From: Saccharicrinis aurantiacus
Lineage (GTDB): Bacteria > Bacteroidota > Bacteroidia > Bacteroidales > Marinilabiliaceae
DNA: 55,359 bases
Direction: 5' to 3'
Assembly (NCBI RefSeq): GCF_001660705.2
Contig: NZ_LYBV02000003.1
Location: 1 to 55,359, forward strand
Shown piece by piece: positions 1-55,359 of this stretch (position 1 is the first letter of the stretch; each line of letters begins with the position of its first letter). A program made the translations under genes and the position numbers. The notes beneath the pieces are model-generated. The model was not told the origin of the DNA, made no database searches, and saw only the letters and a program-made list of their open reading frames with translations.

Positions 1-23
1 GAAGTGGTGAGTGGTAAAATAAA

Positions 24-53
24 AAGGCTATCATAGCTTTAAATGATAGCCTT
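24..53 (-). terminator. Rho-independent terminator of the LpoB-like gene
   Basis: An 11-bp perfect inverted repeat (24-34 with 43-53, 8-base loop) lies just downstream of the minus-strand lipoprotein gene. Read on the minus strand it is followed by a T-rich stretch (TTTTTATTTT), the layout of an intrinsic terminator. Confidence 0.8.
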
Positions 54-60
54 AATGGTT

Positions 61-645
61 TTATTTATTGATGTATTTTTTGATTTTTTTATCACCAATC
101 CAAACGATCTCATTTGTTTCCAAATCAGATAGCTCTAGATTTGTCTGGTAAAAATTAACGCGTTCTTTTTTGTAAGTATCTACAATTGAATTGATATCGC
201 CATTAAGCATAAAATCAGCTCCTAACTCTTTACCCCATTTTTTTGCTGTTGCTGATGAAGCAAATTCTTGTTGTGCAGCGCGTTCGCTTCTTAATTGCTC
301 TCTTTTGTCGGCAGCTTGCACCAAACGAACTCTACCACTGTTAATAAATGATCGTTCAACATCTTTAATGAATGTTGCAGAGTTGATGTGCTCGTGTGAC
401 TTGTTTGAAACTAGCCCAACCACAACAACGGGTTTGGCTCCATCATTTGCCTTAGCAAAGTTATCTATCCAACCACCGGATAAAATTTGATCAACCATAG
501 CTTCAGCCACCATTTTTGAGTCAGCATCATTCCATCGTCCACTTAAATCAATAGTTTCATCTGGTGATACGCGTTCTACTTTATGTGAGCATGAGCTCGC
601 AACTAAAGCAATGAATAAGAGAAATGATAATAATTTAGTGTTCAT
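61..645 (-). CDS. LpoB-like penicillin-binding protein activator lipoprotein
   Basis: A 194-residue predicted lipoprotein. The N-terminus is a type II signal peptide with lipobox ending at the cysteine of VASSCS (about residue 19), so the mature protein should be membrane-anchored in the envelope. The body resembles the LpoB/PF13036 family: a conserved WND near residue 38, a VVVVGLVSNKS strand, a segment on a protein made of THREE alternating beta/alpha units, and a C-terminal LSDLETNEIVWIGDKKIKK segment. In Proteobacteria LpoB activates PBP1b; in Bacteroidota members the partner is not defined. It is a single gene with its own terminator. The start is fixed by the signal peptide. The family assignment is from motif recall, so a specific role in peptidoglycan synthesis is inference. 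Confidence 0.75.
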   Translation of the reverse strand: MNTKLLSFLLFIALVASSCSHKVERVSPDETIDLSGRWNDADSKMVAEAMVDQILSGGWIDNFAKANDGAKPVVVVGLVSNKSHEHINSATFIKDVERSFINSGRVRLVQAADKREQLRSERAAQQEFASSATAKKWGKELGADFMLNGDINSIVDTYKKERVNFYQTNLELSDLETNEIVWIGDKKIKKYINK

Positions 646-735
646 ACTTTATTGTTTTATTTTTTTGATTAATGGGATTTAAATGTAGCCCCAAGTTATT
701 TGTTCAAAAAAGGTTAAAAATATAATCGGTTGAAG

Positions 736-1278
736 TTACGAATTTATTATAGTAATATAATGCTGCATTTGTTCTGTAATAAAAAGTGGGTCTTTTTGCG
801 TTTCTTTGATATTTAATAAAAGATCGTGTGTGTCAGCCTCAAAACTTGAGCAGCCTACTTTAAATTTAGCATTAGATAGTTTAACAACGCTTTCTATTTG
901 ATAGGAGTGTTCTTCGTATAAATTCACCAATACATCATGCGATTTATTAAGAACGGTTTTTACCTCAACTAACTTTGGGATGTAAAAATAGCTAAAGTTA
1001 TCATTTGTAAGATAGTGGTGTTTTGTATCACTAATTAGATTAGAAGCGTTTTTTTTGTTCGAATATCCAATTACTTCACAGTTTAAGTTTCGCTCTGCAA
1101 AAAATGCCTTCATTTTTTGAATGGCTTTAATGCCTTCCTCATTTGATATATTACCTACTATTAGTGCATTTTGTGCTTTATGAATATTGCAGACTTCAAT
1201 TTGTCGATTTAACTTTTTCTGCTGTTTTTTAATTAGGTACTTAGATATACCAACTCTTGTTTTTGTTATAATATTCAT
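736..1278 (-). CDS. DUF6913 family protein
   Basis: A 180-residue soluble protein without a signal peptide. It starts with a basic, helical segment (many K/R/Q in residues 8-28) followed by alternating hydrophobic strands (NALIVGNI, NCEVIGYS, DVLVNLYEE), suggesting an alpha/beta fold. It matches my memory of DUF6913, a family confined to Bacteroidota that often sits beside ligA or dapA. Here it begins 5 nt after the ligA stop codon, so the two are probably cotranscribed. Its function is unknown. The C-terminal part containing KVGCSSFEADTHDLLLNI is the most characteristic stretch. Confidence 0.75.
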   Translation of the reverse strand: MNIITKTRVGISKYLIKKQQKKLNRQIEVCNIHKAQNALIVGNISNEEGIKAIQKMKAFFAERNLNCEVIGYSNKKNASNLISDTKHHYLTNDNFSYFYIPKLVEVKTVLNKSHDVLVNLYEEHSYQIESVVKLSNAKFKVGCSSFEADTHDLLLNIKETQKDPLFITEQMQHYITIINS

Positions 1279-1283
1279 TGGTA

Positions 1284-3311
<2,028 letters not shown>

Positions 3312-3375
3312 CTATTTGCAAATTCTGTAATGCAGTAAAAATACAATTTTGATTGGAGAGCTTAATATAAAAGAC

Positions 3376-3414
3376 AAAAAAAAGCATGTTCTACACATAG
3401 GTAAAACATGCTTT
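3376..3414 (-). terminator. Rho-independent terminator of the B12 uptake operon
   Basis: A perfect 10-bp inverted repeat (3381-3390 with 3405-3414) is followed on the minus strand by a run of eight or more T residues (3376-3383 as A on the plus strand). It sits 23 nt after the stop of the BtuG-like gene and before the upstream end of ligA. Confidence 0.85.
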
Positions 3415-3437
3415 ATTGCATTATCCTTAAATAAAGA

Positions 3438-4538
3438 TTATTTTGTCACATCAACTATCCATCCGGGTGAAATACCTGTCGCATATTCTTCAATAATATT
3501 TCCCTCTGTATCATAGGTTTTTAGAAGACCATTTGTTGTGGTGCTTTGTGATATCATAACATATATTAAATTAGAAGTGATATTGTAGTACACGCCATTT
3601 ATGCCACTAATATTATCAACAAAAGGAGTTTCGTCAAATGTTTTGCTGTTAGTGTTAAAAGAATAAATACCACCACTATAGCCATTGGCACCATAGCTTC
3701 CTCCAACAACATAAAGTTTTGATTTGTCGGTATTGAAAGCTAATACAGAGCTGTAGAGGCCGCTTATTCCTTCAAACTTGTAATTGGCTTCAAGTTCGTT
3801 TGTGGAGGTGTTGATATAACCTAAACCTGGTTCTTTTATTAACTCAATAACTCCATCAGTGTAACTTGATACAAGAGATACGTATAAGTTATTGCTATTA
3901 TCTTTAATAAAATAGGTAGAGACAGCTGGTAAATCTTCGATGTAGGTAATTTTTTCTGTGTTTAAATTTACCATTGCGATTTTGTTGGTGTAATTTAAAG
4001 TGCAATAAAGAGTGTTATCTACTATTGCTAGTCCTTCTGGACCATCTGGTAACATTATTTTTTTTTCAACGGTATTTGTGTTGATGTTATACTTTGCAAT
4101 GTAACTTTTTTCTCTGTTCTCAGGAGCCCAGATATCACCGCCCCAACATGAGATGTATAAATAATCTCCGTTACCTACGCAAAAACGTGGCTTAATGATA
4201 TCTTCAGCAACACCATTTTGAGTTTGTGTTAAATCATCAGCACTTACATGGAATATTTCATCTTTAGCATTTCCCATAAAGTAAATGTTTCCTTTATATT
4301 CATAGGCATATTGTGGTTTTCCAGACATGCTCACGCCATTGGCACTCTCATAAGCTCCGTTTTGTACTGTGTTGTTTTCTAAATCAATGTATGATAATGA
4401 ACCAACTGTAGCACTATAGCTACCGTAATTTAAAACGTAATGTCCTGTTATTTTTAAAGATGGTTTGTTGTCATCATCATTGGAGCAAGAAGCGAATAAA
4501 AAAGGTAGTGCTAAAAGTAGTAATCGTAATTTGTTCAT
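3438..4538 (-). CDS. BtuG-like beta-propeller surface lipoprotein (DUF5074/YncE type)
   Basis: A 366-residue predicted lipoprotein with lipobox FLFASCS followed by an acidic DDD run after the cysteine, a pattern typical of surface-exposed lipoproteins in Bacteroidota. The body contains repeated propeller-like units (SLSYIDLENNTV, AYEYKGNIYFMG, IAKYNINTNTV, LAIVDNTLYCTL, IAMVNLNTEKI), matching the DUF5074/YncE seven-bladed propeller group. It lies 10 nt downstream of the BtuB-type receptor and shares the cobalamin riboswitch leader. In Bacteroides the lipoprotein BtuG is such a propeller, binds cobalamin with high affinity and caps BtuB. By position and fold this is the likely BtuG equivalent; ligand binding cannot be read from the sequence. 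Confidence 0.8.
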   Translation of the reverse strand: MNKLRLLLLALPFLFASCSNDDDNKPSLKITGHYVLNYGSYSATVGSLSYIDLENNTVQNGAYESANGVSMSGKPQYAYEYKGNIYFMGNAKDEIFHVSADDLTQTQNGVAEDIIKPRFCVGNGDYLYISCWGGDIWAPENREKSYIAKYNINTNTVEKKIMLPDGPEGLAIVDNTLYCTLNYTNKIAMVNLNTEKITYIEDLPAVSTYFIKDNSNNLYVSLVSSYTDGVIELIKEPGLGYINTSTNELEANYKFEGISGLYSSVLAFNTDKSKLYVVGGSYGANGYSGGIYSFNTNSKTFDETPFVDNISGINGVYYNITSNLIYVMISQSTTTNGLLKTYDTEGNIIEEYATGISPGWIVDVTK

Positions 4539-4548
4539 GGTTTATGTA

Positions 4549-6501
4549 TTAAAATGTATAATTAATTCCTATTCTATAATTTATTTCGGGCATCGCATAG
4601 TTATACTGATTTTGATATTCTTCACTCAGTAGATTGTTTATGTTAGCCGAAATGGTGAGTTTGTTTTTATTAATATTCATGTTATAGGCACATGATAGAT
4701 TGATGAGTTTGAATGCATCTAATTTTCCTCCTACCTGATTGTATTTTCGTTCGCCTACATATGAGCCATCAATACCGACATCCCATTTTTTATACTGATG
4801 CTGCATGTATAGGTTGCCATTGTATATAGGAACATACTCAATTTGTTCATTTAGTTTGTCTGTTTCTAGTTCTGATTTTTTTCTCTCTGCAGAGTTGTAT
4901 GAGAAGTTACCACCAAGAGTGGTTTTATGTTGGCCATAATTGCGAGTAAGCGAACCACTAAACTCAACTCCATTGCTAATTACGTGGGCAATATTTTCGG
5001 CATACCAACCATTGGTACCTTGAATCCACATTAACCAATTGTCAACATCCATATAGAATGCATTTATTTTTGCATTGGCTACCCACTTATCATCAAGAGC
5101 ATATAAGTAATTAAAACCTAGTTCGTAGCTAGTGGCATCTTCCGGACTAATGTTTTTATTTCCTGTATACCCATCCTGACCCCAAAACCTATCATTCAGA
5201 GTGGGGATTCTATATGCTCTTTGTAAACTTCCTAAAACAGATATTATACTCTGAGAATTGTACCAAAGGCGGGCATCAAACCCTAATGAAGGAGTGAATG
5301 GTGCACTAAACTCAGTAACAACTTGCTGCCTTAGGTTTAAGGTAGTTTTTAACCAAGGGCTTGGCTTATAAAGCAGGGATGCAAATACTGAAAACCTGTT
5401 CTCATCTATATTATCATCATAAGCATATACATCAGGTTTAATATAAACATTGCGCATTCCGGCTTTAACGCTTATTTTATTGTACTCTTTAGATGCACCT
5501 GTTTCGGCAATAATTCGTTGAGTTGCTATTTTTTGAGCTTTATTATTGTAGTCAATGGCATTATCAAAAACGTATCCAGCCCCTATGTAATAGTTTATGC
5601 CATTTGTTATGTTGTCAAATTGCACCCATGTTCGTATGTTTTCATCCTCAAGGTATCTGGTGTTCGGGTTTTGATTTTCATTCATGTTAGGTTGACCTTC
5701 GTGTCTGTTTTTAGCCAACCAAATTACGGACGAAATGCTCTTGTCTTTATTCCACCTATAGTTAAGTTGTTGTATGAAATTGAGGTTTTCTATGCGTGCA
5801 TTTTTTTGTGTGTCTCTTGTAAATTCTTGTTTTTCAAAGTCGTAGCTTGATGTATTGGTAAATGGGAAGTTATTCTCTTTTTCGTAATAAGCTAACCTTG
5901 ATATTGATTCGAATTTGCCATTGCTTGCAAATACTTTAGCACCGGCCATGTATTCACCAAAACTGCCTGCGCTTAATTTTACCTCAGAGTTAACTCCTGC
6001 GTTATATTTGTTTTCTAAGCCTAGGTTTACGTTTCCTCCTATTGAGCCAGATCCTTTTGTAGCTGTTGAACTACCATAGGTTAACTCTACTTGATCAAAT
6101 AAAAATACAGGAGCATTACTTGAATTATAACTTCCTAGGGTTTGAGAATTTATTTCTAATCCTCTAAGTTTAACAGAGGTGTGATTGTCTGAAGTACCCC
6201 TTACTCGAATGGAAGAAAGTCCGCCAGCATCAGATTTAACGTATATGGGCTGGTATCTTGATATTAAGTCACTTAAATTACCTGCCTCTGTTGTTTGTTT
6301 TTGCATTGGCGTAAATGTTTCCTTTTTACCACCAACCTCATATAGGTTTATTTTTTTACTTACTACATCTACATTATCTATATATACGGTATCTAGGCCT
6401 GCTAAAAAGAGCGACTCTTCTTCAGAAAATGTGTCCTGTCCGAATAATTGAAATGAATAAAGTCCAATAATAACTAAGCAAATGCCTAATTTTATATACA
6501 T
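4549..6501 (-). CDS. btuB: TonB-dependent receptor, BtuB-type cobalamin transporter
   Basis: A 650-residue outer membrane receptor. A signal peptide (residues 1-21) is followed by a plausible TonB box (TVYIDNVDVV), a plug domain (about residues 65-160, with LSDLISRYQPIYVKS, SIRVRGTSDNHTSVKLRG and the GSGSIGGNVNLG end motif), and a 22-strand-type barrel ending in a terminal aromatic residue (INYTF). Its length is close to BtuB and much shorter than SusC. The cobalamin riboswitch upstream makes corrinoid uptake the most likely role; the downstream propeller lipoprotein supports this. Energy would come from TonB-ExbBD encoded elsewhere. Expression should fall when adenosylcobalamin is plentiful. 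No frame damage is seen. Confidence 0.9.
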   Translation of the reverse strand: MYIKLGICLVIIGLYSFQLFGQDTFSEEESLFLAGLDTVYIDNVDVVSKKINLYEVGGKKETFTPMQKQTTEAGNLSDLISRYQPIYVKSDAGGLSSIRVRGTSDNHTSVKLRGLEINSQTLGSYNSSNAPVFLFDQVELTYGSSTATKGSGSIGGNVNLGLENKYNAGVNSEVKLSAGSFGEYMAGAKVFASNGKFESISRLAYYEKENNFPFTNTSSYDFEKQEFTRDTQKNARIENLNFIQQLNYRWNKDKSISSVIWLAKNRHEGQPNMNENQNPNTRYLEDENIRTWVQFDNITNGINYYIGAGYVFDNAIDYNNKAQKIATQRIIAETGASKEYNKISVKAGMRNVYIKPDVYAYDDNIDENRFSVFASLLYKPSPWLKTTLNLRQQVVTEFSAPFTPSLGFDARLWYNSQSIISVLGSLQRAYRIPTLNDRFWGQDGYTGNKNISPEDATSYELGFNYLYALDDKWVANAKINAFYMDVDNWLMWIQGTNGWYAENIAHVISNGVEFSGSLTRNYGQHKTTLGGNFSYNSAERKKSELETDKLNEQIEYVPIYNGNLYMQHQYKKWDVGIDGSYVGERKYNQVGGKLDAFKLINLSCAYNMNINKNKLTISANINNLLSEEYQNQYNYAMPEINYRIGINYTF

Positions 6502-6593
6502 CTGAAAAAATCATAAACGCAAGGGGAGAAATAGAAAAGACCTTCAATTAAGAATATCCTTAACAGCCTAGCTCCCGAAGCTTTTGTTAAACA

Positions 6594-6770
6594 ATATTTG
6601 GTAGGTCTTCTGGCTCGTTTCTTATTATTGCTACCTTCCCATTAATTGTATTAACAGTGGTGTGAGATGCAATAATTGTTTAGAAACTTACAGCTGCGGG
6701 TACAGCTCCGGAATTTCACTAAAGTGATCACCGGATTCCCTTTTAATCCATAAAATTTATGGAACCAAAA
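6594..6770 (-). promoter_or_regulatory. Cobalamin (B12) riboswitch
   Basis: On the minus strand the leader contains the hallmark blocks in the right order: a GGGAATCCGGTG block (about 6728-6739), a CTGTACCCGCAGCTGTAAG block (about 6689-6707), and the B12-box core GCCAGAAGACCT (6603-6614). The outer P1 helix can form between TTTGGT (6763-6768 complement) and ACCAAA (6597-6602 complement), and a small hairpin lies at 6747-6763. The aptamer ends about 90 nt before the btuB start, leaving room for an expression platform. Confidence 0.95.
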
Positions 6771-6777
6771 TTTTGCG

Positions 6778-6785
6778 CAAATATA
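6778..6785 (-). promoter_or_regulatory. -7 promoter element for the riboswitch/btuB transcript
   Basis: On the minus strand this reads TATATTTG, an exact match to the Bacteroidota -7 consensus TAnnTTTG. Transcription starting a few bases downstream would begin at the 5' arm of the riboswitch P1 helix. A clear -33 element is not seen. Confidence 0.65.
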
Positions 6786-6936
6786 ATTGATGTTTTTATT
6801 CCGTGCTAATGTTTAGGTATAAAAGATGAAAATATCTTCTATATAAATATTCTCTTCTCGATGGGCTATTAATTTAAACTTAATTGGTGATGTTTAATAA
6901 TTTCATAGATATTACACATTAATTAATAGGTAATCT

Positions 6937-6944
6937 TATATTTG
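6937..6944 (+). promoter_or_regulatory. -7 promoter element for the divergent propeller lipoprotein
   Basis: TATATTTG followed by CAC matches the Bacteroidota -7 consensus TAnnTTTG and lies about 50 nt before the ATG at 6996. No riboswitch lies between this element and the gene, so this gene would not share the B12 control of its divergent neighbour. Confidence 0.6.
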
Positions 6945-6995
6945 CACTTTGAAAATTATATTGTTAGTACGTTTTAAAAAATCAGAATAATCAGA

Positions 6996-8090
6996 ATGAA
7001 GAATTTTTTTCCAAGCATATTATTGGTTTTTTGTGTAATATCTGTTTCATGCAGTATCAACAACTCCAACTATGGTAAAGAAACCTCTATTGTAGGAACC
7101 TTTGTAATGAACCAAGGTAGTGGTAGTGCAAACGGAAGTGTTACGCATTATCATGCAGATACTTTAACCAACGAGCTTTTTAACGAAATAAATGATAGAC
7201 CATTAACAGGAGAAATGTTGGCGGCCTCTTTCGGATCGGAAAAAGGGTATTTTTTAATGTCGGAGGGGAATAGTTCTGTTATCGAAAAAGTGAACCTTGA
7301 TGATTTTAAATCAGAAATGACATCAGCGTCAGTGGCTAATGCCACAGATGTGGTTTGTGTTTCTGATACCTTTGTTTATGCTACAATAGCAGGAGCAGAT
7401 GAAATGACTTCAGGAGAACTTTTAAAAATAGATGCGACAACTCTTTCAATTAAAGAAACCATTAAAGTTGGAATTAATCCTACAAAAATAGCTTACGATA
7501 AAGGTAAGTTAGTTTATGTTGCTAATACAAGTGATCTTGAAAATGGTATTATGATTGTTGATTTAGTGAGAAATCAGACTATCGATACTGTTAAGATTGA
7601 AACATTAGTTAATCCTGTTGATATGGTTATTGATGTACATAGTAACTTGTGGGTATTGTGCGAAGGTGAAGGTGAAAGTCCAAAATCAAACGCGGGTTTA
7701 GTGCGTATTAGTTATACAGCTAATGATGAAGGTGAGCGTGATGTGACAAACTTACCTTTTGACGGTGGTTATTATGGTAAAGGTAGACGAGGAATATCAA
7801 CTTCTTTAGGAGGAGGAACTGTTTATTATATAAATAAAGGTGCTTATTCGTTTAACGTTAATGATTTTGATAAGTTAGATGCCGATAATGATTATGGATT
7901 AAACTTTAAAAAAGTGTTTGGACAAGATTATGCAGATGTAGTTTTCGATGCAGTAGATGTTAGCTCAAGAAATGGAATGTTTTATAGTACTTTATCAGAA
8001 GAATCAAAGGTGATTGTATTTGATAGCTTTGGTATTATGGAAGAAGAGATTGAAGTGGGTACTAAGCCAAGAAATTGTTTGTTCAGATAG
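6996..8090 (+). CDS. Divergent YncE/BtuG-like beta-propeller lipoprotein
   Basis: A 364-residue predicted lipoprotein (signal peptide with VISVSCS lipobox). The body has propeller-type repeats: IVGTFVMNQGSGSANGS at the start, LLKIDATTLSIKETIKVG, IMIVDLVRNQTIDTVKIE, and a C-terminal segment ending in VGTKPRNCLFR. The opening segment is organised like the neighbouring BtuG-like protein (ITGHYVLNYGS), so the two look like diverged paralogues. It is transcribed away from btuB, with its own -7 element. A corrinoid-binding role is possible but unproven; a role in another metal or cofactor uptake route is an alternative. Confidence 0.75.
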   Translation: MKNFFPSILLVFCVISVSCSINNSNYGKETSIVGTFVMNQGSGSANGSVTHYHADTLTNELFNEINDRPLTGEMLAASFGSEKGYFLMSEGNSSVIEKVNLDDFKSEMTSASVANATDVVCVSDTFVYATIAGADEMTSGELLKIDATTLSIKETIKVGINPTKIAYDKGKLVYVANTSDLENGIMIVDLVRNQTIDTVKIETLVNPVDMVIDVHSNLWVLCEGEGESPKSNAGLVRISYTANDEGERDVTNLPFDGGYYGKGRRGISTSLGGGTVYYINKGAYSFNVNDFDKLDADNDYGLNFKKVFGQDYADVVFDAVDVSSRNGMFYSTLSEESKVIVFDSFGIMEEEIEVGTKPRNCLFR

Positions 8091-8120
8091 AATCTTCTCA
8101 AAACGATTTTGAAAATATAA

Positions 8121-8158
8121 AAAATCCCAATGAAGTTAACTTCACTGGGATTTTTGTT
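8121..8158. terminator. Bidirectional terminator between convergent genes
   Basis: A long inverted repeat: AAAATCCCA (8121-8129) pairs with TGGGATTTT (8146-8154), one A/C mismatch, then a self-complementary core at 8131-8144. A-rich and T-rich flanks on both sides make it usable by the plus-strand lipoprotein gene and by the convergent minus-strand thioesterase gene. Confidence 0.85.
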
Positions 8159-8569
8159 TTATGATCGTTGATCAATAATATTTTGTAATGGTTTAATAAT
8201 TTCTTCAGAAATACCAAGCTTCCCATTTATTAAGCTAGTGGTTGTCACAATACCTTTTAAGCAAATTTTATTATCGCTGAGGCGATATATGTCTTGATGA
8301 AAGATATACTTAACTCCTTTAAGTTCAACCCTTGTTTTTACAACAAACTTGTCGTTACTTTTTAGTGGAGTTTTATAGGCTAAATCGATACGAGCAACAA
8401 CAGCTACTATACCATCATCAAACAATTTGGAAAAGTTAAGCCCAATGGAGTCTAAAAACTCATGGCGTGTATGCTCTAAGTAATTTTGATATACTGAGTT
8501 ATTTACAATGCCTTGTAGGTCGCACTCGTAATCCCTTACCTTAAATTCAAGTTCGAAGTCGTATTGCAT
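8159..8569 (-). CDS. Acyl-CoA thioesterase, YbgC/FcbC (4HBT hotdog) family
   Basis: A 136-residue single hotdog-fold protein. The active-site helix region reads RDYECDLQGIVNNSVYQNYL, corresponding to the family pattern D-x-x-G-x-V-N-N-x-x-Y-x-x-Y; the following EHTRHEFLD matches the usual E-x-(A/T)-R. Such enzymes hydrolyse acyl-CoA or related thioesters in the cytoplasm. It lies 8 nt after nadC, probably in one operon with nadC and the DUF4783 gene, although no metabolic link between them is evident. The exact substrate cannot be inferred. There is no signal peptide. Confidence 0.85.
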   Translation of the reverse strand: MQYDFELEFKVRDYECDLQGIVNNSVYQNYLEHTRHEFLDSIGLNFSKLFDDGIVAVVARIDLAYKTPLKSNDKFVVKTRVELKGVKYIFHQDIYRLSDNKICLKGIVTTTSLINGKLGISEEIIKPLQNIIDQRS

Positions 8570-8577
8570 AATTTGAT

Positions 8578-9423
8578 TTATAGAGCTTTTAAACTTAAAT
8601 CTAAACTTTTAATATGGTGTGTTAATGCACCAACCGAGATATAATCAACTCCGCACTCCGCATAAGCTCTAATAGTTTCAAAAGTAATACCACCCGATGA
8701 CTCAGTCTCAAGTCTTCCGTTTATTAGTTCTACTGCTTTTTTAGTATTGGCAGGAGTGAAGTTATCAAGCATAACTCTCTGCACTCCCTCAATGGCGAGT
8801 ACTTGATTTAATTCATCAAAATCTCGCACTTCAACTTCAATCTTGAGATTCTTATTTTTCTCTATTAAGTATTGCTTAACTTTTGCTACAGCTTTTTCAA
8901 TGCCGCCAGCAAAATCAATATGGTTGTCCTTAAGCATCACCATATCGTATAGTCCTATTCTATGGTTTACACCACCGCCAATTTTTACAGCAAGTTTTTC
9001 AATTTCTCTTAGGCCAGGAGTCGTTTTTCTAGTATCAAGTATTCTTGTGTGCAAGCCTTCTAGTTCAGTTACATATTTGCGCGTGTTGGTAGCAATACCA
9101 CTCATGCGCTGCATCATATTAAGAACAAGTCTTTCTGCTTTTAGTAAATCAAGCACTTTACCCTCAACTGTTAAAACAACATCTCCAGGTTTTATAACTG
9201 CACCGTCTTTAATAAATGTTTCAATTTTAATGTTAGGATCAAATCTTCTGAAAATGTGTTCGCCAATTTTTACACCTGCTAAAACTCCATCTTCTTTGGC
9301 TAAAAGTTGCATCTTACCAATTGCGGTATCCGGAATGCATGATTGAGATGAGTGATCACCATCTCCAATATCTTCTTTAATTGCGTTGTCAACAATTGTA
9401 TTTAAAACTGACTCATTAATCAT
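8578..9423 (-). CDS. nadC: Nicotinate-nucleotide pyrophosphorylase (carboxylating) NadC
   Basis: A 281-residue enzyme of normal length. It converts quinolinate and PRPP to nicotinate mononucleotide, CO2 and pyrophosphate in de novo NAD synthesis. Diagnostic segments are EDIGDGDHSS near the N-terminus, LNMMQRMSGIAT, the quinolinate/PRPP binding stretch ILDTRKTTPGLREIEK, VNHRIGLYDMVMLKDNHI, VEVRDFDEL, VMLDNF, and the C-terminal GGITFETIRAYAECGVDYIS followed by VGALTH. All are intact. The start overlaps the end of the DUF4783 gene by 8 nt, which implies translational coupling. Confidence 0.97.
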   Translation of the reverse strand: MINESVLNTIVDNAIKEDIGDGDHSSQSCIPDTAIGKMQLLAKEDGVLAGVKIGEHIFRRFDPNIKIETFIKDGAVIKPGDVVLTVEGKVLDLLKAERLVLNMMQRMSGIATNTRKYVTELEGLHTRILDTRKTTPGLREIEKLAVKIGGGVNHRIGLYDMVMLKDNHIDFAGGIEKAVAKVKQYLIEKNKNLKIEVEVRDFDELNQVLAIEGVQRVMLDNFTPANTKKAVELINGRLETESSGGITFETIRAYAECGVDYISVGALTHHIKSLDLSLKAL

Positions 9424-9823
9424 CTTCTTGTTCTATTCTTAATTGATGTATAAAGGTTTTATCTTCAGTTGTTTTTGTTAGAAAATAAAATCTAAAAATA
9501 TTATTTTGTGTTTTGTATTTCCCAATAGCAAATGAAGAGCTTTGTCTGTTGCTTTGGTGTATTATTTTAAAGCTTTGGGCTGGGTTGTTTTTAAAAAAGC
9601 TGCTCATTACTAGTTGAGCTTGTTCTTTGCTGAAAACACCTGATTTCTCAGGCAGAACTAATTCTATTTTAGAATTGAAGTATTCTGATAACTCAGGCGA
9701 GTTTGCACTCTGTGTTGCCTTGGTAATTTCCGCAGGAAATTGAGCAGAACTCTCTATAGTAATTCCCATTAAAAGAAGAATTACAAGCAATGGTGTGTGT
9801 ATTCTAAAATTTAGGTTTGTCAT
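9416..9823 (-). CDS. DUF4783 family exported protein
   Basis: A 135-residue protein with an N-terminal signal peptide (hydrophobic residues about 11-25, AQFPAEI after the likely cleavage site). The mature part looks like a small NTF2-like domain: ELSEYFNSKIELVLPEKSG, a helical AQLVMSSFFKNNPAQSF, then strands SFAIGKY, FRFYFLTK and HQLRIEQ. This matches DUF4783, which in Bacteroidota commonly precedes nadC, as it does here with an 8-nt overlap. Its function is unknown; it is probably periplasmic. The conserved linkage to nadC is unexplained. Confidence 0.8.
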   Translation of the reverse strand: MTNLNFRIHTPLLVILLLMGITIESSAQFPAEITKATQSANSPELSEYFNSKIELVLPEKSGVFSKEQAQLVMSSFFKNNPAQSFKIIHQSNRQSSSFAIGKYKTQNNIFRFYFLTKTTEDKTFIHQLRIEQEDD

Positions 9824-10010
9824 ATTTTTATGTTTTGGTCAAACAAAAATAACCGATCCAAATATTAATCCACTATATCTTTACTTATTTTTGTTTATTT
9901 GTGATGCATTTTTTACTTAAATGGTATAATATTAGTTATGTATTTAGTATAATATGGCAATGCGTATATTATTTTAATACGTTTTACGTAACATTAGTTT
10001 TTTTGTTAGA

Positions 10011-10484
10011 ATGAAAGTAGTTTTGGTTGTAATTGGTAAAACCGATGAGCAATATCTTGAAAAAGGGATTTCTAAATTTATAGATAGACTTAAGCATTAT
10101 GTGCCTTTTGAAATGAAGGTAATTCCTGATATTAAGAATACAAAGAATATGAAAGCTCTTCAGCAAAAGCAAAAAGAAGGGGAGCTTATATTGGCTCAAT
10201 TACAATCGGGCGATGAGTTGATATTATTAGATGAAGGAGGTAAGAGCTTTTCTTCTCGTGGTTTTTCTAATTTTATGGAGCAAAAAATGCTAAGAGGATT
10301 AAAGAGACTGGTGTTTGTAATCGGTGGACCTTATGGTTTCTCCGATGAAGTTTATAAAAAAAGCAATGGAAAAGTATCTTTATCAGCAATGACATTCTCG
10401 CACCAAATGGTACGCCTTATTTTTGTTGAGCAAATTTATCGTGCTTTTACAATATTAAAGAATCAACCATATCATCACGATTAA
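10011..10484 (+). CDS. rlmH: 23S rRNA (pseudouridine-1915-N3)-methyltransferase RlmH
   Basis: A 157-residue SPOUT-class methyltransferase of the standard length. The trefoil-knot landmarks are present: LILLDEGGKSFSSRGFSNF, the SAM-loop VFVIGGPYGF, LSAMTFSHQMVRL, and the almost invariant C-terminus ILKNQPYHHD. It methylates pseudouridine 1915 in helix 69 of 23S rRNA. The downstream sensor kinase gene starts 20 nt after the stop, so the two may share a transcript. A TATTTTTG element at 9886-9893 is a possible promoter, 118 nt upstream. Confidence 0.97.
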   Translation: MKVVLVVIGKTDEQYLEKGISKFIDRLKHYVPFEMKVIPDIKNTKNMKALQQKQKEGELILAQLQSGDELILLDEGGKSFSSRGFSNFMEQKMLRGLKRLVFVIGGPYGFSDEVYKKSNGKVSLSAMTFSHQMVRLIFVEQIYRAFTILKNQPYHHD

Positions 10485-10504
10485 TTTCTATTGAAAACTA
10501 GTTT

Positions 10505-13500
10505 ATGAGTCTATCTTCAATGATTGATAAAATAAAATCCATTCATGTTCTGTTTGTAGTATCTGTATTATTGTCAATAATATTTGCCTCAATATACAAG
10601 CATAATACTGATGGTGCTTTTAATCTGCGTAGCTTTAGAACTACCTTGATAGAAAAAAAACATGAAGCTCAGGAATATTCCACTGGTGTGCTTAAAGCAT
10701 TAGATAAGGAAACTCCATGGAAACTTGTAGAAAAATCTTTAAACGATAAACCCGAGGGGTATGATTTTTTAATTTACGAGAACGATTCGTTAGTGGCATG
10801 GAGTGATCAAATGCTCTCTTATAAAAACGAAGGTATTCAGCAGTTCGACCAGCAAGTAGTTAAGCTTGAAAATGAGTGGGCATGGGTTCATGTATACAAG
10901 CATCATAAGCAAAAAGTAATATCCATTATAAGTTTAAGAAAAGAGTATCCTTATAATAATGCATTTTTACATGATGCCTATACAATTGCTAGTCCGTTTA
11001 ATGATGATTGTAAGTTAATTACCAAGCAAATTGAAGGTCAGCTTCAGGTTACTGACGAAGATGGTACTTTCTTATTTTCAATTGAGAATTGCCAAAAAGA
11101 GAATGTAATTTATGCTTATATAAGCATAATGTTTTTTATAATTTGCCTGTTAATTTACTTTAGCGTTATTATTAATGAACTGAAAAAAGCCAAATCGAAT
11201 AAAGTTAAGTGGATTATTTTTTATGGCAGTACATTATTTATATTTATACTTTACGCAGCACATAGTTATTTAAATTGGCCAGGTATTCTATTTGAAACGG
11301 CCTTATTCTCACCAATACATTTTGGCGTAAATAGGTTTTTATCCAATCTTGGTAGTCTGTTATTTTTTGCAATTCTAGTGTATATGCATGCACTATTGTT
11401 TTATAGGTATATAGATTTAGGTAGCTCTTCTTTCGGAGGCGAAATACTTTGGCGCAAATACCTGATGTTAGTTTTCAATATTGTGATAGGGGTTGCAATT
11501 TGGTTTGTAGCTAATCATATTATAATTGAAATGTTCGATCATTCTCCGGTAGCAACGCTTGTATTTAAGGTTACCGATATTCAAGTATACGGAGTGGTTC
11601 GAATCTTTATAACTGCCCTTCTTTGGTTGTCTTCGGTTCTTGTGTTAGAAAAAATGTTGAGGAGTTTTTACTTGCATTTTACTAAGCGACTACAATTAAT
11701 TGTATTGTGTGTTGTAGTAGCCATTTCTTTATTGTTTTGTCATAATCTTCTGCATTATATTATTCAGGTTGGTGTTATACTGTTGTATATGCTGTTATTA
11801 TGGATCAAACAAAATCCGAACAGACACGCTTATACTTCTTTTATTTGGTTTATATTTTTCTTTGCAGCTTATGCAGTAGTTGTATTTTTAATTCATTATG
11901 TAGATAAAGAAAATGAGGAAAGGCGTTTACTGATTGATAATCTTTCTTTTCGATTAATATTAGAAGAGGATCCTCTATCAGAGCTACTACTAAAAGAAAA
12001 AGAACAACTTATAAATAAGGATACCTTTTTATTGCAGGAGCTTACAAAACCTAATATGGATGTAAGGCAAATTCAGCGACATTTATCAAAAGTCTATTTT
12101 GATGGGTATTTGTCGAGGTATGATTTACAATTGATTCCATGTTGGCCTGGGGGCGAGGTTAGATTAACACAAACCGATAGCCTATATGATTGCTATAGTT
12201 ATTTTAAAGGAATTTTAAAAAATCATGGTACCAAAGTTTTAGGTAGTAATAACTATTACTTTATGAGTTCGCCGGTTGATGTAATTACCTACTTTGGGGT
12301 GTTTACCTTTTACGCAAATTCAGATCAAGAAGTAACTTTATTTTTAGAGTTGGTTGCAAAGCCGTTTTTTGAAGGGGCTGGATATCCAGAGTTGTTGCTT
12401 ACGGAACGTGAGCGAAAGTTAAAGGAGCCTTTTACGCATTATTCATATGGTAAATACGTAAATCAGGAATTGGTAAAACAAACCGGAGATTTTTCGTACT
12501 CAAAAGAAGTTTTTTCAAAGGGTTCAGAACTTGAAAACTATGGAACCTTTAGGTATAAAGGTTTTGATCATATGGTGTATCATCCTGAAGATGATGTAAC
12601 TATTATTTTGTCTTTGCCAGTGATTGACTTTAATATGTTGTTGGTTGCCTTTTCTAGTTTCTTTATTTTTTATTTTGTATTTGGTTCAATACTCGTATCC
12701 ATCATCAAAGTAAAAAAAGGGCAATTATTTAGGAATTTCTCTATTCATGAGCGGATACAGGTATCCATCATAAGTTTAATGTTTTTATTACTTATAGCTA
12801 TTGCAGGGGGGTCTGTTTGGCAAAGTTTAAATAGGTTTGAGGAGAAAAATCATCAAATATTATCAGAAAAAACCAAGTCTATTTTGATGGAGCTTGAACA
12901 TAAAATAGGCTCAAAAGTAGACATCACAGAAGAGGATGAAGCTTATTTAACTTCTTTACTTACTAAATTCTCAAATGTATTTTATACAGATATAAATATG
13001 TATAGTCTGGGAGGACGGTTAATGGCCACTTCTCGACCAGAGTTGTACGAAAAAGGATTACAGAGTCACTTAATGAATAGCGCTGGCTTTTTGGCAATGA
13101 GAAATAATCTCGAAAACGAATTTATCCAATATGAGAAGATTGGTGACCTAGAGTTTTTGTCGGCATACGTTCCTTTCTTTAATAATAAAAATGAAATAAT
13201 GGCTTACATCAATATGCCTTATTTTATTGGTACATCAGAAATTAGAGAAGAAGTATCTTCTTTGGTAATGGGGATTTTGAATTTTTATTTGATCTTTTTA
13301 ATTATCGTTTTTGCATTAACAGTTGTCATATCTCGACGAATTACCTATCCACTTTTAGTGGTACAAGATAAAATGAGTCGTTTGCAATTGGGTGTAAGAA
13401 ACGAGAAAATAGAATATAAATGGAACGATGAGATAGGTAAGCTTGTTACTGAGTATAACCGAATGGTTGATGAGTTGGCAAGTAGCGCTGAGAATTTGGC

Positions 13501-14191
13501 AAAATCGCAACGAGAATTAGCTTGGCGCGAAATGGCACAGCAGATAGCGCATGAAATTAAAAATCCGCTTACGCCGATGAAGTTGAGTATTCAATATTTG
13601 GAGTTGGCAAGGCAGGATGATGCGGATGATTTTGATATGAAATTGAAGCGTGTATCATCAACTTTAATTGATCAAATAGATAAGTTGTCATCCATTGCTT
13701 CAGAGTTCTCTAATTTTGCTAAAATGCCCGCTGCACAGCGCGAGCAAATCAATATAATTGAATCGTTGTTACAATGTGTTCATTTGTTCGATAAAGAAGA
13801 GAAGGTAGTGTTTAGGGTGATAAATAGGGTAGGAGGAGAGTATCTGGTTTATGCTGACCCTAAACAGCTCATAAGTGTATTTAACAATCTTATTAAAAAT
13901 GCAATGCAAGCCATCCCTGACAAACAAGATGGATTAATTGAAGTGCATATTGAAGATGTTGACGATAATATTGTTATTAGAGTAAAAGATAACGGAAGAG
14001 GTATTCCGGATGAGATTAAGGATAAGTTGTTTATGCCAAACTTTACTACCAAATCATCAGGTATGGGCTTAGGTTTAGCAATTGTAAAGAATATGGTAAA
14101 TATTAATAAAGGTGAGATTTGGTTTGAGACGGAATTAAACGTAGGTTCTACTTTCTCAGTTAAGTTTCCTAAGAATGACCTTTTAAGTTAG
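10505..14191 (+). CDS. Large NtrY-like membrane sensor histidine kinase
   Basis: A 1228-residue histidine kinase, about twice the usual length. One N-terminal helix (about 14-32) precedes an extracytoplasmic segment, then a block of about seven hydrophobic helices (about 200-460), a large extracytoplasmic region (about 470-715), two further helices, a second sensor region (about 780-905), a last helix and a HAMP linker. The kinase core is intact: the phospho-acceptor histidine is about residue 1016 in QIAHEIKNPLTPMKL, followed by the N box NNLIKNAMQAIP, G1 DNGRGIP and G2 GMGLGLAIVKNM. The ENPLTP-type H box is NtrY-like. No response regulator follows; the adjacent minus-strand LuxR protein has a non-phosphorylatable receiver. 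The signal is unknown. Confidence 0.9.
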   Translation: MSLSSMIDKIKSIHVLFVVSVLLSIIFASIYKHNTDGAFNLRSFRTTLIEKKHEAQEYSTGVLKALDKETPWKLVEKSLNDKPEGYDFLIYENDSLVAWSDQMLSYKNEGIQQFDQQVVKLENEWAWVHVYKHHKQKVISIISLRKEYPYNNAFLHDAYTIASPFNDDCKLITKQIEGQLQVTDEDGTFLFSIENCQKENVIYAYISIMFFIICLLIYFSVIINELKKAKSNKVKWIIFYGSTLFIFILYAAHSYLNWPGILFETALFSPIHFGVNRFLSNLGSLLFFAILVYMHALLFYRYIDLGSSSFGGEILWRKYLMLVFNIVIGVAIWFVANHIIIEMFDHSPVATLVFKVTDIQVYGVVRIFITALLWLSSVLVLEKMLRSFYLHFTKRLQLIVLCVVVAISLLFCHNLLHYIIQVGVILLYMLLLWIKQNPNRHAYTSFIWFIFFFAAYAVVVFLIHYVDKENEERRLLIDNLSFRLILEEDPLSELLLKEKEQLINKDTFLLQELTKPNMDVRQIQRHLSKVYFDGYLSRYDLQLIPCWPGGEVRLTQTDSLYDCYSYFKGILKNHGTKVLGSNNYYFMSSPVDVITYFGVFTFYANSDQEVTLFLELVAKPFFEGAGYPELLLTERERKLKEPFTHYSYGKYVNQELVKQTGDFSYSKEVFSKGSELENYGTFRYKGFDHMVYHPEDDVTIILSLPVIDFNMLLVAFSSFFIFYFVFGSILVSIIKVKKGQLFRNFSIHERIQVSIISLMFLLLIAIAGGSVWQSLNRFEEKNHQILSEKTKSILMELEHKIGSKVDITEEDEAYLTSLLTKFSNVFYTDINMYSLGGRLMATSRPELYEKGLQSHLMNSAGFLAMRNNLENEFIQYEKIGDLEFLSAYVPFFNNKNEIMAYINMPYFIGTSEIREEVSSLVMGILNFYLIFLIIVFALTVVISRRITYPLLVVQDKMSRLQLGVRNEKIEYKWNDEIGKLVTEYNRMVDELASSAENLAKSQRELAWREMAQQIAHEIKNPLTPMKLSIQYLELARQDDADDFDMKLKRVSSTLIDQIDKLSSIASEFSNFAKMPAAQREQINIIESLLQCVHLFDKEEKVVFRVINRVGGEYLVYADPKQLISVFNNLIKNAMQAIPDKQDGLIEVHIEDVDDNIVIRVKDNGRGIPDEIKDKLFMPNFTTKSSGMGLGLAIVKNMVNINKGEIWFETELNVGSTFSVKFPKNDLLS

Positions 14192-14206
14192 ACAATTGAA
14201 ATTTAA

Positions 14207-14785
14207 TTAAGATATATCCTCAACTGAAATTATTTGGTTCAATATTGAATAAACAGTTAAACCCGAAACGGTTTTAATACCTAACTTTCGCGTAATGTTT
14301 TTTCTATGAGAAATAACCGTGTGTGTGCTAATGTATAGATTGGTTGCTATTTCTTTGTTGGTTTTTCCTAATGCAATTTCGCGCAATACATCCTTTTCTC
14401 TATCGCTTAATTCTTCAGAAGCAGTTTCCTGTTCGTTATGAATGTCAATGCTCTTAATAATTTCTCCTAACTTATTAAGAAGCGTGGATTTTGAATCGAA
14501 AATTGAAATTTGAGTATTGCTACTATCTAAATTTAATGGCGAATTAAAAACAGAAACTACTTCAATCTCATCATTAGAATCTTTTAATAATTGCTCCATA
14601 TTTAAAATAGAGCTTATCGAGGTGTTAATTATAAAAATGTTCGGAGCAGTGTCTCCAATTGTTTCTATAATATCATCCGTTGATGCGGTTTCCTTAATAT
14701 CAATTCCACCCTTTAATTCGTTTAAAACGCTAATCAGTCCTTTTCTAACAAGGTACGAAGGCTCACATATAAGTACTTTGATCAT
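14207..14785 (-). CDS. LuxR/NarL-type regulator with degenerate receiver domain
   Basis: A 192-residue protein with an N-terminal receiver-like domain (1-115) and a C-terminal LuxR helix-turn-helix (about 127-185, with LSDREKDVLREIALGKTNKE and VISHRKNITRKLGI). The receiver is altered: the acidic pair is reduced to CEP (E8) and the phospho-acceptor position in PNIFIINTS is asparagine 54 instead of aspartate. Classical phosphorylation is therefore unlikely, although the fold and DNA-binding domain look intact. It starts 12 nt after the hemerythrin gene, almost certainly in one operon. Activity may be set by protein contact or by expression level. It faces the 3' end of the sensor kinase gene, but is unlikely to be its partner. 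Confidence 0.88.
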   Translation of the reverse strand: MIKVLICEPSYLVRKGLISVLNELKGGIDIKETASTDDIIETIGDTAPNIFIINTSISSILNMEQLLKDSNDEIEVVSVFNSPLNLDSSNTQISIFDSKSTLLNKLGEIIKSIDIHNEQETASEELSDREKDVLREIALGKTNKEIATNLYISTHTVISHRKNITRKLGIKTVSGLTVYSILNQIISVEDIS

Positions 14786-14797
14786 AATTACAAGAGA

Positions 14798-15523
14798 TTA
14801 AAAGTTTTTAATTTCCTGTTCCATTTGTCTCACTTTTGGGATGAGGATTTTCTCTTCAATTTTAGAGTGAATTTGAAGATCAGTTTCTAGTCTGAATATC
14901 TCATACAGAAGAGAATTGTACTTGCAATTATCAGTAGGAGGTGCTAAATACTTGATGAGAATATTCTTTAAATCGAATAACTTTTCTTCGATATCACTAT
15001 GCTCATCCAAATAAATATCAATGCCATATTCTTCAAAGTTTTGGATAAAATCATCCGTCTTTTTTCCTTGATTGATGCATTCTGATAAAGCACTAATATA
15101 GGGGAATACAGTTTTTTCTTCGAGACCAATATGTACGCTTAACTCACGCATATAGTCGGTGAAGAAGTTTTTAATAAGCTCGTAGTTGGCACTGGAATCT
15201 TTTATTTCATCCACTAAGGATACAATCTTTTCATTAATCTCAGGTATCTTGTGATCAAGATAACATTGATGTGTTCTGCGCAAGAAACCGATAAACCACT
15301 CTGCCTTAAAAACTAAAAATTTCTCTTTCGGAAAATAGTCTGCATCATGAAATACATTGGCTAGTTGTAGAAAAAAATCAGTGTTCACATTATTTTCAAT
15401 GCAAACCTCATCAATCGATTTTTCTCTAAACCCCAAAGGAATACCAATTCGTTGAATAACAGCAAGCAGTTGAAAATCCATATGGATTAAATCTGCCATT
15501 TTCATTTCTGCAGTAATAAGCAT
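14798..15523 (-). CDS. Hemerythrin-domain di-iron protein, RIC/YtfE-like
   Basis: A 241-residue cytoplasmic protein. The C-terminal four-helix domain (about 75-235) carries di-iron ligand candidates with RIC-like spacing: H85, H131, E135, H175, H219 and E223, plus an additional H91. The N-terminal 60 residues resemble the ScdA_N domain (IQRIGIPLGFREKSIDEVC, then NNVNTDFFLQL), but the twin cysteine that normally follows the glycine-rich turn is replaced by PLGF. RIC proteins repair iron-sulfur clusters damaged by nitric oxide or peroxide. Here the cysteine loss and the cotranscribed regulator point instead to a sensor of oxygen, NO or redox state; this is inference. The start Met is at 15523; an internal Met at residue 7 is also possible. 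Confidence 0.85.
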   Translation of the reverse strand: MLITAEMKMADLIHMDFQLLAVIQRIGIPLGFREKSIDEVCIENNVNTDFFLQLANVFHDADYFPKEKFLVFKAEWFIGFLRRTHQCYLDHKIPEINEKIVSLVDEIKDSSANYELIKNFFTDYMRELSVHIGLEEKTVFPYISALSECINQGKKTDDFIQNFEEYGIDIYLDEHSDIEEKLFDLKNILIKYLAPPTDNCKYNSLLYEIFRLETDLQIHSKIEEKILIPKVRQMEQEIKNF

Positions 15524-15657
15524 AATTATAAATTTTGCCTAAAAATACTGTCTATTTTTATTTTGTCCAAATAAAGAGAAGCTTTTGCGTGAAGATTATT
15601 TTAATTGAGATGTGTTCATATAAGATTCTAGAGATTTATTCAATCAATATCTTATAA

Positions 15658-15698
15658 GGCATCTGGTAATTATTCATTGTAAAACATTACCAGATGCC
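15658..15698 (-). terminator. Hairpin at the end of the polysaccharide cluster
   Basis: A perfect 13-bp inverted repeat (15658-15670 with 15686-15698, 15-base loop) lies 14 nt after the last sulfatase stop. It lacks a strong T run on the minus strand (TTATAAG follows), so it may be a weak terminator or an RNA 3'-end stabiliser. Confidence 0.65.
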
Positions 15699-15712
15699 AT
15701 GTATTTAATTAT

Positions 15713-17521
15713 CTAGTTTGTTTTTTTTATATAAACATAAAAGGCCGAAAATTTGATAGCATCTTCTCCTATGAAATTAGCCTCTAGGCGTTGACGGCCT
15801 TCGCACAGATATGCTTTAAAGCTTACATTGTTTGCATTCATATCAACGTTTTCTTCCATGTGAATTCCTTCAATATCTAATATGGCTTTATTTATGTTTA
15901 GCTTTACCCCTGCAGGGCGTGTTTCGTACCAGGGTAATTTTGTGCCCAATACCGGAACGGTATCTGTAAAAGCTAAATCAGATTCTTTAGGCCATCTGCG
16001 TAATTCAATTTCGTATTCACCTTCTTGCTGTATATCAACCATCCAATATCCTGTACCTAATGCAGGTTTCTTTCCTTCGTATGGGTTTCTGATATATGTT
16101 TGACTCCAAGTTACAGGAGAAAATGTATGTAAATCGTGGGCTGTTAATGTATAATCTGTTTGATGAGGAGCTCCAATTTTATAGGCTTCAAAGCGTCCAA
16201 ATTCTCGAGAAGTATATGACCACCATTGTTCGTATGCTGCACGCATTTCTTTCACCTTTGAGGGATACTTTTTAGCAATGTCAGTTTTCTGAGCAGGATC
16301 TTTACTTAAATCGTATAGTTTCTTTCCGTTAATCAAACGCCAGTTATCATCCATTACTGCACATTGACGCCATTTTTCGGGTTGCTGAATACGATTGTTA
16401 TCTACCACACAATAACGATGTGACCAATCTTTTATTTCTTGGCGCATCAGTGGAGCTAAGTCTCGTCCATCACGCCCTGTGTTTGGGTGGTTGTTTAATC
16501 CGCATAAGCTAACAAGGGTTGGTAATATGTCAAAATTCATGGCCAATTGGTTTACATCGTACCCACCTTTTATTTTTCCATCTTCCCATCTGATAAAGAA
16601 AGGAACTCTGTGTCCGCCCTCGTATGGTGAGCCCTTATAACCATTCATACCAGCATTATATATATACTTGCTTTTACCATCCTTAATTGTATGATATGCT
16701 GCACCATTATCTGTTGTGAAAATCAGGATTGTATTGTCTTTTATTCCTAGTTTATCAAGCTTTTTCTCTAATAAGCCTATGTTATCATCAATGTTTGTAA
16801 TCATCCCATAATAAGCTTTTTGAGTTTCGTTTAAAAGTTTCTCTTTTTTATACTTGTTGAAGTATTCTTCAGGAACATTATAAGGGCCATGAGGTGCATT
16901 TGGCGAGATGTAAACAAAGAATGGTTCATCTTTTTTATTCTCAATAAATTCAATGGCTTCAGAAAAGAACACATCAGTACAATAGCCTTCGTATTTCTGA
17001 GGGGTTCCGTTATGCCAATAGGTATCGTCAAAGTAGTCGTTGTTCCAATAGTCAGGAGTTTGCCCAACACCACCAGCACCATGTGCTACCGTTTCATCAA
17101 ACCCTCTATCTTCGGGTCTGTAAGGATATTCATCACCCAAGTGCCATTTTCCAAACATGGCAGTATTATATCCATTCTGTTTAAACACTTGGGGCATAAT
17201 GGTGAATTTTTCGCGCATTAAACTGCATCCACCAATGGTATGCCATACCCCAGCTCTGTTACCTTCGGCACCAGTCATTAAACCAGAACGACTGGGTGCA
17301 CACGTGGTTCCTGCATGGAAGTTGGTTAAGCGAACGCCCTCGTTGTGGAGTTTATCCATGTTTGGCGTTTTAATAATTTTATTACCTAATGCTGCCACAT
17401 CGCCATAGCCTTGGTCGTCGGTGATTATTAAAATTACATTAGGTTTTTTATTCTCAGCAGCGTGAGAAAAGCTGACTATTGCAAACAATAATAAGACTAG
17501 TAAAAAAGTAATATGTTTCAT
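15713..17521 (-). CDS. S1-type sulfatase with C-terminal accessory domain
   Basis: A 602-residue exported sulfatase (signal peptide 1-21). The metal-binding TDDQGYGD is at about 34-41 and the formylglycine motif C-A-P-S-R starts at Cys74, so the enzyme needs a maturase encoded elsewhere. Further landmarks are FGKWHLGD, PHGPYN and IFTTDNGA, followed by the EGGHRVPFFIRW motif. After the sulfatase core an extra C-terminal portion of roughly 100-140 residues (from about 460) looks like a beta-sandwich or carbohydrate-binding domain, with GYWMVDIQQEGEYEIELRRW. It is the last gene of the minus-strand cluster, 34 nt after the GH43-like gene. Sulfated sugar preference is unknown. Confidence 0.92.
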   Translation of the reverse strand: MKHITFLLVLLLFAIVSFSHAAENKKPNVILIITDDQGYGDVAALGNKIIKTPNMDKLHNEGVRLTNFHAGTTCAPSRSGLMTGAEGNRAGVWHTIGGCSLMREKFTIMPQVFKQNGYNTAMFGKWHLGDEYPYRPEDRGFDETVAHGAGGVGQTPDYWNNDYFDDTYWHNGTPQKYEGYCTDVFFSEAIEFIENKKDEPFFVYISPNAPHGPYNVPEEYFNKYKKEKLLNETQKAYYGMITNIDDNIGLLEKKLDKLGIKDNTILIFTTDNGAAYHTIKDGKSKYIYNAGMNGYKGSPYEGGHRVPFFIRWEDGKIKGGYDVNQLAMNFDILPTLVSLCGLNNHPNTGRDGRDLAPLMRQEIKDWSHRYCVVDNNRIQQPEKWRQCAVMDDNWRLINGKKLYDLSKDPAQKTDIAKKYPSKVKEMRAAYEQWWSYTSREFGRFEAYKIGAPHQTDYTLTAHDLHTFSPVTWSQTYIRNPYEGKKPALGTGYWMVDIQQEGEYEIELRRWPKESDLAFTDTVPVLGTKLPWYETRPAGVKLNINKAILDIEGIHMEENVDMNANNVSFKAYLCEGRQRLEANFIGEDAIKFSAFYVYIKKTN

Positions 17522-17555
17522 TTGAAGTATAGTTTTAAATCGATTTTATTTTTAG

Positions 17556-18557
17556 TTATTTTTCACTTTGCTCTACCCAAAAAAGTTTGTCAACACTTAC
17601 ACCCATATCAGGGTATACAACGCTTGAGATGTACCATTGACCATCTTCGCCTTGGAATATTTCTGGTGCATGTGCTTTTAATATGGTTATTTCCTTTTCG
17701 TTATCAGTTCCAAAGTTGTTGATATTATCTGAAGCATAAACATGAGCATTATGGGTGTAGGCACCCATTAAACTTACACGATCCCATTGTCCTTTTTGCC
17801 AAGAACATACAAAAAGATAAAAGGTATTGTTATAAAAGATTACTGAAGGAGATTCTGGATCAAAATCATTGGTAGTTAAAATGGTTTTTGCCTCACTCCA
17901 CTGTATTAAGTCTTTAGAACTTCGCATGCGTACGCACTTTTCTGAACAATAAGTTATATAATAAATACCTTTGTATAGAATTAGGTTAGGATCACGAGCA
18001 CCTAATTCTTCTTCGAATAAAGTACCTCGTGGTGTCCAGTTAAACAGATCAGGAGAAGTGGCTAAGCGTATGGGGCTATGGCCATAAACCATATAATAAA
18101 GCTCTTCTTTTTTTACAATGTAAGGGGCATGATTAGCGTTGATCTCACCTGGTCGTTCTTTGGGAGGAAGTATTTTGGCCTTATCAGCATAGTGATCTAT
18201 CTCAACAGATTTTTTAAAGTCTGTTACTTTAGAAACTGCATGAAAGGAAGCATATTCTCCTTGGTGAATATTGCCTAACTTAGGGTCGGTATATGGATGG
18301 GTAATTCCAAATATGTGCCACAAGCCATCGTTATGTTTTACAAAACAATGATCATTAGGAATCCATCTTTCATACCATTCGCCTTCTTTTAATTCTTTGG
18401 TATCGGGACCAAAAAAGTAGTCGCCCTTCGGTTGATAAATTTTAATATAATTATTGGCTTGTTTAGGTACCAAAATTCTATTTGTTTGCGCAGGGACTAG
18501 CTGTGTGCACAGTACAAGCCCCATAGTAAACAATATTTTATATCGAACAGTTCTCAT
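17556..18557 (-). CDS. Five-bladed propeller glycoside hydrolase, GH43/GH32-like
   Basis: A 333-residue exported protein (signal peptide 1-24, cleaving near VPAQ). Blade-like repeats carry candidate catalytic acids in the order known from GH43/GH32: Asp in WIPNDHCFVKHNDGLWH, the RDP motif in LGARDPNLILYKGIYYITY, and Glu in DFDPESPSVIFYN. The remaining stretches (LYYMVYGHSPIRLATS, QWYISSVVYPDMGV) fit the same propeller. It sits between a sulfatase and an esterase gene, so it probably trims a sulfated glycan outside the cytoplasm. The family number is uncertain; GH117-like activity on anhydrosugars is an alternative. Confidence 0.75.
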   Translation of the reverse strand: MRTVRYKILFTMGLVLCTQLVPAQTNRILVPKQANNYIKIYQPKGDYFFGPDTKELKEGEWYERWIPNDHCFVKHNDGLWHIFGITHPYTDPKLGNIHQGEYASFHAVSKVTDFKKSVEIDHYADKAKILPPKERPGEINANHAPYIVKKEELYYMVYGHSPIRLATSPDLFNWTPRGTLFEEELGARDPNLILYKGIYYITYCSEKCVRMRSSKDLIQWSEAKTILTTNDFDPESPSVIFYNNTFYLFVCSWQKGQWDRVSLMGAYTHNAHVYASDNINNFGTDNEKEITILKAHAPEIFQGEDGQWYISSVVYPDMGVSVDKLFWVEQSEK

Positions 18558-18588
18558 TTAAATTGATTTTATAAGCTATATATCAATA

Positions 18589-20154
18589 TTATTTTTTAGA
18601 GTGGTCAAATTGATAACGATACTGTGCTTTTATTTTACTTTCCGAGGCAATGGGCCAATTATCGGTTCTGAAACAAGCTACGGGTAAACTATTTCGGTCG
18701 TAAAGGTTGCTCTGTGGCATATCAGACCAAGCGTAGCGAACCGCTACCGGATTCTTGATTTTATCAGAAGATATCTCTACTTGATTTTTGTTGATAATTT
18801 TAGCGTCGGCCCAAACGAACTTCTGATCGGAGCTAGCAATTGCAAAACCTTTGATAGTATTCGAATTAAAAGCATATAAACCTTTATCTACATTTTTAAA
18901 GGTGATGATGATTTTATTATTTTTAATTTCCATAGATTGATAACGAGGGCTTTTACCTACAATATCATATCCGTAAGTTTCATCTAAAGCCAAGCGCGCT
19001 AAGCGCTTACCCATTTCTTGTTTGTTGCGGTAGTGGATGTCGTTGCTTTCACCTACATCCATAGATACTACTTCACCAGTGTTCGGTAATGAAAGGGTTT
19101 TAGACATTCCCTCACGCAGTTCAGCCCATGAACTATTTTTTGGCTCTATATCGGGTTCTTTCATGCTCGCAATTTGAATCCAATAAAAAGGAAAATTACC
19201 CAGCTGCCATCGTTCACGCCACGTGTTAATCAGTATTGGAAATAAATCGCTGTATTGGTCGCCTCGGCCAAGGTTACTTTCACCCTGACACCATATTGAA
19301 CCTTTCATTCCATAACCCACAACAGGGTGAATTACTCCGTTGTAACCATTGGCTGGTCTATTTTGTGCTGTGCGAATGTCGCGAGGTGGAAATATTTTCT
19401 TACCCGGTTTTCCCGCCTCTTCCCAGGCTTTGTATTTTTTCTTGGAATCGACGATCATTTGGTCGGAGAATTGAGAAATTCTCCAATCCCAATCTTCCAA
19501 AAACTCCTTATGCTCATAGTTTTCTTCAATGGCATCACGAGGAATCCATGTTTCTAGAGAAGATGCTCCCCACGAAGCATTAATTAAGCCAACAGGGACA
19601 TCTAGTATTTGGTGTAATTGTTTACCAAAGAAATACCCTGCTGCCGAGAACTTAGGTAATGATTCAGGTGTACATGCATACCATGAAGAATCTCTAATTT
19701 CGGTTTGTAGTTCAGGGCTTCCTACCAAAGGAATAGAGAATAATCTGATTTCAGGAAAGTCTGCTGCAAGTAGTTCTAGGTCGGAATGGTTTGAGTTTTC
19801 AACGCTCCACTGCATATTTGACTGACCTGTACAAATCCAGACTTCACCAACCAGAATATCCTCAAAAGTGATTTTGTTCTTTTTGCCCTCGATGGTCATG
19901 ATAAAAGGGCCGCTAGCTTTCATCGGATCAAGCTTAATCTTCCATTTGCCATTTTTGTCAGTTGTTGCAGTATGCACTTGGCCGGCAATTGTTACTTTGA
20001 CGGTTTCTTTTTTATCGGCAGTACCCCAAATTGAGTTTTGCTGATTGCGTTGCAGTACCATTTTGTTGCCAAATATATTGGCTACTTTTACTTCTGCCTG
20101 AGCACCAATGCTAATTAATAAAAATAGTACGATGTGTAAAAAAGAGTTCTTCAT
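18589..20154 (-). CDS. Sialate O-acetylesterase-like SGNH carbohydrate esterase
   Basis: A 521-residue exported protein (signal peptide 1-20). An N-terminal beta-sandwich (VKVANIFGNKMVLQRNQ onward, 21-100) precedes the SASA/PF03629 esterase domain. The nucleophile motif GQSNMQW has Ser at about residue 112, the second block is WCQGESN, and the catalytic Asp/His pair is likely in SNDIHYRNKQEMGKRLA. Relatives remove O-acetyl groups from sialic acid or from other sugars such as xylose units. No sialic acid genes lie nearby, so deacetylation of the cluster's polysaccharide is more likely. It is 31 nt upstream of the GH43-like gene. Confidence 0.87.
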   Translation of the reverse strand: MKNSFLHIVLFLLISIGAQAEVKVANIFGNKMVLQRNQQNSIWGTADKKETVKVTIAGQVHTATTDKNGKWKIKLDPMKASGPFIMTIEGKKNKITFEDILVGEVWICTGQSNMQWSVENSNHSDLELLAADFPEIRLFSIPLVGSPELQTEIRDSSWYACTPESLPKFSAAGYFFGKQLHQILDVPVGLINASWGASSLETWIPRDAIEENYEHKEFLEDWDWRISQFSDQMIVDSKKKYKAWEEAGKPGKKIFPPRDIRTAQNRPANGYNGVIHPVVGYGMKGSIWCQGESNLGRGDQYSDLFPILINTWRERWQLGNFPFYWIQIASMKEPDIEPKNSSWAELREGMSKTLSLPNTGEVVSMDVGESNDIHYRNKQEMGKRLARLALDETYGYDIVGKSPRYQSMEIKNNKIIITFKNVDKGLYAFNSNTIKGFAIASSDQKFVWADAKIINKNQVEISSDKIKNPVAVRYAWSDMPQSNLYDRNSLPVACFRTDNWPIASESKIKAQYRYQFDHSKK

Positions 20155-20232
20155 TTTTTAAGTGTGTATATTCGATTTAAAATTTAACCTTATCTAAAAA
20201 TATAACGGTCTATAGAAATAGTTTAGACCCTT

Positions 20233-22332
20233 CTATTCTGCATTTTCCATATAAATAAGCTCCTTTTGATACTCGCTTTCAAAGAAGGGCTGGTATTTAT
20301 ATTGAATGCCTGGAGTTTTGCTATTGCGGTTTTTATACTCTAAGTTGAAGTACTTAAGATCTTTTACGTGTGCTATATAATTTTCTAATACCTCCTCAAT
20401 TCTATATGTTAAAGCAGTTTCATCCCAGCGATACCAATCTTTGAATTTGCCAGAGCCACTTTGTTCTATTTTTGTTTCAATTGAATTGGCTTTTCTGGCA
20501 TGTTCCAAAGCTGCATATGCAGCCAATTGACTTTTATGATATTCTTTATTGAGGTAGTAATTCAAGGATTCCGTAAAATCACCAGCCATTGAGGTTAAGT
20601 GAAACATTTTCTCAGTAGGTAATGCCATGTCAACATTATAAAAGTTTAATTTTCCACCAGTCAATGTGCTTTGAGCATTAAAAGTATGCTGTACTGACAC
20701 TGCCCATTTAGATTCGGCAGAAAGGTAAACTTCCTTATAAGCTTCAAGAATAAAGTTCATCTTCGAATGAAAATCTTTAAGTTTTAGAAACTCCTTTCGG
20801 CCATTGCCCGGAAATTCCTTCTTCACAAACTTGTCGTTGAATTCTTTCTGGTAGGCCATGTTTAATAGTTGCTCCACGTAAAAGAAGAACCACTCATCAC
20901 CTGGTTTACGCTCAGGATCTCCTAAATCGAATTGATTCGAAAAGAAGTCTTTATAGCTTTGAATAATGGCAGGCGAACTGGTGTCAAACTTATTGTTAAC
21001 ATACCAATCGAAATAATAATCTCCGGATGCGTATTCCTTATAGCTATCGAAATTATTCATGTAATTTACCATTTGCTGCACGCCAAATATTTTCTCTTTA
21101 AAATTACCCACATTCAGCACAATCATATCAGTAAAGCCATGGCTGATTGCTTTATCCATTTCACGATGCAGAACATTGGGGTGAATTGTGTTAATACGTA
21201 AATGTGTTTTACGGTTGTGATAGGAAACGTGCTGATAAATACCCTTTCCTAAGTTTTTGTTTTTTATAGATTCCCACGTGCCCTTAGGGAATGCTCCGTA
21301 TCCTTGGTCGGAATAGAGAATCATTGTTTGTGTAGGGTAGTTTAATAAACCCTTGCGATACATTCCTCCTAATTCACCCCATAAATAGCCACATACTAAA
21401 GGTGTTTCGTTACCAGTTATTTCTTTAATTAAATTGTATTGGGTTTGTATTACTTCATTAACCACTTTTGCTTTATCAGCTAATGGACTATCATGCGAAA
21501 CTGTTGGGTCGTCATTCCAAAAAGGACCATCGAGATATCCTCTGAAATTAAGGGTCCAAATTACATTTTTACCTTTTTGTCTTTCAATGGCATCTCGCCA
21601 GAATTTCACAAAATGTTCTTTGTGAGTAGACCATGAGTAAGGAATATTCTTTGGCCAATATAATGGTACACTTCCAACTGGTTCTGCATGATGCTGTGCT
21701 ATATATAAGCCCATATCAGAGGCCAGTTTAAGGTGAGATTCATCGGCTAAAACTAATGTTGAAGGAATAACTCCTGTCATTTTAAGGCGCAGCATAGTTT
21801 CAAAAAAATGCTCCATAAATTCCAGGTTAAAACCATATTCTTGTTTTTCCATCTGAAACCCAACAATTAAATCTTCATCGTTAACAAAAAATACTCGATG
21901 TTTAAATGTGTATGGTTGAGAAGTAATAGTGCCTGCCTTAACTGCTATAGAGGCTACGGGTTCAGGAACGATATCTGTGAAATAAACAAATGGATCGATG
22001 CCTAAATAATCTTCAGAAAAAGTATATATACCATGAAGTAAGCCCAATTCATCAGAACCAGTAAAGGTAACTTTACCATTGTCGATTTCAATTTTAAATT
22101 TGTCAAACACATTCCAATCCTTATCGATATTTAAAATAATATCAATTGTAGTTCTTTGGGATTCTGTAGTTCCAAATCTTCTTTGAAAATCTTGTTGTAA
22201 TGCTTTTTGTGCAAAGGTAACAGCTACAGATTCGGTATTATTATGGATGCGAATATTGTTATATAACTTAACATTTTTTGCATCTACCAAAATGGTGATT
22301 AATAATAGGATGCCTAAGAGTGCTCTTTTCAT
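20233..22332 (-). CDS. GH115-like alpha-glucuronidase
   Basis: About 699 residues from the ATG at 22332; a longer frame starts at 22359 but overlaps the upstream stop codon and spoils the signal peptide (MKRALLGILLLITILVDA). The N-terminal domain (TIDIILN, FTGSDELGLLHGIYTFSEDY, then GIDPFVYFTD) and the TIM-barrel region (TLVLADESHLKLASDMGLYI, QHHAEPVG, WTLNFRGYLDGPFWNDDP, LWGELGGMYRKGLL) match family GH115, which removes 1,2-linked (4-O-methyl-)glucuronic acid from xylan; members also occur in clusters for fucoidan-like glycans. It suggests a glucuronate-branched substrate here. The gene begins 16 nt after the SGNH esterase gene. Confidence 0.9.
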   Translation of the reverse strand: MKRALLGILLLITILVDAKNVKLYNNIRIHNNTESVAVTFAQKALQQDFQRRFGTTESQRTTIDIILNIDKDWNVFDKFKIEIDNGKVTFTGSDELGLLHGIYTFSEDYLGIDPFVYFTDIVPEPVASIAVKAGTITSQPYTFKHRVFFVNDEDLIVGFQMEKQEYGFNLEFMEHFFETMLRLKMTGVIPSTLVLADESHLKLASDMGLYIAQHHAEPVGSVPLYWPKNIPYSWSTHKEHFVKFWRDAIERQKGKNVIWTLNFRGYLDGPFWNDDPTVSHDSPLADKAKVVNEVIQTQYNLIKEITGNETPLVCGYLWGELGGMYRKGLLNYPTQTMILYSDQGYGAFPKGTWESIKNKNLGKGIYQHVSYHNRKTHLRINTIHPNVLHREMDKAISHGFTDMIVLNVGNFKEKIFGVQQMVNYMNNFDSYKEYASGDYYFDWYVNNKFDTSSPAIIQSYKDFFSNQFDLGDPERKPGDEWFFFYVEQLLNMAYQKEFNDKFVKKEFPGNGRKEFLKLKDFHSKMNFILEAYKEVYLSAESKWAVSVQHTFNAQSTLTGGKLNFYNVDMALPTEKMFHLTSMAGDFTESLNYYLNKEYHKSQLAAYAALEHARKANSIETKIEQSGSGKFKDWYRWDETALTYRIEEVLENYIAHVKDLKYFNLEYKNRNSKTPGIQYKYQPFFESEYQKELIYMENAE

Positions 22333-22348
22333 AATTATATAATTAAAA

Positions 22349-23578
22349 TTATTCAGCAACCACTAAAAACTGACCAATTTGAAATTCCTTTCCAGGAGCT
22401 AGTTTTACTAACTTAATGGTAGTAGTATGTGAGCCAGCTTTTATTTCGTTTAAGAATATGTATTTAGATTGAGGTTTTCCACTTCGTGACTTTATATCAA
22501 CTAATCTAGGCGTATCACCATCGGTTGTTACTTCTACCTGAATATCACCCTTGGCTTCTAATTGAGCAGTAAGACCTAGCATAAAACCATCCCATTTAAA
22601 GGTGAAGCTCTCACCAATGATTGTGGTTTTCATTGCTTTGTCAAATAGCGTTCTTTTTCCTCCATTTTTGTCTGTTAAATCATCATTGATATCGATATCG
22701 TTACTTAAATCAACCTTTTCCCAGTTAGAGGAAAACTTGGCTTTGCTGACAGAAACCATTGAAGCGCCCGAGAATATGTTTTTTTGCGATGGTGCTGGTA
22801 TTACATTTTTTCCAGGCGTACCATAGTTTTCTATTTTCTTTAACGAACGTACTAAAACATCTCGATAGATATCATGTCCGGCTTCAAGAGGGTGGGTTCC
22901 ATCTTTGGTGAAAATAATTTTACCATTTGCAGGGCCATCTCCTTTTTTAAAAACGAGTTTATCTTCATTGAGTAGTTTTACTACTTCCACACCAAAATCG
23001 ATAGATGTAATACCGTAATGGTTCGCCACCGGTTCCATATTTTTACCCGCATTGGTCTGATTTCCTTTTTGAATATCGGCAATCATACCTTTAGATATGG
23101 TATATACTATGCATATTTCGGTATTCGGATTTTCTTTCCATATTTGGGGAATAAGGCCTTCTAATGCTCGTCCTTTATATGCTCCGCCATTGTTTACGCG
23201 GTACTCAATAAAAACCATATCTGGTTTATGTATTAGCAAGTGGTTATTAATTCTACATGCGCCATACTCAGGGCCAGTTCCTCCAATAGCAGCATTTATT
23301 TGGGTGATGTTGGCTTTAGGATATTCATTTTTTAACCACTTTAAAGATTTGCTACGCCACAATCCGCCATTGGTAATACTTCCACCAATGTATCCAACTT
23401 TAACATCTTCGCCAGCTTTTAGCTTTTGAAAGAAATTAGGTAAGCCATTTCTAATTCTTAGCTCTTCGGTTTTTGTAGGATCAAAATTATGAGGAGTGGT
23501 TGTTTTAGATACTTGAGCGTGTATTGAATTTATACTAAAAAGTGCTAGGATAAATGTTGCTATAATGGTATTCTTCAT
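22349..23578 (-). CDS. SGNH/GDSL hydrolase with C-terminal beta domain
   Basis: A 409-residue exported esterase (signal peptide 1-21). SGNH blocks are visible: block I VGYIGGSITNGG with Ser67, a glycine block NAAIGGTGPEYGACR, the Asn block EYRVNNGG, and block V DGTHPLEAGH supplying Asp and His. Residues from about 265 onward form a second region rich in beta strands (FTFKWDGFMLGLTAQLEAKG, then VEVTTDGD), probably a jelly-roll accessory domain. It likely removes acetyl groups from the polysaccharide outside the cell. It directly precedes GH115, an association seen in glucuronoxylan-type degradation. Confidence 0.85.
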   Translation of the reverse strand: MKNTIIATFILALFSINSIHAQVSKTTTPHNFDPTKTEELRIRNGLPNFFQKLKAGEDVKVGYIGGSITNGGLWRSKSLKWLKNEYPKANITQINAAIGGTGPEYGACRINNHLLIHKPDMVFIEYRVNNGGAYKGRALEGLIPQIWKENPNTEICIVYTISKGMIADIQKGNQTNAGKNMEPVANHYGITSIDFGVEVVKLLNEDKLVFKKGDGPANGKIIFTKDGTHPLEAGHDIYRDVLVRSLKKIENYGTPGKNVIPAPSQKNIFSGASMVSVSKAKFSSNWEKVDLSNDIDINDDLTDKNGGKRTLFDKAMKTTIIGESFTFKWDGFMLGLTAQLEAKGDIQVEVTTDGDTPRLVDIKSRSGKPQSKYIFLNEIKAGSHTTTIKLVKLAPGKEFQIGQFLVVAE

Positions 23579-23715
23579 AGGTGTATTTTTACCGAATTAA
23601 AATATTTTACTTAACTATTTGAATTAACTTTTTTATTGCATCAATTGCACGCTTTAGCATTTGTAGTTGGTGCGAGTGATATGTTTCAAAACTGTTCTTC
23701 TGTCCATAATTATTT

Positions 23716-25365
23716 CTAATACTTAATAATTAACTTTTCAGTAGTTTGTTCTCCGCTTTCTAGCAGTATATTGACCATATATGTTCCAGGTTTTAAATCT
23801 TTAATTTTCAAGAAATTACTACTGAGTTCACTCTTAGTGTAAAATTTCAGTTTATTACCAGACAAATCGATAATTTGAACTGATTTAATGTTTATCGTAT
23901 TTTTAAAAGATAATGAACCAGAAGATGGATTGGGATAAAATGAGCACTCTTCCTGATTTACTTTTGTGACTGATACGTCGGATTTTGTTTCGACTACAAT
24001 AGGCTTTTGCAGTCTGATAGCAGGTAAATCGAAATACACATCTTTAATTTCAACATTGCTTGGTACAACGTTTTGACCTGCTTTAATTAACACATCACCC
24101 GTACCTTCATCGTTCCCTCCCAAATGAATTTTAGCAGAGTTTTCATCTCCTCCTAAGAATTTGTTAAGGGATACTGTACCATCTTTTTTAATTCCAATCT
24201 GAATGTTTTCACCTTCGTTAGCACTAAAGTAGTTACTTACTTTGGTTGATTCATTAAAGGTGTTTCCTGCTACATAAATATTTCTAGGGCCATAGGCATG
24301 TACATCTCGTTTACAATCTTTGTTAATATGCCCTTCTTTGGCACATGAAGTATCTGCTCTGCGCTCATTACTTCCATACACATTGTAGGTCCATGTGGGA
24401 TAAGTATTACTAGGCTGTTGTTGAGTAACACGTTTATGCCCTTCGGTACCATTTATATGGATATACATGTACTTTTGCTCCACAGTGTTATCCATGTAAA
24501 AGGTATTGTCGTATATTTCCATATTATGGGTGAATTGCTCCATATGGATAGGCTGACAACCACCTCCTGCATCATCAGTCATACCATAAAAGGTATTATT
24601 TTGAATAAGTACATCTTTACTCTGTACCATGGCAATATGAAACTGTTTACTCTTATCAAAAATACAATTGGTAATTTCGGTACCACTCAAACTTGTACTT
24701 TCAGTATATCTTCTTCCTGTTCCATCGCCACTATCTTCGCGGTCGTTTCCATTATCTGATGATATACCTGTTTCGTAACCTTCATGAAAGATACATTCAT
24801 CAATGATCACTTTATCTACCGATACAATTACTTCTCCTCCTCGTTTGATGGTATTGCGATTAAAGATTTGCAAACACATTAAATCAATGTTGCTAAATTC
24901 ACACCTAATCAGCTTTAAACCATCAGTGGGATAGGCGTTAATTCCAGCAATACCCATCCATTTAGAATTGGTAAATAGCACATCTTCAAAATAGTGCCCT
25001 TTACTTTTATTAAATCTGAAAATTGGATTTCCCCAGCTCTTCTGGTTATGGCCTCCATCTAAGGTGAGTTTGCTTATATGTGCGTTGTTGCCTTTAGCAT
25101 CAATAAGAGAGTTCTTCACAGCAGCCAGTTTAATAATTGTTTCATCCATTCCACTCCCTTCTAAAATAAGGTCATCATTTTCGAGGCTTATGGTTGAGGT
25201 AAAGTTATAAGTGCCAGCTGGAAAAATAATTTTTGTAGTTACACCATCCTTCATCCAGTTAATAATTTGGCTAATATTATTTACATCAGCTGTTTGTATT
25301 TGTGCTTTTGTGCTAAAACAGACCGCAAAAGCAATAAATATGAACCATGCATTTTTTGTTTTCAT
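23716..25365 (-). CDS. Right-handed beta-helix protein with type IX secretion tail
   Basis: A 549-residue exported protein (signal peptide 1-21). The N-terminus (IINWMKDGVTTKIIFPAGTY) and the repeated N/D-rich strand units (ISKLTLDGGHNQ, LKLIRCEFSNIDL, VIIDECIFHEGY, VLIQNNTFYGM, MEIYDNTFYMDN) indicate a parallel beta-helix of the pectate-lyase/PL6/GH type. The last 75 residues form a type A T9SS sorting domain: FYPNPSSGSLSFKN, VQIIDLSGNKL, LKPGTYMVNI, and a final TEKLIIKY. It should therefore be exported to the cell surface or medium. It is a close paralogue of the next gene upstream in the operon. Whether it is a lyase or glycosidase is not determined. Confidence 0.85.
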   Translation of the reverse strand: MKTKNAWFIFIAFAVCFSTKAQIQTADVNNISQIINWMKDGVTTKIIFPAGTYNFTSTISLENDDLILEGSGMDETIIKLAAVKNSLIDAKGNNAHISKLTLDGGHNQKSWGNPIFRFNKSKGHYFEDVLFTNSKWMGIAGINAYPTDGLKLIRCEFSNIDLMCLQIFNRNTIKRGGEVIVSVDKVIIDECIFHEGYETGISSDNGNDREDSGDGTGRRYTESTSLSGTEITNCIFDKSKQFHIAMVQSKDVLIQNNTFYGMTDDAGGGCQPIHMEQFTHNMEIYDNTFYMDNTVEQKYMYIHINGTEGHKRVTQQQPSNTYPTWTYNVYGSNERRADTSCAKEGHINKDCKRDVHAYGPRNIYVAGNTFNESTKVSNYFSANEGENIQIGIKKDGTVSLNKFLGGDENSAKIHLGGNDEGTGDVLIKAGQNVVPSNVEIKDVYFDLPAIRLQKPIVVETKSDVSVTKVNQEECSFYPNPSSGSLSFKNTINIKSVQIIDLSGNKLKFYTKSELSSNFLKIKDLKPGTYMVNILLESGEQTTEKLIIKY

Positions 25366-25416
25366 AGATGTTATTTTTAGATTGGTGTAATTGTAGTTTT
25401 TAGAATTAACGAGGTG

Positions 25417-26847
25417 TTAATTGATCACTACTTCTTTGATTGTAGAGTCAGAACCGCTTGTTTCTACTATAATTGGTTTTTTAATACGTACAGCCGGTAA
25501 ATCAAAGCATACATCTTTAACACTAACATTGGAAGGAAGTATATTTTGACCAGCTTTGATGAGTACATTACCAGTGCCTTCATCGTTTCCTCCCAAATGT
25601 ATTTTGCGAGTGTTGGCATTACCTCCCTTAAAATCATTGAGTGATATGGTACCGTCTTTTTTAGTTCCAATTTGGATATTTTCACCTTCGTTAACGCTGA
25701 AATAATTTTTAATTTTGCTTGATGCATTAAAGGTATTCCCAGCAATATAGATATTACGAGCACCGTATGCATGCACATCACGTTTGCAGTCTTTGTTTAT
25801 GTGACCTTCTTTGGCACATTTAGTTGAAGCACGTCTTTTGTTACCTCCATGCACATTGTATGTCCATGTTGGGTAAGTACTACTTGCACGTTCTTGTGTA
25901 ACACGTTTATGCCCCTCGGTACCATTTATATGAATATACATATAAGGTTGTGATACTGAATTAGACATGGAAAATGTGTTGTCGTATATCTCAATGTTAT
26001 GGGTGAATTGCTCCATATGAATAGGTTGGCAACCGCCTCCAGCATCATCCGTCATCCCTTCAAATACATTGTTTCGTATAATTACATCTTTGGTTTGTAC
26101 CATTCCAATTTGGAATTGGGTGCTTTTTTCGAATCGGCAGTTTTTTATTTCAGTTCCACTGAGGCTTGTGCTTTCAGTATACCTTCTGCCAGTACCATCT
26201 CCGCTATCTTCACGGTCGTTACCATTGTCAGATGCAATTGCATTATGGTAGCCCTCATGAAAGGTGCAGCCATCAATAACGATTTTATCTACCTTAACAA
26301 TTACTTGTCCGTTTCTATTGTTGGTATTTCTGTTGAAAATATGAATAGCATGCAAACTAATATTTTTAAAATGGCAATTTTTAAGCATTAAACCGTGAGT
26401 AGGGTAACCCGAAATAGGGCAGATAGCATTCCATTTAGAATTAATAAAATGAACGTTGGTAAATTGATGACCTCTGCTTTTATTAAATCGGAATATTGGA
26501 TTACCCCAAGTTTTTTGATTGTTAGCTCCATCTAATGTTAGATTACTTATTTGCGCATTATTTCCCTTGGCATCAATAAGTGAATTTTTTATAGATGTTA
26601 ATTTCAAGATGGTTTTATCTGCTCCGCTTCCTTTAAGAACAAGGTTGTTATTTTCGAGACTTATGGTAGATTTAAAGTTATAAGTTCCTGCCGGAAATAT
26701 GATTTTAGTTGTTTTGCCATCCTTCATCCAATTAACTATTTGGTTTGTATTTTTAGGGTTGGCCGTTTTGGTTTCTGCCTCTGCTTGCGTAAATTGAGTA
26801 AAGGCAATGAGTAGTATTAGCAATAATCTTGTGTAAAACATATTCAT
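25417..26847 (-). CDS. Right-handed beta-helix protein, paralogue without sorting tail
   Basis: About 476 residues from the ATG at 26847 (4 nt after the upstream stop); a 10-residue longer frame and an ATG at 26841 are alternatives. The signal peptide follows (FYTRLLLILLIAFTQ). It is collinear with the downstream beta-helix protein over its whole length, with near-identical stretches such as DSGDGTGRRYTESTSLSGTE and GGGCQPIHMEQFTHN. It ends just after the shared VET segment, where the paralogue continues into the T9SS domain. This copy should therefore stay periplasmic or be released by another route. Enzyme activity is undetermined; a polysaccharide lyase or glycosidase role is inferred from fold and context. 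Confidence 0.85.
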   Translation of the reverse strand: MNMFYTRLLLILLIAFTQFTQAEAETKTANPKNTNQIVNWMKDGKTTKIIFPAGTYNFKSTISLENNNLVLKGSGADKTILKLTSIKNSLIDAKGNNAQISNLTLDGANNQKTWGNPIFRFNKSRGHQFTNVHFINSKWNAICPISGYPTHGLMLKNCHFKNISLHAIHIFNRNTNNRNGQVIVKVDKIVIDGCTFHEGYHNAIASDNGNDREDSGDGTGRRYTESTSLSGTEIKNCRFEKSTQFQIGMVQTKDVIIRNNVFEGMTDDAGGGCQPIHMEQFTHNIEIYDNTFSMSNSVSQPYMYIHINGTEGHKRVTQERASSTYPTWTYNVHGGNKRRASTKCAKEGHINKDCKRDVHAYGARNIYIAGNTFNASSKIKNYFSVNEGENIQIGTKKDGTISLNDFKGGNANTRKIHLGGNDEGTGNVLIKAGQNILPSNVSVKDVCFDLPAVRIKKPIIVETSGSDSTIKEVVIN

Positions 26848-26851
26848 TTTT

Positions 26852-28273
26852 TTAATTTTCGTCGCCAACAAAGTCATTAATACTTGGCAACCATGTGCGG
26901 TTATATTTTTTTACAGTTCTATAGTTGAAATATTCAGCTTTTGAGTTTTTATCTAACTTTTTGGCGAGTTTGTTCATGTCTTTGGGTGCAGTGCTTGGCC
27001 ATTTACCTGATTCTAGTCGTTTCACCATTGTTTCAATGGCTGCTAACCATTCTCCCGTAGTAAAAGTGCAATGCCCCCATCGTTTTACATAGGCAGTTCT
27101 TAGTAATTCAGAATAACCTTTTTCGGCAACTAAATCTTCGTAGCCTTTTACCATGGCAGGATACACCAAGCCATCGCCACTTGTACTCATGCGTAGAAAT
27201 GGAATTTTTGGCTCGCCAATATGCGTGCGCCCAGGTTTACTCCACCATTGTTTTGCAGAAGCATCGGCTTTAATACGGGGTGAGGTATTTATCGTATTAA
27301 GATCATCTTTAAGTTTAACCCCTGCATTTTTATATAATTGCTTAACTGCGTTTTTGTAAAGCTCGTCACCATTATCGAAAAACGCTGCGTAATCAACTCC
27401 TGTGTTAGATTTTATTTGGCCTGGTGCCGCCAATTCAATCATGTTTGTACCAAAAGTACCTCGACTTGGAAGTAAGCCAAGCAGACTATAATACATGCTT
27501 AATTGTAACTCTTCCGTATTGTTAGGGTCGGGGTTTTGAACTGGAGCATTGCCTTTTCCACCCCAAGCAGGCCACTGACCTATCGTTATGGCCAAAGCAA
27601 TTCTTGCTCGCCCTTCAGGTGTTTGTTGGGCTTCCTCAACCACTTTCTTCCAAGCTAAGGTTATCCGTTCTGTTTCTTTTCCTCTTAGTGGAATATCAAC
27701 AATTGGAAGTTCGGGAGCTAACAGAGCCTTTAAAACAAACATCGCATCTAAATGGGTATTCGCCATCCAAGGGCTTGTAGCACCGCATAAAGCAATAGCT
27801 CCATCTATCCTGTCGGGATGAATTTCGGCCATGGCAATAGTTACCGTTCCTCCGCCTGAGCAGCCTAACTGAATTGTATAGGCTGGTTTACCAAAGCTAA
27901 CTTCAAAAATATCTAGCACCGAAATTAAGTCATGTATTTCATGGGCAGGATCATAAGCTTTCATTCGACCAGGACGGCGTTTAGTTCCGGATAAGGCATA
28001 GCCCATTTTTAATAGCTTAAGGTTACGCGGAGAATTAGCCGATTTGTAATAATCTAAATCATTCAGTAATGTTCCGTTCCAATTTTCGGGTACACGAATA
28101 CGGTATAATGTACCACGTATAGGAATTGAATCTTCCAATTCTATAAATGTTCCTTCTGCACAGGTTTCAAAATCTGTTGATAAATCGGGCATATGCCAAT
28201 TTTGTTCTTTTTCTTGCCCCAATAATACAAGGGGAGTAAAAAAAAGAAGAAGTATGTAGATAATTATTTTCAT
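26852..28273 (-). CDS. Exported alpha/beta hydrolase
   Basis: A 473-residue protein with signal peptide (1-19). The alpha/beta hydrolase triad is readable: nucleophile elbow QLGCSGGGTV with Ser139, an acid in STSGDGLVYP, and the C-terminal histidine in RWGHCTF. An insert between about 180 and 330 may be a lid domain. It lies 4 nt upstream of the second beta-helix gene, in the same transcription unit. An esterase acting on the cluster's polysaccharide is plausible, but there is no clear match to feruloyl, tannase or glucuronoyl esterase signatures, so the substrate is left open. Confidence 0.8.
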   Translation of the reverse strand: MKIIIYILLLFFTPLVLLGQEKEQNWHMPDLSTDFETCAEGTFIELEDSIPIRGTLYRIRVPENWNGTLLNDLDYYKSANSPRNLKLLKMGYALSGTKRRPGRMKAYDPAHEIHDLISVLDIFEVSFGKPAYTIQLGCSGGGTVTIAMAEIHPDRIDGAIALCGATSPWMANTHLDAMFVLKALLAPELPIVDIPLRGKETERITLAWKKVVEEAQQTPEGRARIALAITIGQWPAWGGKGNAPVQNPDPNNTEELQLSMYYSLLGLLPSRGTFGTNMIELAAPGQIKSNTGVDYAAFFDNGDELYKNAVKQLYKNAGVKLKDDLNTINTSPRIKADASAKQWWSKPGRTHIGEPKIPFLRMSTSGDGLVYPAMVKGYEDLVAEKGYSELLRTAYVKRWGHCTFTTGEWLAAIETMVKRLESGKWPSTAPKDMNKLAKKLDKNSKAEYFNYRTVKKYNRTWLPSINDFVGDEN

Positions 28274-28527
28274 TCAGATAACTTATTTATGCTGTTTGTA
28301 CAAAGGTTTTAGTAATTGATTAAAAACATGGAGAATAACAGGTTTTAATGTAGGGTGCTAAAGTTGGGGCTTTTTGTTTTTTGCAGTCAAACCGCGAATT
28401 ATATCTTTTGAGATAACTATTCGTTTACTATTCAATTTGAAATTTGACCTTAATTCCACATAAATATTATACATCAACTTTATCAGGATAATGAAATTTT
28501 TAAACTAGTGTTAACTTAAGCTCCCTC

Positions 28528-29316
28528 TTAAAGTGTTAATTCTCTTACCCAAACATTCCTATAACTAACCGGTTTTCCATGGTTTTGAAGTATGATAGAG
28601 CCTTTGTCATGTTTTTTGATTTGATATTCAGGAATTCCTACAAATACACATGGCCCACGTAATTTCACAGCATGTTGCACCAATACGCCATTATGCAAAA
28701 CCGTAAATACCGGAGGAACCAAATAATTGCCATCTTCCTTAAAATGAGGTGCCTTAAAAATGATATCATAGGTTTGCCATTCACCCGGGCCTTTGCAAGC
28801 ATTAACTAAGGGTGCATATTGCTTGTAAATGCTGGCAGCCTGGCCGTTTTTGTAGGTGCGATTATTGTAACTATCTAATATTTGAACCTCGTATTGGCCA
28901 TCACAAAATATAACGCCGCTATTTCCTCTCTTCTGACTATCACCATTTACTTTTGCAGGAGTTCGCCACTCTATATGCAGTTGAACTGAACCAAATTTAC
29001 GTTTGGTTTTTATTAGAGCAGGCCCTTTAATACCTTTCCCTCTTTTTACAACTGTTACCGCTCCCTTTTTCACAGGCCATTGTGGGAGACTGTCATTTTC
29101 ATTAACCCACTCATCCAGGTTAGTTCCATCAAACAAAATAATGGCATCCGAAGGCGCATCACCGTATTTATCTCCTGGAGTAATGACTTTTACCTCTGGT
29201 TCCCAAACTTCAGTCATTTCGTGTTCCATCTCCATTAGTTTGGGAATCTCTTGTGCTTTGCTTGATAGCACAAAAAAGAAGAACAGTGCTTGTAATATTA
29301 TAATTTTATTCAGCAT
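28528..29316 (-). CDS. DUF1080 (3-keto-disaccharide hydrolase-type) protein
   Basis: A 262-residue exported protein with signal peptide (1-21). The body is a DUF1080/PF06439 concanavalin-like jelly roll: AIILFDGTNLDEWVNEN, FGSVQLHIEWRTP, GNSGVIFCDGQYEVQILDSY, GEWQTYDIIFKAPHF, and the end VSYRNVWVREL. Members of this family have been shown to act on 3-keto-glycosides in Bacteroides and other bacteria. It lies 9 nt after a Gfo/Idh/MocA oxidoreductase gene, the expected partner that would generate or reduce the keto-sugar. This supports an oxidative route of glycosidic bond cleavage, as an inference. Confidence 0.88.
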   Translation of the reverse strand: MLNKIIILQALFFFFVLSSKAQEIPKLMEMEHEMTEVWEPEVKVITPGDKYGDAPSDAIILFDGTNLDEWVNENDSLPQWPVKKGAVTVVKRGKGIKGPALIKTKRKFGSVQLHIEWRTPAKVNGDSQKRGNSGVIFCDGQYEVQILDSYNNRTYKNGQAASIYKQYAPLVNACKGPGEWQTYDIIFKAPHFKEDGNYLVPPVFTVLHNGVLVQHAVKLRGPCVFVGIPEYQIKKHDKGSIILQNHGKPVSYRNVWVRELTL

Positions 29317-29325
29317 ATTATCAGA

Positions 29326-30627
29326 TTAAAGTTTCCAAGGTTCTCTGTATTTACGATCGGTTAAGGCCAATGCTTCGGCACTTGGGTTAATGAGCTCTTC
29401 TTTTGTAGGATTCCAATGCAAGGTTTCTCCAGTCATATAAGCTATCTCACCCAATAAACCTGCGGTAATTGCACGATTTCCTGCTTCTACAGGAGCTACA
29501 GGTTCTTTTCTTGACCTTACACACTCAATAAAATTCCCAGCATGCCCTTTTGATTCATATAAATGAATACCATTTTCAGGGATAAGCTCCTTTAAAAAAT
29601 TAGGATTACTGGCCTTTAACCCTTCTTTGCGATTGGCATGAATCCAACCATTTTCACCATACCAACAAATACCATGTTTATGAGGTGTTTTTGATTCACT
29701 GCACATTCGTACTGGAATGCCATTGGCCATTTTCATTTGAATATCGAAAGAATAGGCAACGTCGTAAATCGTATTATCCCGGAAAGTTGCTTCTCCTGAA
29801 ATCTCAACAGGACCCGCATTGTTATGCTCCATCGACCATAGGGCAATATCCAGATGATGACCTACCCAATCGGTTAACTGTCCGCCAGAATAGTTTCTTA
29901 ACCAACGCCAGTGACCATGCAATATGCCACGGTATTCTTGAAATTTGGCTGGTCCCACCCAGAAATTATAGTCTACCTCAGCTGGAGGCTGTTGAATTTC
30001 TGGTATGCCAATCTCCTCTTTCATATCAGGAATACCAACTTCTATGTGTTTAATTTTTCCAAGCACACCATTAGCAACCAATTCGCAAGCATGTCTAAAG
30101 TGTTTCATACTTCGTTGCTGGCTACCTGTTTGAAAAATAATATTATTGTCTCGTACCGCCTTAACAACTTGTTTACCTTCTTCTATTTTTCTAACCAAAG
30201 GTTTTTCTCCATAAATATCAATTTTATTTTCTGCGAAACTTTTATATAGAAGTGCGTGCCAATGATCAGGAACAGCAATGCATACCGCATCAATTGATTC
30301 CTTGGCTAATAACTCTCTATAATCAGTATATGCTCTGGCATCTTTATTTTTAGTATACTCCCACATAGCTTCTTGAGAGCGTTTTAGCTTACCCTTATCC
30401 AAATCGCATAAAGCTACAAACTGAACACCTTTCTGCTTGAGTAGCGCTTTTATGTTGCCGTTACCTTTTCCATTAAGACCAATTCCCGCCATCACAATCC
30501 TATCACTTGGAGCGGTATGTCCATTTTTTCCACGTGCACATGCAGGAATTATTGTTGGAACTGCTATTGCTCCAGCTGCAACAATTCCTGTGTTTTTTAA
30601 AAACTTTCTTCTGTCAATTTTATTCAT
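29326..30627 (-). CDS. Gfo/Idh/MocA family oxidoreductase with Tat signal
   Basis: A 433-residue NAD(P)-dependent sugar oxidoreductase. The N-terminus is a Tat signal (DRRKFLKNTG followed by a hydrophobic stretch and IIPAC), so it is exported folded, probably with its cofactor bound. The Rossmann part has IVMAGIGLNGKGNGNIKALL, a VQFVALCDLDKGKL second strand, and the family motif EKPLV. The C-terminal half (EVDYNFWVGPAKFQEYRG, GQLTDWVGHHLDIALWSM) matches the large periplasmic subgroup that is common in Bacteroidota and Planctomycetota. It is paired with the DUF1080 gene 9 nt downstream. Confidence 0.92.
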   Translation of the reverse strand: MNKIDRRKFLKNTGIVAAGAIAVPTIIPACARGKNGHTAPSDRIVMAGIGLNGKGNGNIKALLKQKGVQFVALCDLDKGKLKRSQEAMWEYTKNKDARAYTDYRELLAKESIDAVCIAVPDHWHALLYKSFAENKIDIYGEKPLVRKIEEGKQVVKAVRDNNIIFQTGSQQRSMKHFRHACELVANGVLGKIKHIEVGIPDMKEEIGIPEIQQPPAEVDYNFWVGPAKFQEYRGILHGHWRWLRNYSGGQLTDWVGHHLDIALWSMEHNNAGPVEISGEATFRDNTIYDVAYSFDIQMKMANGIPVRMCSESKTPHKHGICWYGENGWIHANRKEGLKASNPNFLKELIPENGIHLYESKGHAGNFIECVRSRKEPVAPVEAGNRAITAGLLGEIAYMTGETLHWNPTKEELINPSAEALALTDRKYREPWKL

Positions 30628-30676
30628 TACTGTAGATATGTTTTAAATAGATCTGACTATTTTTATTCTGTGATAA

Positions 30677-32215
30677 TTAGTGACTTCCTAAATAAACCTG
30701 ACTCTTTATAGTTTTCTTATACTTGCGTAATAAAGCGTCTACTTTATTTTTATATTCAGGATTGTTGATGAAATTTCCACTTTCTTCTTCAGTAATATTA
30801 TTGTTTATATTGAAGAGGCCGATGGGTTGAACATCTAAATAATCCTTTGTTTTTTTATTGACTTGCATGATGAGTTTCCAACCTTTATCGTTGATGATAT
30901 ATTCTTTGTCGGCTCCACCCTGAATCATTAGGAAATCATGTGTTTTTGCCCCTTTCTCGTTTTTAAGTACCGGCATTAAATTATGAGAATCTTGCGCTAC
31001 TGTTTTTTCAATATTCTGCTGGGTTATAGCTGCTAACGTAGCCATTATATCCATTCCTATTATTGGCTTGTCGCACGATTGTTTCTTTTTTATTTCTTTA
31101 GGCCACGAAACAATAAAAGGTACGCGATGACCACCTTCGTATGGCAAGTTTTTTGCTCCGCGATAGATATCGCTAGGTTGATGCCCTGCCTTATAAGAAT
31201 CAGGAACGATATCTGGCCCTAAGCCACCATTGTCGGAAGTAAAAACAATAACCGTATTATTAAGAATGCCTTGCTTTTTTAATTCCCTAATCAGCAAACC
31301 AACCTGTTCATCTAATTCCTTTACCATATCGAGGTGCTTTGATGGGGTTGATCCTTTAATTTTCACACCATTAATTTCAGCAGGAGGAGCATGAGGAGTA
31401 TGTACAGCCTGCGAGCAGTAATACATAAAAAATGGTTTTTCCTGCTTTGCATGCTTAGCTATATACTCAACCCCTTTTTTAGCGAGTAATGGCCCCATTT
31501 CACTAGGATCCCAATTAGAATCGCCCCAACCTGGTTTATTGAAATGATCCACACCTAATTTTGTATAATAATCTTGGTCAATTACTTTTATTTCTGAGTT
31601 TTCTCTAAGCTTCAACCACTCGTGGTTTTCGTAAATGGCATAAGGCACATTCTGAATTCCTGCAGGAAGCGAAAGACTGTAATCAAAACCCAACTGCTTT
31701 GGGCCAATCTTAATTTTTGTAATATCCACAGGTACACGAGGGTTCCTTTTTTCTTGTCGGTTTGAAATAAACAAATGCTCTGGATTATCCTTTTGTGGGA
31801 AACCCGTGCCAATATGCCATTTACCTATAAAAGCGGTGTTATAGTTGGCTTGTTTCATTAGTCTACCTAAGGTAAGTTGGTTTTCTCGAATAACAGGTTT
31901 TGAATAGCCACCCCAAACGCCCCAGCCTGCAGTACTTCTGTAGCAACTATTTCCGGTCATTATAGCATAACGCGATGTTGCACATAAGGCAGCAGGTGAG
32001 TGGGCATTTGTAAATACCATCCCTTGGTTTGCTAACAGATCGATATTTGGAGTTTCTAATATTATAGTATCGCTATGCATTTTTCGATAGTGCGATATAT
32101 CTCCCGTACCCAAATCATCTGCTAAAATAACAATGACATTAGGTTGTTTGTTTTTTTGAGCAAAACTTCCAAAAGCTATTGAAAATAGTGCGATGATAAT
32201 TGATAGTGTTTTCAT
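30677..32215 (-). CDS. S1-type sulfatase with C-A-T-S-R active-site motif
   Basis: A 512-residue exported sulfatase (signal peptide 1-20). Metal ligands sit in VIVILADDLGTGD, and other landmarks are GKWHIG, the CSQAVHTPHAPP stretch, VIVFTSDNGG and EGGHRVPFIVSW. The formylglycine site is unusual: Cys78 is followed by A-T-S-R, with threonine replacing the proline of the C-x-P-S-R core. The rest of the catalytic pocket looks intact, so it is probably active. It is separated from the upstream 700-residue enzyme by 123 nt that contain a distant inverted repeat. Confidence 0.92.
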   Translation of the reverse strand: MKTLSIIIALFSIAFGSFAQKNKQPNVIVILADDLGTGDISHYRKMHSDTIILETPNIDLLANQGMVFTNAHSPAALCATSRYAIMTGNSCYRSTAGWGVWGGYSKPVIRENQLTLGRLMKQANYNTAFIGKWHIGTGFPQKDNPEHLFISNRQEKRNPRVPVDITKIKIGPKQLGFDYSLSLPAGIQNVPYAIYENHEWLKLRENSEIKVIDQDYYTKLGVDHFNKPGWGDSNWDPSEMGPLLAKKGVEYIAKHAKQEKPFFMYYCSQAVHTPHAPPAEINGVKIKGSTPSKHLDMVKELDEQVGLLIRELKKQGILNNTVIVFTSDNGGLGPDIVPDSYKAGHQPSDIYRGAKNLPYEGGHRVPFIVSWPKEIKKKQSCDKPIIGMDIMATLAAITQQNIEKTVAQDSHNLMPVLKNEKGAKTHDFLMIQGGADKEYIINDKGWKLIMQVNKKTKDYLDVQPIGLFNINNNITEEESGNFINNPEYKNKVDALLRKYKKTIKSQVYLGSH

Positions 32216-32238
32216 ATAATTTCATTTACTGTAATAAT

Positions 32239-32332
32239 TCAACGGTTTTATATTGATAGGATAGCAAGGAGATATCAAGTCTAAAAGAGGGTGATAAATA
32301 ATCTACCTAAAGCATTGTTTATAAACCGTTGA
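32239..32332. repeat. Distant 10-bp inverted repeat in an intergenic gap
   Basis: TCAACGGTTT (32239-32248) and AAACCGTTGA (32323-32332) are perfect complements separated by 74 nt. They bracket most of the 123-nt gap between the 700-residue enzyme gene and the sulfatase gene. Possible roles are a long RNA stem or the ends of a small relic; neither can be decided from this window. Confidence 0.5.
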
Positions 32333-32338
32333 TTACTT

Positions 32339-34441
32339 CTATTTTAATATTTCGTTCATCTCTAAAAAGAAAAATAGTGCCCAATCCTGATCATTGGCAA
32401 ATTCGTCGTAGAACTCAGCTTCCACACCATTTACCTTTTCAGGATAGAGGTAGGCACATGCTCCTGTGCCATTATTACGGATGTTACATAAGTTATTCTC
32501 GAGGCATATTTTACCTCTGCGCAGATAGTCTTCATTTCCTGTGGCTACATAGTACTGGATGTAAGCTCTTCCGGTAAGTGCTGACCAATAATGTGGCATT
32601 GTATCGCCCCACGATTGGCGTTTGCCAAACCAAAAACCATCCCAATGGCGGATGCCTACTTCGTTTAAATGATAATCGGGTTGCTGCCCATTGAAAGCTT
32701 CAAGTAGTGCAAGATGTTTTTCCCCTTCCTTTAAATAATGCTTGTCTTTTGTGATATGATATAACTCGAGGTAAAAGTTCACGGCTGGCGACACAATTGA
32801 TTGTTCGTAATTCACCTCATGACGTGGGTAGTTTATTCCATTTTTGTCGTATTCTTTTGCCACCATTTTAAAGTCATATAACAGGGTGTCAGCTTCTGCA
32901 GTAAAGCCAGCTTCGCGCAAGTAATCAACACTTTTTTTGATTGGTACACAAATGGCGTAAAAATCGTACCCAAATTCTGCATACCATTTTCGCATGGTAT
33001 AATAACAATCTTTTATGTAAAGCGGATTTTTGGTTTGTTGATACAACTCGGCGTAAAATGCTGCTACCCAAGGATAATTATAACCTCTGTGTCTTTTATT
33101 CTGTTCTACAGTAGAGTAAACCTTATAATCAGGTGTTTGTAGTTTGTATCGAACAAACTGATAATATTCTTCGAGTGATTTTTGATACTTCTTGCTTTTT
33201 TGCGGGTTCATCTGTAACCAACTGGCAATAGCAACGCCCATACCTAAACGTTCCGCTCCCTCATCGTGGTCAACCTTAAAAGGGATATTCTGATAAATTT
33301 CGTTCGTTTCGTTATCATAAACCATGTATGCACCAAATCTTCTATCAGATTTATCCTTCATTTGCTGTTTATCAATGATAAAGTCAACGCGCTTTTGTAA
33401 TAGTTCATCAGTAGGTAGAGAAAAATACAAGTTGATAACCGTTTTCTTCTCACCGTAATTCAGGGTAACAATTTTATTTCCAATTTTTTTTGCTTTGTAA
33501 TCTGCCGTAATAAGATTGCCTGTTTGTTTTAGTTTTAGAGGCTTTCCATCCACACTGCAACTTACATTCTCTAATTTAGTTGCTGATTTGAAACGTAATT
33601 TTGCAGTTTCTCTTAGTGGGATAAAATACTTGTCAGCTTCGGCAATGACTGTTCCACTTTGCAAAGCTTTTAAGTAAAAGTCTTCATAACCTTCGTGCCA
33701 AAACACTTTCCAAGTTAATCCGTAAGAATCTGCAGCTTTAATGATTGTTGGTTCTACCTTTAATGTGATACCACCGCGAAGGTTTGACCCTGCTACTTTA
33801 CGAGGCATAGTTGCAGTGTTTACCAATTCATAATGGCGAATACTACCTTCGGTAACAACAAGCCCAAGGTGTGGAGCCTCAGTTCCCATGCGGATGGCAT
33901 TAACATATGATGAGTTATATCCTCCGGCCCAAACGTGCGCATTACAACGTTCAGTCATACATTTTTCAGCACCACCTTCATACCAGTCTTTCAATGGGGT
34001 ATAAATACCCATATCAAGTACTTTTAAATCAAACTTACTGGTATTATTTATTTCAAATTTTTCGATTAACTCTCCTTCACTTGTAAATGAACGAGAAATA
34101 TTCATTGTAAAATCAGGAAAATTGTAAGTGTAAATGGTTTTACCTTTATCAAAAGAAACCTCCGAGATCGAATTCCATTTATAGACCTTTTGTTTCCCTT
34201 CCTTCTCGATTTTTACAAATCCAAGTCCCCAAGCAAATTCTGGTGTAAACCAGCCTAGCTCACTACCGTCACAATTAAATATCCAATTCATTTTATGCTT
34301 ATCGTTTTTGTGCATAATTTTCTGGATACCGCCTGTATTCATGTCGGTATGTATAATGAAATTGTTGGTCTGTGCAGTTGAAGTAACACTACAAACTGCT
34401 ATTGTTAGCAGCAAAATAAAATTGTGTATCGGATTTTTCAT
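32339..34441 (-). CDS. Predicted (alpha/alpha)6-type glycan-degrading enzyme, family unassigned
   Basis: A 700-residue exported protein (signal peptide about 1-23). The first half is beta-rich (NTGGIQKIMHKNDKHKMNWI, WFTPEFAWGLGF, then VSFDKGKTIYTYNFPDFTMN), like the beta-sandwich of polysaccharide lyases or six-hairpin glycosidases. From about residue 350 the sequence is helical and rich in Trp/Tyr/His (WVAAFYAELYQQTKNPLYIK, NYEQSIVSPAVNFYLELYH, IRHWDGFWFGKRQSWGD, MPHYWSALTGRAYIQYYVAT), typical of an alpha/alpha toroid. I do not recognise a CAZy family with confidence; PL27-like and glycosidase assignments are both possible. It is flanked by sulfatases and is 8 nt downstream of one. Confidence 0.7.
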   Translation of the reverse strand: MKNPIHNFILLLTIAVCSVTSTAQTNNFIIHTDMNTGGIQKIMHKNDKHKMNWIFNCDGSELGWFTPEFAWGLGFVKIEKEGKQKVYKWNSISEVSFDKGKTIYTYNFPDFTMNISRSFTSEGELIEKFEINNTSKFDLKVLDMGIYTPLKDWYEGGAEKCMTERCNAHVWAGGYNSSYVNAIRMGTEAPHLGLVVTEGSIRHYELVNTATMPRKVAGSNLRGGITLKVEPTIIKAADSYGLTWKVFWHEGYEDFYLKALQSGTVIAEADKYFIPLRETAKLRFKSATKLENVSCSVDGKPLKLKQTGNLITADYKAKKIGNKIVTLNYGEKKTVINLYFSLPTDELLQKRVDFIIDKQQMKDKSDRRFGAYMVYDNETNEIYQNIPFKVDHDEGAERLGMGVAIASWLQMNPQKSKKYQKSLEEYYQFVRYKLQTPDYKVYSTVEQNKRHRGYNYPWVAAFYAELYQQTKNPLYIKDCYYTMRKWYAEFGYDFYAICVPIKKSVDYLREAGFTAEADTLLYDFKMVAKEYDKNGINYPRHEVNYEQSIVSPAVNFYLELYHITKDKHYLKEGEKHLALLEAFNGQQPDYHLNEVGIRHWDGFWFGKRQSWGDTMPHYWSALTGRAYIQYYVATGNEDYLRRGKICLENNLCNIRNNGTGACAYLYPEKVNGVEAEFYDEFANDQDWALFFFLEMNEILK

Positions 34442-34449
34442 GTGTAGTA

Positions 34450-36081
34450 TTAAATTTTAGATTTTATATTGGTGTAAATATCAATCTTTGGATTTCCCTT
34501 GCCTCGGGCTTTAGTTATCTCATCTTTCCAAGCATTTCTTAATTCATCGGCAATAGCCTGATAGGATGTATTATTAATAAGATTATCACATTCGCTAGGA
34601 TCATTTTTTAGGTTGTACAATTCTTCGTAGACAGGTGATTCACCTTGGATCGGACCTTCAATAAAGCTGCGATAAACGGCAAACTGACTTGGGTGAACCT
34701 CATACAACATCTCTCTTAAATGTATACCATATTGCTTGGCGAGTTTGATTTTAGCTTGAGCTGAAATATTATTGTTTTTATAGTATCGAATATATTTCCA
34801 TTCTTTGGTTTGTACCGATTCGCATCTTGGATTACCAAAAGTGGTTGACCATAAATTCTCTGTAAATAGATACTTGCGAACTGAAGTGTTTTTGTTTTCG
34901 ATAAACCCCGAAATATCTTTGCCTTGCATGGCTTCTGATTTATCAAGACCACCTAAGGATAGTATGGTTGGAGCGATATCTATAGTTTGTACTAGGGCGT
35001 CACTTTTGTACCCTTTTTTTAGTTTTGGATGGTAGATAAACATAGGCACATGTGTGGTTTTTTCGTAGCACAAAGCTTTACCTCCAAGCCCATGTTCGCC
35101 CATAAATAAACCATGGTCGGAGGTGAAGATGATGATGGTGTTTTTATCAATTTTTAGCTCTTTTAGCTTTTTTCGGAGTTTGCCAACGAGTCTATCAACC
35201 CCTGTAATACATTGCATCTGACGAATGTATCTTTCTCGAAAATCTTCAGGTGTATTAACGTAATCATAGCCTGTTTGGCGGTCGTTGGCATGATGGATAT
35301 CTGCAGGTAGTTTAGGGTTTTTTATATCCGCTTTAGCGATGTAATTATCGGGTAGGGGAATCTCCATATCTCGGTATAAGCTTCGGTATATTTCATCATC
35401 AGTAGGCTTTTGTCGCATAGCTCCGGTAGAAGCACCATGCGGAATATTGAAATTTAAATTTAGTAAGAAGGGTTTATCTTGCGGGCGGTTATCTAAAAAG
35501 CTAATTGCTCCTTTTAATCGTCTTGCATTAGGATCTAAAAATTGATCTACGCCTTCCTCTAATATTTCTACTTGCGTATCAGCAATGGCATCTTTGTATA
35601 TTTCTCTTTTTTCTTTTGGATAAAAATATACGCCCCCATGACTGGCATACCAATAATCGAAACTTTTTTCGGCGATACCACTCTCATAACCTAATTTGCC
35701 TATTGGGGTATGGTTTTTTCCTATGTAAGCGGTATAATATCCAGCCTTTCGCATTAGTACTGGGTACGAATTTTCCCATGCTTCCTCAGAAATGCTAGTA
35801 GCTGAATTAAAGTTCACACTATGTTTTCTTTCGAATTGGCCTAGCAACATACAAACTCTACTAGGTGTACATATAGGGCTGCTAACATGAGCATTTGTAA
35901 ATAGTACACTTTGGTTTACTAACTTATCTAAGTTAGGGGTTTGAATAATGCTATTACCTGTACATCCCATCATTCCATAGGATTGATCGTCTGTTAGGAT
36001 AAAAATAATATTAGGGCGATCTTGGGCTTTACCTATTAGGGTAAATAAAATAATTGATGTTATTACTAATACTTGTTTCAT
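34450..36081 (-). CDS. S1-type sulfatase
   Basis: About 543 residues from the ATG at 36081, chosen because it gives a clean signal peptide (MKQVLVITSIILFTLIGKAQ); a 7-residue longer frame exists. The metal site FILTDDQSYGMMGC is followed by the formylglycine motif C-T-P-S-R at Cys71. Other landmarks are IGKNHTPIG in place of the usual GKWHLG, NIPHGAST, IIIFTSDHGLFMGEHGLGGK and THVPMFIYHP. The lysine-asparagine-histidine version of the GK-x-H motif and the GLFMGEHG segment suggest the subgroup that includes heparan- and iduronate-type sulfatases. It lies 8 nt upstream of the unassigned enzyme. Confidence 0.92.
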   Translation of the reverse strand: MKQVLVITSIILFTLIGKAQDRPNIIFILTDDQSYGMMGCTGNSIIQTPNLDKLVNQSVLFTNAHVSSPICTPSRVCMLLGQFERKHSVNFNSATSISEEAWENSYPVLMRKAGYYTAYIGKNHTPIGKLGYESGIAEKSFDYWYASHGGVYFYPKEKREIYKDAIADTQVEILEEGVDQFLDPNARRLKGAISFLDNRPQDKPFLLNLNFNIPHGASTGAMRQKPTDDEIYRSLYRDMEIPLPDNYIAKADIKNPKLPADIHHANDRQTGYDYVNTPEDFRERYIRQMQCITGVDRLVGKLRKKLKELKIDKNTIIIFTSDHGLFMGEHGLGGKALCYEKTTHVPMFIYHPKLKKGYKSDALVQTIDIAPTILSLGGLDKSEAMQGKDISGFIENKNTSVRKYLFTENLWSTTFGNPRCESVQTKEWKYIRYYKNNNISAQAKIKLAKQYGIHLREMLYEVHPSQFAVYRSFIEGPIQGESPVYEELYNLKNDPSECDNLINNTSYQAIADELRNAWKDEITKARGKGNPKIDIYTNIKSKI

Positions 36082-36155
36082 ATAAATGTTATTTATGTAC
36101 AATTATTATTGTATTGGTTTTGCAAATCCTCAGGTTTACTTATTGTAATATCTAG

Positions 36156-37745
36156 TTACTGAGCCTTTCCACCTGTAATTGTGGGATTGGAGAGCTGTGC
36201 CTTACGTATATTTTTTTCAGCTGTTAGGCGCTTGTTTAGCGCTTTTTTACGGCCACTTTCTTTGTTTTTTTGCGAGGCATTATCTCTAATATTTTCAGAA
36301 TCTCCCATTATGTTGCCATTATGATAGCGTTCTATTAGGTCTTTACCCTCAGGAGTATGTGCATAAATTGGGAGCTCGGCATTTGCGCTTACCAAGTAAT
36401 TTTGAAGCATTTTATCCAATTCTTTTACTTTCTCAGGCAAGTCTGAATATTTGTCGTTCTGTTCCTCAGGATCGTCATTAAGGTTGAATAACGCATAACG
36501 CCCTTTGGCATCATTATAGAATAAGGTTAATTTCCATCCATCATATATTACACTTGAGTGTGGAGATGTATTTTTTGAATAGTGCGGAAAGTGAAAATAT
36601 ATGGGACGCTTAGCAAGTTTACTTGTTTGTGTAATTTCTCCTACAAGGCTTACTCCATCAATAATGTAATCGGAATTTATGGGCGCATTGGCGACCTCTA
36701 AAAAGGTAGGATACAAATCCATTGAAATGGTTCGTGTTTGGTTTAGTGCTCCACCTTTTATTTTATCGGGCCAATGCATAATAAGTGGCACACGGTATCC
36801 TCCTTCGTAAGAAAACGTTTTGCCACCCATTAGCGGGTAGTTCGATGTTGCACCACATCCGCCATTGTCGCTTGAAAAAACAATTAAGGTGTTATTTAAC
36901 AACTTTAAGTGTTTAAGATAAGCCACAATTTTACCTACACTTTCATCCAGGGCTTCCACCATTGAAGCATACTTTGGATTATTCTGGTCGGTTTTAAGTT
37001 TTTTATCATATTTGCCTATCAATTCTTTTTTGCCTACAAACGGTCCGTGTGTTAAATAACTGTGGTAACTCAAAAAGAAAGGTTTACTTTTGTTATCCTC
37101 AATAAAAGAACAAGCTGCTTCTACATAGCAATCCTCGCGCCAATCGCCTGGTTTTGCATTGGGCAGATTAACCAAGTCTGTAGTATTCGTGATATAGTGA
37201 TCTTCAAAAAGAACATCTATTTTATTATAATACCCCGCTGCCCAATCGTATCCCCTTTGCTCAGGTCTGTAGCCATCTAAAATTCCAATGTGCCATTTAC
37301 CAATAAACCCTGTAGTATATCCCGCATTTTTAAGTTGTTCTGCAATTAGTATTGCTTCACTGCCAAGGGTATGTCTGTGTTTAGCTTCTAATGTTTGGTT
37401 GTTTAAACCAATTTCTTTGCTTACGTCATAAAGGCTATCATTGGGAGCACTTTTTGATTTATATATATTGGTATATTTATTTCTGGCAGGTGACCTTCCG
37501 CTGAGTAAAGCTCCTCTTGAAGGTGCACATACCGGAGCTGCAGCATACGCTCGGGTAAAGCGCATTCCGTTTTTTGCCAACAGATCCAGGTTAGGGGTTT
37601 CGTAATATTCGCTGCCGGTGCAACTGAGATCTTTCCAACCTAAGTCATCCGCATAAATCATTATTATATTTGGTTGCGTTTGAGACTGAAGCATTGTTGT
37701 AAATAGGAATAGACTAATAGTTATAAGGTATTTGTATCTGTTCAT
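36156..37745 (-). CDS. S1-type sulfatase
   Basis: About 529 residues from the ATG at 37745, which begins a normal signal peptide (MNRYKYLITISLFLFTTML); an 18-residue longer frame to 37799 is less likely. It has MIYADDLGWKDLSC, formylglycine motif C-A-P-S-R at Cys73, GFIGKWHIG, LTHGPFVGK, IVFSSDNGGCG and YEGGYRVPLIMHW. The last 60 residues are highly charged and basic (KNKESGRKKALNKRLTAEKN), an uncommon tail of unknown purpose. The gene is the first after a 324-nt gap, so a promoter may lie there. Confidence 0.92.
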   Translation of the reverse strand: MNRYKYLITISLFLFTTMLQSQTQPNIIMIYADDLGWKDLSCTGSEYYETPNLDLLAKNGMRFTRAYAAAPVCAPSRGALLSGRSPARNKYTNIYKSKSAPNDSLYDVSKEIGLNNQTLEAKHRHTLGSEAILIAEQLKNAGYTTGFIGKWHIGILDGYRPEQRGYDWAAGYYNKIDVLFEDHYITNTTDLVNLPNAKPGDWREDCYVEAACSFIEDNKSKPFFLSYHSYLTHGPFVGKKELIGKYDKKLKTDQNNPKYASMVEALDESVGKIVAYLKHLKLLNNTLIVFSSDNGGCGATSNYPLMGGKTFSYEGGYRVPLIMHWPDKIKGGALNQTRTISMDLYPTFLEVANAPINSDYIIDGVSLVGEITQTSKLAKRPIYFHFPHYSKNTSPHSSVIYDGWKLTLFYNDAKGRYALFNLNDDPEEQNDKYSDLPEKVKELDKMLQNYLVSANAELPIYAHTPEGKDLIERYHNGNIMGDSENIRDNASQKNKESGRKKALNKRLTAEKNIRKAQLSNPTITGGKAQ

Positions 37746-38069
37746 TTTTTCATTTTTTGAAATGACACTTTCTAAACTAGAATTAATTGCATACTTCATA
37801 GAAATTCGTTTTTCGGTTTCATCGATAGAGATTAAATAAATTACCCGTGCAAATTCGGGTACGATCCAACTTAGAATACATCCGCAGGCTTGGAGATATT
37901 CAAGTCATATTATATTTATAGTTTCTGAGAATAATTCTTTAGATTACTCTGGAATTTATATTAATATCAATAATAAAGATTGCTGTATGTCACTTCATGT
38001 TTTTTGAGTATACAAAGCTCATAAAAACAGTATTGCGTTAAAAAAAGATCATTAATGTACCTCATTTAA
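37746..38069. other. Gene-free gap inside the sulfatase cluster
   Basis: No credible gene. It contains an inverted repeat TACCCG (37842-37847) with CGGGTA (37856-37861), 8-base loop, which could be a weak terminator for the upstream sulfatase or an operator. No exact TAnnTTTG element is found on the minus strand. The gap divides the cluster into likely separate transcription units. Confidence 0.5.
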
Positions 38070-39665
38070 TTATTTGTGTACCACTTTTACTCGTTTTGCC
38101 CACTCGTACCAACGGTCAATCATTTCTATATGTTTTTCGGGATATTTGGACGCTAAATTATTTAACTCTGTGGGATCTTCTTTTAGGTTAAAGAGCTCCC
38201 ACTCTTGTCCATCCTTTTGGCGTGACCAGGCTATTTTCCAATCGCCTTTTCGGTAAGCTTTGTTTCTGCCATGTTCCATGAACCATTCGTCACGTAATAA
38301 TTTTTTTCCATTTAACACGGACATTATACTGATACCTTCAGTAGCTTGTATCTTATTCCCCTTATATGAATTAGGGTAATTGGTTTCAGTGACATCTAAT
38401 ATGGTTGGCATAACATCAATAATGCTAGCCACTTCATTAGCTAGGGCATTTTTGTCTTTAATTTGCATTGGCCAATGCATAATGAAAGGGCTAATAACGC
38501 CACCTTCGTGACCCGATTTTTTGAATCTACGATAGGGAGTATTGCTAAGGTTTGCCCATGCTGGTCCGTAACTCATATAACTGGTTGCAGGGCCTGGCAA
38601 TACATTTATATCATTACCTGGATATACTCTCTTGCCATCTATAGTTACAGAAACTTCACGGCTCGACACCCACTGTTCAACGCCTTCTAAGGTTTCTGCA
38701 CATCCTCCATTATCAGAAAGAAACATGATCAATGTATTGTCAAACTCGCCTTCTTTTTTAAGTTTTGAGATGATGCGACCAATGCCTTGATCCATATTAT
38801 CAACCATGGCTGCATAGGTCATCATGCGCTGTAATTCCCACTTTTTATTTTCTGTAGCGCTCCATGCTTTCGCACGAGGATTTCGAGGACTTAGTTTTAC
38901 GTTTTCGGGAACAATACCTAGGTTTTTCATGCGCTCAAGTCTTTCTTCCCTTAAAACATCCCATCCCTTATTAAACACGCCTTCATATTTTTCGATGTCT
39001 TTTGGCAAAGCATGCAATGGCCAGTGTGGAGCAGTATAGGCTACATAAAAGAAGAAAGGTGATTGCTTGTTATTCTGAAAATGGTTATCAATAAATGAAA
39101 CCGTAGAATCTGAAATAGCATCGGTATAATAGAAGCTGTCTTCTGGCTTTAGCTTAACGGCTTCGTTGTTGTAGTTTAATGAATATGGATCGAAATAACT
39201 TCCTACACCTTTTATGGTACCAAAAAATTTATCAAAACCGCGTTGGATAGGCCAATTGTGTTTGTCTTCGCCGTTATCAGAATCAGCTACATGCCATTTC
39301 CCAGTCATGTAAGTAGCATAACCGTTGGTTTTCATAATCTCGGCAATGGTAACAGCATTTATGCTAAGGTCGCCATGACCATGACCAACCATTCCGCCAA
39401 CACCTGCCTGATGTGGGTATAATCCAGTTAAAAGTGCTGCTCGTGTTGGGCAGCATCTTGCATTGTTATAAAATTGAGTAAAACGAATACCACCCTCTGC
39501 GAGCTCATCCAAGTTGGGTGTATTTATTTCGCCACCATAACATCCAATATCGGAATAGCCCATATCATCGGCCATTATCAGAATGATATTAGGGCGTTTT
39601 TGAGCTACAATTTGAATCCCCAATGTTAGAAAGAATAGCAGAATTGTGGTATGTTTTTTATTCAT
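38070..39665 (-). CDS. S1-type arylsulfatase with C-C-P-T-R motif
   Basis: A 531-residue exported sulfatase (signal peptide 1-22). It has IILIMADDMGYSDIGCYGGE, formylglycine motif C-C-P-T-R with Cys71, HQAGVGGMVGHG, MTGKWHVADS, YTAPHWPLHALP, MFLSDNGGCAE and KSGHEGGVISPFIMHW. The C-P-T-R core and the AGVG block place it near the AtsA-like arylsulfatases, a distinct subgroup from the other sulfatases here. It lies 25 nt downstream... of no gap on the upstream side: the next sulfatase gene ends 25 nt before its start. Substrate unknown. Confidence 0.93.
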   Translation of the reverse strand: MNKKHTTILLFFLTLGIQIVAQKRPNIILIMADDMGYSDIGCYGGEINTPNLDELAEGGIRFTQFYNNARCCPTRAALLTGLYPHQAGVGGMVGHGHGDLSINAVTIAEIMKTNGYATYMTGKWHVADSDNGEDKHNWPIQRGFDKFFGTIKGVGSYFDPYSLNYNNEAVKLKPEDSFYYTDAISDSTVSFIDNHFQNNKQSPFFFYVAYTAPHWPLHALPKDIEKYEGVFNKGWDVLREERLERMKNLGIVPENVKLSPRNPRAKAWSATENKKWELQRMMTYAAMVDNMDQGIGRIISKLKKEGEFDNTLIMFLSDNGGCAETLEGVEQWVSSREVSVTIDGKRVYPGNDINVLPGPATSYMSYGPAWANLSNTPYRRFKKSGHEGGVISPFIMHWPMQIKDKNALANEVASIIDVMPTILDVTETNYPNSYKGNKIQATEGISIMSVLNGKKLLRDEWFMEHGRNKAYRKGDWKIAWSRQKDGQEWELFNLKEDPTELNNLASKYPEKHIEMIDRWYEWAKRVKVVHK

Positions 39666-39690
39666 TTTGAATTGCTAATTAGTTGTAATC

Positions 39691-41112
39691 TTATTTAGAA
39701 ATATCTTTATCTATATCAGCATCAAATTGATTCATTTGCTTAATGAGTTCTTCTGCTTTCTCTGGATGCTGACTGATTACATTCTTCGATTCTGAGATGT
39801 CGTTTTTTAGATTGAAAAGCTTAGGTTTTAAATCTTCTTCTGATAGTTTTCTCCATGATGTTTTTCTGTACCCATTGATTACGTATTTCCAATCACCCAT
39901 TCGTATTCCGTCAACTTTTGTAGAGTTTGAACCGTAAAAATACATCTCCTGGCGAGGTGATTTTTTCGATTTGCCTTCAATAAACTTAGAAATGTTATAA
40001 CCATCGTATGTTCTATCTTTTGGCAATGGTATTTTGGCATAATGTGCAAATGTTGGGAGTAAGTCGAGTGAGGAAACAATCTCATCACTAACAATACCTG
40101 ACTTTATTTTGCTTGGTGCCCATACAACGGCAGGTACCCTCTGTCCGCCTTCGTAAGTATCAAACTTACGGCCCTTTAAAGGTTTTGCTGAACCATGACT
40201 ATTGGGGCCATTATCAGAAGTAAATACCACTATTGTATTTTCATCTAAACCTAATTTTTTAAGCGTATTAAGCACTTCGCCAACACTCCAATCAATTTCT
40301 TGCACGGCATCATAGAAGGGAGAGGTGCCGCTTGAATCCTTAAACTTTTCGCCTGCATATATGGGTACATGTGGAAAAGAATGTGCAAAATATAAGAAGA
40401 AGGGTTGATCTTTATTCTCGGTAATAAATGAGATGGCTTCGTTTGTGTAGCGTTCAGTTAAGGTACCTTGATTACAAGGGTATTCAATAATTTCGTTACC
40501 TCTCATAAGTGGAGGTTTATTTTTTAAGTGTGCTTTTTGTTCTGCGCTTTGTTTTATATCAACAAGGGCTCTATCTGCCTCCATCGCTTCGAGGTTATAG
40601 TTTTCGGTAAAAACAATATCTGGAGAGATATCAATATTTGCTGCCACTGACATATTGTTACTATATGGAATGCCAAAATATGAATCGAACCCTTGATTGA
40701 GGGGGAGATACTTTTTTTTGTGACCCAAATGCCATTTGCCGACTAATGCAGTGGCATAATCTTTTTCTTTTAATAGTTCAGCTATGGTTATTTCATCTGG
40801 CGAAAGCCCTTTTTCATTTTTACGAGGGAATAAGACACCCGGAACACCAACTCGTTTAGGCATTCTGCCAGTAAGCAATGCTGCTCGTGATGGAGAACAA
40901 ACAGATGAGGCTACGTAAAAGCTAGTTAGTTTAAGCCCCTCTTTAGCCATATTATCAATGTTAGGAGTTTTAACCTTATTAGAGCCAAAACAACCGAGGT
41001 CTTCGTAGCCCTGGTCATCGGTAAAAATAATGATGAAGTTTTGGGTTTGCGCAGAAAGCGACTGAAGTAAAAAGGCGAGTAGTATTATAGAAAAGCTTTT
41101 ATATAGATTCAT
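39691..41112 (-). CDS. S1-type sulfatase
   Basis: A 473-residue exported sulfatase (signal peptide 1-21). Landmarks are FIIIFTDDQGYEDLGCFGSN, formylglycine motif C-S-P-S-R at Cys72, ALVGKWHLGHK, FAHSFPHVPIYAGE, VVFTSDNGPNSHGSAKPL and TYEGGQRVPAVVWAP. It is the shortest of the eight sulfatases and has no accessory domain. A perfect hairpin in the 45-nt gap upstream separates it from the fucosidase gene and could adjust its expression level relative to that gene. Confidence 0.93.
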   Translation of the reverse strand: MNLYKSFSIILLAFLLQSLSAQTQNFIIIFTDDQGYEDLGCFGSNKVKTPNIDNMAKEGLKLTSFYVASSVCSPSRAALLTGRMPKRVGVPGVLFPRKNEKGLSPDEITIAELLKEKDYATALVGKWHLGHKKKYLPLNQGFDSYFGIPYSNNMSVAANIDISPDIVFTENYNLEAMEADRALVDIKQSAEQKAHLKNKPPLMRGNEIIEYPCNQGTLTERYTNEAISFITENKDQPFFLYFAHSFPHVPIYAGEKFKDSSGTSPFYDAVQEIDWSVGEVLNTLKKLGLDENTIVVFTSDNGPNSHGSAKPLKGRKFDTYEGGQRVPAVVWAPSKIKSGIVSDEIVSSLDLLPTFAHYAKIPLPKDRTYDGYNISKFIEGKSKKSPRQEMYFYGSNSTKVDGIRMGDWKYVINGYRKTSWRKLSEEDLKPKLFNLKNDISESKNVISQHPEKAEELIKQMNQFDADIDKDISK

Positions 41113-41126
41113 GAGATGTTATTTTA

Positions 41127-41149
41127 TGGAGTAGCGCGAAGCTACTCCA
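41127..41149 (-). repeat. Perfect 9-bp intergenic hairpin between GH29 and a sulfatase
   Basis: TGGAGTAGC (41127-41135) and GCTACTCCA (41141-41149) enclose a 5-base loop. On the minus strand it lies 8 nt after the GH29 stop and is followed by TAAAATAA, not a T run. It may be a partial terminator or RNA-stabilising stem within the operon. Confidence 0.7.
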
Positions 41150-41157
41150 CAGATGAA

Positions 41158-42675
41158 TTATTTTAATGTGATTTTGTAAACAATAGCAGCATCTCCTTCG
41201 GCAGGTTTCTTGCTTGGAGAAGTAACTTTTATACCCTTATTTGTTGTAGACCATTTGATACGTTCTTTGCTGCCTAACACTTTTATCGATTTCACTTTCA
41301 TGTTCTTTGCTTTACCAGCGAAGGTTTCAAGTGTTAGTTCTTGTTTAGATCCGGGCCATCCTAACTGAATTGCATAAACTGTTTTGCCATTTTGGGTATA
41401 ACGAACATCTTGTGCATTCAACTTGTCTAAGCCAGCTTTAATTGAACCGTATGCATTCCAATTGTCGTTGGGGTTAGAAACTAACTTAGTAGGGCCTTGA
41501 CCAAACTCTACAAACGGACGAGTATTATAGATTGCCTCGCCATATAATTGCAGCCAATTGCCAATACCCTCCATACTAGCTACTTGCTCTTCGGGAATAA
41601 TACCCTCCGCCATTGGCGCAGCAGCTAAAATCATTACTCCATTCTTGCTAACCACTTCGGCCAGAATTCTAATTGCTTTTTGAGGATTTAGAGCTGTTCT
41701 TTTATCTTTATTGTATCCCCACGAACTACCTAATTGAAAATCAGTAATCCAAACAAATGGGGTGATATCTTCCATAGTAGCACGTTCAACATTAACGGCT
41801 GCAATATCAGTAGGGAAGAAGTCTCCCTTGGTATTTACCACCACTTCTTTATTGAGTTCTTGCGCTTTATTAAAGTAGTTTGCTAAAAATTGTTTGCGGT
41901 AGTCTTCTCTCACGTACCCTTGCGCAAAATCCATCCAAATATAATCCGGACAATATTCGTCAATTACCTCGTTAAGTTTGCCTAGCCATATATCACATTC
42001 CTTTTCATAGGGCATATTTCCATAAAGGATATCATAGTCGCCTCCTTCAGGAAACTCTAATTGGTTATAAGCAACAAGGTGTTGCGTTGCTGGGCGCAAT
42101 ACTGAGTTTTCTTTTTTAGGGAAAAACATCATATGAAAACCATGATGAAAAGTGGTCATAAACTTTAAATCTCGTTTTTTCACTTCCAAAGCCATCTCTT
42201 TCACCACATCAATTTTAGGTCCCATCTTTTTTGAGTTCCATGGATTTACTTCACTTTCCCAAAGCGAAAAGCCATCATGATGTTCAGCAATGGTTCCAAT
42301 AAATTTAGCACCCATATACTCAAATTTATCAACCCACTCTTTTGCATTAAACTGTTCGCCTTTCCATTCAGGGATAAAATCGTGGTATTGTTTATCTCTT
42401 CCATAAGTTTTGGTATGGTAATCGTAAATACCTTTGCCCCAATTCTTTTTTCTGTCGTGTTCATACATAAAACGGCCATACCATTCGTTCCCATTTGCAG
42501 GTACATTATATACTCCCCAATGGAAATATACACCTAGTTTAGCATCAGAAAACCACTCAGGCGTGACCTTGTGATTTTTAAGGTTATCCCATTCTGGTTT
42601 GTATTGCTCTTGAGCACTAATTGCTGAAGTAGCAACTAGAGCTGTGATTAGTAGTAAAAGTATTTTTTGTTTCAT
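41158..42675 (-). CDS. GH29 alpha-L-fucosidase
   Basis: A 505-residue exported enzyme (signal peptide 1-21). The GH29 pattern is clear: PEWFSDAKLGVYFHWGVYNV, NEWYGRFMY, GAKFIGTIAEHHDGFSLW, and YIWMDFAQG, whose Asp249 is the expected nucleophile. The catalytic acid/base is less conserved in the family and cannot be assigned here. The C-terminal part (about 420-505) is a small beta domain (VYAIQLGWPGSKQELTLETF). It removes alpha-L-fucose by retaining hydrolysis and is a main reason to think the cluster's substrate contains fucose. It is 12 nt downstream of a sulfatase gene. Confidence 0.95.
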   Translation of the reverse strand: MKQKILLLLITALVATSAISAQEQYKPEWDNLKNHKVTPEWFSDAKLGVYFHWGVYNVPANGNEWYGRFMYEHDRKKNWGKGIYDYHTKTYGRDKQYHDFIPEWKGEQFNAKEWVDKFEYMGAKFIGTIAEHHDGFSLWESEVNPWNSKKMGPKIDVVKEMALEVKKRDLKFMTTFHHGFHMMFFPKKENSVLRPATQHLVAYNQLEFPEGGDYDILYGNMPYEKECDIWLGKLNEVIDEYCPDYIWMDFAQGYVREDYRKQFLANYFNKAQELNKEVVVNTKGDFFPTDIAAVNVERATMEDITPFVWITDFQLGSSWGYNKDKRTALNPQKAIRILAEVVSKNGVMILAAAPMAEGIIPEEQVASMEGIGNWLQLYGEAIYNTRPFVEFGQGPTKLVSNPNDNWNAYGSIKAGLDKLNAQDVRYTQNGKTVYAIQLGWPGSKQELTLETFAGKAKNMKVKSIKVLGSKERIKWSTTNKGIKVTSPSKKPAEGDAAIVYKITLK

Positions 42676-42687
42676 CTTATATATTTA

Positions 42688-44226
42688 TTAATTGTCTCTT
42701 TCTCCTTTGGCTTTTAAGTGCTTTTCTTCAAATCCTTTAAAGTAATAAGGATAATCGTCCCAGGGCGATTTTCCTTGCATGCGCGGATCATTGGTTTCTT
42801 TTAGATAAGCAAATAGTTCTTTTTTAAGTGCTTTGCATAGCTTTTTGTGTTTTGAGTTGTTAGCAAGGTTGTGTAGTTGATATGGATCATTTTTTACATT
42901 GTACAATTCAATTTTTGGATGTTTACCAAACGATAAATCGAAGTAATATTTTAACTCTTCATTATTTTTATTTTCGATGAGGTGCTCACGTGTTGCACCT
43001 GCATCAATATCGCCATAAAATCCCTGATGGGGAGATGTAAAATCGGCATCACCAGCTGGCCATCTATCTGCTTCAAAGTTTACAATGTAAAGCCAATCTC
43101 CTTTTCTGATTGTACGTATAGGGTAGGGCATACCATCGGGTCTGCAATATGTATGGCGTTCTAATGAAGTGAAAACTCTATCCCGTGAGGGGTCAATTTG
43201 GCCACTTTGTTCAGCTAGTAAAATATCAAGGAAACTTTTACCAGTAGTCTCTTTTGGAGCATCTAAGCCAACTGCCTCTAGTAAGGTTGGAGCAAAGTCA
43301 ATGAAGCTAATAAAGTCGTCTACGGTATTGCCTCCTTTTATTTTATTACCCCAACAAATTGCTAAAGGCATATGTGTTCCGTAATCGTAGCAGCTTGCTT
43401 TAGCTCGAGGAAATGGCATGCCATTATCGGCAGTTACAATAATAATAGTATTCTCAAGTTCATTGGCATCTTCAAGGTCTTTAATCATACGGCCCAAATG
43501 TGAATCGAACCATTCAACCTCATAATAATAGTCGGCAATATCACTTCTTACTAAATCATTATCTGGTAAAAAGCCAGGCACTTTAATTTTAGAAATATCC
43601 TTGCCCGATCGTGCTCCAATACCAGGGTTGTATGCTCTATGTGCCTCGTGTGATCCATACCAAAAGAAAAACGGTTTGCTTTTATCTCGTTGTTTAAGAA
43701 AAGATGAAAAATTTCCTGCATAGTCTTTATTAGAAATAAATTGAGGGGCTTTCTTTCGCACCTTGTTGTATTCGGGAGCAAGAGGTTCTGTTTGATAGGG
43801 CTCCTTTTTATTGGCAGGCATATATCCCTTACCTGTATAACCTGCCGAATATCCATTCGCTTTTAGTAATGTAGTAAAGGTTGTGTGTTTTTTAGGAAGT
43901 CCGCCAAATAGCAAGCCGCCTTCTTCTAGTTCCCAAATGTTTTTGCCCGTTAAAATAGACGCTCTTGAAGGAGCACATGAAGATACTGTGCAATAGGCAT
44001 TATTAAATAATACGCCCTTTTGTGCTACCCTATCAAAGTTTGGGGTACTAATTTCAGCAGTACCATTAATAGAAGTGTGTGGAAAACTAATATCATCGGC
44101 AATACAGAATAAGATATTTGGTCTTTTATTTTGCTGTGCTTCTAAGTTATATGCTGACGCAAATAGCAGAGTCAGCAGTAAAAGGATGACATTGTTAGCT
44201 AATGCTATTTGTAATTGTTGTTTCAT
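42688..44226 (-). CDS. S1-type sulfatase, N-sulfoglucosamine sulfohydrolase-like
   Basis: About 512 residues from the ATG at 44226, 7 nt after the upstream stop. A longer frame to 44349 overlaps the upstream sulfatase by 116 nt and is rejected because the signal peptide starts at the internal Met (MKQQLQIALANNVILLLLTL). It has LFCIADDISFPHTSINGT, formylglycine motif C-A-P-S-R at Cys84, YTGKGYMPANK in the usual GKWH position, GSHEAHRAY, IIIVTADNGMPFPRAKASCYDYGTH segments, and a C-terminal WDDYPYYFKGFEE. The DDISFPH and ASCYDYGTH-type features resemble heparan N-sulfatase-like enzymes. Confidence 0.92.
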   Translation of the reverse strand: MKQQLQIALANNVILLLLTLLFASAYNLEAQQNKRPNILFCIADDISFPHTSINGTAEISTPNFDRVAQKGVLFNNAYCTVSSCAPSRASILTGKNIWELEEGGLLFGGLPKKHTTFTTLLKANGYSAGYTGKGYMPANKKEPYQTEPLAPEYNKVRKKAPQFISNKDYAGNFSSFLKQRDKSKPFFFWYGSHEAHRAYNPGIGARSGKDISKIKVPGFLPDNDLVRSDIADYYYEVEWFDSHLGRMIKDLEDANELENTIIIVTADNGMPFPRAKASCYDYGTHMPLAICWGNKIKGGNTVDDFISFIDFAPTLLEAVGLDAPKETTGKSFLDILLAEQSGQIDPSRDRVFTSLERHTYCRPDGMPYPIRTIRKGDWLYIVNFEADRWPAGDADFTSPHQGFYGDIDAGATREHLIENKNNEELKYYFDLSFGKHPKIELYNVKNDPYQLHNLANNSKHKKLCKALKKELFAYLKETNDPRMQGKSPWDDYPYYFKGFEEKHLKAKGERDN

Positions 44227-44233
44227 AATTGTT

Positions 44234-45685
44234 TTATTTAGGATCAACAACATGCAGTCCTGCTGCTGCTTTAGTTGGCAAGTCAATTGGTCTGATAAAA
44301 GGATTACGACAAGGAGGCATTTCATTGCGATGCGAGATGTATGCTCCAAATATTTTTTGCATTACCTCAGGGTTCTCTCTGCTTACGTTAGTAGTTTCAG
44401 ATAGGTCATTTTCCAAATCGAAGAGGAAATGTTTGTTATCTTCTATATATAATTTCCATTTACCCATTCGCACCGCGCCCATTCTATTGGCATACCAAAA
44501 CAGATAGTCATGCGGATCTTGATTGGCACCACCCTTAATGTATGGCATTAGGTTAACACCGTCTAAATGTGTGTAATTAGGTAAGCGAACATTTGCAGCA
44601 GCGCATAACGTAGGATATAAATCTAAAGTACTCACTGTTTTTTTATAGGTGCTATTTTGTTTGAGTTGCGCAGGCCAACTAACAATGTAAGGTATGCGAA
44701 TGCCTGCTTCTCTGAATATTCCTTTATAGCCAGATAATCCGCCTCGTTGTCCCATAATGTGATACGGAGAATCATCGGGCCACCAACTTGGAACTTCAAA
44801 ATGAATGGGATTCATAGGGCCATTGTCACTTAAAAATACAATAATTGTATTGTCTCTTAAATCTTCTTTTTCAAGATAATCTAATATGCGTCCCACATTA
44901 TCATCAATTGCCAAAACCATAGCGGCGTATAGTTTCATGGATTCTGATTGGATATTTTCTACTCGTTTTCTATCTACCTTTTTAGCTTGTAAAGGCGTGT
45001 GAGGGGCATTAAATGCTAAATAGAAGAAGAATGGATTCTCCTTGTTTTCTTCAATAAACTCAATACACTGTCGACCGCATCTATCTGTTATATACTCTTC
45101 GCCCTCGCGATCAGGACCCCATTGAACCATAGTCCAACCTTCTTTGGGTTTCGGATATTGATCCACCCCACCATATCCACCTTTGGCATCAGGAAAATAA
45201 TTACATCCTGCAGAGGTAAGTGAGTAAGTTTTATCAAAAGTTGTATTTGGATATCCAGGCAAGTTATATTTCCCTGCTATGGCGGTTACGTATCCTGCTT
45301 CTGAAAAAGCTTGATTGATATAGCGGTGCTTTTCAGGCACAATAGCCTTCCTTTTTTTTTGGCCAGGTAGATTAAAAGTGTCATGGTTCCACTGAATGCC
45401 AAATCGCGTTTGATAGCAACCAGTTAATAAACCAAGCCGACTAGGAGAGCAAACCGATGAAGATACATATCCATCCGTAAACCGAATTCCTTCATTAGCT
45501 AATCTATCAATGTTAGGTGTTTCGAATAATTTTCCTCCATAACAACTAGGATCGGCATATCCTAAATCATCAGCATTAATAATAATGATATTCGGTCTAG
45601 AATCATTGACGGCATTCTTCTTTTTCGCCTCAATGAGTTGAACTGAAATAATGATTAGGATTAATAATAGATACGTTTTTTTCAT
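44234..45685 (-). CDS. S1-type sulfatase
   Basis: A 483-residue exported sulfatase (signal peptide 1-20). It contains IIIINADDLGYADPSCYGGK, formylglycine motif C-S-P-S-R at Cys79, YQTRFGIQWNHD, AIAGKYNLPGYP in the position of the usual GKWH motif (Trp-His replaced by Tyr-Asn), FNAPHTPLQAKK, IVFLSDNGPMNPIHF and REAGIRIPYIVSW. The altered GK-Y-N motif may change metal or sulfate contacts and is worth noting. It lies 30 nt after the trehalase-fold gene, near the promoter end of the cluster. Confidence 0.92.
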   Translation of the reverse strand: MKKTYLLLILIIISVQLIEAKKKNAVNDSRPNIIIINADDLGYADPSCYGGKLFETPNIDRLANEGIRFTDGYVSSSVCSPSRLGLLTGCYQTRFGIQWNHDTFNLPGQKKRKAIVPEKHRYINQAFSEAGYVTAIAGKYNLPGYPNTTFDKTYSLTSAGCNYFPDAKGGYGGVDQYPKPKEGWTMVQWGPDREGEEYITDRCGRQCIEFIEENKENPFFFYLAFNAPHTPLQAKKVDRKRVENIQSESMKLYAAMVLAIDDNVGRILDYLEKEDLRDNTIIVFLSDNGPMNPIHFEVPSWWPDDSPYHIMGQRGGLSGYKGIFREAGIRIPYIVSWPAQLKQNSTYKKTVSTLDLYPTLCAAANVRLPNYTHLDGVNLMPYIKGGANQDPHDYLFWYANRMGAVRMGKWKLYIEDNKHFLFDLENDLSETTNVSRENPEVMQKIFGAYISHRNEMPPCRNPFIRPIDLPTKAAAGLHVVDPK

Positions 45686-45715
45686 GATTATTTTATTTAA
45701 TACTTAAGTCGGTTT

Positions 45716-47026
45716 TTATTTGAAATTAACACCTATTTGTATGCCGAGCTGTTTTATGTTTTTCTCGTTTAAATCTGTAGGGTTATAGTTTAGCTGTAAC
45801 TCTAATGGTAAAATATAAGCTAAGGACGACCAACCAAAGAATGGGTTCATTCCATTGCCTTCACCAGTTTCTGCATTAAAAAATTCACGAGTGGTTTTAT
45901 TGCCAAGTACCATATTATATGTTTTTAAGGCAATATCTTTAGCTAAATCCTTATAGCCATAATCCATTAAGCCATGGCATATCATGTAATTGGTAGGTAT
46001 CCATGTGTTGCCTTTCCAGTTGCATCCTTTTTGACCTTGGTAATTTTGTCGGTAATCAGGTTCGTTCATTGCATATGAAGGAATAGGGTAAGCAGACCAA
46101 AATTCTTTTGGGTTAAGAAGATGTTCATCAACCATTCGTTTTACTTGCTCTTTAGAGGCAACGCCAGACCAAATTGGTGTAAATCCAGAAACAGATTTTA
46201 CAAAGGTTGTTTTTCCATTTTCTTCATTTCTATCGTAATAAAATCCGGTTTTCTCATCCCAAAGATGTTCGTTAATTAATGCTTTTAACTGTTTTGCATG
46301 CTCTTTGTATTTCGCAATGTCTTTCTTTTTACCTATTTCTTTAGCTATAACGGCCATAGCTTCTAACTCACGAACTAAATAACAATTTAAATCAACGCCT
46401 TCGCTTTTTCCGAGGCATCGTGTATTTTGGTTGTCCATTCCACTGTGATCTGAGGCGCCTGACCAATTTTTCATTTGTTTGCCCGACCAATATGCTAAGC
46501 CATTTTTATCGGTATCATATTCAAACCAGTGTTCTAAATACTTTTTAGTTTGCTCGTAGTAATTAGCAGCCCAAGTCCAATCTTTAGTTTGTCGAGATCC
46601 TAATACTATTATCTGTGCGATAAAAGGTTTGAAGTGGTGCGTTAACCCAAACGGTTTTGGCCCGAAACATCTTTTAATAAAACCATCTGGATGTTGAATG
46701 GCAAAAAAGCCTTCAAGGTTATCGAAATTATATTGAGAAATGCCATAATAGGACATGTAGATGTTTTCGAAATATAAATCCCAATCGTAAAATTGTTCGT
46801 ATTTGTATCCCGTAAGGAGTTTTTTGTTGGTTATTGTAGTATCTAATAAAATGCCATATCGTGTAATATCTTCGTTTAATTCTCTAAGTCTGGTTTTTAA
46901 AACAATTGAGTTGGCATCATATTCTACATGTGCAGGGGCTGCGTATTTCGGGCTTTGAGCGTAAACATCTGCATATTGTAATAAGAATAAACAGATTAGT
47001 AATATGTTGTATTTTGATAGATTCAT
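45716..47026 (-). CDS. Trehalase/GH63-fold glycoside hydrolase
   Basis: A 436-residue exported protein (signal peptide 1-23). It has the (alpha/alpha)6 pattern of the MGH1/GH63/GH37 group: YEQFYDWDLYFENIYMSYYG, FGLTHHFKPFIAQIIVLGSR, SGASDHSGMDNQNTRC, NCYLVRELEAMAVIAKEIGK, LWDEKTGFYYDRNEENGK, the loop CNWKGNTWIPTNYMICHGLM and EGNGMNPFFGWSSLAYILP. These carry the usual catalytic Asp and Glu candidates. It is the first gene of the long minus-strand cluster, next to the shared regulatory region. Substrate is unknown; trehalose is unlikely in this context. Confidence 0.8.
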   Translation of the reverse strand: MNLSKYNILLICLFLLQYADVYAQSPKYAAPAHVEYDANSIVLKTRLRELNEDITRYGILLDTTITNKKLLTGYKYEQFYDWDLYFENIYMSYYGISQYNFDNLEGFFAIQHPDGFIKRCFGPKPFGLTHHFKPFIAQIIVLGSRQTKDWTWAANYYEQTKKYLEHWFEYDTDKNGLAYWSGKQMKNWSGASDHSGMDNQNTRCLGKSEGVDLNCYLVRELEAMAVIAKEIGKKKDIAKYKEHAKQLKALINEHLWDEKTGFYYDRNEENGKTTFVKSVSGFTPIWSGVASKEQVKRMVDEHLLNPKEFWSAYPIPSYAMNEPDYRQNYQGQKGCNWKGNTWIPTNYMICHGLMDYGYKDLAKDIALKTYNMVLGNKTTREFFNAETGEGNGMNPFFGWSSLAYILPLELQLNYNPTDLNEKNIKQLGIQIGVNFK

Positions 47027-47329
47027 GATATCGATTTTTGTAAATGTGAATGTTTACAATAAAAGTATTTTGGTATCTCTAAAAAGTACCTTAATGAGTT
47101 TTTAGAATTGTATTAAATATGCCTTAAAATACCCCTTAATAAGTTTTGTAAGTTTCTTTTATTTAGTGCTATGCAATTTTGTTAAAAAATATTTACTCGG
47201 GTGTAAATTTAAAGGTGAATAAACAGGGGTAAATACGAATAAAGACAATTGTTAGGCCTTATCGTATCTGAATTATTGATCTTTTTTATATGTTTGAGAA
47301 ATGGAGTTAATAGCATTACCAATTATTTA
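47027..47329. promoter_or_regulatory. Divergent regulatory region with repeated GTAAAT/ATTTAC motifs
   Basis: This gene-free stretch separates the catabolic cluster from its presumed regulator. It has GTAAAT on the plus strand at 47040, 47203 and 47229, ATTTAC at 47191, and the near match GTTTAC at 47052. Two pairs form inverted repeats: TTGTAAA with TTTACAA (47038-47059) and ATTTAC with GTAAAT (47191-47208). A separate pair of imperfect direct repeats, TACC-TTAATGAGTTTT (47087-47102) and TACCCCTTAATAAGTTTT (47130-47147), lies between. No exact TAnnTTTG element was found for the minus-strand cluster, which may indicate activator dependence. Confidence 0.55.
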
Positions 47330-49867
47330 ATGTATTATAATATAACCTGTGATTTGAGAACTATCTATTATCAAAAAACCATCGTATTTTTATTGATCCT
47401 CTTTATTGTAGGATGTACTCAGACACTATTTGCATCTGATTTTAGCAAGCAATCATTCGCCATTGCAGAACTTAGTACAAAGGAGGAAATTACATCTTCT
47501 CTTAAATTGCCCAAGGGGGTAGGGTGTTTTGGTATGTCAATTAAACTGATTGCTAATAAGAATGGTGAATCACCATTCTTAAAATTAACTGAAGGTGAAT
47601 TACGCTTTCGCGATTTCCTTACGGATTTAAAAGCTTACATAGAGTCTACCAAATTTGTTTTTCCATTGTTTATAGATTATGAGGGAGATGAGGGTGATTT
47701 AATCAGAGAATTTGAAACAGCTGGTTTATTAACCAGTTTGTATCATCATCCTTCTGGAGAAAAGTGGCCAGATATTGATGATGTTATAAATGTAGGAAAG
47801 CAATTAGTTGTTTTTAACCAATCAACAAATAAACAATTAAGTAAGTATGTAAATGCTTACACTAATAATGTAGTAGATTTTGCCTATAAAAAGCAAAATA
47901 ACGTTAGTGATAATCGGGTTCAGTTTATTGGAGATACTAGTAACGAATTGTTATCCTTAAGGCGATTTTCGAAAGAGGGCATAAAAGAAGAAGAGCTCCC
48001 AGCAGATTGGGTTCGTATTAGTTTAAATTCGTATTGCATAGATTATTTACTAGAGAGTTGGCAAATTTCAGGGAAGCAACCAAATTTTATATTCTATTCA
48101 GATAAGAAATATAATATTACATTTCATTACCTGTGTAAAACACTTAATGATTTAAATAGTGTTTCTGGTTCTGTTAAAAGTAATGGCAATTTATTAAAAG
48201 GTATCAGTTGGGCGCATCATAAATTGGCGTTGAGTAATGGTCATTTTAGGTTTCAATACGATAATGAATCGTTCTTTATACTTGAACCACACAAGCAAGG
48301 ATATCGCTTCGAACCTAGTTCTGTTGTTATTGATAATAATCAACAGTTTGCTTCGCCTTTTAATTTCGAAGCTTCCGCTTTAAATTTAAGTGATGGTTTA
48401 AGGGCGAATTATAAATTTAATAATTCAATCATTAATTTAGTTAATGGTAAGTCACGCCCTCAGAATTGTAATTTTGTGGTGGATAACGAAAGAGGCGATG
48501 TGCTAAAAGTATCCGACCAAAATTACCTTACCCTAGATAAGGTTTCTGCTTATAATATTGTAAATAGTAGCTTCACCATCTCTGTTTATTTTAAATTTAT
48601 TGAAGAGAATAACTATTGCTATTGTATTTTAGGTAGCAACGAAGAAGGTTTTAGAAAGGGCTTACATGCAGTATTAAAACCTGGTAAAGTTTTATTTGGG
48701 TTTTATACTAACGACAGTAGTGCGCCTGTTAAACTCGAACCATTAAAATGGTATCACTTAACCATTCGTTACGATATTATTAAAGAGGAACAAAGTATAT
48801 TTATTGATGGAAATAAAGTAGCTTCTTCACTTCATCACCCTTCGTTTACCGGAAGTTCTGAGTTATTATTAGGGCATGGTATTAAGCAAGATAATTATTT
48901 AAATGGGTATATAGATGACTTGTCTATATGGGATAGAGCTTTAAGTGATGATGAAATTAAATGGTTAAACCTACATGCTGTTGAAGTACCAGAAAAGCCA
49001 TGGTATACTGGGTTTGCTTTGCTTGCAATAGGTTTACTTTTTGTAATGTTGGTATTTATTGTATGGATATTTAAAAAGAAACAATCTAAGTCTCAATTAA
49101 AACCTGAAGTTATTAAGGTAAGTGACGAAAATAAAAATGCCATTTATTTATTCGGAAAGTTTACGGTTTTAAACCAAAGTGGAGTGGATTATTCATCTCA
49201 CTTCTCGCCAAAAATAAAAGAGCTCTTTTTATTATTACTAATCTCAAGTATAAAAAATGAAAGAGGGATATTAACTAGTGAACTTACCAAGTTATTGTGG
49301 CCTGGTTTTGAGGTGAATAAAGCTGCCAATAATAGAGGTGTTACATTTAATGCCCTAAAAAAGATACTTGCAGAAATAGATGGTTTAGATACTGTTTATG
49401 AAGATAAGTTTTGGCGATTGAATATAGCAAGTGAAATATACTGTGATTACCGAAGTCTGATTAAGGAAATTAATGAAAACTCAAAAGAATACCAGTACAA
49501 GTGTTCAATTATTAGGCGAGGTGAATTTGTAAGTGATATAGAAAAAGATTGGTTATTGGATATTAAAAGTAATTTGAACTTCGATAATGTTGATTTACTG
49601 TTGAGATATTCTAAGGTACTTTATGCCCAGAAAAATTATCCACTTTTATTAGAAGTAAGTGAGTATGTTTTAAAATTAGATGACCTAAATATTCAGGGCA
49701 TCTATTACCAATTAAAGTGTCTTACTGAATTGGATAATGTAAATAAAGCGCTTTTTGTTTTCGATAAGTACACGCATAAATATCAAACCATCCATCAAAG
49801 TGAATTTAAGCACTCGTTTAAAGCATTTATGAAACTTAAAGTAGATGTTCTTTGGCAACTAAATTAA
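47330..49867 (+). CDS. Predicted membrane-spanning regulator: PI-PLC-like, LamG, TM, winged helix
   Basis: About 845 residues from the ATG at 47330; a TTG-initiated frame from 47249 is possible but unneeded. A hydrophobic N-terminal segment (IVFLLILFIVGCTQTLFA) is a signal peptide or anchor. Residues about 37-260 resemble a PI-PLC-like barrel (LRFRDFLTDLKAYIES, FETAGLLTSLYHH, WPDIDDVINVGKQLVVFNQ, KQPNFIFYS) but no catalytic histidine motifs are visible. Residues about 350-550 are a LamG jelly roll (SFTISVYFKF, WYHLTIRYDI, GYIDDLSIWDRALSDDEI). One transmembrane helix (about 558-582) leads to a SARP/OmpR-type winged helix (603-705, LTKLLWPGFEVNKAANNRGV) and a TPR-like tail. Probably it senses glycan outside and binds DNA inside. 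The role is inferred. Confidence 0.75.
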   Translation: MYYNITCDLRTIYYQKTIVFLLILFIVGCTQTLFASDFSKQSFAIAELSTKEEITSSLKLPKGVGCFGMSIKLIANKNGESPFLKLTEGELRFRDFLTDLKAYIESTKFVFPLFIDYEGDEGDLIREFETAGLLTSLYHHPSGEKWPDIDDVINVGKQLVVFNQSTNKQLSKYVNAYTNNVVDFAYKKQNNVSDNRVQFIGDTSNELLSLRRFSKEGIKEEELPADWVRISLNSYCIDYLLESWQISGKQPNFIFYSDKKYNITFHYLCKTLNDLNSVSGSVKSNGNLLKGISWAHHKLALSNGHFRFQYDNESFFILEPHKQGYRFEPSSVVIDNNQQFASPFNFEASALNLSDGLRANYKFNNSIINLVNGKSRPQNCNFVVDNERGDVLKVSDQNYLTLDKVSAYNIVNSSFTISVYFKFIEENNYCYCILGSNEEGFRKGLHAVLKPGKVLFGFYTNDSSAPVKLEPLKWYHLTIRYDIIKEEQSIFIDGNKVASSLHHPSFTGSSELLLGHGIKQDNYLNGYIDDLSIWDRALSDDEIKWLNLHAVEVPEKPWYTGFALLAIGLLFVMLVFIVWIFKKKQSKSQLKPEVIKVSDENKNAIYLFGKFTVLNQSGVDYSSHFSPKIKELFLLLLISSIKNERGILTSELTKLLWPGFEVNKAANNRGVTFNALKKILAEIDGLDTVYEDKFWRLNIASEIYCDYRSLIKEINENSKEYQYKCSIIRRGEFVSDIEKDWLLDIKSNLNFDNVDLLLRYSKVLYAQKNYPLLLEVSEYVLKLDDLNIQGIYYQLKCLTELDNVNKALFVFDKYTHKYQTIHQSEFKHSFKAFMKLKVDVLWQLN

Positions 49868-49998
49868 TGCTTGCAGCTCTATAGTTTTTGTAGATGAGTG
49901 TTATGATTTCTAAAAATACCATGCTAAATAGGGTATTCTGTCTCTGTATATCTTAGTAAAAAATGATAATATTGACTATTCAAACAAATTAAATATCC

Positions 49999-51645
49999 AT
50001 GATGAAAAAATTAAATCTGATAACCATTATCTTATGTTTTAGCTTAACGCTTAGTGCAGGTATAAAACACGAGAAATTTAAGAATAAACAAGCGATTAAT
50101 ATTGATAAATGGGAAGTGCTTGATATCACTTTTAAAGCAAAAGCATCAAAACAAAATCCTTTTACTGAGCAATTTGATGCAGTCTTTACCTCACCATCGG
50201 GCAATAAAATAAATGTTCCAGGTTTTTATAATGGTAAAAATGAATGGGTACTGCGATTCTCAGCCAAAGAAAAAGGGATCTGGACTTATAAAACTACATC
50301 AGCAATAGCTGCTTTAAATAACAAAGTAGGAACCGTTGAGGTGAGTAGCACAGCTTATAATAATGTAAAAGGGGCAATAGAAATACCAAAGCACGATTCT
50401 CGTCATTTCTATTACGAAGATGGTACTCCTTATTCGTTAATGGCTTTTGAGTGTGATTGGTTGTATGCACTCGACTATAAAAATAGCGATGGTTTACCCC
50501 GTACCACGCAATTATTAAATACCATTAAAGAAAATGGTTTTAACCAAGTGGTGATGAATGTATACACTTTCGATATTAACCTGGCGCATAATGGAGAGTG
50601 GACTAGAGACGAAAAGTTAAAGAATCATCCAGAGCATGATTTTGGTGGCGATTTAGAGATATTTCCATTTTTAGGTAATAATGAAGAACCAGATTACTCA
50701 ATGCTAAATGTAGAGTTCTTTAAAAAACTAGACAGAACCATCAGCTTAATGCATGATAAAGAAATCGTATCGCACCTAATGATTTACGTATGGAATAAGT
50801 TAGTGAATTGGCCCGATATGTATTCTGAAGCAGATGATATGTATTATGACTACGTGGCAAAGCGTTACGGAGCTTTCCCAAATATTATGTGGGATGTATC
50901 TAAGGAAGCTTTATTTTATGGCAGGGCCGATGATGATTATATTTTAGAGCGCTTACGCCGACTAAGAAATCAAAATCCTTTTGATAGAACAATAACAGTG
51001 CACGATTATGGTTTTTGCAAGCGCCATAGCGATGAGGTAGACTATATATCGCGTCAAACTTGGAATTTAGCCTTGTATCAGGATATGATTTCTGATTATA
51101 GAAAGTTCAAAAACAAACCCATCTTTAATATTGAGCATGGCGGATATGAGAAATCACCATATTATGTTTTTCCAGGTAGTTATACTGATGCGGCATATTG
51201 TTTAAAAAGAAATTACCAGTGTATTTTCGCAGGCGCATATTCAACATACTATTGGCAAGCCGCTGCATGGAATGTAATAATATGGAACCCTTTTGAACAA
51301 CCTGAAGATTTCTATCAACCCAAGTTCGAATATTTCAAGCACCTAACTGATTTTTTCACAAAGTATCCTATTACTGATTACGAGCCATCTCCACACCGAA
51401 ATCAATCGGGTTATGCCATGAAAAAGAATGGCGAAGAGCAGTACTTGTTTTATGTGCCAAAAGAAACTTATCAATTTAGAGCCCAATTCATGTTCGATTC
51501 GGAAAAGGAAATTAAACCAGTCACTTCTAAATGGTTTAATACCTTAACTGGCGAATATAGTAAAGAAGTTACTGCAACTAAAAAACAAGATTTTGTATCT
51601 CCATGGGAAGGAGAGGCTGATGCTATTTTGGTAATGATGAAGTGA
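49999..51645 (+). CDS. DUF5060/DUF4038-type glycoside hydrolase
   Basis: A 548-residue exported protein (signal peptide 1-20). An N-terminal DUF5060 beta-sandwich (about 25-115: WEVLDITFKAKASKQNPF, FYNGKNEWVLRFSAKEKGIW) precedes a TIM barrel (about 130-450: FYYEDGTPYSLMAFECDWLY, NGFNQVVMNVYTF) with candidate catalytic glutamates in MWDVSKEALF and IFNIEHGGYE. A small C-terminal beta domain follows. It is on the plus strand, 131 nt after the regulator gene, so it may be coexpressed with it or respond to it. The family resembles DUF4038/GH140-type enzymes; substrate is unknown. Confidence 0.85.
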   Translation: MMKKLNLITIILCFSLTLSAGIKHEKFKNKQAINIDKWEVLDITFKAKASKQNPFTEQFDAVFTSPSGNKINVPGFYNGKNEWVLRFSAKEKGIWTYKTTSAIAALNNKVGTVEVSSTAYNNVKGAIEIPKHDSRHFYYEDGTPYSLMAFECDWLYALDYKNSDGLPRTTQLLNTIKENGFNQVVMNVYTFDINLAHNGEWTRDEKLKNHPEHDFGGDLEIFPFLGNNEEPDYSMLNVEFFKKLDRTISLMHDKEIVSHLMIYVWNKLVNWPDMYSEADDMYYDYVAKRYGAFPNIMWDVSKEALFYGRADDDYILERLRRLRNQNPFDRTITVHDYGFCKRHSDEVDYISRQTWNLALYQDMISDYRKFKNKPIFNIEHGGYEKSPYYVFPGSYTDAAYCLKRNYQCIFAGAYSTYYWQAAAWNVIIWNPFEQPEDFYQPKFEYFKHLTDFFTKYPITDYEPSPHRNQSGYAMKKNGEEQYLFYVPKETYQFRAQFMFDSEKEIKPVTSKWFNTLTGEYSKEVTATKKQDFVSPWEGEADAILVMMK

Positions 51646-51738
51646 AATGCTTTTCAAGTACACCTATAGGAATTAGAGTGAGTAATTAAATGGGATAAAA
51701 TATTAATAGGGTTTTATTATTTATTCTATTAAAATGTT

Positions 51739-51784
51739 AAACTGTACATTGTGCTATTATTAAGCATGGTGTGCAGTTTTTTTT
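51739..51784 (+). terminator. Rho-independent terminator after the DUF5060 gene
   Basis: AAACTGTACA (51739-51748) pairs with TGTGCAGTTT (51770-51779) with one wobble, a second inner stem extends it, and eight T residues follow (51777-51784). It separates the glycosidase from the sigma factor operon. Confidence 0.85.
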
Positions 51785-51893
51785 ATGCTTATATTCTACA
51801 AAAAGAGAATCAATAATTAATTTTTTAATAAAAAAGTGCATTTGGTTAAAATATCAGGTTGAGTTAATCGTCTTAAAGGTATAAGCGAATAAA

Positions 51894-52451
51894 ATGAGTA
51901 GTAAAAATAACTATATAGAAAGTACATATAATGGGCAAAAAAACAAGCTGCTCAACTTTATAAAAAAAGCGCTGCCATTAGATCAGGCAGAGGATGTGCT
52001 TCAAGATATTTTTATTCAGCTATTCAACGGTTTTGAGCAAATAGAAACGTTAGATAATATTTCTTCGTGGCTATACCGAACGGCAAACAACAGAATAATT
52101 GATTTAAAACGAAAAAAGAAACCAGAACTATTAAGCGATAAATCCGCGGATCGCAAAGCTGATGGTGAAGATGAAAAGTTATTTATCGAAGATATTCTGC
52201 CAGCATCTACAGGTAATCCTGATGATGAGCTTTTTAGAAAAGCCATTTGGGATGAAATTTTAGAGGCCCTAGAAGAATTGCCTGAAGAGCAACGTGAGGT
52301 ATTTGTTTTGCACGAGTTTGAAGACTATTCGTTTAAACAGATAAGTGATCAAACAGGCGAGAAGGTAAATACATTAATATCGCGTAAGCGATATGCCATA
52401 GTGTATTTACGTGAGCGACTGAATGAGATTTACGAATTATTAAAAGATTAA
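51894..52451 (+). CDS. ECF-type RNA polymerase sigma factor
   Basis: A 185-residue sigma-70 family protein. Region 2 is at about 15-75 (QAEDVLQDIFIQLFNGF, SSWLYRTANNRIIDLKRKKK) and region 4 at about 125-180 (LEELPEEQREVFVLHEFEDY, SFKQISDQTGEKVNTLISRK). There is an acidic linker in between (RKADGEDEKLFIEDILP). It is 4 nt upstream of a small membrane protein and then a ferredoxin-like gene, forming one operon. No classical anti-sigma gene with a zinc-binding or FecR-like domain is adjacent; the small membrane protein could fill that role. The signal and regulon are unknown. Confidence 0.93.
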   Translation: MSSKNNYIESTYNGQKNKLLNFIKKALPLDQAEDVLQDIFIQLFNGFEQIETLDNISSWLYRTANNRIIDLKRKKKPELLSDKSADRKADGEDEKLFIEDILPASTGNPDDELFRKAIWDEILEALEELPEEQREVFVLHEFEDYSFKQISDQTGEKVNTLISRKRYAIVYLRERLNEIYELLKD

Positions 52452-52455
52452 AAAG

Positions 52456-52782
52456 ATGAAAAAAGGGAAATTTATAGCAGGCAAAATCATATTGATGTTA
52501 TTAGGAGTTGGCTTAGTTACTTTAGCTGTACTATTATTATGGAATTGGCTTATGCCAGCAATATTCGGATTAACAATTATAACTTATTGGCAGGCCCTTG
52601 GTTTATTGGCGCTATCAAAAATATTATTCTCAGGTTTCGGTCGCGGTCATTCTTGTTCAAACAAAAAGAAGAAGAATTGGCGTGGTAGATTCGGAAATAG
52701 ATGCAGCAGTATACCTAAGGAGAAGCGTGCTGAGTACATGCAAAAAATGAAGGATAAGGGTTTTGGATCGCATAAAGAGTAA
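52456..52782 (+). CDS. Small membrane protein of the ECF sigma operon
   Basis: A 108-residue protein with a long hydrophobic region (about 8-60) that could form two helices (ILMLLGVGLVTLAVLLLWN and ITYWQALGLLALSKILFSGF), followed by a basic, cytoplasm-facing tail with two cysteines (HSCSNKKKK, GNRCSSIPKEKR). The segment WNWLMPAIFGLTIITYWQA is typical of a family that recurs beside ECF sigma genes in Bacteroidota. It begins 4 nt after the sigma gene and ends 3 nt before the ferredoxin gene. It might act as a membrane tether or anti-sigma factor; this is inference. Confidence 0.7.
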   Translation: MKKGKFIAGKIILMLLGVGLVTLAVLLLWNWLMPAIFGLTIITYWQALGLLALSKILFSGFGRGHSCSNKKKKNWRGRFGNRCSSIPKEKRAEYMQKMKDKGFGSHKE

Positions 52783-52785
52783 GCT

Positions 52786-53124
52786 ATGAATAAGTTTAAG
52801 CAAAGATTAGTCAGAAACAAGTTAGAACAGGAGCTAAGGATAAAAAATGGAAAAATCGTGATTAACGAAATTTCTTGTGATGGTTGCGGAAGTTGTGTAG
52901 AAGTTTGTCCTCACTCAGCTTTAGCTCTAAAGAACCTTAGTAAAAATGAGGTAAATAGCCTTCCGTTTAAAGGCCGATTAAAAGTAAGGATAAAAGGTAA
53001 TAGCAAAGCATATGTTCAAAATTACGATCAATGTACTACATGTGGTTTGTGTATGAAACAATGCCATGAGTTTGCCATTCATAAGGTAGAACAAAAAAAC
53101 AGCGAAACTCGAATGGTTATTTAA
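52786..53124 (+). CDS. Ferredoxin-like protein with two [4Fe-4S] motifs
   Basis: A 112-residue protein with two complete CxxCxxCxxxC motifs: C31/C34/C37/C41 in CDGCGSCVEVC and C83/C86/C89/C93 in CTTCGLCMKQC. The first is followed by proline as in bacterial ferredoxins; the second by histidine. An insertion of about 40 residues between them (LKNLSKNEVNSLPFKGRLKV and onward) is longer than in small clostridial-type ferredoxins. It is the third gene of the ECF sigma operon (3 nt gap), so it may be an electron carrier or redox sensor in the sigma pathway. The start follows directly after the previous stop. Confidence 0.88.
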   Translation: MNKFKQRLVRNKLEQELRIKNGKIVINEISCDGCGSCVEVCPHSALALKNLSKNEVNSLPFKGRLKVRIKGNSKAYVQNYDQCTTCGLCMKQCHEFAIHKVEQKNSETRMVI

Positions 53125-53179
53125 TTGATTATCATGAAAGAGGTACTTCCATAGTGGCTAGTGTATCATTAATACTTAG

Positions 53180-53206
53180 CAAGCTGATTCTATAGGAGTC
53201 AGCTTG
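53180..53206 (+). terminator. Hairpin between the ferredoxin and phosphoesterase genes
   Basis: CAAGCTGATTC (53180-53190) pairs with GAGTCAGCTTG (53196-53206), 11 bp with one wobble and a 5-base loop. It is not followed by a clear T run, so termination is possible but not certain. Confidence 0.6.
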
Positions 53207-53241
53207 TGTCATAAATTTAAATACATCTAATAAATATATAA

Positions 53242-54348
53242 ATGAAGTTTATTCCATATTTAATTCCAATAGGCTTTTTAAGCTTATTGATAGTATCAGT
53301 AATATATCTAGCTCGAAAATGGTCTTGGATCATGGGAGCTGATAGCACAACATGGTTTTATGTGTTTTTTGCTGTTGTGCCTGTCCTTTTTATGGTAGGA
53401 TTAATAAAAAACATTAATGCTGTAGATTATACGGGGCATGCTTTTTATAAAATAGCCTCGGTAGCCATGGGCTTGTACCTATTTATCACCATGGCGTTTT
53501 TAGCCGTCGACCTCGTGGCTTTGTTCATTAAGTTAAAACCCATGCAATTTGGAATACTATCGTTTACTTTATTTTCAGTATTGGCTTTGGGTAGTTATTT
53601 TAATGCACAATATCTTCGCACAAGTAATTATAAGGTTCCGCTTAAAGGGCTCAGCCAAACTATAAATTCGGTACATCTAACAGATATACATATAGGTCAC
53701 TTCCGCAATAATGGCTTTTTAAATAAACTAGTGAAGCAAACCAATGCGCAAAATCCAGATGTGATTTTTATTACAGGCGATTATCTCGATAGCAAGTATG
53801 CTTTAAACTCATCTCATTTTGAACCTTTGCAAAACTTAAAAGCACCCGTTTATTTTGTAGATGGTAATCACGATCATGCCACGGATAACGATAGTATTTT
53901 AGCAATGATGCGCAGTGCAGGAGTAAATGTTTTGCAAAACGAAATTGCCCAATTCAAAGACTTACAAATTATAGGTCTTGAGCATATGGTTGCAGATAGA
54001 GAAACTTTTGATGTACATGCTTCGCCAGGTAAACCTACCATCCGCGAAACCTTAAATCGTTTACCCATTAAAAGCGATAAACCATCCGTAATATTGCATC
54101 ATGCACCCAATGGTATTAAGCATGCCGAAGCTCATGGCGTTGATTTATATCTGGCCGGACATACACATGGTGGGCAGATATTTCCGTTTAACTATGTGTC
54201 AAACTTAATGTTTGAGTATAATAGTGGGATGAATATTTACAAATCACTTAAAGTTTTTGTGTCAGAAGGAATCGGAACTTTTGGGCCTCCATTCAGATTG
54301 GGTACAAAAAGTGAGCTGGTAAATTTGCAGTTGATACCAACAGAATAA
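53242..54348 (+). CDS. Membrane-anchored metallophosphoesterase (YkuE/YaeI-like)
   Basis: A 368-residue protein with four predicted N-terminal helices (about 4-24, 38-57, 68-98, 102-121) and a calcineurin-like phosphoesterase domain from about 143. The metal-binding blocks are intact: VHLTDIHIGHF (D148, H150), ITGDYLD (D180), DGNHDH (N209, H210), HHAPNG, and GHTHGGQIFP. Family members include UDP-diacylglucosamine-type and membrane lipid phosphohydrolases, but the substrate is not predictable from the sequence. It stands alone on the plus strand, 117 nt after the ferredoxin gene. Confidence 0.9.
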   Translation: MKFIPYLIPIGFLSLLIVSVIYLARKWSWIMGADSTTWFYVFFAVVPVLFMVGLIKNINAVDYTGHAFYKIASVAMGLYLFITMAFLAVDLVALFIKLKPMQFGILSFTLFSVLALGSYFNAQYLRTSNYKVPLKGLSQTINSVHLTDIHIGHFRNNGFLNKLVKQTNAQNPDVIFITGDYLDSKYALNSSHFEPLQNLKAPVYFVDGNHDHATDNDSILAMMRSAGVNVLQNEIAQFKDLQIIGLEHMVADRETFDVHASPGKPTIRETLNRLPIKSDKPSVILHHAPNGIKHAEAHGVDLYLAGHTHGGQIFPFNYVSNLMFEYNSGMNIYKSLKVFVSEGIGTFGPPFRLGTKSELVNLQLIPTE

Positions 54349-54390
54349 ACTTACTCTCTGTAATGTAAACTTTTTATAATGTATAATATT

Positions 54391-54590
54391 GGCATCTCAG
54401 CAATAGAGTAGGGGTGCCATCTTTTTACATTGGGCGTTCCCCTCCCAATAATACTCTATTGTCAGCACAAATCCCTTTTCTCGGGTCATACTTTCCGCTA
54501 TATCTTTGCTTCGCCATAACGGGCTCACAAAGGATGCCGCTCCAATCATTAACGCATCTCTTCGCACACGGCTAGTAAAAGCCATAAAGT
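54391..54590 (-). repeat. Structured interspersed-repeat-like element
   Basis: This non-coding patch is more GC-rich than its surroundings. A perfect 10-bp inverted repeat, CAATAGAGTA (54401-54410) with TACTCTATTG (54452-54461), encloses a second small stem (ATTGGG/CCCAAT). On the minus strand the part from 54560 to 54490 reads GATTGGAGCGGCATCCTTTG, then CAAAGATATAGCGGAAAG. From memory such GCGGCATCC and GATATAGCGGAAAG blocks recur in many Bacteroidota genomes as non-coding repeats. The 62-residue open frame across it has no protein-like features. Confidence 0.6.
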
Positions 54591-54643
54591 ATATTACAAG
54601 GAGTCAGCTTTAGAAAAAACACAAATAAAAGCCATATCAAACA

Positions 54644-54677
54644 CATATCAAACTCACGTTATCATGAGTTTGATATG
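54644..54677. repeat. Perfect 13-bp inverted repeat
   Basis: CATATCAAACTCA (54644-54656) and TGAGTTTGATATG (54665-54677) enclose an 8-base loop. It is isolated in AT-rich DNA between the repeat-like element and the tandem promoters, without a T run. It could be a protein-binding site or a transcription-insulating stem. Confidence 0.7.
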
Positions 54678-54873
54678 AGTTAAATATGAAATTATCTAAG
54701 TAAGACACAACCTAGTTTTTATTTAGTTTAGAATACCATTCTCTATACTATGTAAGCGTCATTTTTTCTGAGGTTCAAAAAAAGAGAAAAAAACTTTTTC
54801 GAGTTAAAACACTGATAAACTATTCTTTATTTATTGTCTTCGTATTCTTGCCTAAAAAAACTTTGAAGTAGTA

Positions 54874-54905
54874 TTTGGAATTATGAAAAAAAGTCCTCAC
54901 TTTTG
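54874..54905 (+). promoter_or_regulatory. Tandem promoter module 1 (weakest match)
   Basis: A TTTG -33 element (54874-54877) and a TTTG at 54902-54905 are 28 nt apart; the -7 box reads CACTTTTG and diverges from TAnnTTTG. It is followed by GCACCCGC, resembling the GCAGCCGC after the other two modules. Confidence 0.5.
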
Positions 54906-55028
54906 CACCCGCTTTGAACGCAAGGCAGGATTACAACGGACATTTTGAGGAATAAAAAATGGATTAAAAACCCTTTATATAAGCGGTTTTTAAGTGTCAA
55001 AAAAGATTTAAAATTCTTTCCAGAAATA

Positions 55029-55061
55029 TTTGGAATTAAGAAATTAAATCAGTTATCTTTG
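55029..55061 (+). promoter_or_regulatory. Tandem promoter module 2
   Basis: TTTGG at 55029-55033 (-33) and TATCTTTG at 55054-55061 (-7), with the TTTG cores 29 nt apart, match the Bacteroidota primary-sigma promoter closely. GCAGCCGC follows, where transcription should start. Confidence 0.85.
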
Positions 55062-55188
55062 CAGCCGCTTTTAATGAAGAGCTCAGAGTAACAAAAACGA
55101 CATCTTGAAGGTGATTGAAACTATTTAATGATAGCCAATTACAACAGAAAACAAGAAGCAAAAAACTTCAAATTTTCTTTCAAAAACA

Positions 55189-55221
55189 TTTGGAGTTTAG
55201 AAATTAAAGTTGTTATCTTTG
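55189..55221 (+). promoter_or_regulatory. Tandem promoter module 3, nearest to the rRNA leader
   Basis: TTTGG at 55189-55193 (-33) and TATCTTTG at 55214-55221 (-7), spaced exactly as in module 2 and again followed by GCAGCCGC. The sequence around it (AAATTAAA before the -7 box) is also shared with module 2, suggesting duplication of the whole promoter. Confidence 0.88.
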
Positions 55222-55359
55222 CAGCCGCTAAAATAAAGCGATCACAATAAAGATTGTGAGATTAAAAAGATTGAAAAAGCCTTCGGGTTTTAAGATATAA
55301 AGACTAGCTAAAGTGCTAGAAGTTCTTTGAAAATATTGGAATGCATAAAAGGAAAAAAA
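55222..55359 (+). other. Probable leader of an rRNA operon (16S starts beyond the window)
   Basis: Downstream of module 3 the sequence has a small CTAGC/GCTAG hairpin (55304-55319) and then AGTTCTTTGAAAATATTGGA (55321-55340), which resembles the antitermination boxA-like leader that precedes 16S rRNA in Bacteroidota. No mature 16S sequence is reached before the window ends, so the rRNA gene itself is an inference. Confidence 0.7.

What the first reader, a model, noticed from the sequence alone, without database searches (positions are those of the whole stretch)
47330..49867. Membrane-spanning one-component regulator combining a dead PI-PLC-like domain, LamG and a SARP-type DNA-binding domain
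The predicted order is signal or anchor, degenerate PI-PLC-like barrel, LamG lectin-like domain, one transmembrane helix, winged helix of SARP/OmpR type, TPR-like tail. Polysaccharide loci in Bacteroidota are normally controlled by hybrid two-component systems, SusR, ECF sigma/anti-sigma pairs or soluble regulators. A ToxR/CadC-like layout with two carbohydrate- or lipid-related folds outside would be a different way to sense glycans. Position supports it: the gene is divergent from a 31-kb sulfatase/glycosidase cluster. The domain calls come from motif recognition by eye and the regulatory role is inferred.
Basis: partly seen in the sequence, partly recalled or inferred. Interest (0 to 1): 0.8.

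Follow-up and report, generated by a model that had tools for sequence, protein, structure and literature searches.

The report
Membrane-spanning sugar-sensing gene switch
This gene most likely makes a protein that sits across the bacterial membrane, senses sugar material outside with lectin-like parts and switches on neighbouring sugar-breakdown genes with a DNA-binding part inside, and it belongs to a family of such switches for which we found no description in the papers we could search.

Summary
The SARP assignment rests on a profile comparison (99.2%, E 1.2e-19); SusR does not match (0.3%). The strongest new result is a predicted operator: TTAA/TTAG repeats phased at 11 bp, the SARP spacing, before the flanking operon, in 20 of 35 such regions and 0 of 94 control regions. 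The window holds one array, between the regulator and the divergent sulfatase/glycosidase cluster. The link to sulfatases is not general: 42 of 51 family members sit beside GFO/IDH/MocA oxidoreductases or a NapC-FGE fusion (3-keto-glycoside type), 3 beside sulfatases. The window's cluster also carries a 3-keto pair. The same output module occurs with Kelch sensors, in two checked loci beside SusC/SusD genes. Membrane one-component glycan regulators are known in Bacteroidota (SusR), so this is a new variant of a known kind; the paper searches listed nothing on it. Ligand, DNA binding and regulation are inferred, not shown.

The parts
47330..49867 (+). CDS of the membrane-spanning SARP-type regulator, 845 aa
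   Evidence: AF2 model mean pLDDT 82.3, pTM 0.53
47378..47434 (+). N-terminal hydrophobic segment, residues 17-35 (signal peptide or anchor)
   Evidence: hydropathy; such a segment passes the threshold in 22 of 32 sequences
47438..48154 (+). PI-PLC-like TIM barrel, residues about 37-275, no conserved His
   Evidence: strands in the AF2 model, conserved block in A3; family not assigned
48518..48961 (+). LamG / concanavalin-like domain, residues 397-544
   Evidence: Pfam 1.4e-18; Foldseek jelly-roll hits
49016..49072 (+). transmembrane helix, residues 563-581, C-terminus inside
   Evidence: hydropathy and charge
49136..49429 (+). SARP/OmpR-type winged helix, residues 603-700
49436..49864 (+). 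BTAD / TPR-like helical domain, residues 703-845
47091..47139 (+). predicted operator: TTAA, TTAG, TTAA, TTAA, TTAA at 47091, 47102, 47113, 47124, 47136
   Evidence: only chain of 4 or more in the 55-kb window, both strands (0.2 expected from 60 Markov resamplings); 1 of 20000 resamplings of the intergenic region reaches 5
45716..47026 (-). divergent first gene of the cluster, MGH1-like glycosidase; its start lies 64 nt from the array
15713..47026 (-). minus-strand sulfatase/glycosidase cluster of 20 ORFs, the presumed target
29326..30627 (-). GFO/IDH/MocA oxidoreductase inside the cluster
   Evidence: Pfam 3.8e-16 and 1.9e-19
28528..29316 (-). 3-keto-disaccharide hydrolase-family protein inside the cluster
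   Evidence: Pfam 3.6e-39; PDB 4qhz 2.9e-70

Best explanation
It is a membrane-spanning one-component activator. The exported half (dead PI-PLC-like barrel, beta-sandwich, LamG) binds a glycan or glycoside outside the cytoplasmic membrane. Binding is passed through the single transmembrane helix, probably by dimer formation or rearrangement, to a cytoplasmic SARP-type winged helix with a BTAD domain. Several DNA-binding units then sit side by side on an array of TTAA/TTAG direct repeats, one per helical turn, upstream of the flanking operon, and recruit RNA polymerase. In the window the array lies between the regulator and the divergent sulfatase/fucosidase cluster, which also contains a 3-keto-glycoside oxidation pair; in most relatives the target is a GFO/IDH/MocA or NapC-FGE operon. 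Shown by computation: architecture, topology signal, SARP homology, phased arrays, neighbourhood. Inferred: ligand, signal transfer, binding to the array, activation rather than repression.
For: Architecture and topology. SARP homology over wHTH plus BTAD. TTA[AG] pairs at lag 11 in 35 target regions: 68 against a shuffle mean of 6.7; chains of 3 or more in 20 of 35 (shuffle mean 0.68, maximum 5 in 300 sets) and in 0 of 94 control intergenic regions. The 11-bp period matches SARP operators (heptamers with 4-bp spacers; PMC3367932, passages). In the 14 same-direction loci with a chain of 3 or more the array lies 23-218 nt before the target start (12 of 14 at 49-115), while its distance from the regulator's stop varies from 65 to 842 nt. 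Regions not read beforehand, either strand: 6 of 26 around full-length regulators (5 of 21 leaving out three loci counted; control lags 1, 1, 0 of 26) and 8 of 31 around module proteins with other sensors (control lags 1, 0, 0 of 31). 42 of 51 family members beside 3-keto-glycoside-type genes or the NapC-FGE fusion.
Against: The motif was first seen by eye in the same regions, so the main count is post hoc, and related loci are not independent. 15 of 35 target regions have no chain of 3; only 1 of 6 in the Sunxiuqinia/Gaoshiqia group has one. The 49%-identical orthologue L036 reaches only 2 under the strict rule, 8 under a looser one. 20 of 26 regions in the second full-length set have no chain of 3. 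No promoter pair was found next to the window array by a simple scan: none on the minus strand, only distant ones on the plus strand. An array in a divergent region could serve the regulator's own gene. An ECF sigma gene (51894-52451) and a histidine kinase (10505-14191) nearby could control the cluster instead. No ligand is known.
Confidence: 0.75

Rival explanations
1. The protein is released by proteolysis on sensing, and the freed cytoplasmic SARP unit acts as a soluble factor rather than from the membrane.
For: A low-confidence linker (586-599) follows the TM and varies in length and sequence, so it could be open to a protease; known SARPs are soluble (recalled).
Against: No conserved cleavage motif is visible by eye in the linker in A3; not tested further.
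Confidence: 0.15
2. The regulator controls only its own gene or the downstream DUF5060 gene; the sulfatase cluster is run by the ECF sigma factor at 51894-52451 or by the histidine kinase at 10505-14191.
For: Both regulators are present; the window array lies in a divergent region and no promoter pair decides the direction.
Against: In loci where regulator and target run in the same direction the array tracks the target start, not the regulator. In the window it is 64 nt from the glycosidase start, 109 nt from the regulator's TTG and 190 nt from its ATG (and coordinates).
Confidence: 0.2
3. It is a diverged member of the SusR family.
For: Same overall layout; BT2160 of the B. thetaiotaomicron BT2156-BT2160 operon is classed as SusR4 (PMC3878776, passages).
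Against: Four SusR-type proteins are 530-545 aa with DUF6377 and a conserved C-terminal stretch; hhalign with our module gives 0.3%; DUF6377 is not among the 21 families reported for the 32 sequences of A3.
Confidence: 0.02
4. The PI-PLC-like barrel is an active lipase or phosphodiesterase and the protein is an enzyme with a regulatory tail.
For: PI-PLC is the nearest fold.
Against: No invariant His in the domain; the three His-rich columns are N, N, Y in this protein.
Confidence: 0.03

Closest known systems
SusR family (DUF6377, PF19904), with SusR4/BT2160
   Same: Bacteroidota, one TM helix, sensor outside and DNA-binding part inside, linked to glycan operons; predicted operators are direct repeats (PMC3878776, passages)
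   Different: TPR-type sensor and another C-terminal part, no profile similarity; SusR repeats are predicted 67 or 77 bp apart, not 11
SARP regulators (PimR, AfsR type; wHTH plus BTAD)
   Same: wHTH plus BTAD order and 11-bp phased direct-repeat operators (PMC3367932, passages)
   Different: their DNA-binding domain is N-terminal (PMC3367932, passages); soluble, without an ectodomain (recalled); here the unit is C-terminal behind a TM helix
ToxR/CadC-type membrane one-component regulators (recalled)
   Same: OmpR-type winged helix, one TM helix and an exported sensor
   Different: wHTH is N-terminal there, C-terminal here; no BTAD or LamG/PLC-like domains there
Hybrid two-component systems of polysaccharide loci
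   Same: large exported glycan sensor controlling glycan genes (PMC3878776, passages)
   Different: no kinase, receiver or AraC domain found here

Membership tests
SARP-type regulator | winged helix followed by BTAD helical domain | tested here: met
   hhalign 99.2%, E 1.2e-19, 231 columns against 6 BTAD proteins; Pfam alone finds BTAD in 3 of 32 sequences at E<=0.1
SARP-type regulator | direct-repeat operator with 11-bp period upstream of target | tested here: met
   20 of 35 target regions, 0 of 94 controls; binding itself not tested
SARP-type regulator | N-terminal DNA-binding domain; soluble (the latter recalled) | tested here: not met
   module is C-terminal, behind a TM helix; so it works like a SARP output but is not a canonical SARP
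SusR family (DUF6377) | DUF6377 domain | tested here: not met
SusR family (DUF6377) | membrane-spanning one-component layout | tested here: met
   by hydropathy and charge; SusR layout from PMC3878776 passages
PI-PLC | PI-PLC-like TIM-barrel fold | tested here: met
   top two Foldseek hits, moderate TM 0.42-0.45, E 1.3e-3 and 2.8e-3
PI-PLC | catalytic histidines (recalled) | tested here: not met
   no His column above 23 of 32; N, N, Y in this protein; active site not mapped by superposition
LamG (Laminin_G_3) | profile match over the curated cut-off | tested here: met
   67.9 bits against 27.6
ToxR/CadC-type regulator | N-terminal OmpR-type wHTH, TM helix, exported sensor (recalled) | tested here: not met
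   the order is reversed here

The most novel reading that the evidence does not exclude
A family of transmembrane SARP regulators in Bacteroidota, not described in the papers searched, with interchangeable exported sensors (PLC-like/LamG for glycoside-oxidising and sulfatase operons, Kelch propellers for SusC/SusD loci) on one output module, which reads helically phased TTAA/TTAG arrays and is a main controller of 3-keto-glycoside glycan breakdown.
Probability: 0.55. Interest if true: 0.8.

Novelty: new variant of a known kind. Interest (0 to 1): 0.7.

Why it matters
It would add a further class of glycan-sensing regulator to SusR, hybrid two-component and ECF sigma systems, with an operator that can be recognised in raw sequence, so that targets can be predicted. 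It also gives a candidate controller for oxidative (3-keto) glycoside breakdown; in B. thetaiotaomicron BT2158 is a periplasmic glycoside 3-dehydrogenase needed for growth on trehalose, leucrose and palatinose (PMC11300592, passages), and its operon is linked to glucosinolate conversion (PMC11879859, passages).

Tried and rejected
SusR membership: rejected by profile comparison with four proteins taken as SusR. One of them (L214) is flanked by an alpha-amylase/cyclomaltodextrinase-type gene, GH97, a SusC-type receptor and SusD; the other three are assigned by their place near GH97 genes and by DUF6377. BT2160 itself was not available, so its relation to this family was not tested directly.

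Sequence search with the N-terminal profile found nothing in PDB up to E 10; the single sequence gave a weak PI-PLC match (5fyo, E 0.065) and the fold search gave PI-PLC first. A profile search of the C-terminal module against PDB gave no SARP, mainly weak TPR matches.

A general repeat-lag scan with 10-nt windows showed only a weak excess at lag 12 in one group (5 of 14 regions, 0.5 expected); 7- and 8-mer counts gave mostly A/T words, with TTAACC- and AAGGTTAA-type words in two groups. The TTAR lag test was built after reading the regions printed.

Own-genome scan with a four-unit array pattern (its gaps give lags of 10-11, not exactly the rule): 6 forward and 4 reverse matches against 3 and 1 for the reversed control, one site being counted on both strands; near chance except the window site and possibly C1:146203, which lies just upstream of a histidine kinase gene. 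The scan does not define a regulon.

Paper searches on the regulator and on the pathway listed no description of this family; several listings were capped (25 of 984, 15 of 37) and only the open-licence library is covered. Papers seen as passages only: PMC3878776, PMC11300592, PMC11501099, PMC11879859, PMC3367932; all others in listings only.

Full report
The gene. Window 47330-49867 (+) is an 845-residue ORF. Pfam gives only Laminin_G_3 above its cut-off. Three further places in the same genome match: two paralogues over most of the length (C27, C16) and one (C25) over residues 375-835. Of 61 related genomes (own included) 25 have a match at 1e-5, some through LamG alone; 12 proteins, this one included, were aligned as full-length. 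With that profile 25 of 71 genomes of the family match at 1e-30. A scan of genome contigs, capped at the best 80 of 166 relatives, gave 35 named relatives over nearly the full length (L070-L104), whose record titles name Prolixibacteraceae, Marinilabiliaceae, Sunxiuqinia, Parabacteroides, Tannerellaceae, Bacteroidaceae and a few others. In a phylum sample 11 of 395 genomes match at 1e-40, only two candidates per genome being scored; apart from the window's own genome these matches start at profile position 544 or later, that is, they cover the C-terminal module only.

Architecture. The AF2 model from 31 sequences has mean pLDDT 82.3 but pTM 0.53, so the relative placement of domains is uncertain. 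The N-terminal domain modelled alone (pLDDT 82.0, pTM 0.78) has two PI-PLCs as its nearest PDB folds, then generic TIM barrels; E-values are modest and TM scores about 0.45. Conserved positions are W146-P147, W244, G248, P251-N252-F253; no histidine is. A beta-sandwich (about 277-361) and LamG follow. Alignment A3 holds this protein and 31 of the 35 named relatives (L091, L092, L094 and L102 were left out). All 32 have a strong hydrophobic segment after LamG with net positive charge on its C-terminal side, in 30 of 32 more positive than on the other side (L070 equal, L090 reversed); an N-terminal hydrophobic segment passes the threshold in 22 of 32.

The output module. BTAD or Trans_reg_C appear in only a few members by Pfam, and a BTAD search finds nothing in the window's genome at 1e-6. 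Six of the seven BTAD matches over the cut-off in an 80-genome sample of the phylum (L240 dropped because my script found no ORF on its strand) were aligned (A8) and compared with 25 of the 32 modules (A6): 99.2%, E 1.2e-19, colinear over wHTH and BTAD. Four SusR-type proteins (A7, DUF6377) give 0.3%.

Neighbourhood. Of 51 distinct regulators with an N-terminal match (56 before removing duplicates; L046, L047, L048, L105 and L106 match the N-terminal part weakly), 41 have a GFO/IDH/MocA gene within four genes, 24 a NapC/NirT-FGE fusion, 42 either, and 3 a sulfatase (window, L036, L080). Gene families were named by Pfam on one representative each and extended by profiles built from the same clusters, so their E-values are not independent. 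The nine without either are L034, L036, L047, L071, L090, L092, L093, L209 and the window; L092 and L093 have a xylose-isomerase-like TIM protein directly downstream. Some loci are cut by contig ends, and related genomes are not independent. Other recurrent genes are xylose-isomerase-like TIM proteins, 3-keto-disaccharide hydrolase, ThuA, GT2 and PMT-TPR. That this set resembles the B. thetaiotaomicron BT2156-BT2160 pathway is recalled; passages state that BT2158 is a periplasmic glycoside 3-dehydrogenase, that BT2160 is the regulator of the operon and that it is SusR-like. If so, similar operons are under different regulator families in different genera; this is inference. The window's divergent cluster contains a GFO/IDH/MocA protein and a 3-keto-disaccharide hydrolase-family protein side by side, about 17 kb from the regulator, so it fits the family rule in content though not in distance.

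The operator. Reading regions between regulator and target showed TTAA/TTAG repeats at one helical turn. In 35 target regions there are 68 pairs at lag 11 and 26 at lag 12, with peaks at 22-23, 33-34 and 44-45, while 94 other intergenic regions of the same loci are flat; dinucleotide shuffles expect 6.7 and 6.5 at lags 11 and 12. Chains of at least three: 20 of 35 target regions, 0 of 94 controls, shuffle mean 0.68; at least four: 12 of 35 and 0 of 94. By group: 5 of 11, 1 of 6, 5 of 6, 8 of 10, 1 of 2. Control regions are shorter and slightly less AT-rich, hence the shuffles and control lags. Regions not read beforehand, either strand: 6 of 26 (5 of 21 leaving out three loci counted) against 1, 1, 0 at three control lags; around module proteins with other N-termini 8 of 31 against 1, 0, 0 (first seen as 8 of 30). 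In 14 same-direction loci the array is 23-218 nt before the target start while its distance to the regulator's stop ranges from 65 to 842 nt; in the 6 divergent loci with a chain it is 16-84 nt from the target and 108-146 nt from the regulator (start codons are the first possible ones, not curated). In the window the single array of five is at 47091-47139, 64 nt from the glycosidase start. Heptamers at an 11-bp period are typical of SARPs (PMC3367932, passages).

A wider family. Of 24 module proteins without LamG or N-terminal match, nine were scanned: eight carry Kelch repeats in the exported part and one short protein, L051, shows neither. In two loci checked by Pfam the neighbours are SusC-type receptor and SusD genes (L199, L205). 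Four more combine the module with LamG but no N-terminal match. The module matches in 35 of 98 genomes of a sample centred on the P. distasonis genome, with up to four places per genome.

Verdict. The finding is real and, as a family, more interesting than stated, but its concept (membrane one-component glycan regulator) has a precedent in SusR. What looks new is a SARP output behind a TM helix with exchangeable sensors, an operator visible in sequence, and a link to 3-keto-glycoside breakdown. DNA binding, ligand and direction of control remain to be tested.

Noticed in passing
L033:7005-8534; same cluster in 29 loci (duplicates included): A single ORF of about 510 aa fuses a NapC/NirT multihaem cytochrome domain to an FGE-sulfatase (SUMF1-like) domain (Pfam on this one), next to GFO/IDH/MocA genes; possibly an electron outlet for glycoside oxidation.
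   Followed up: partly
L067:8710-10398: A 563-aa protein joins two LamG matches to an AraC-type HTH: the LamG sensor also occurs with a different output domain.
   Followed up: partly
L199, L201, L202, L204, L205, L050, L053, L061: Regulators with Kelch propeller sensors on the same TM-SARP module; L199 and L205 sit beside SusC/SusD genes.
   Followed up: partly
window 51894-52451: ECF-type sigma factor gene downstream of the regulator, a possible second regulator of the locus.
   Followed up: no
window 10505-14191 and 14207-14785: 1228-aa histidine kinase at the far end of the sulfatase cluster and a LuxR-type (GerE) gene beside it.
   Followed up: no
G000:C1:146203-146238 (L243): Another four-copy 11-bp TTAA array in the same genome, just upstream of a histidine kinase gene.
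   Followed up: partly
G000:C27:46379-48904 (L033): Own-genome paralogue is followed by NapC-FGE, two GFO/IDH/MocA, ThuA, a TIM-barrel protein and a 3-keto hydrolase.
   Followed up: partly
L108:4520-7097: The Cyclobacteriaceae copy of the regulator is split over three ORFs: broken gene or sequencing error.
   Followed up: no
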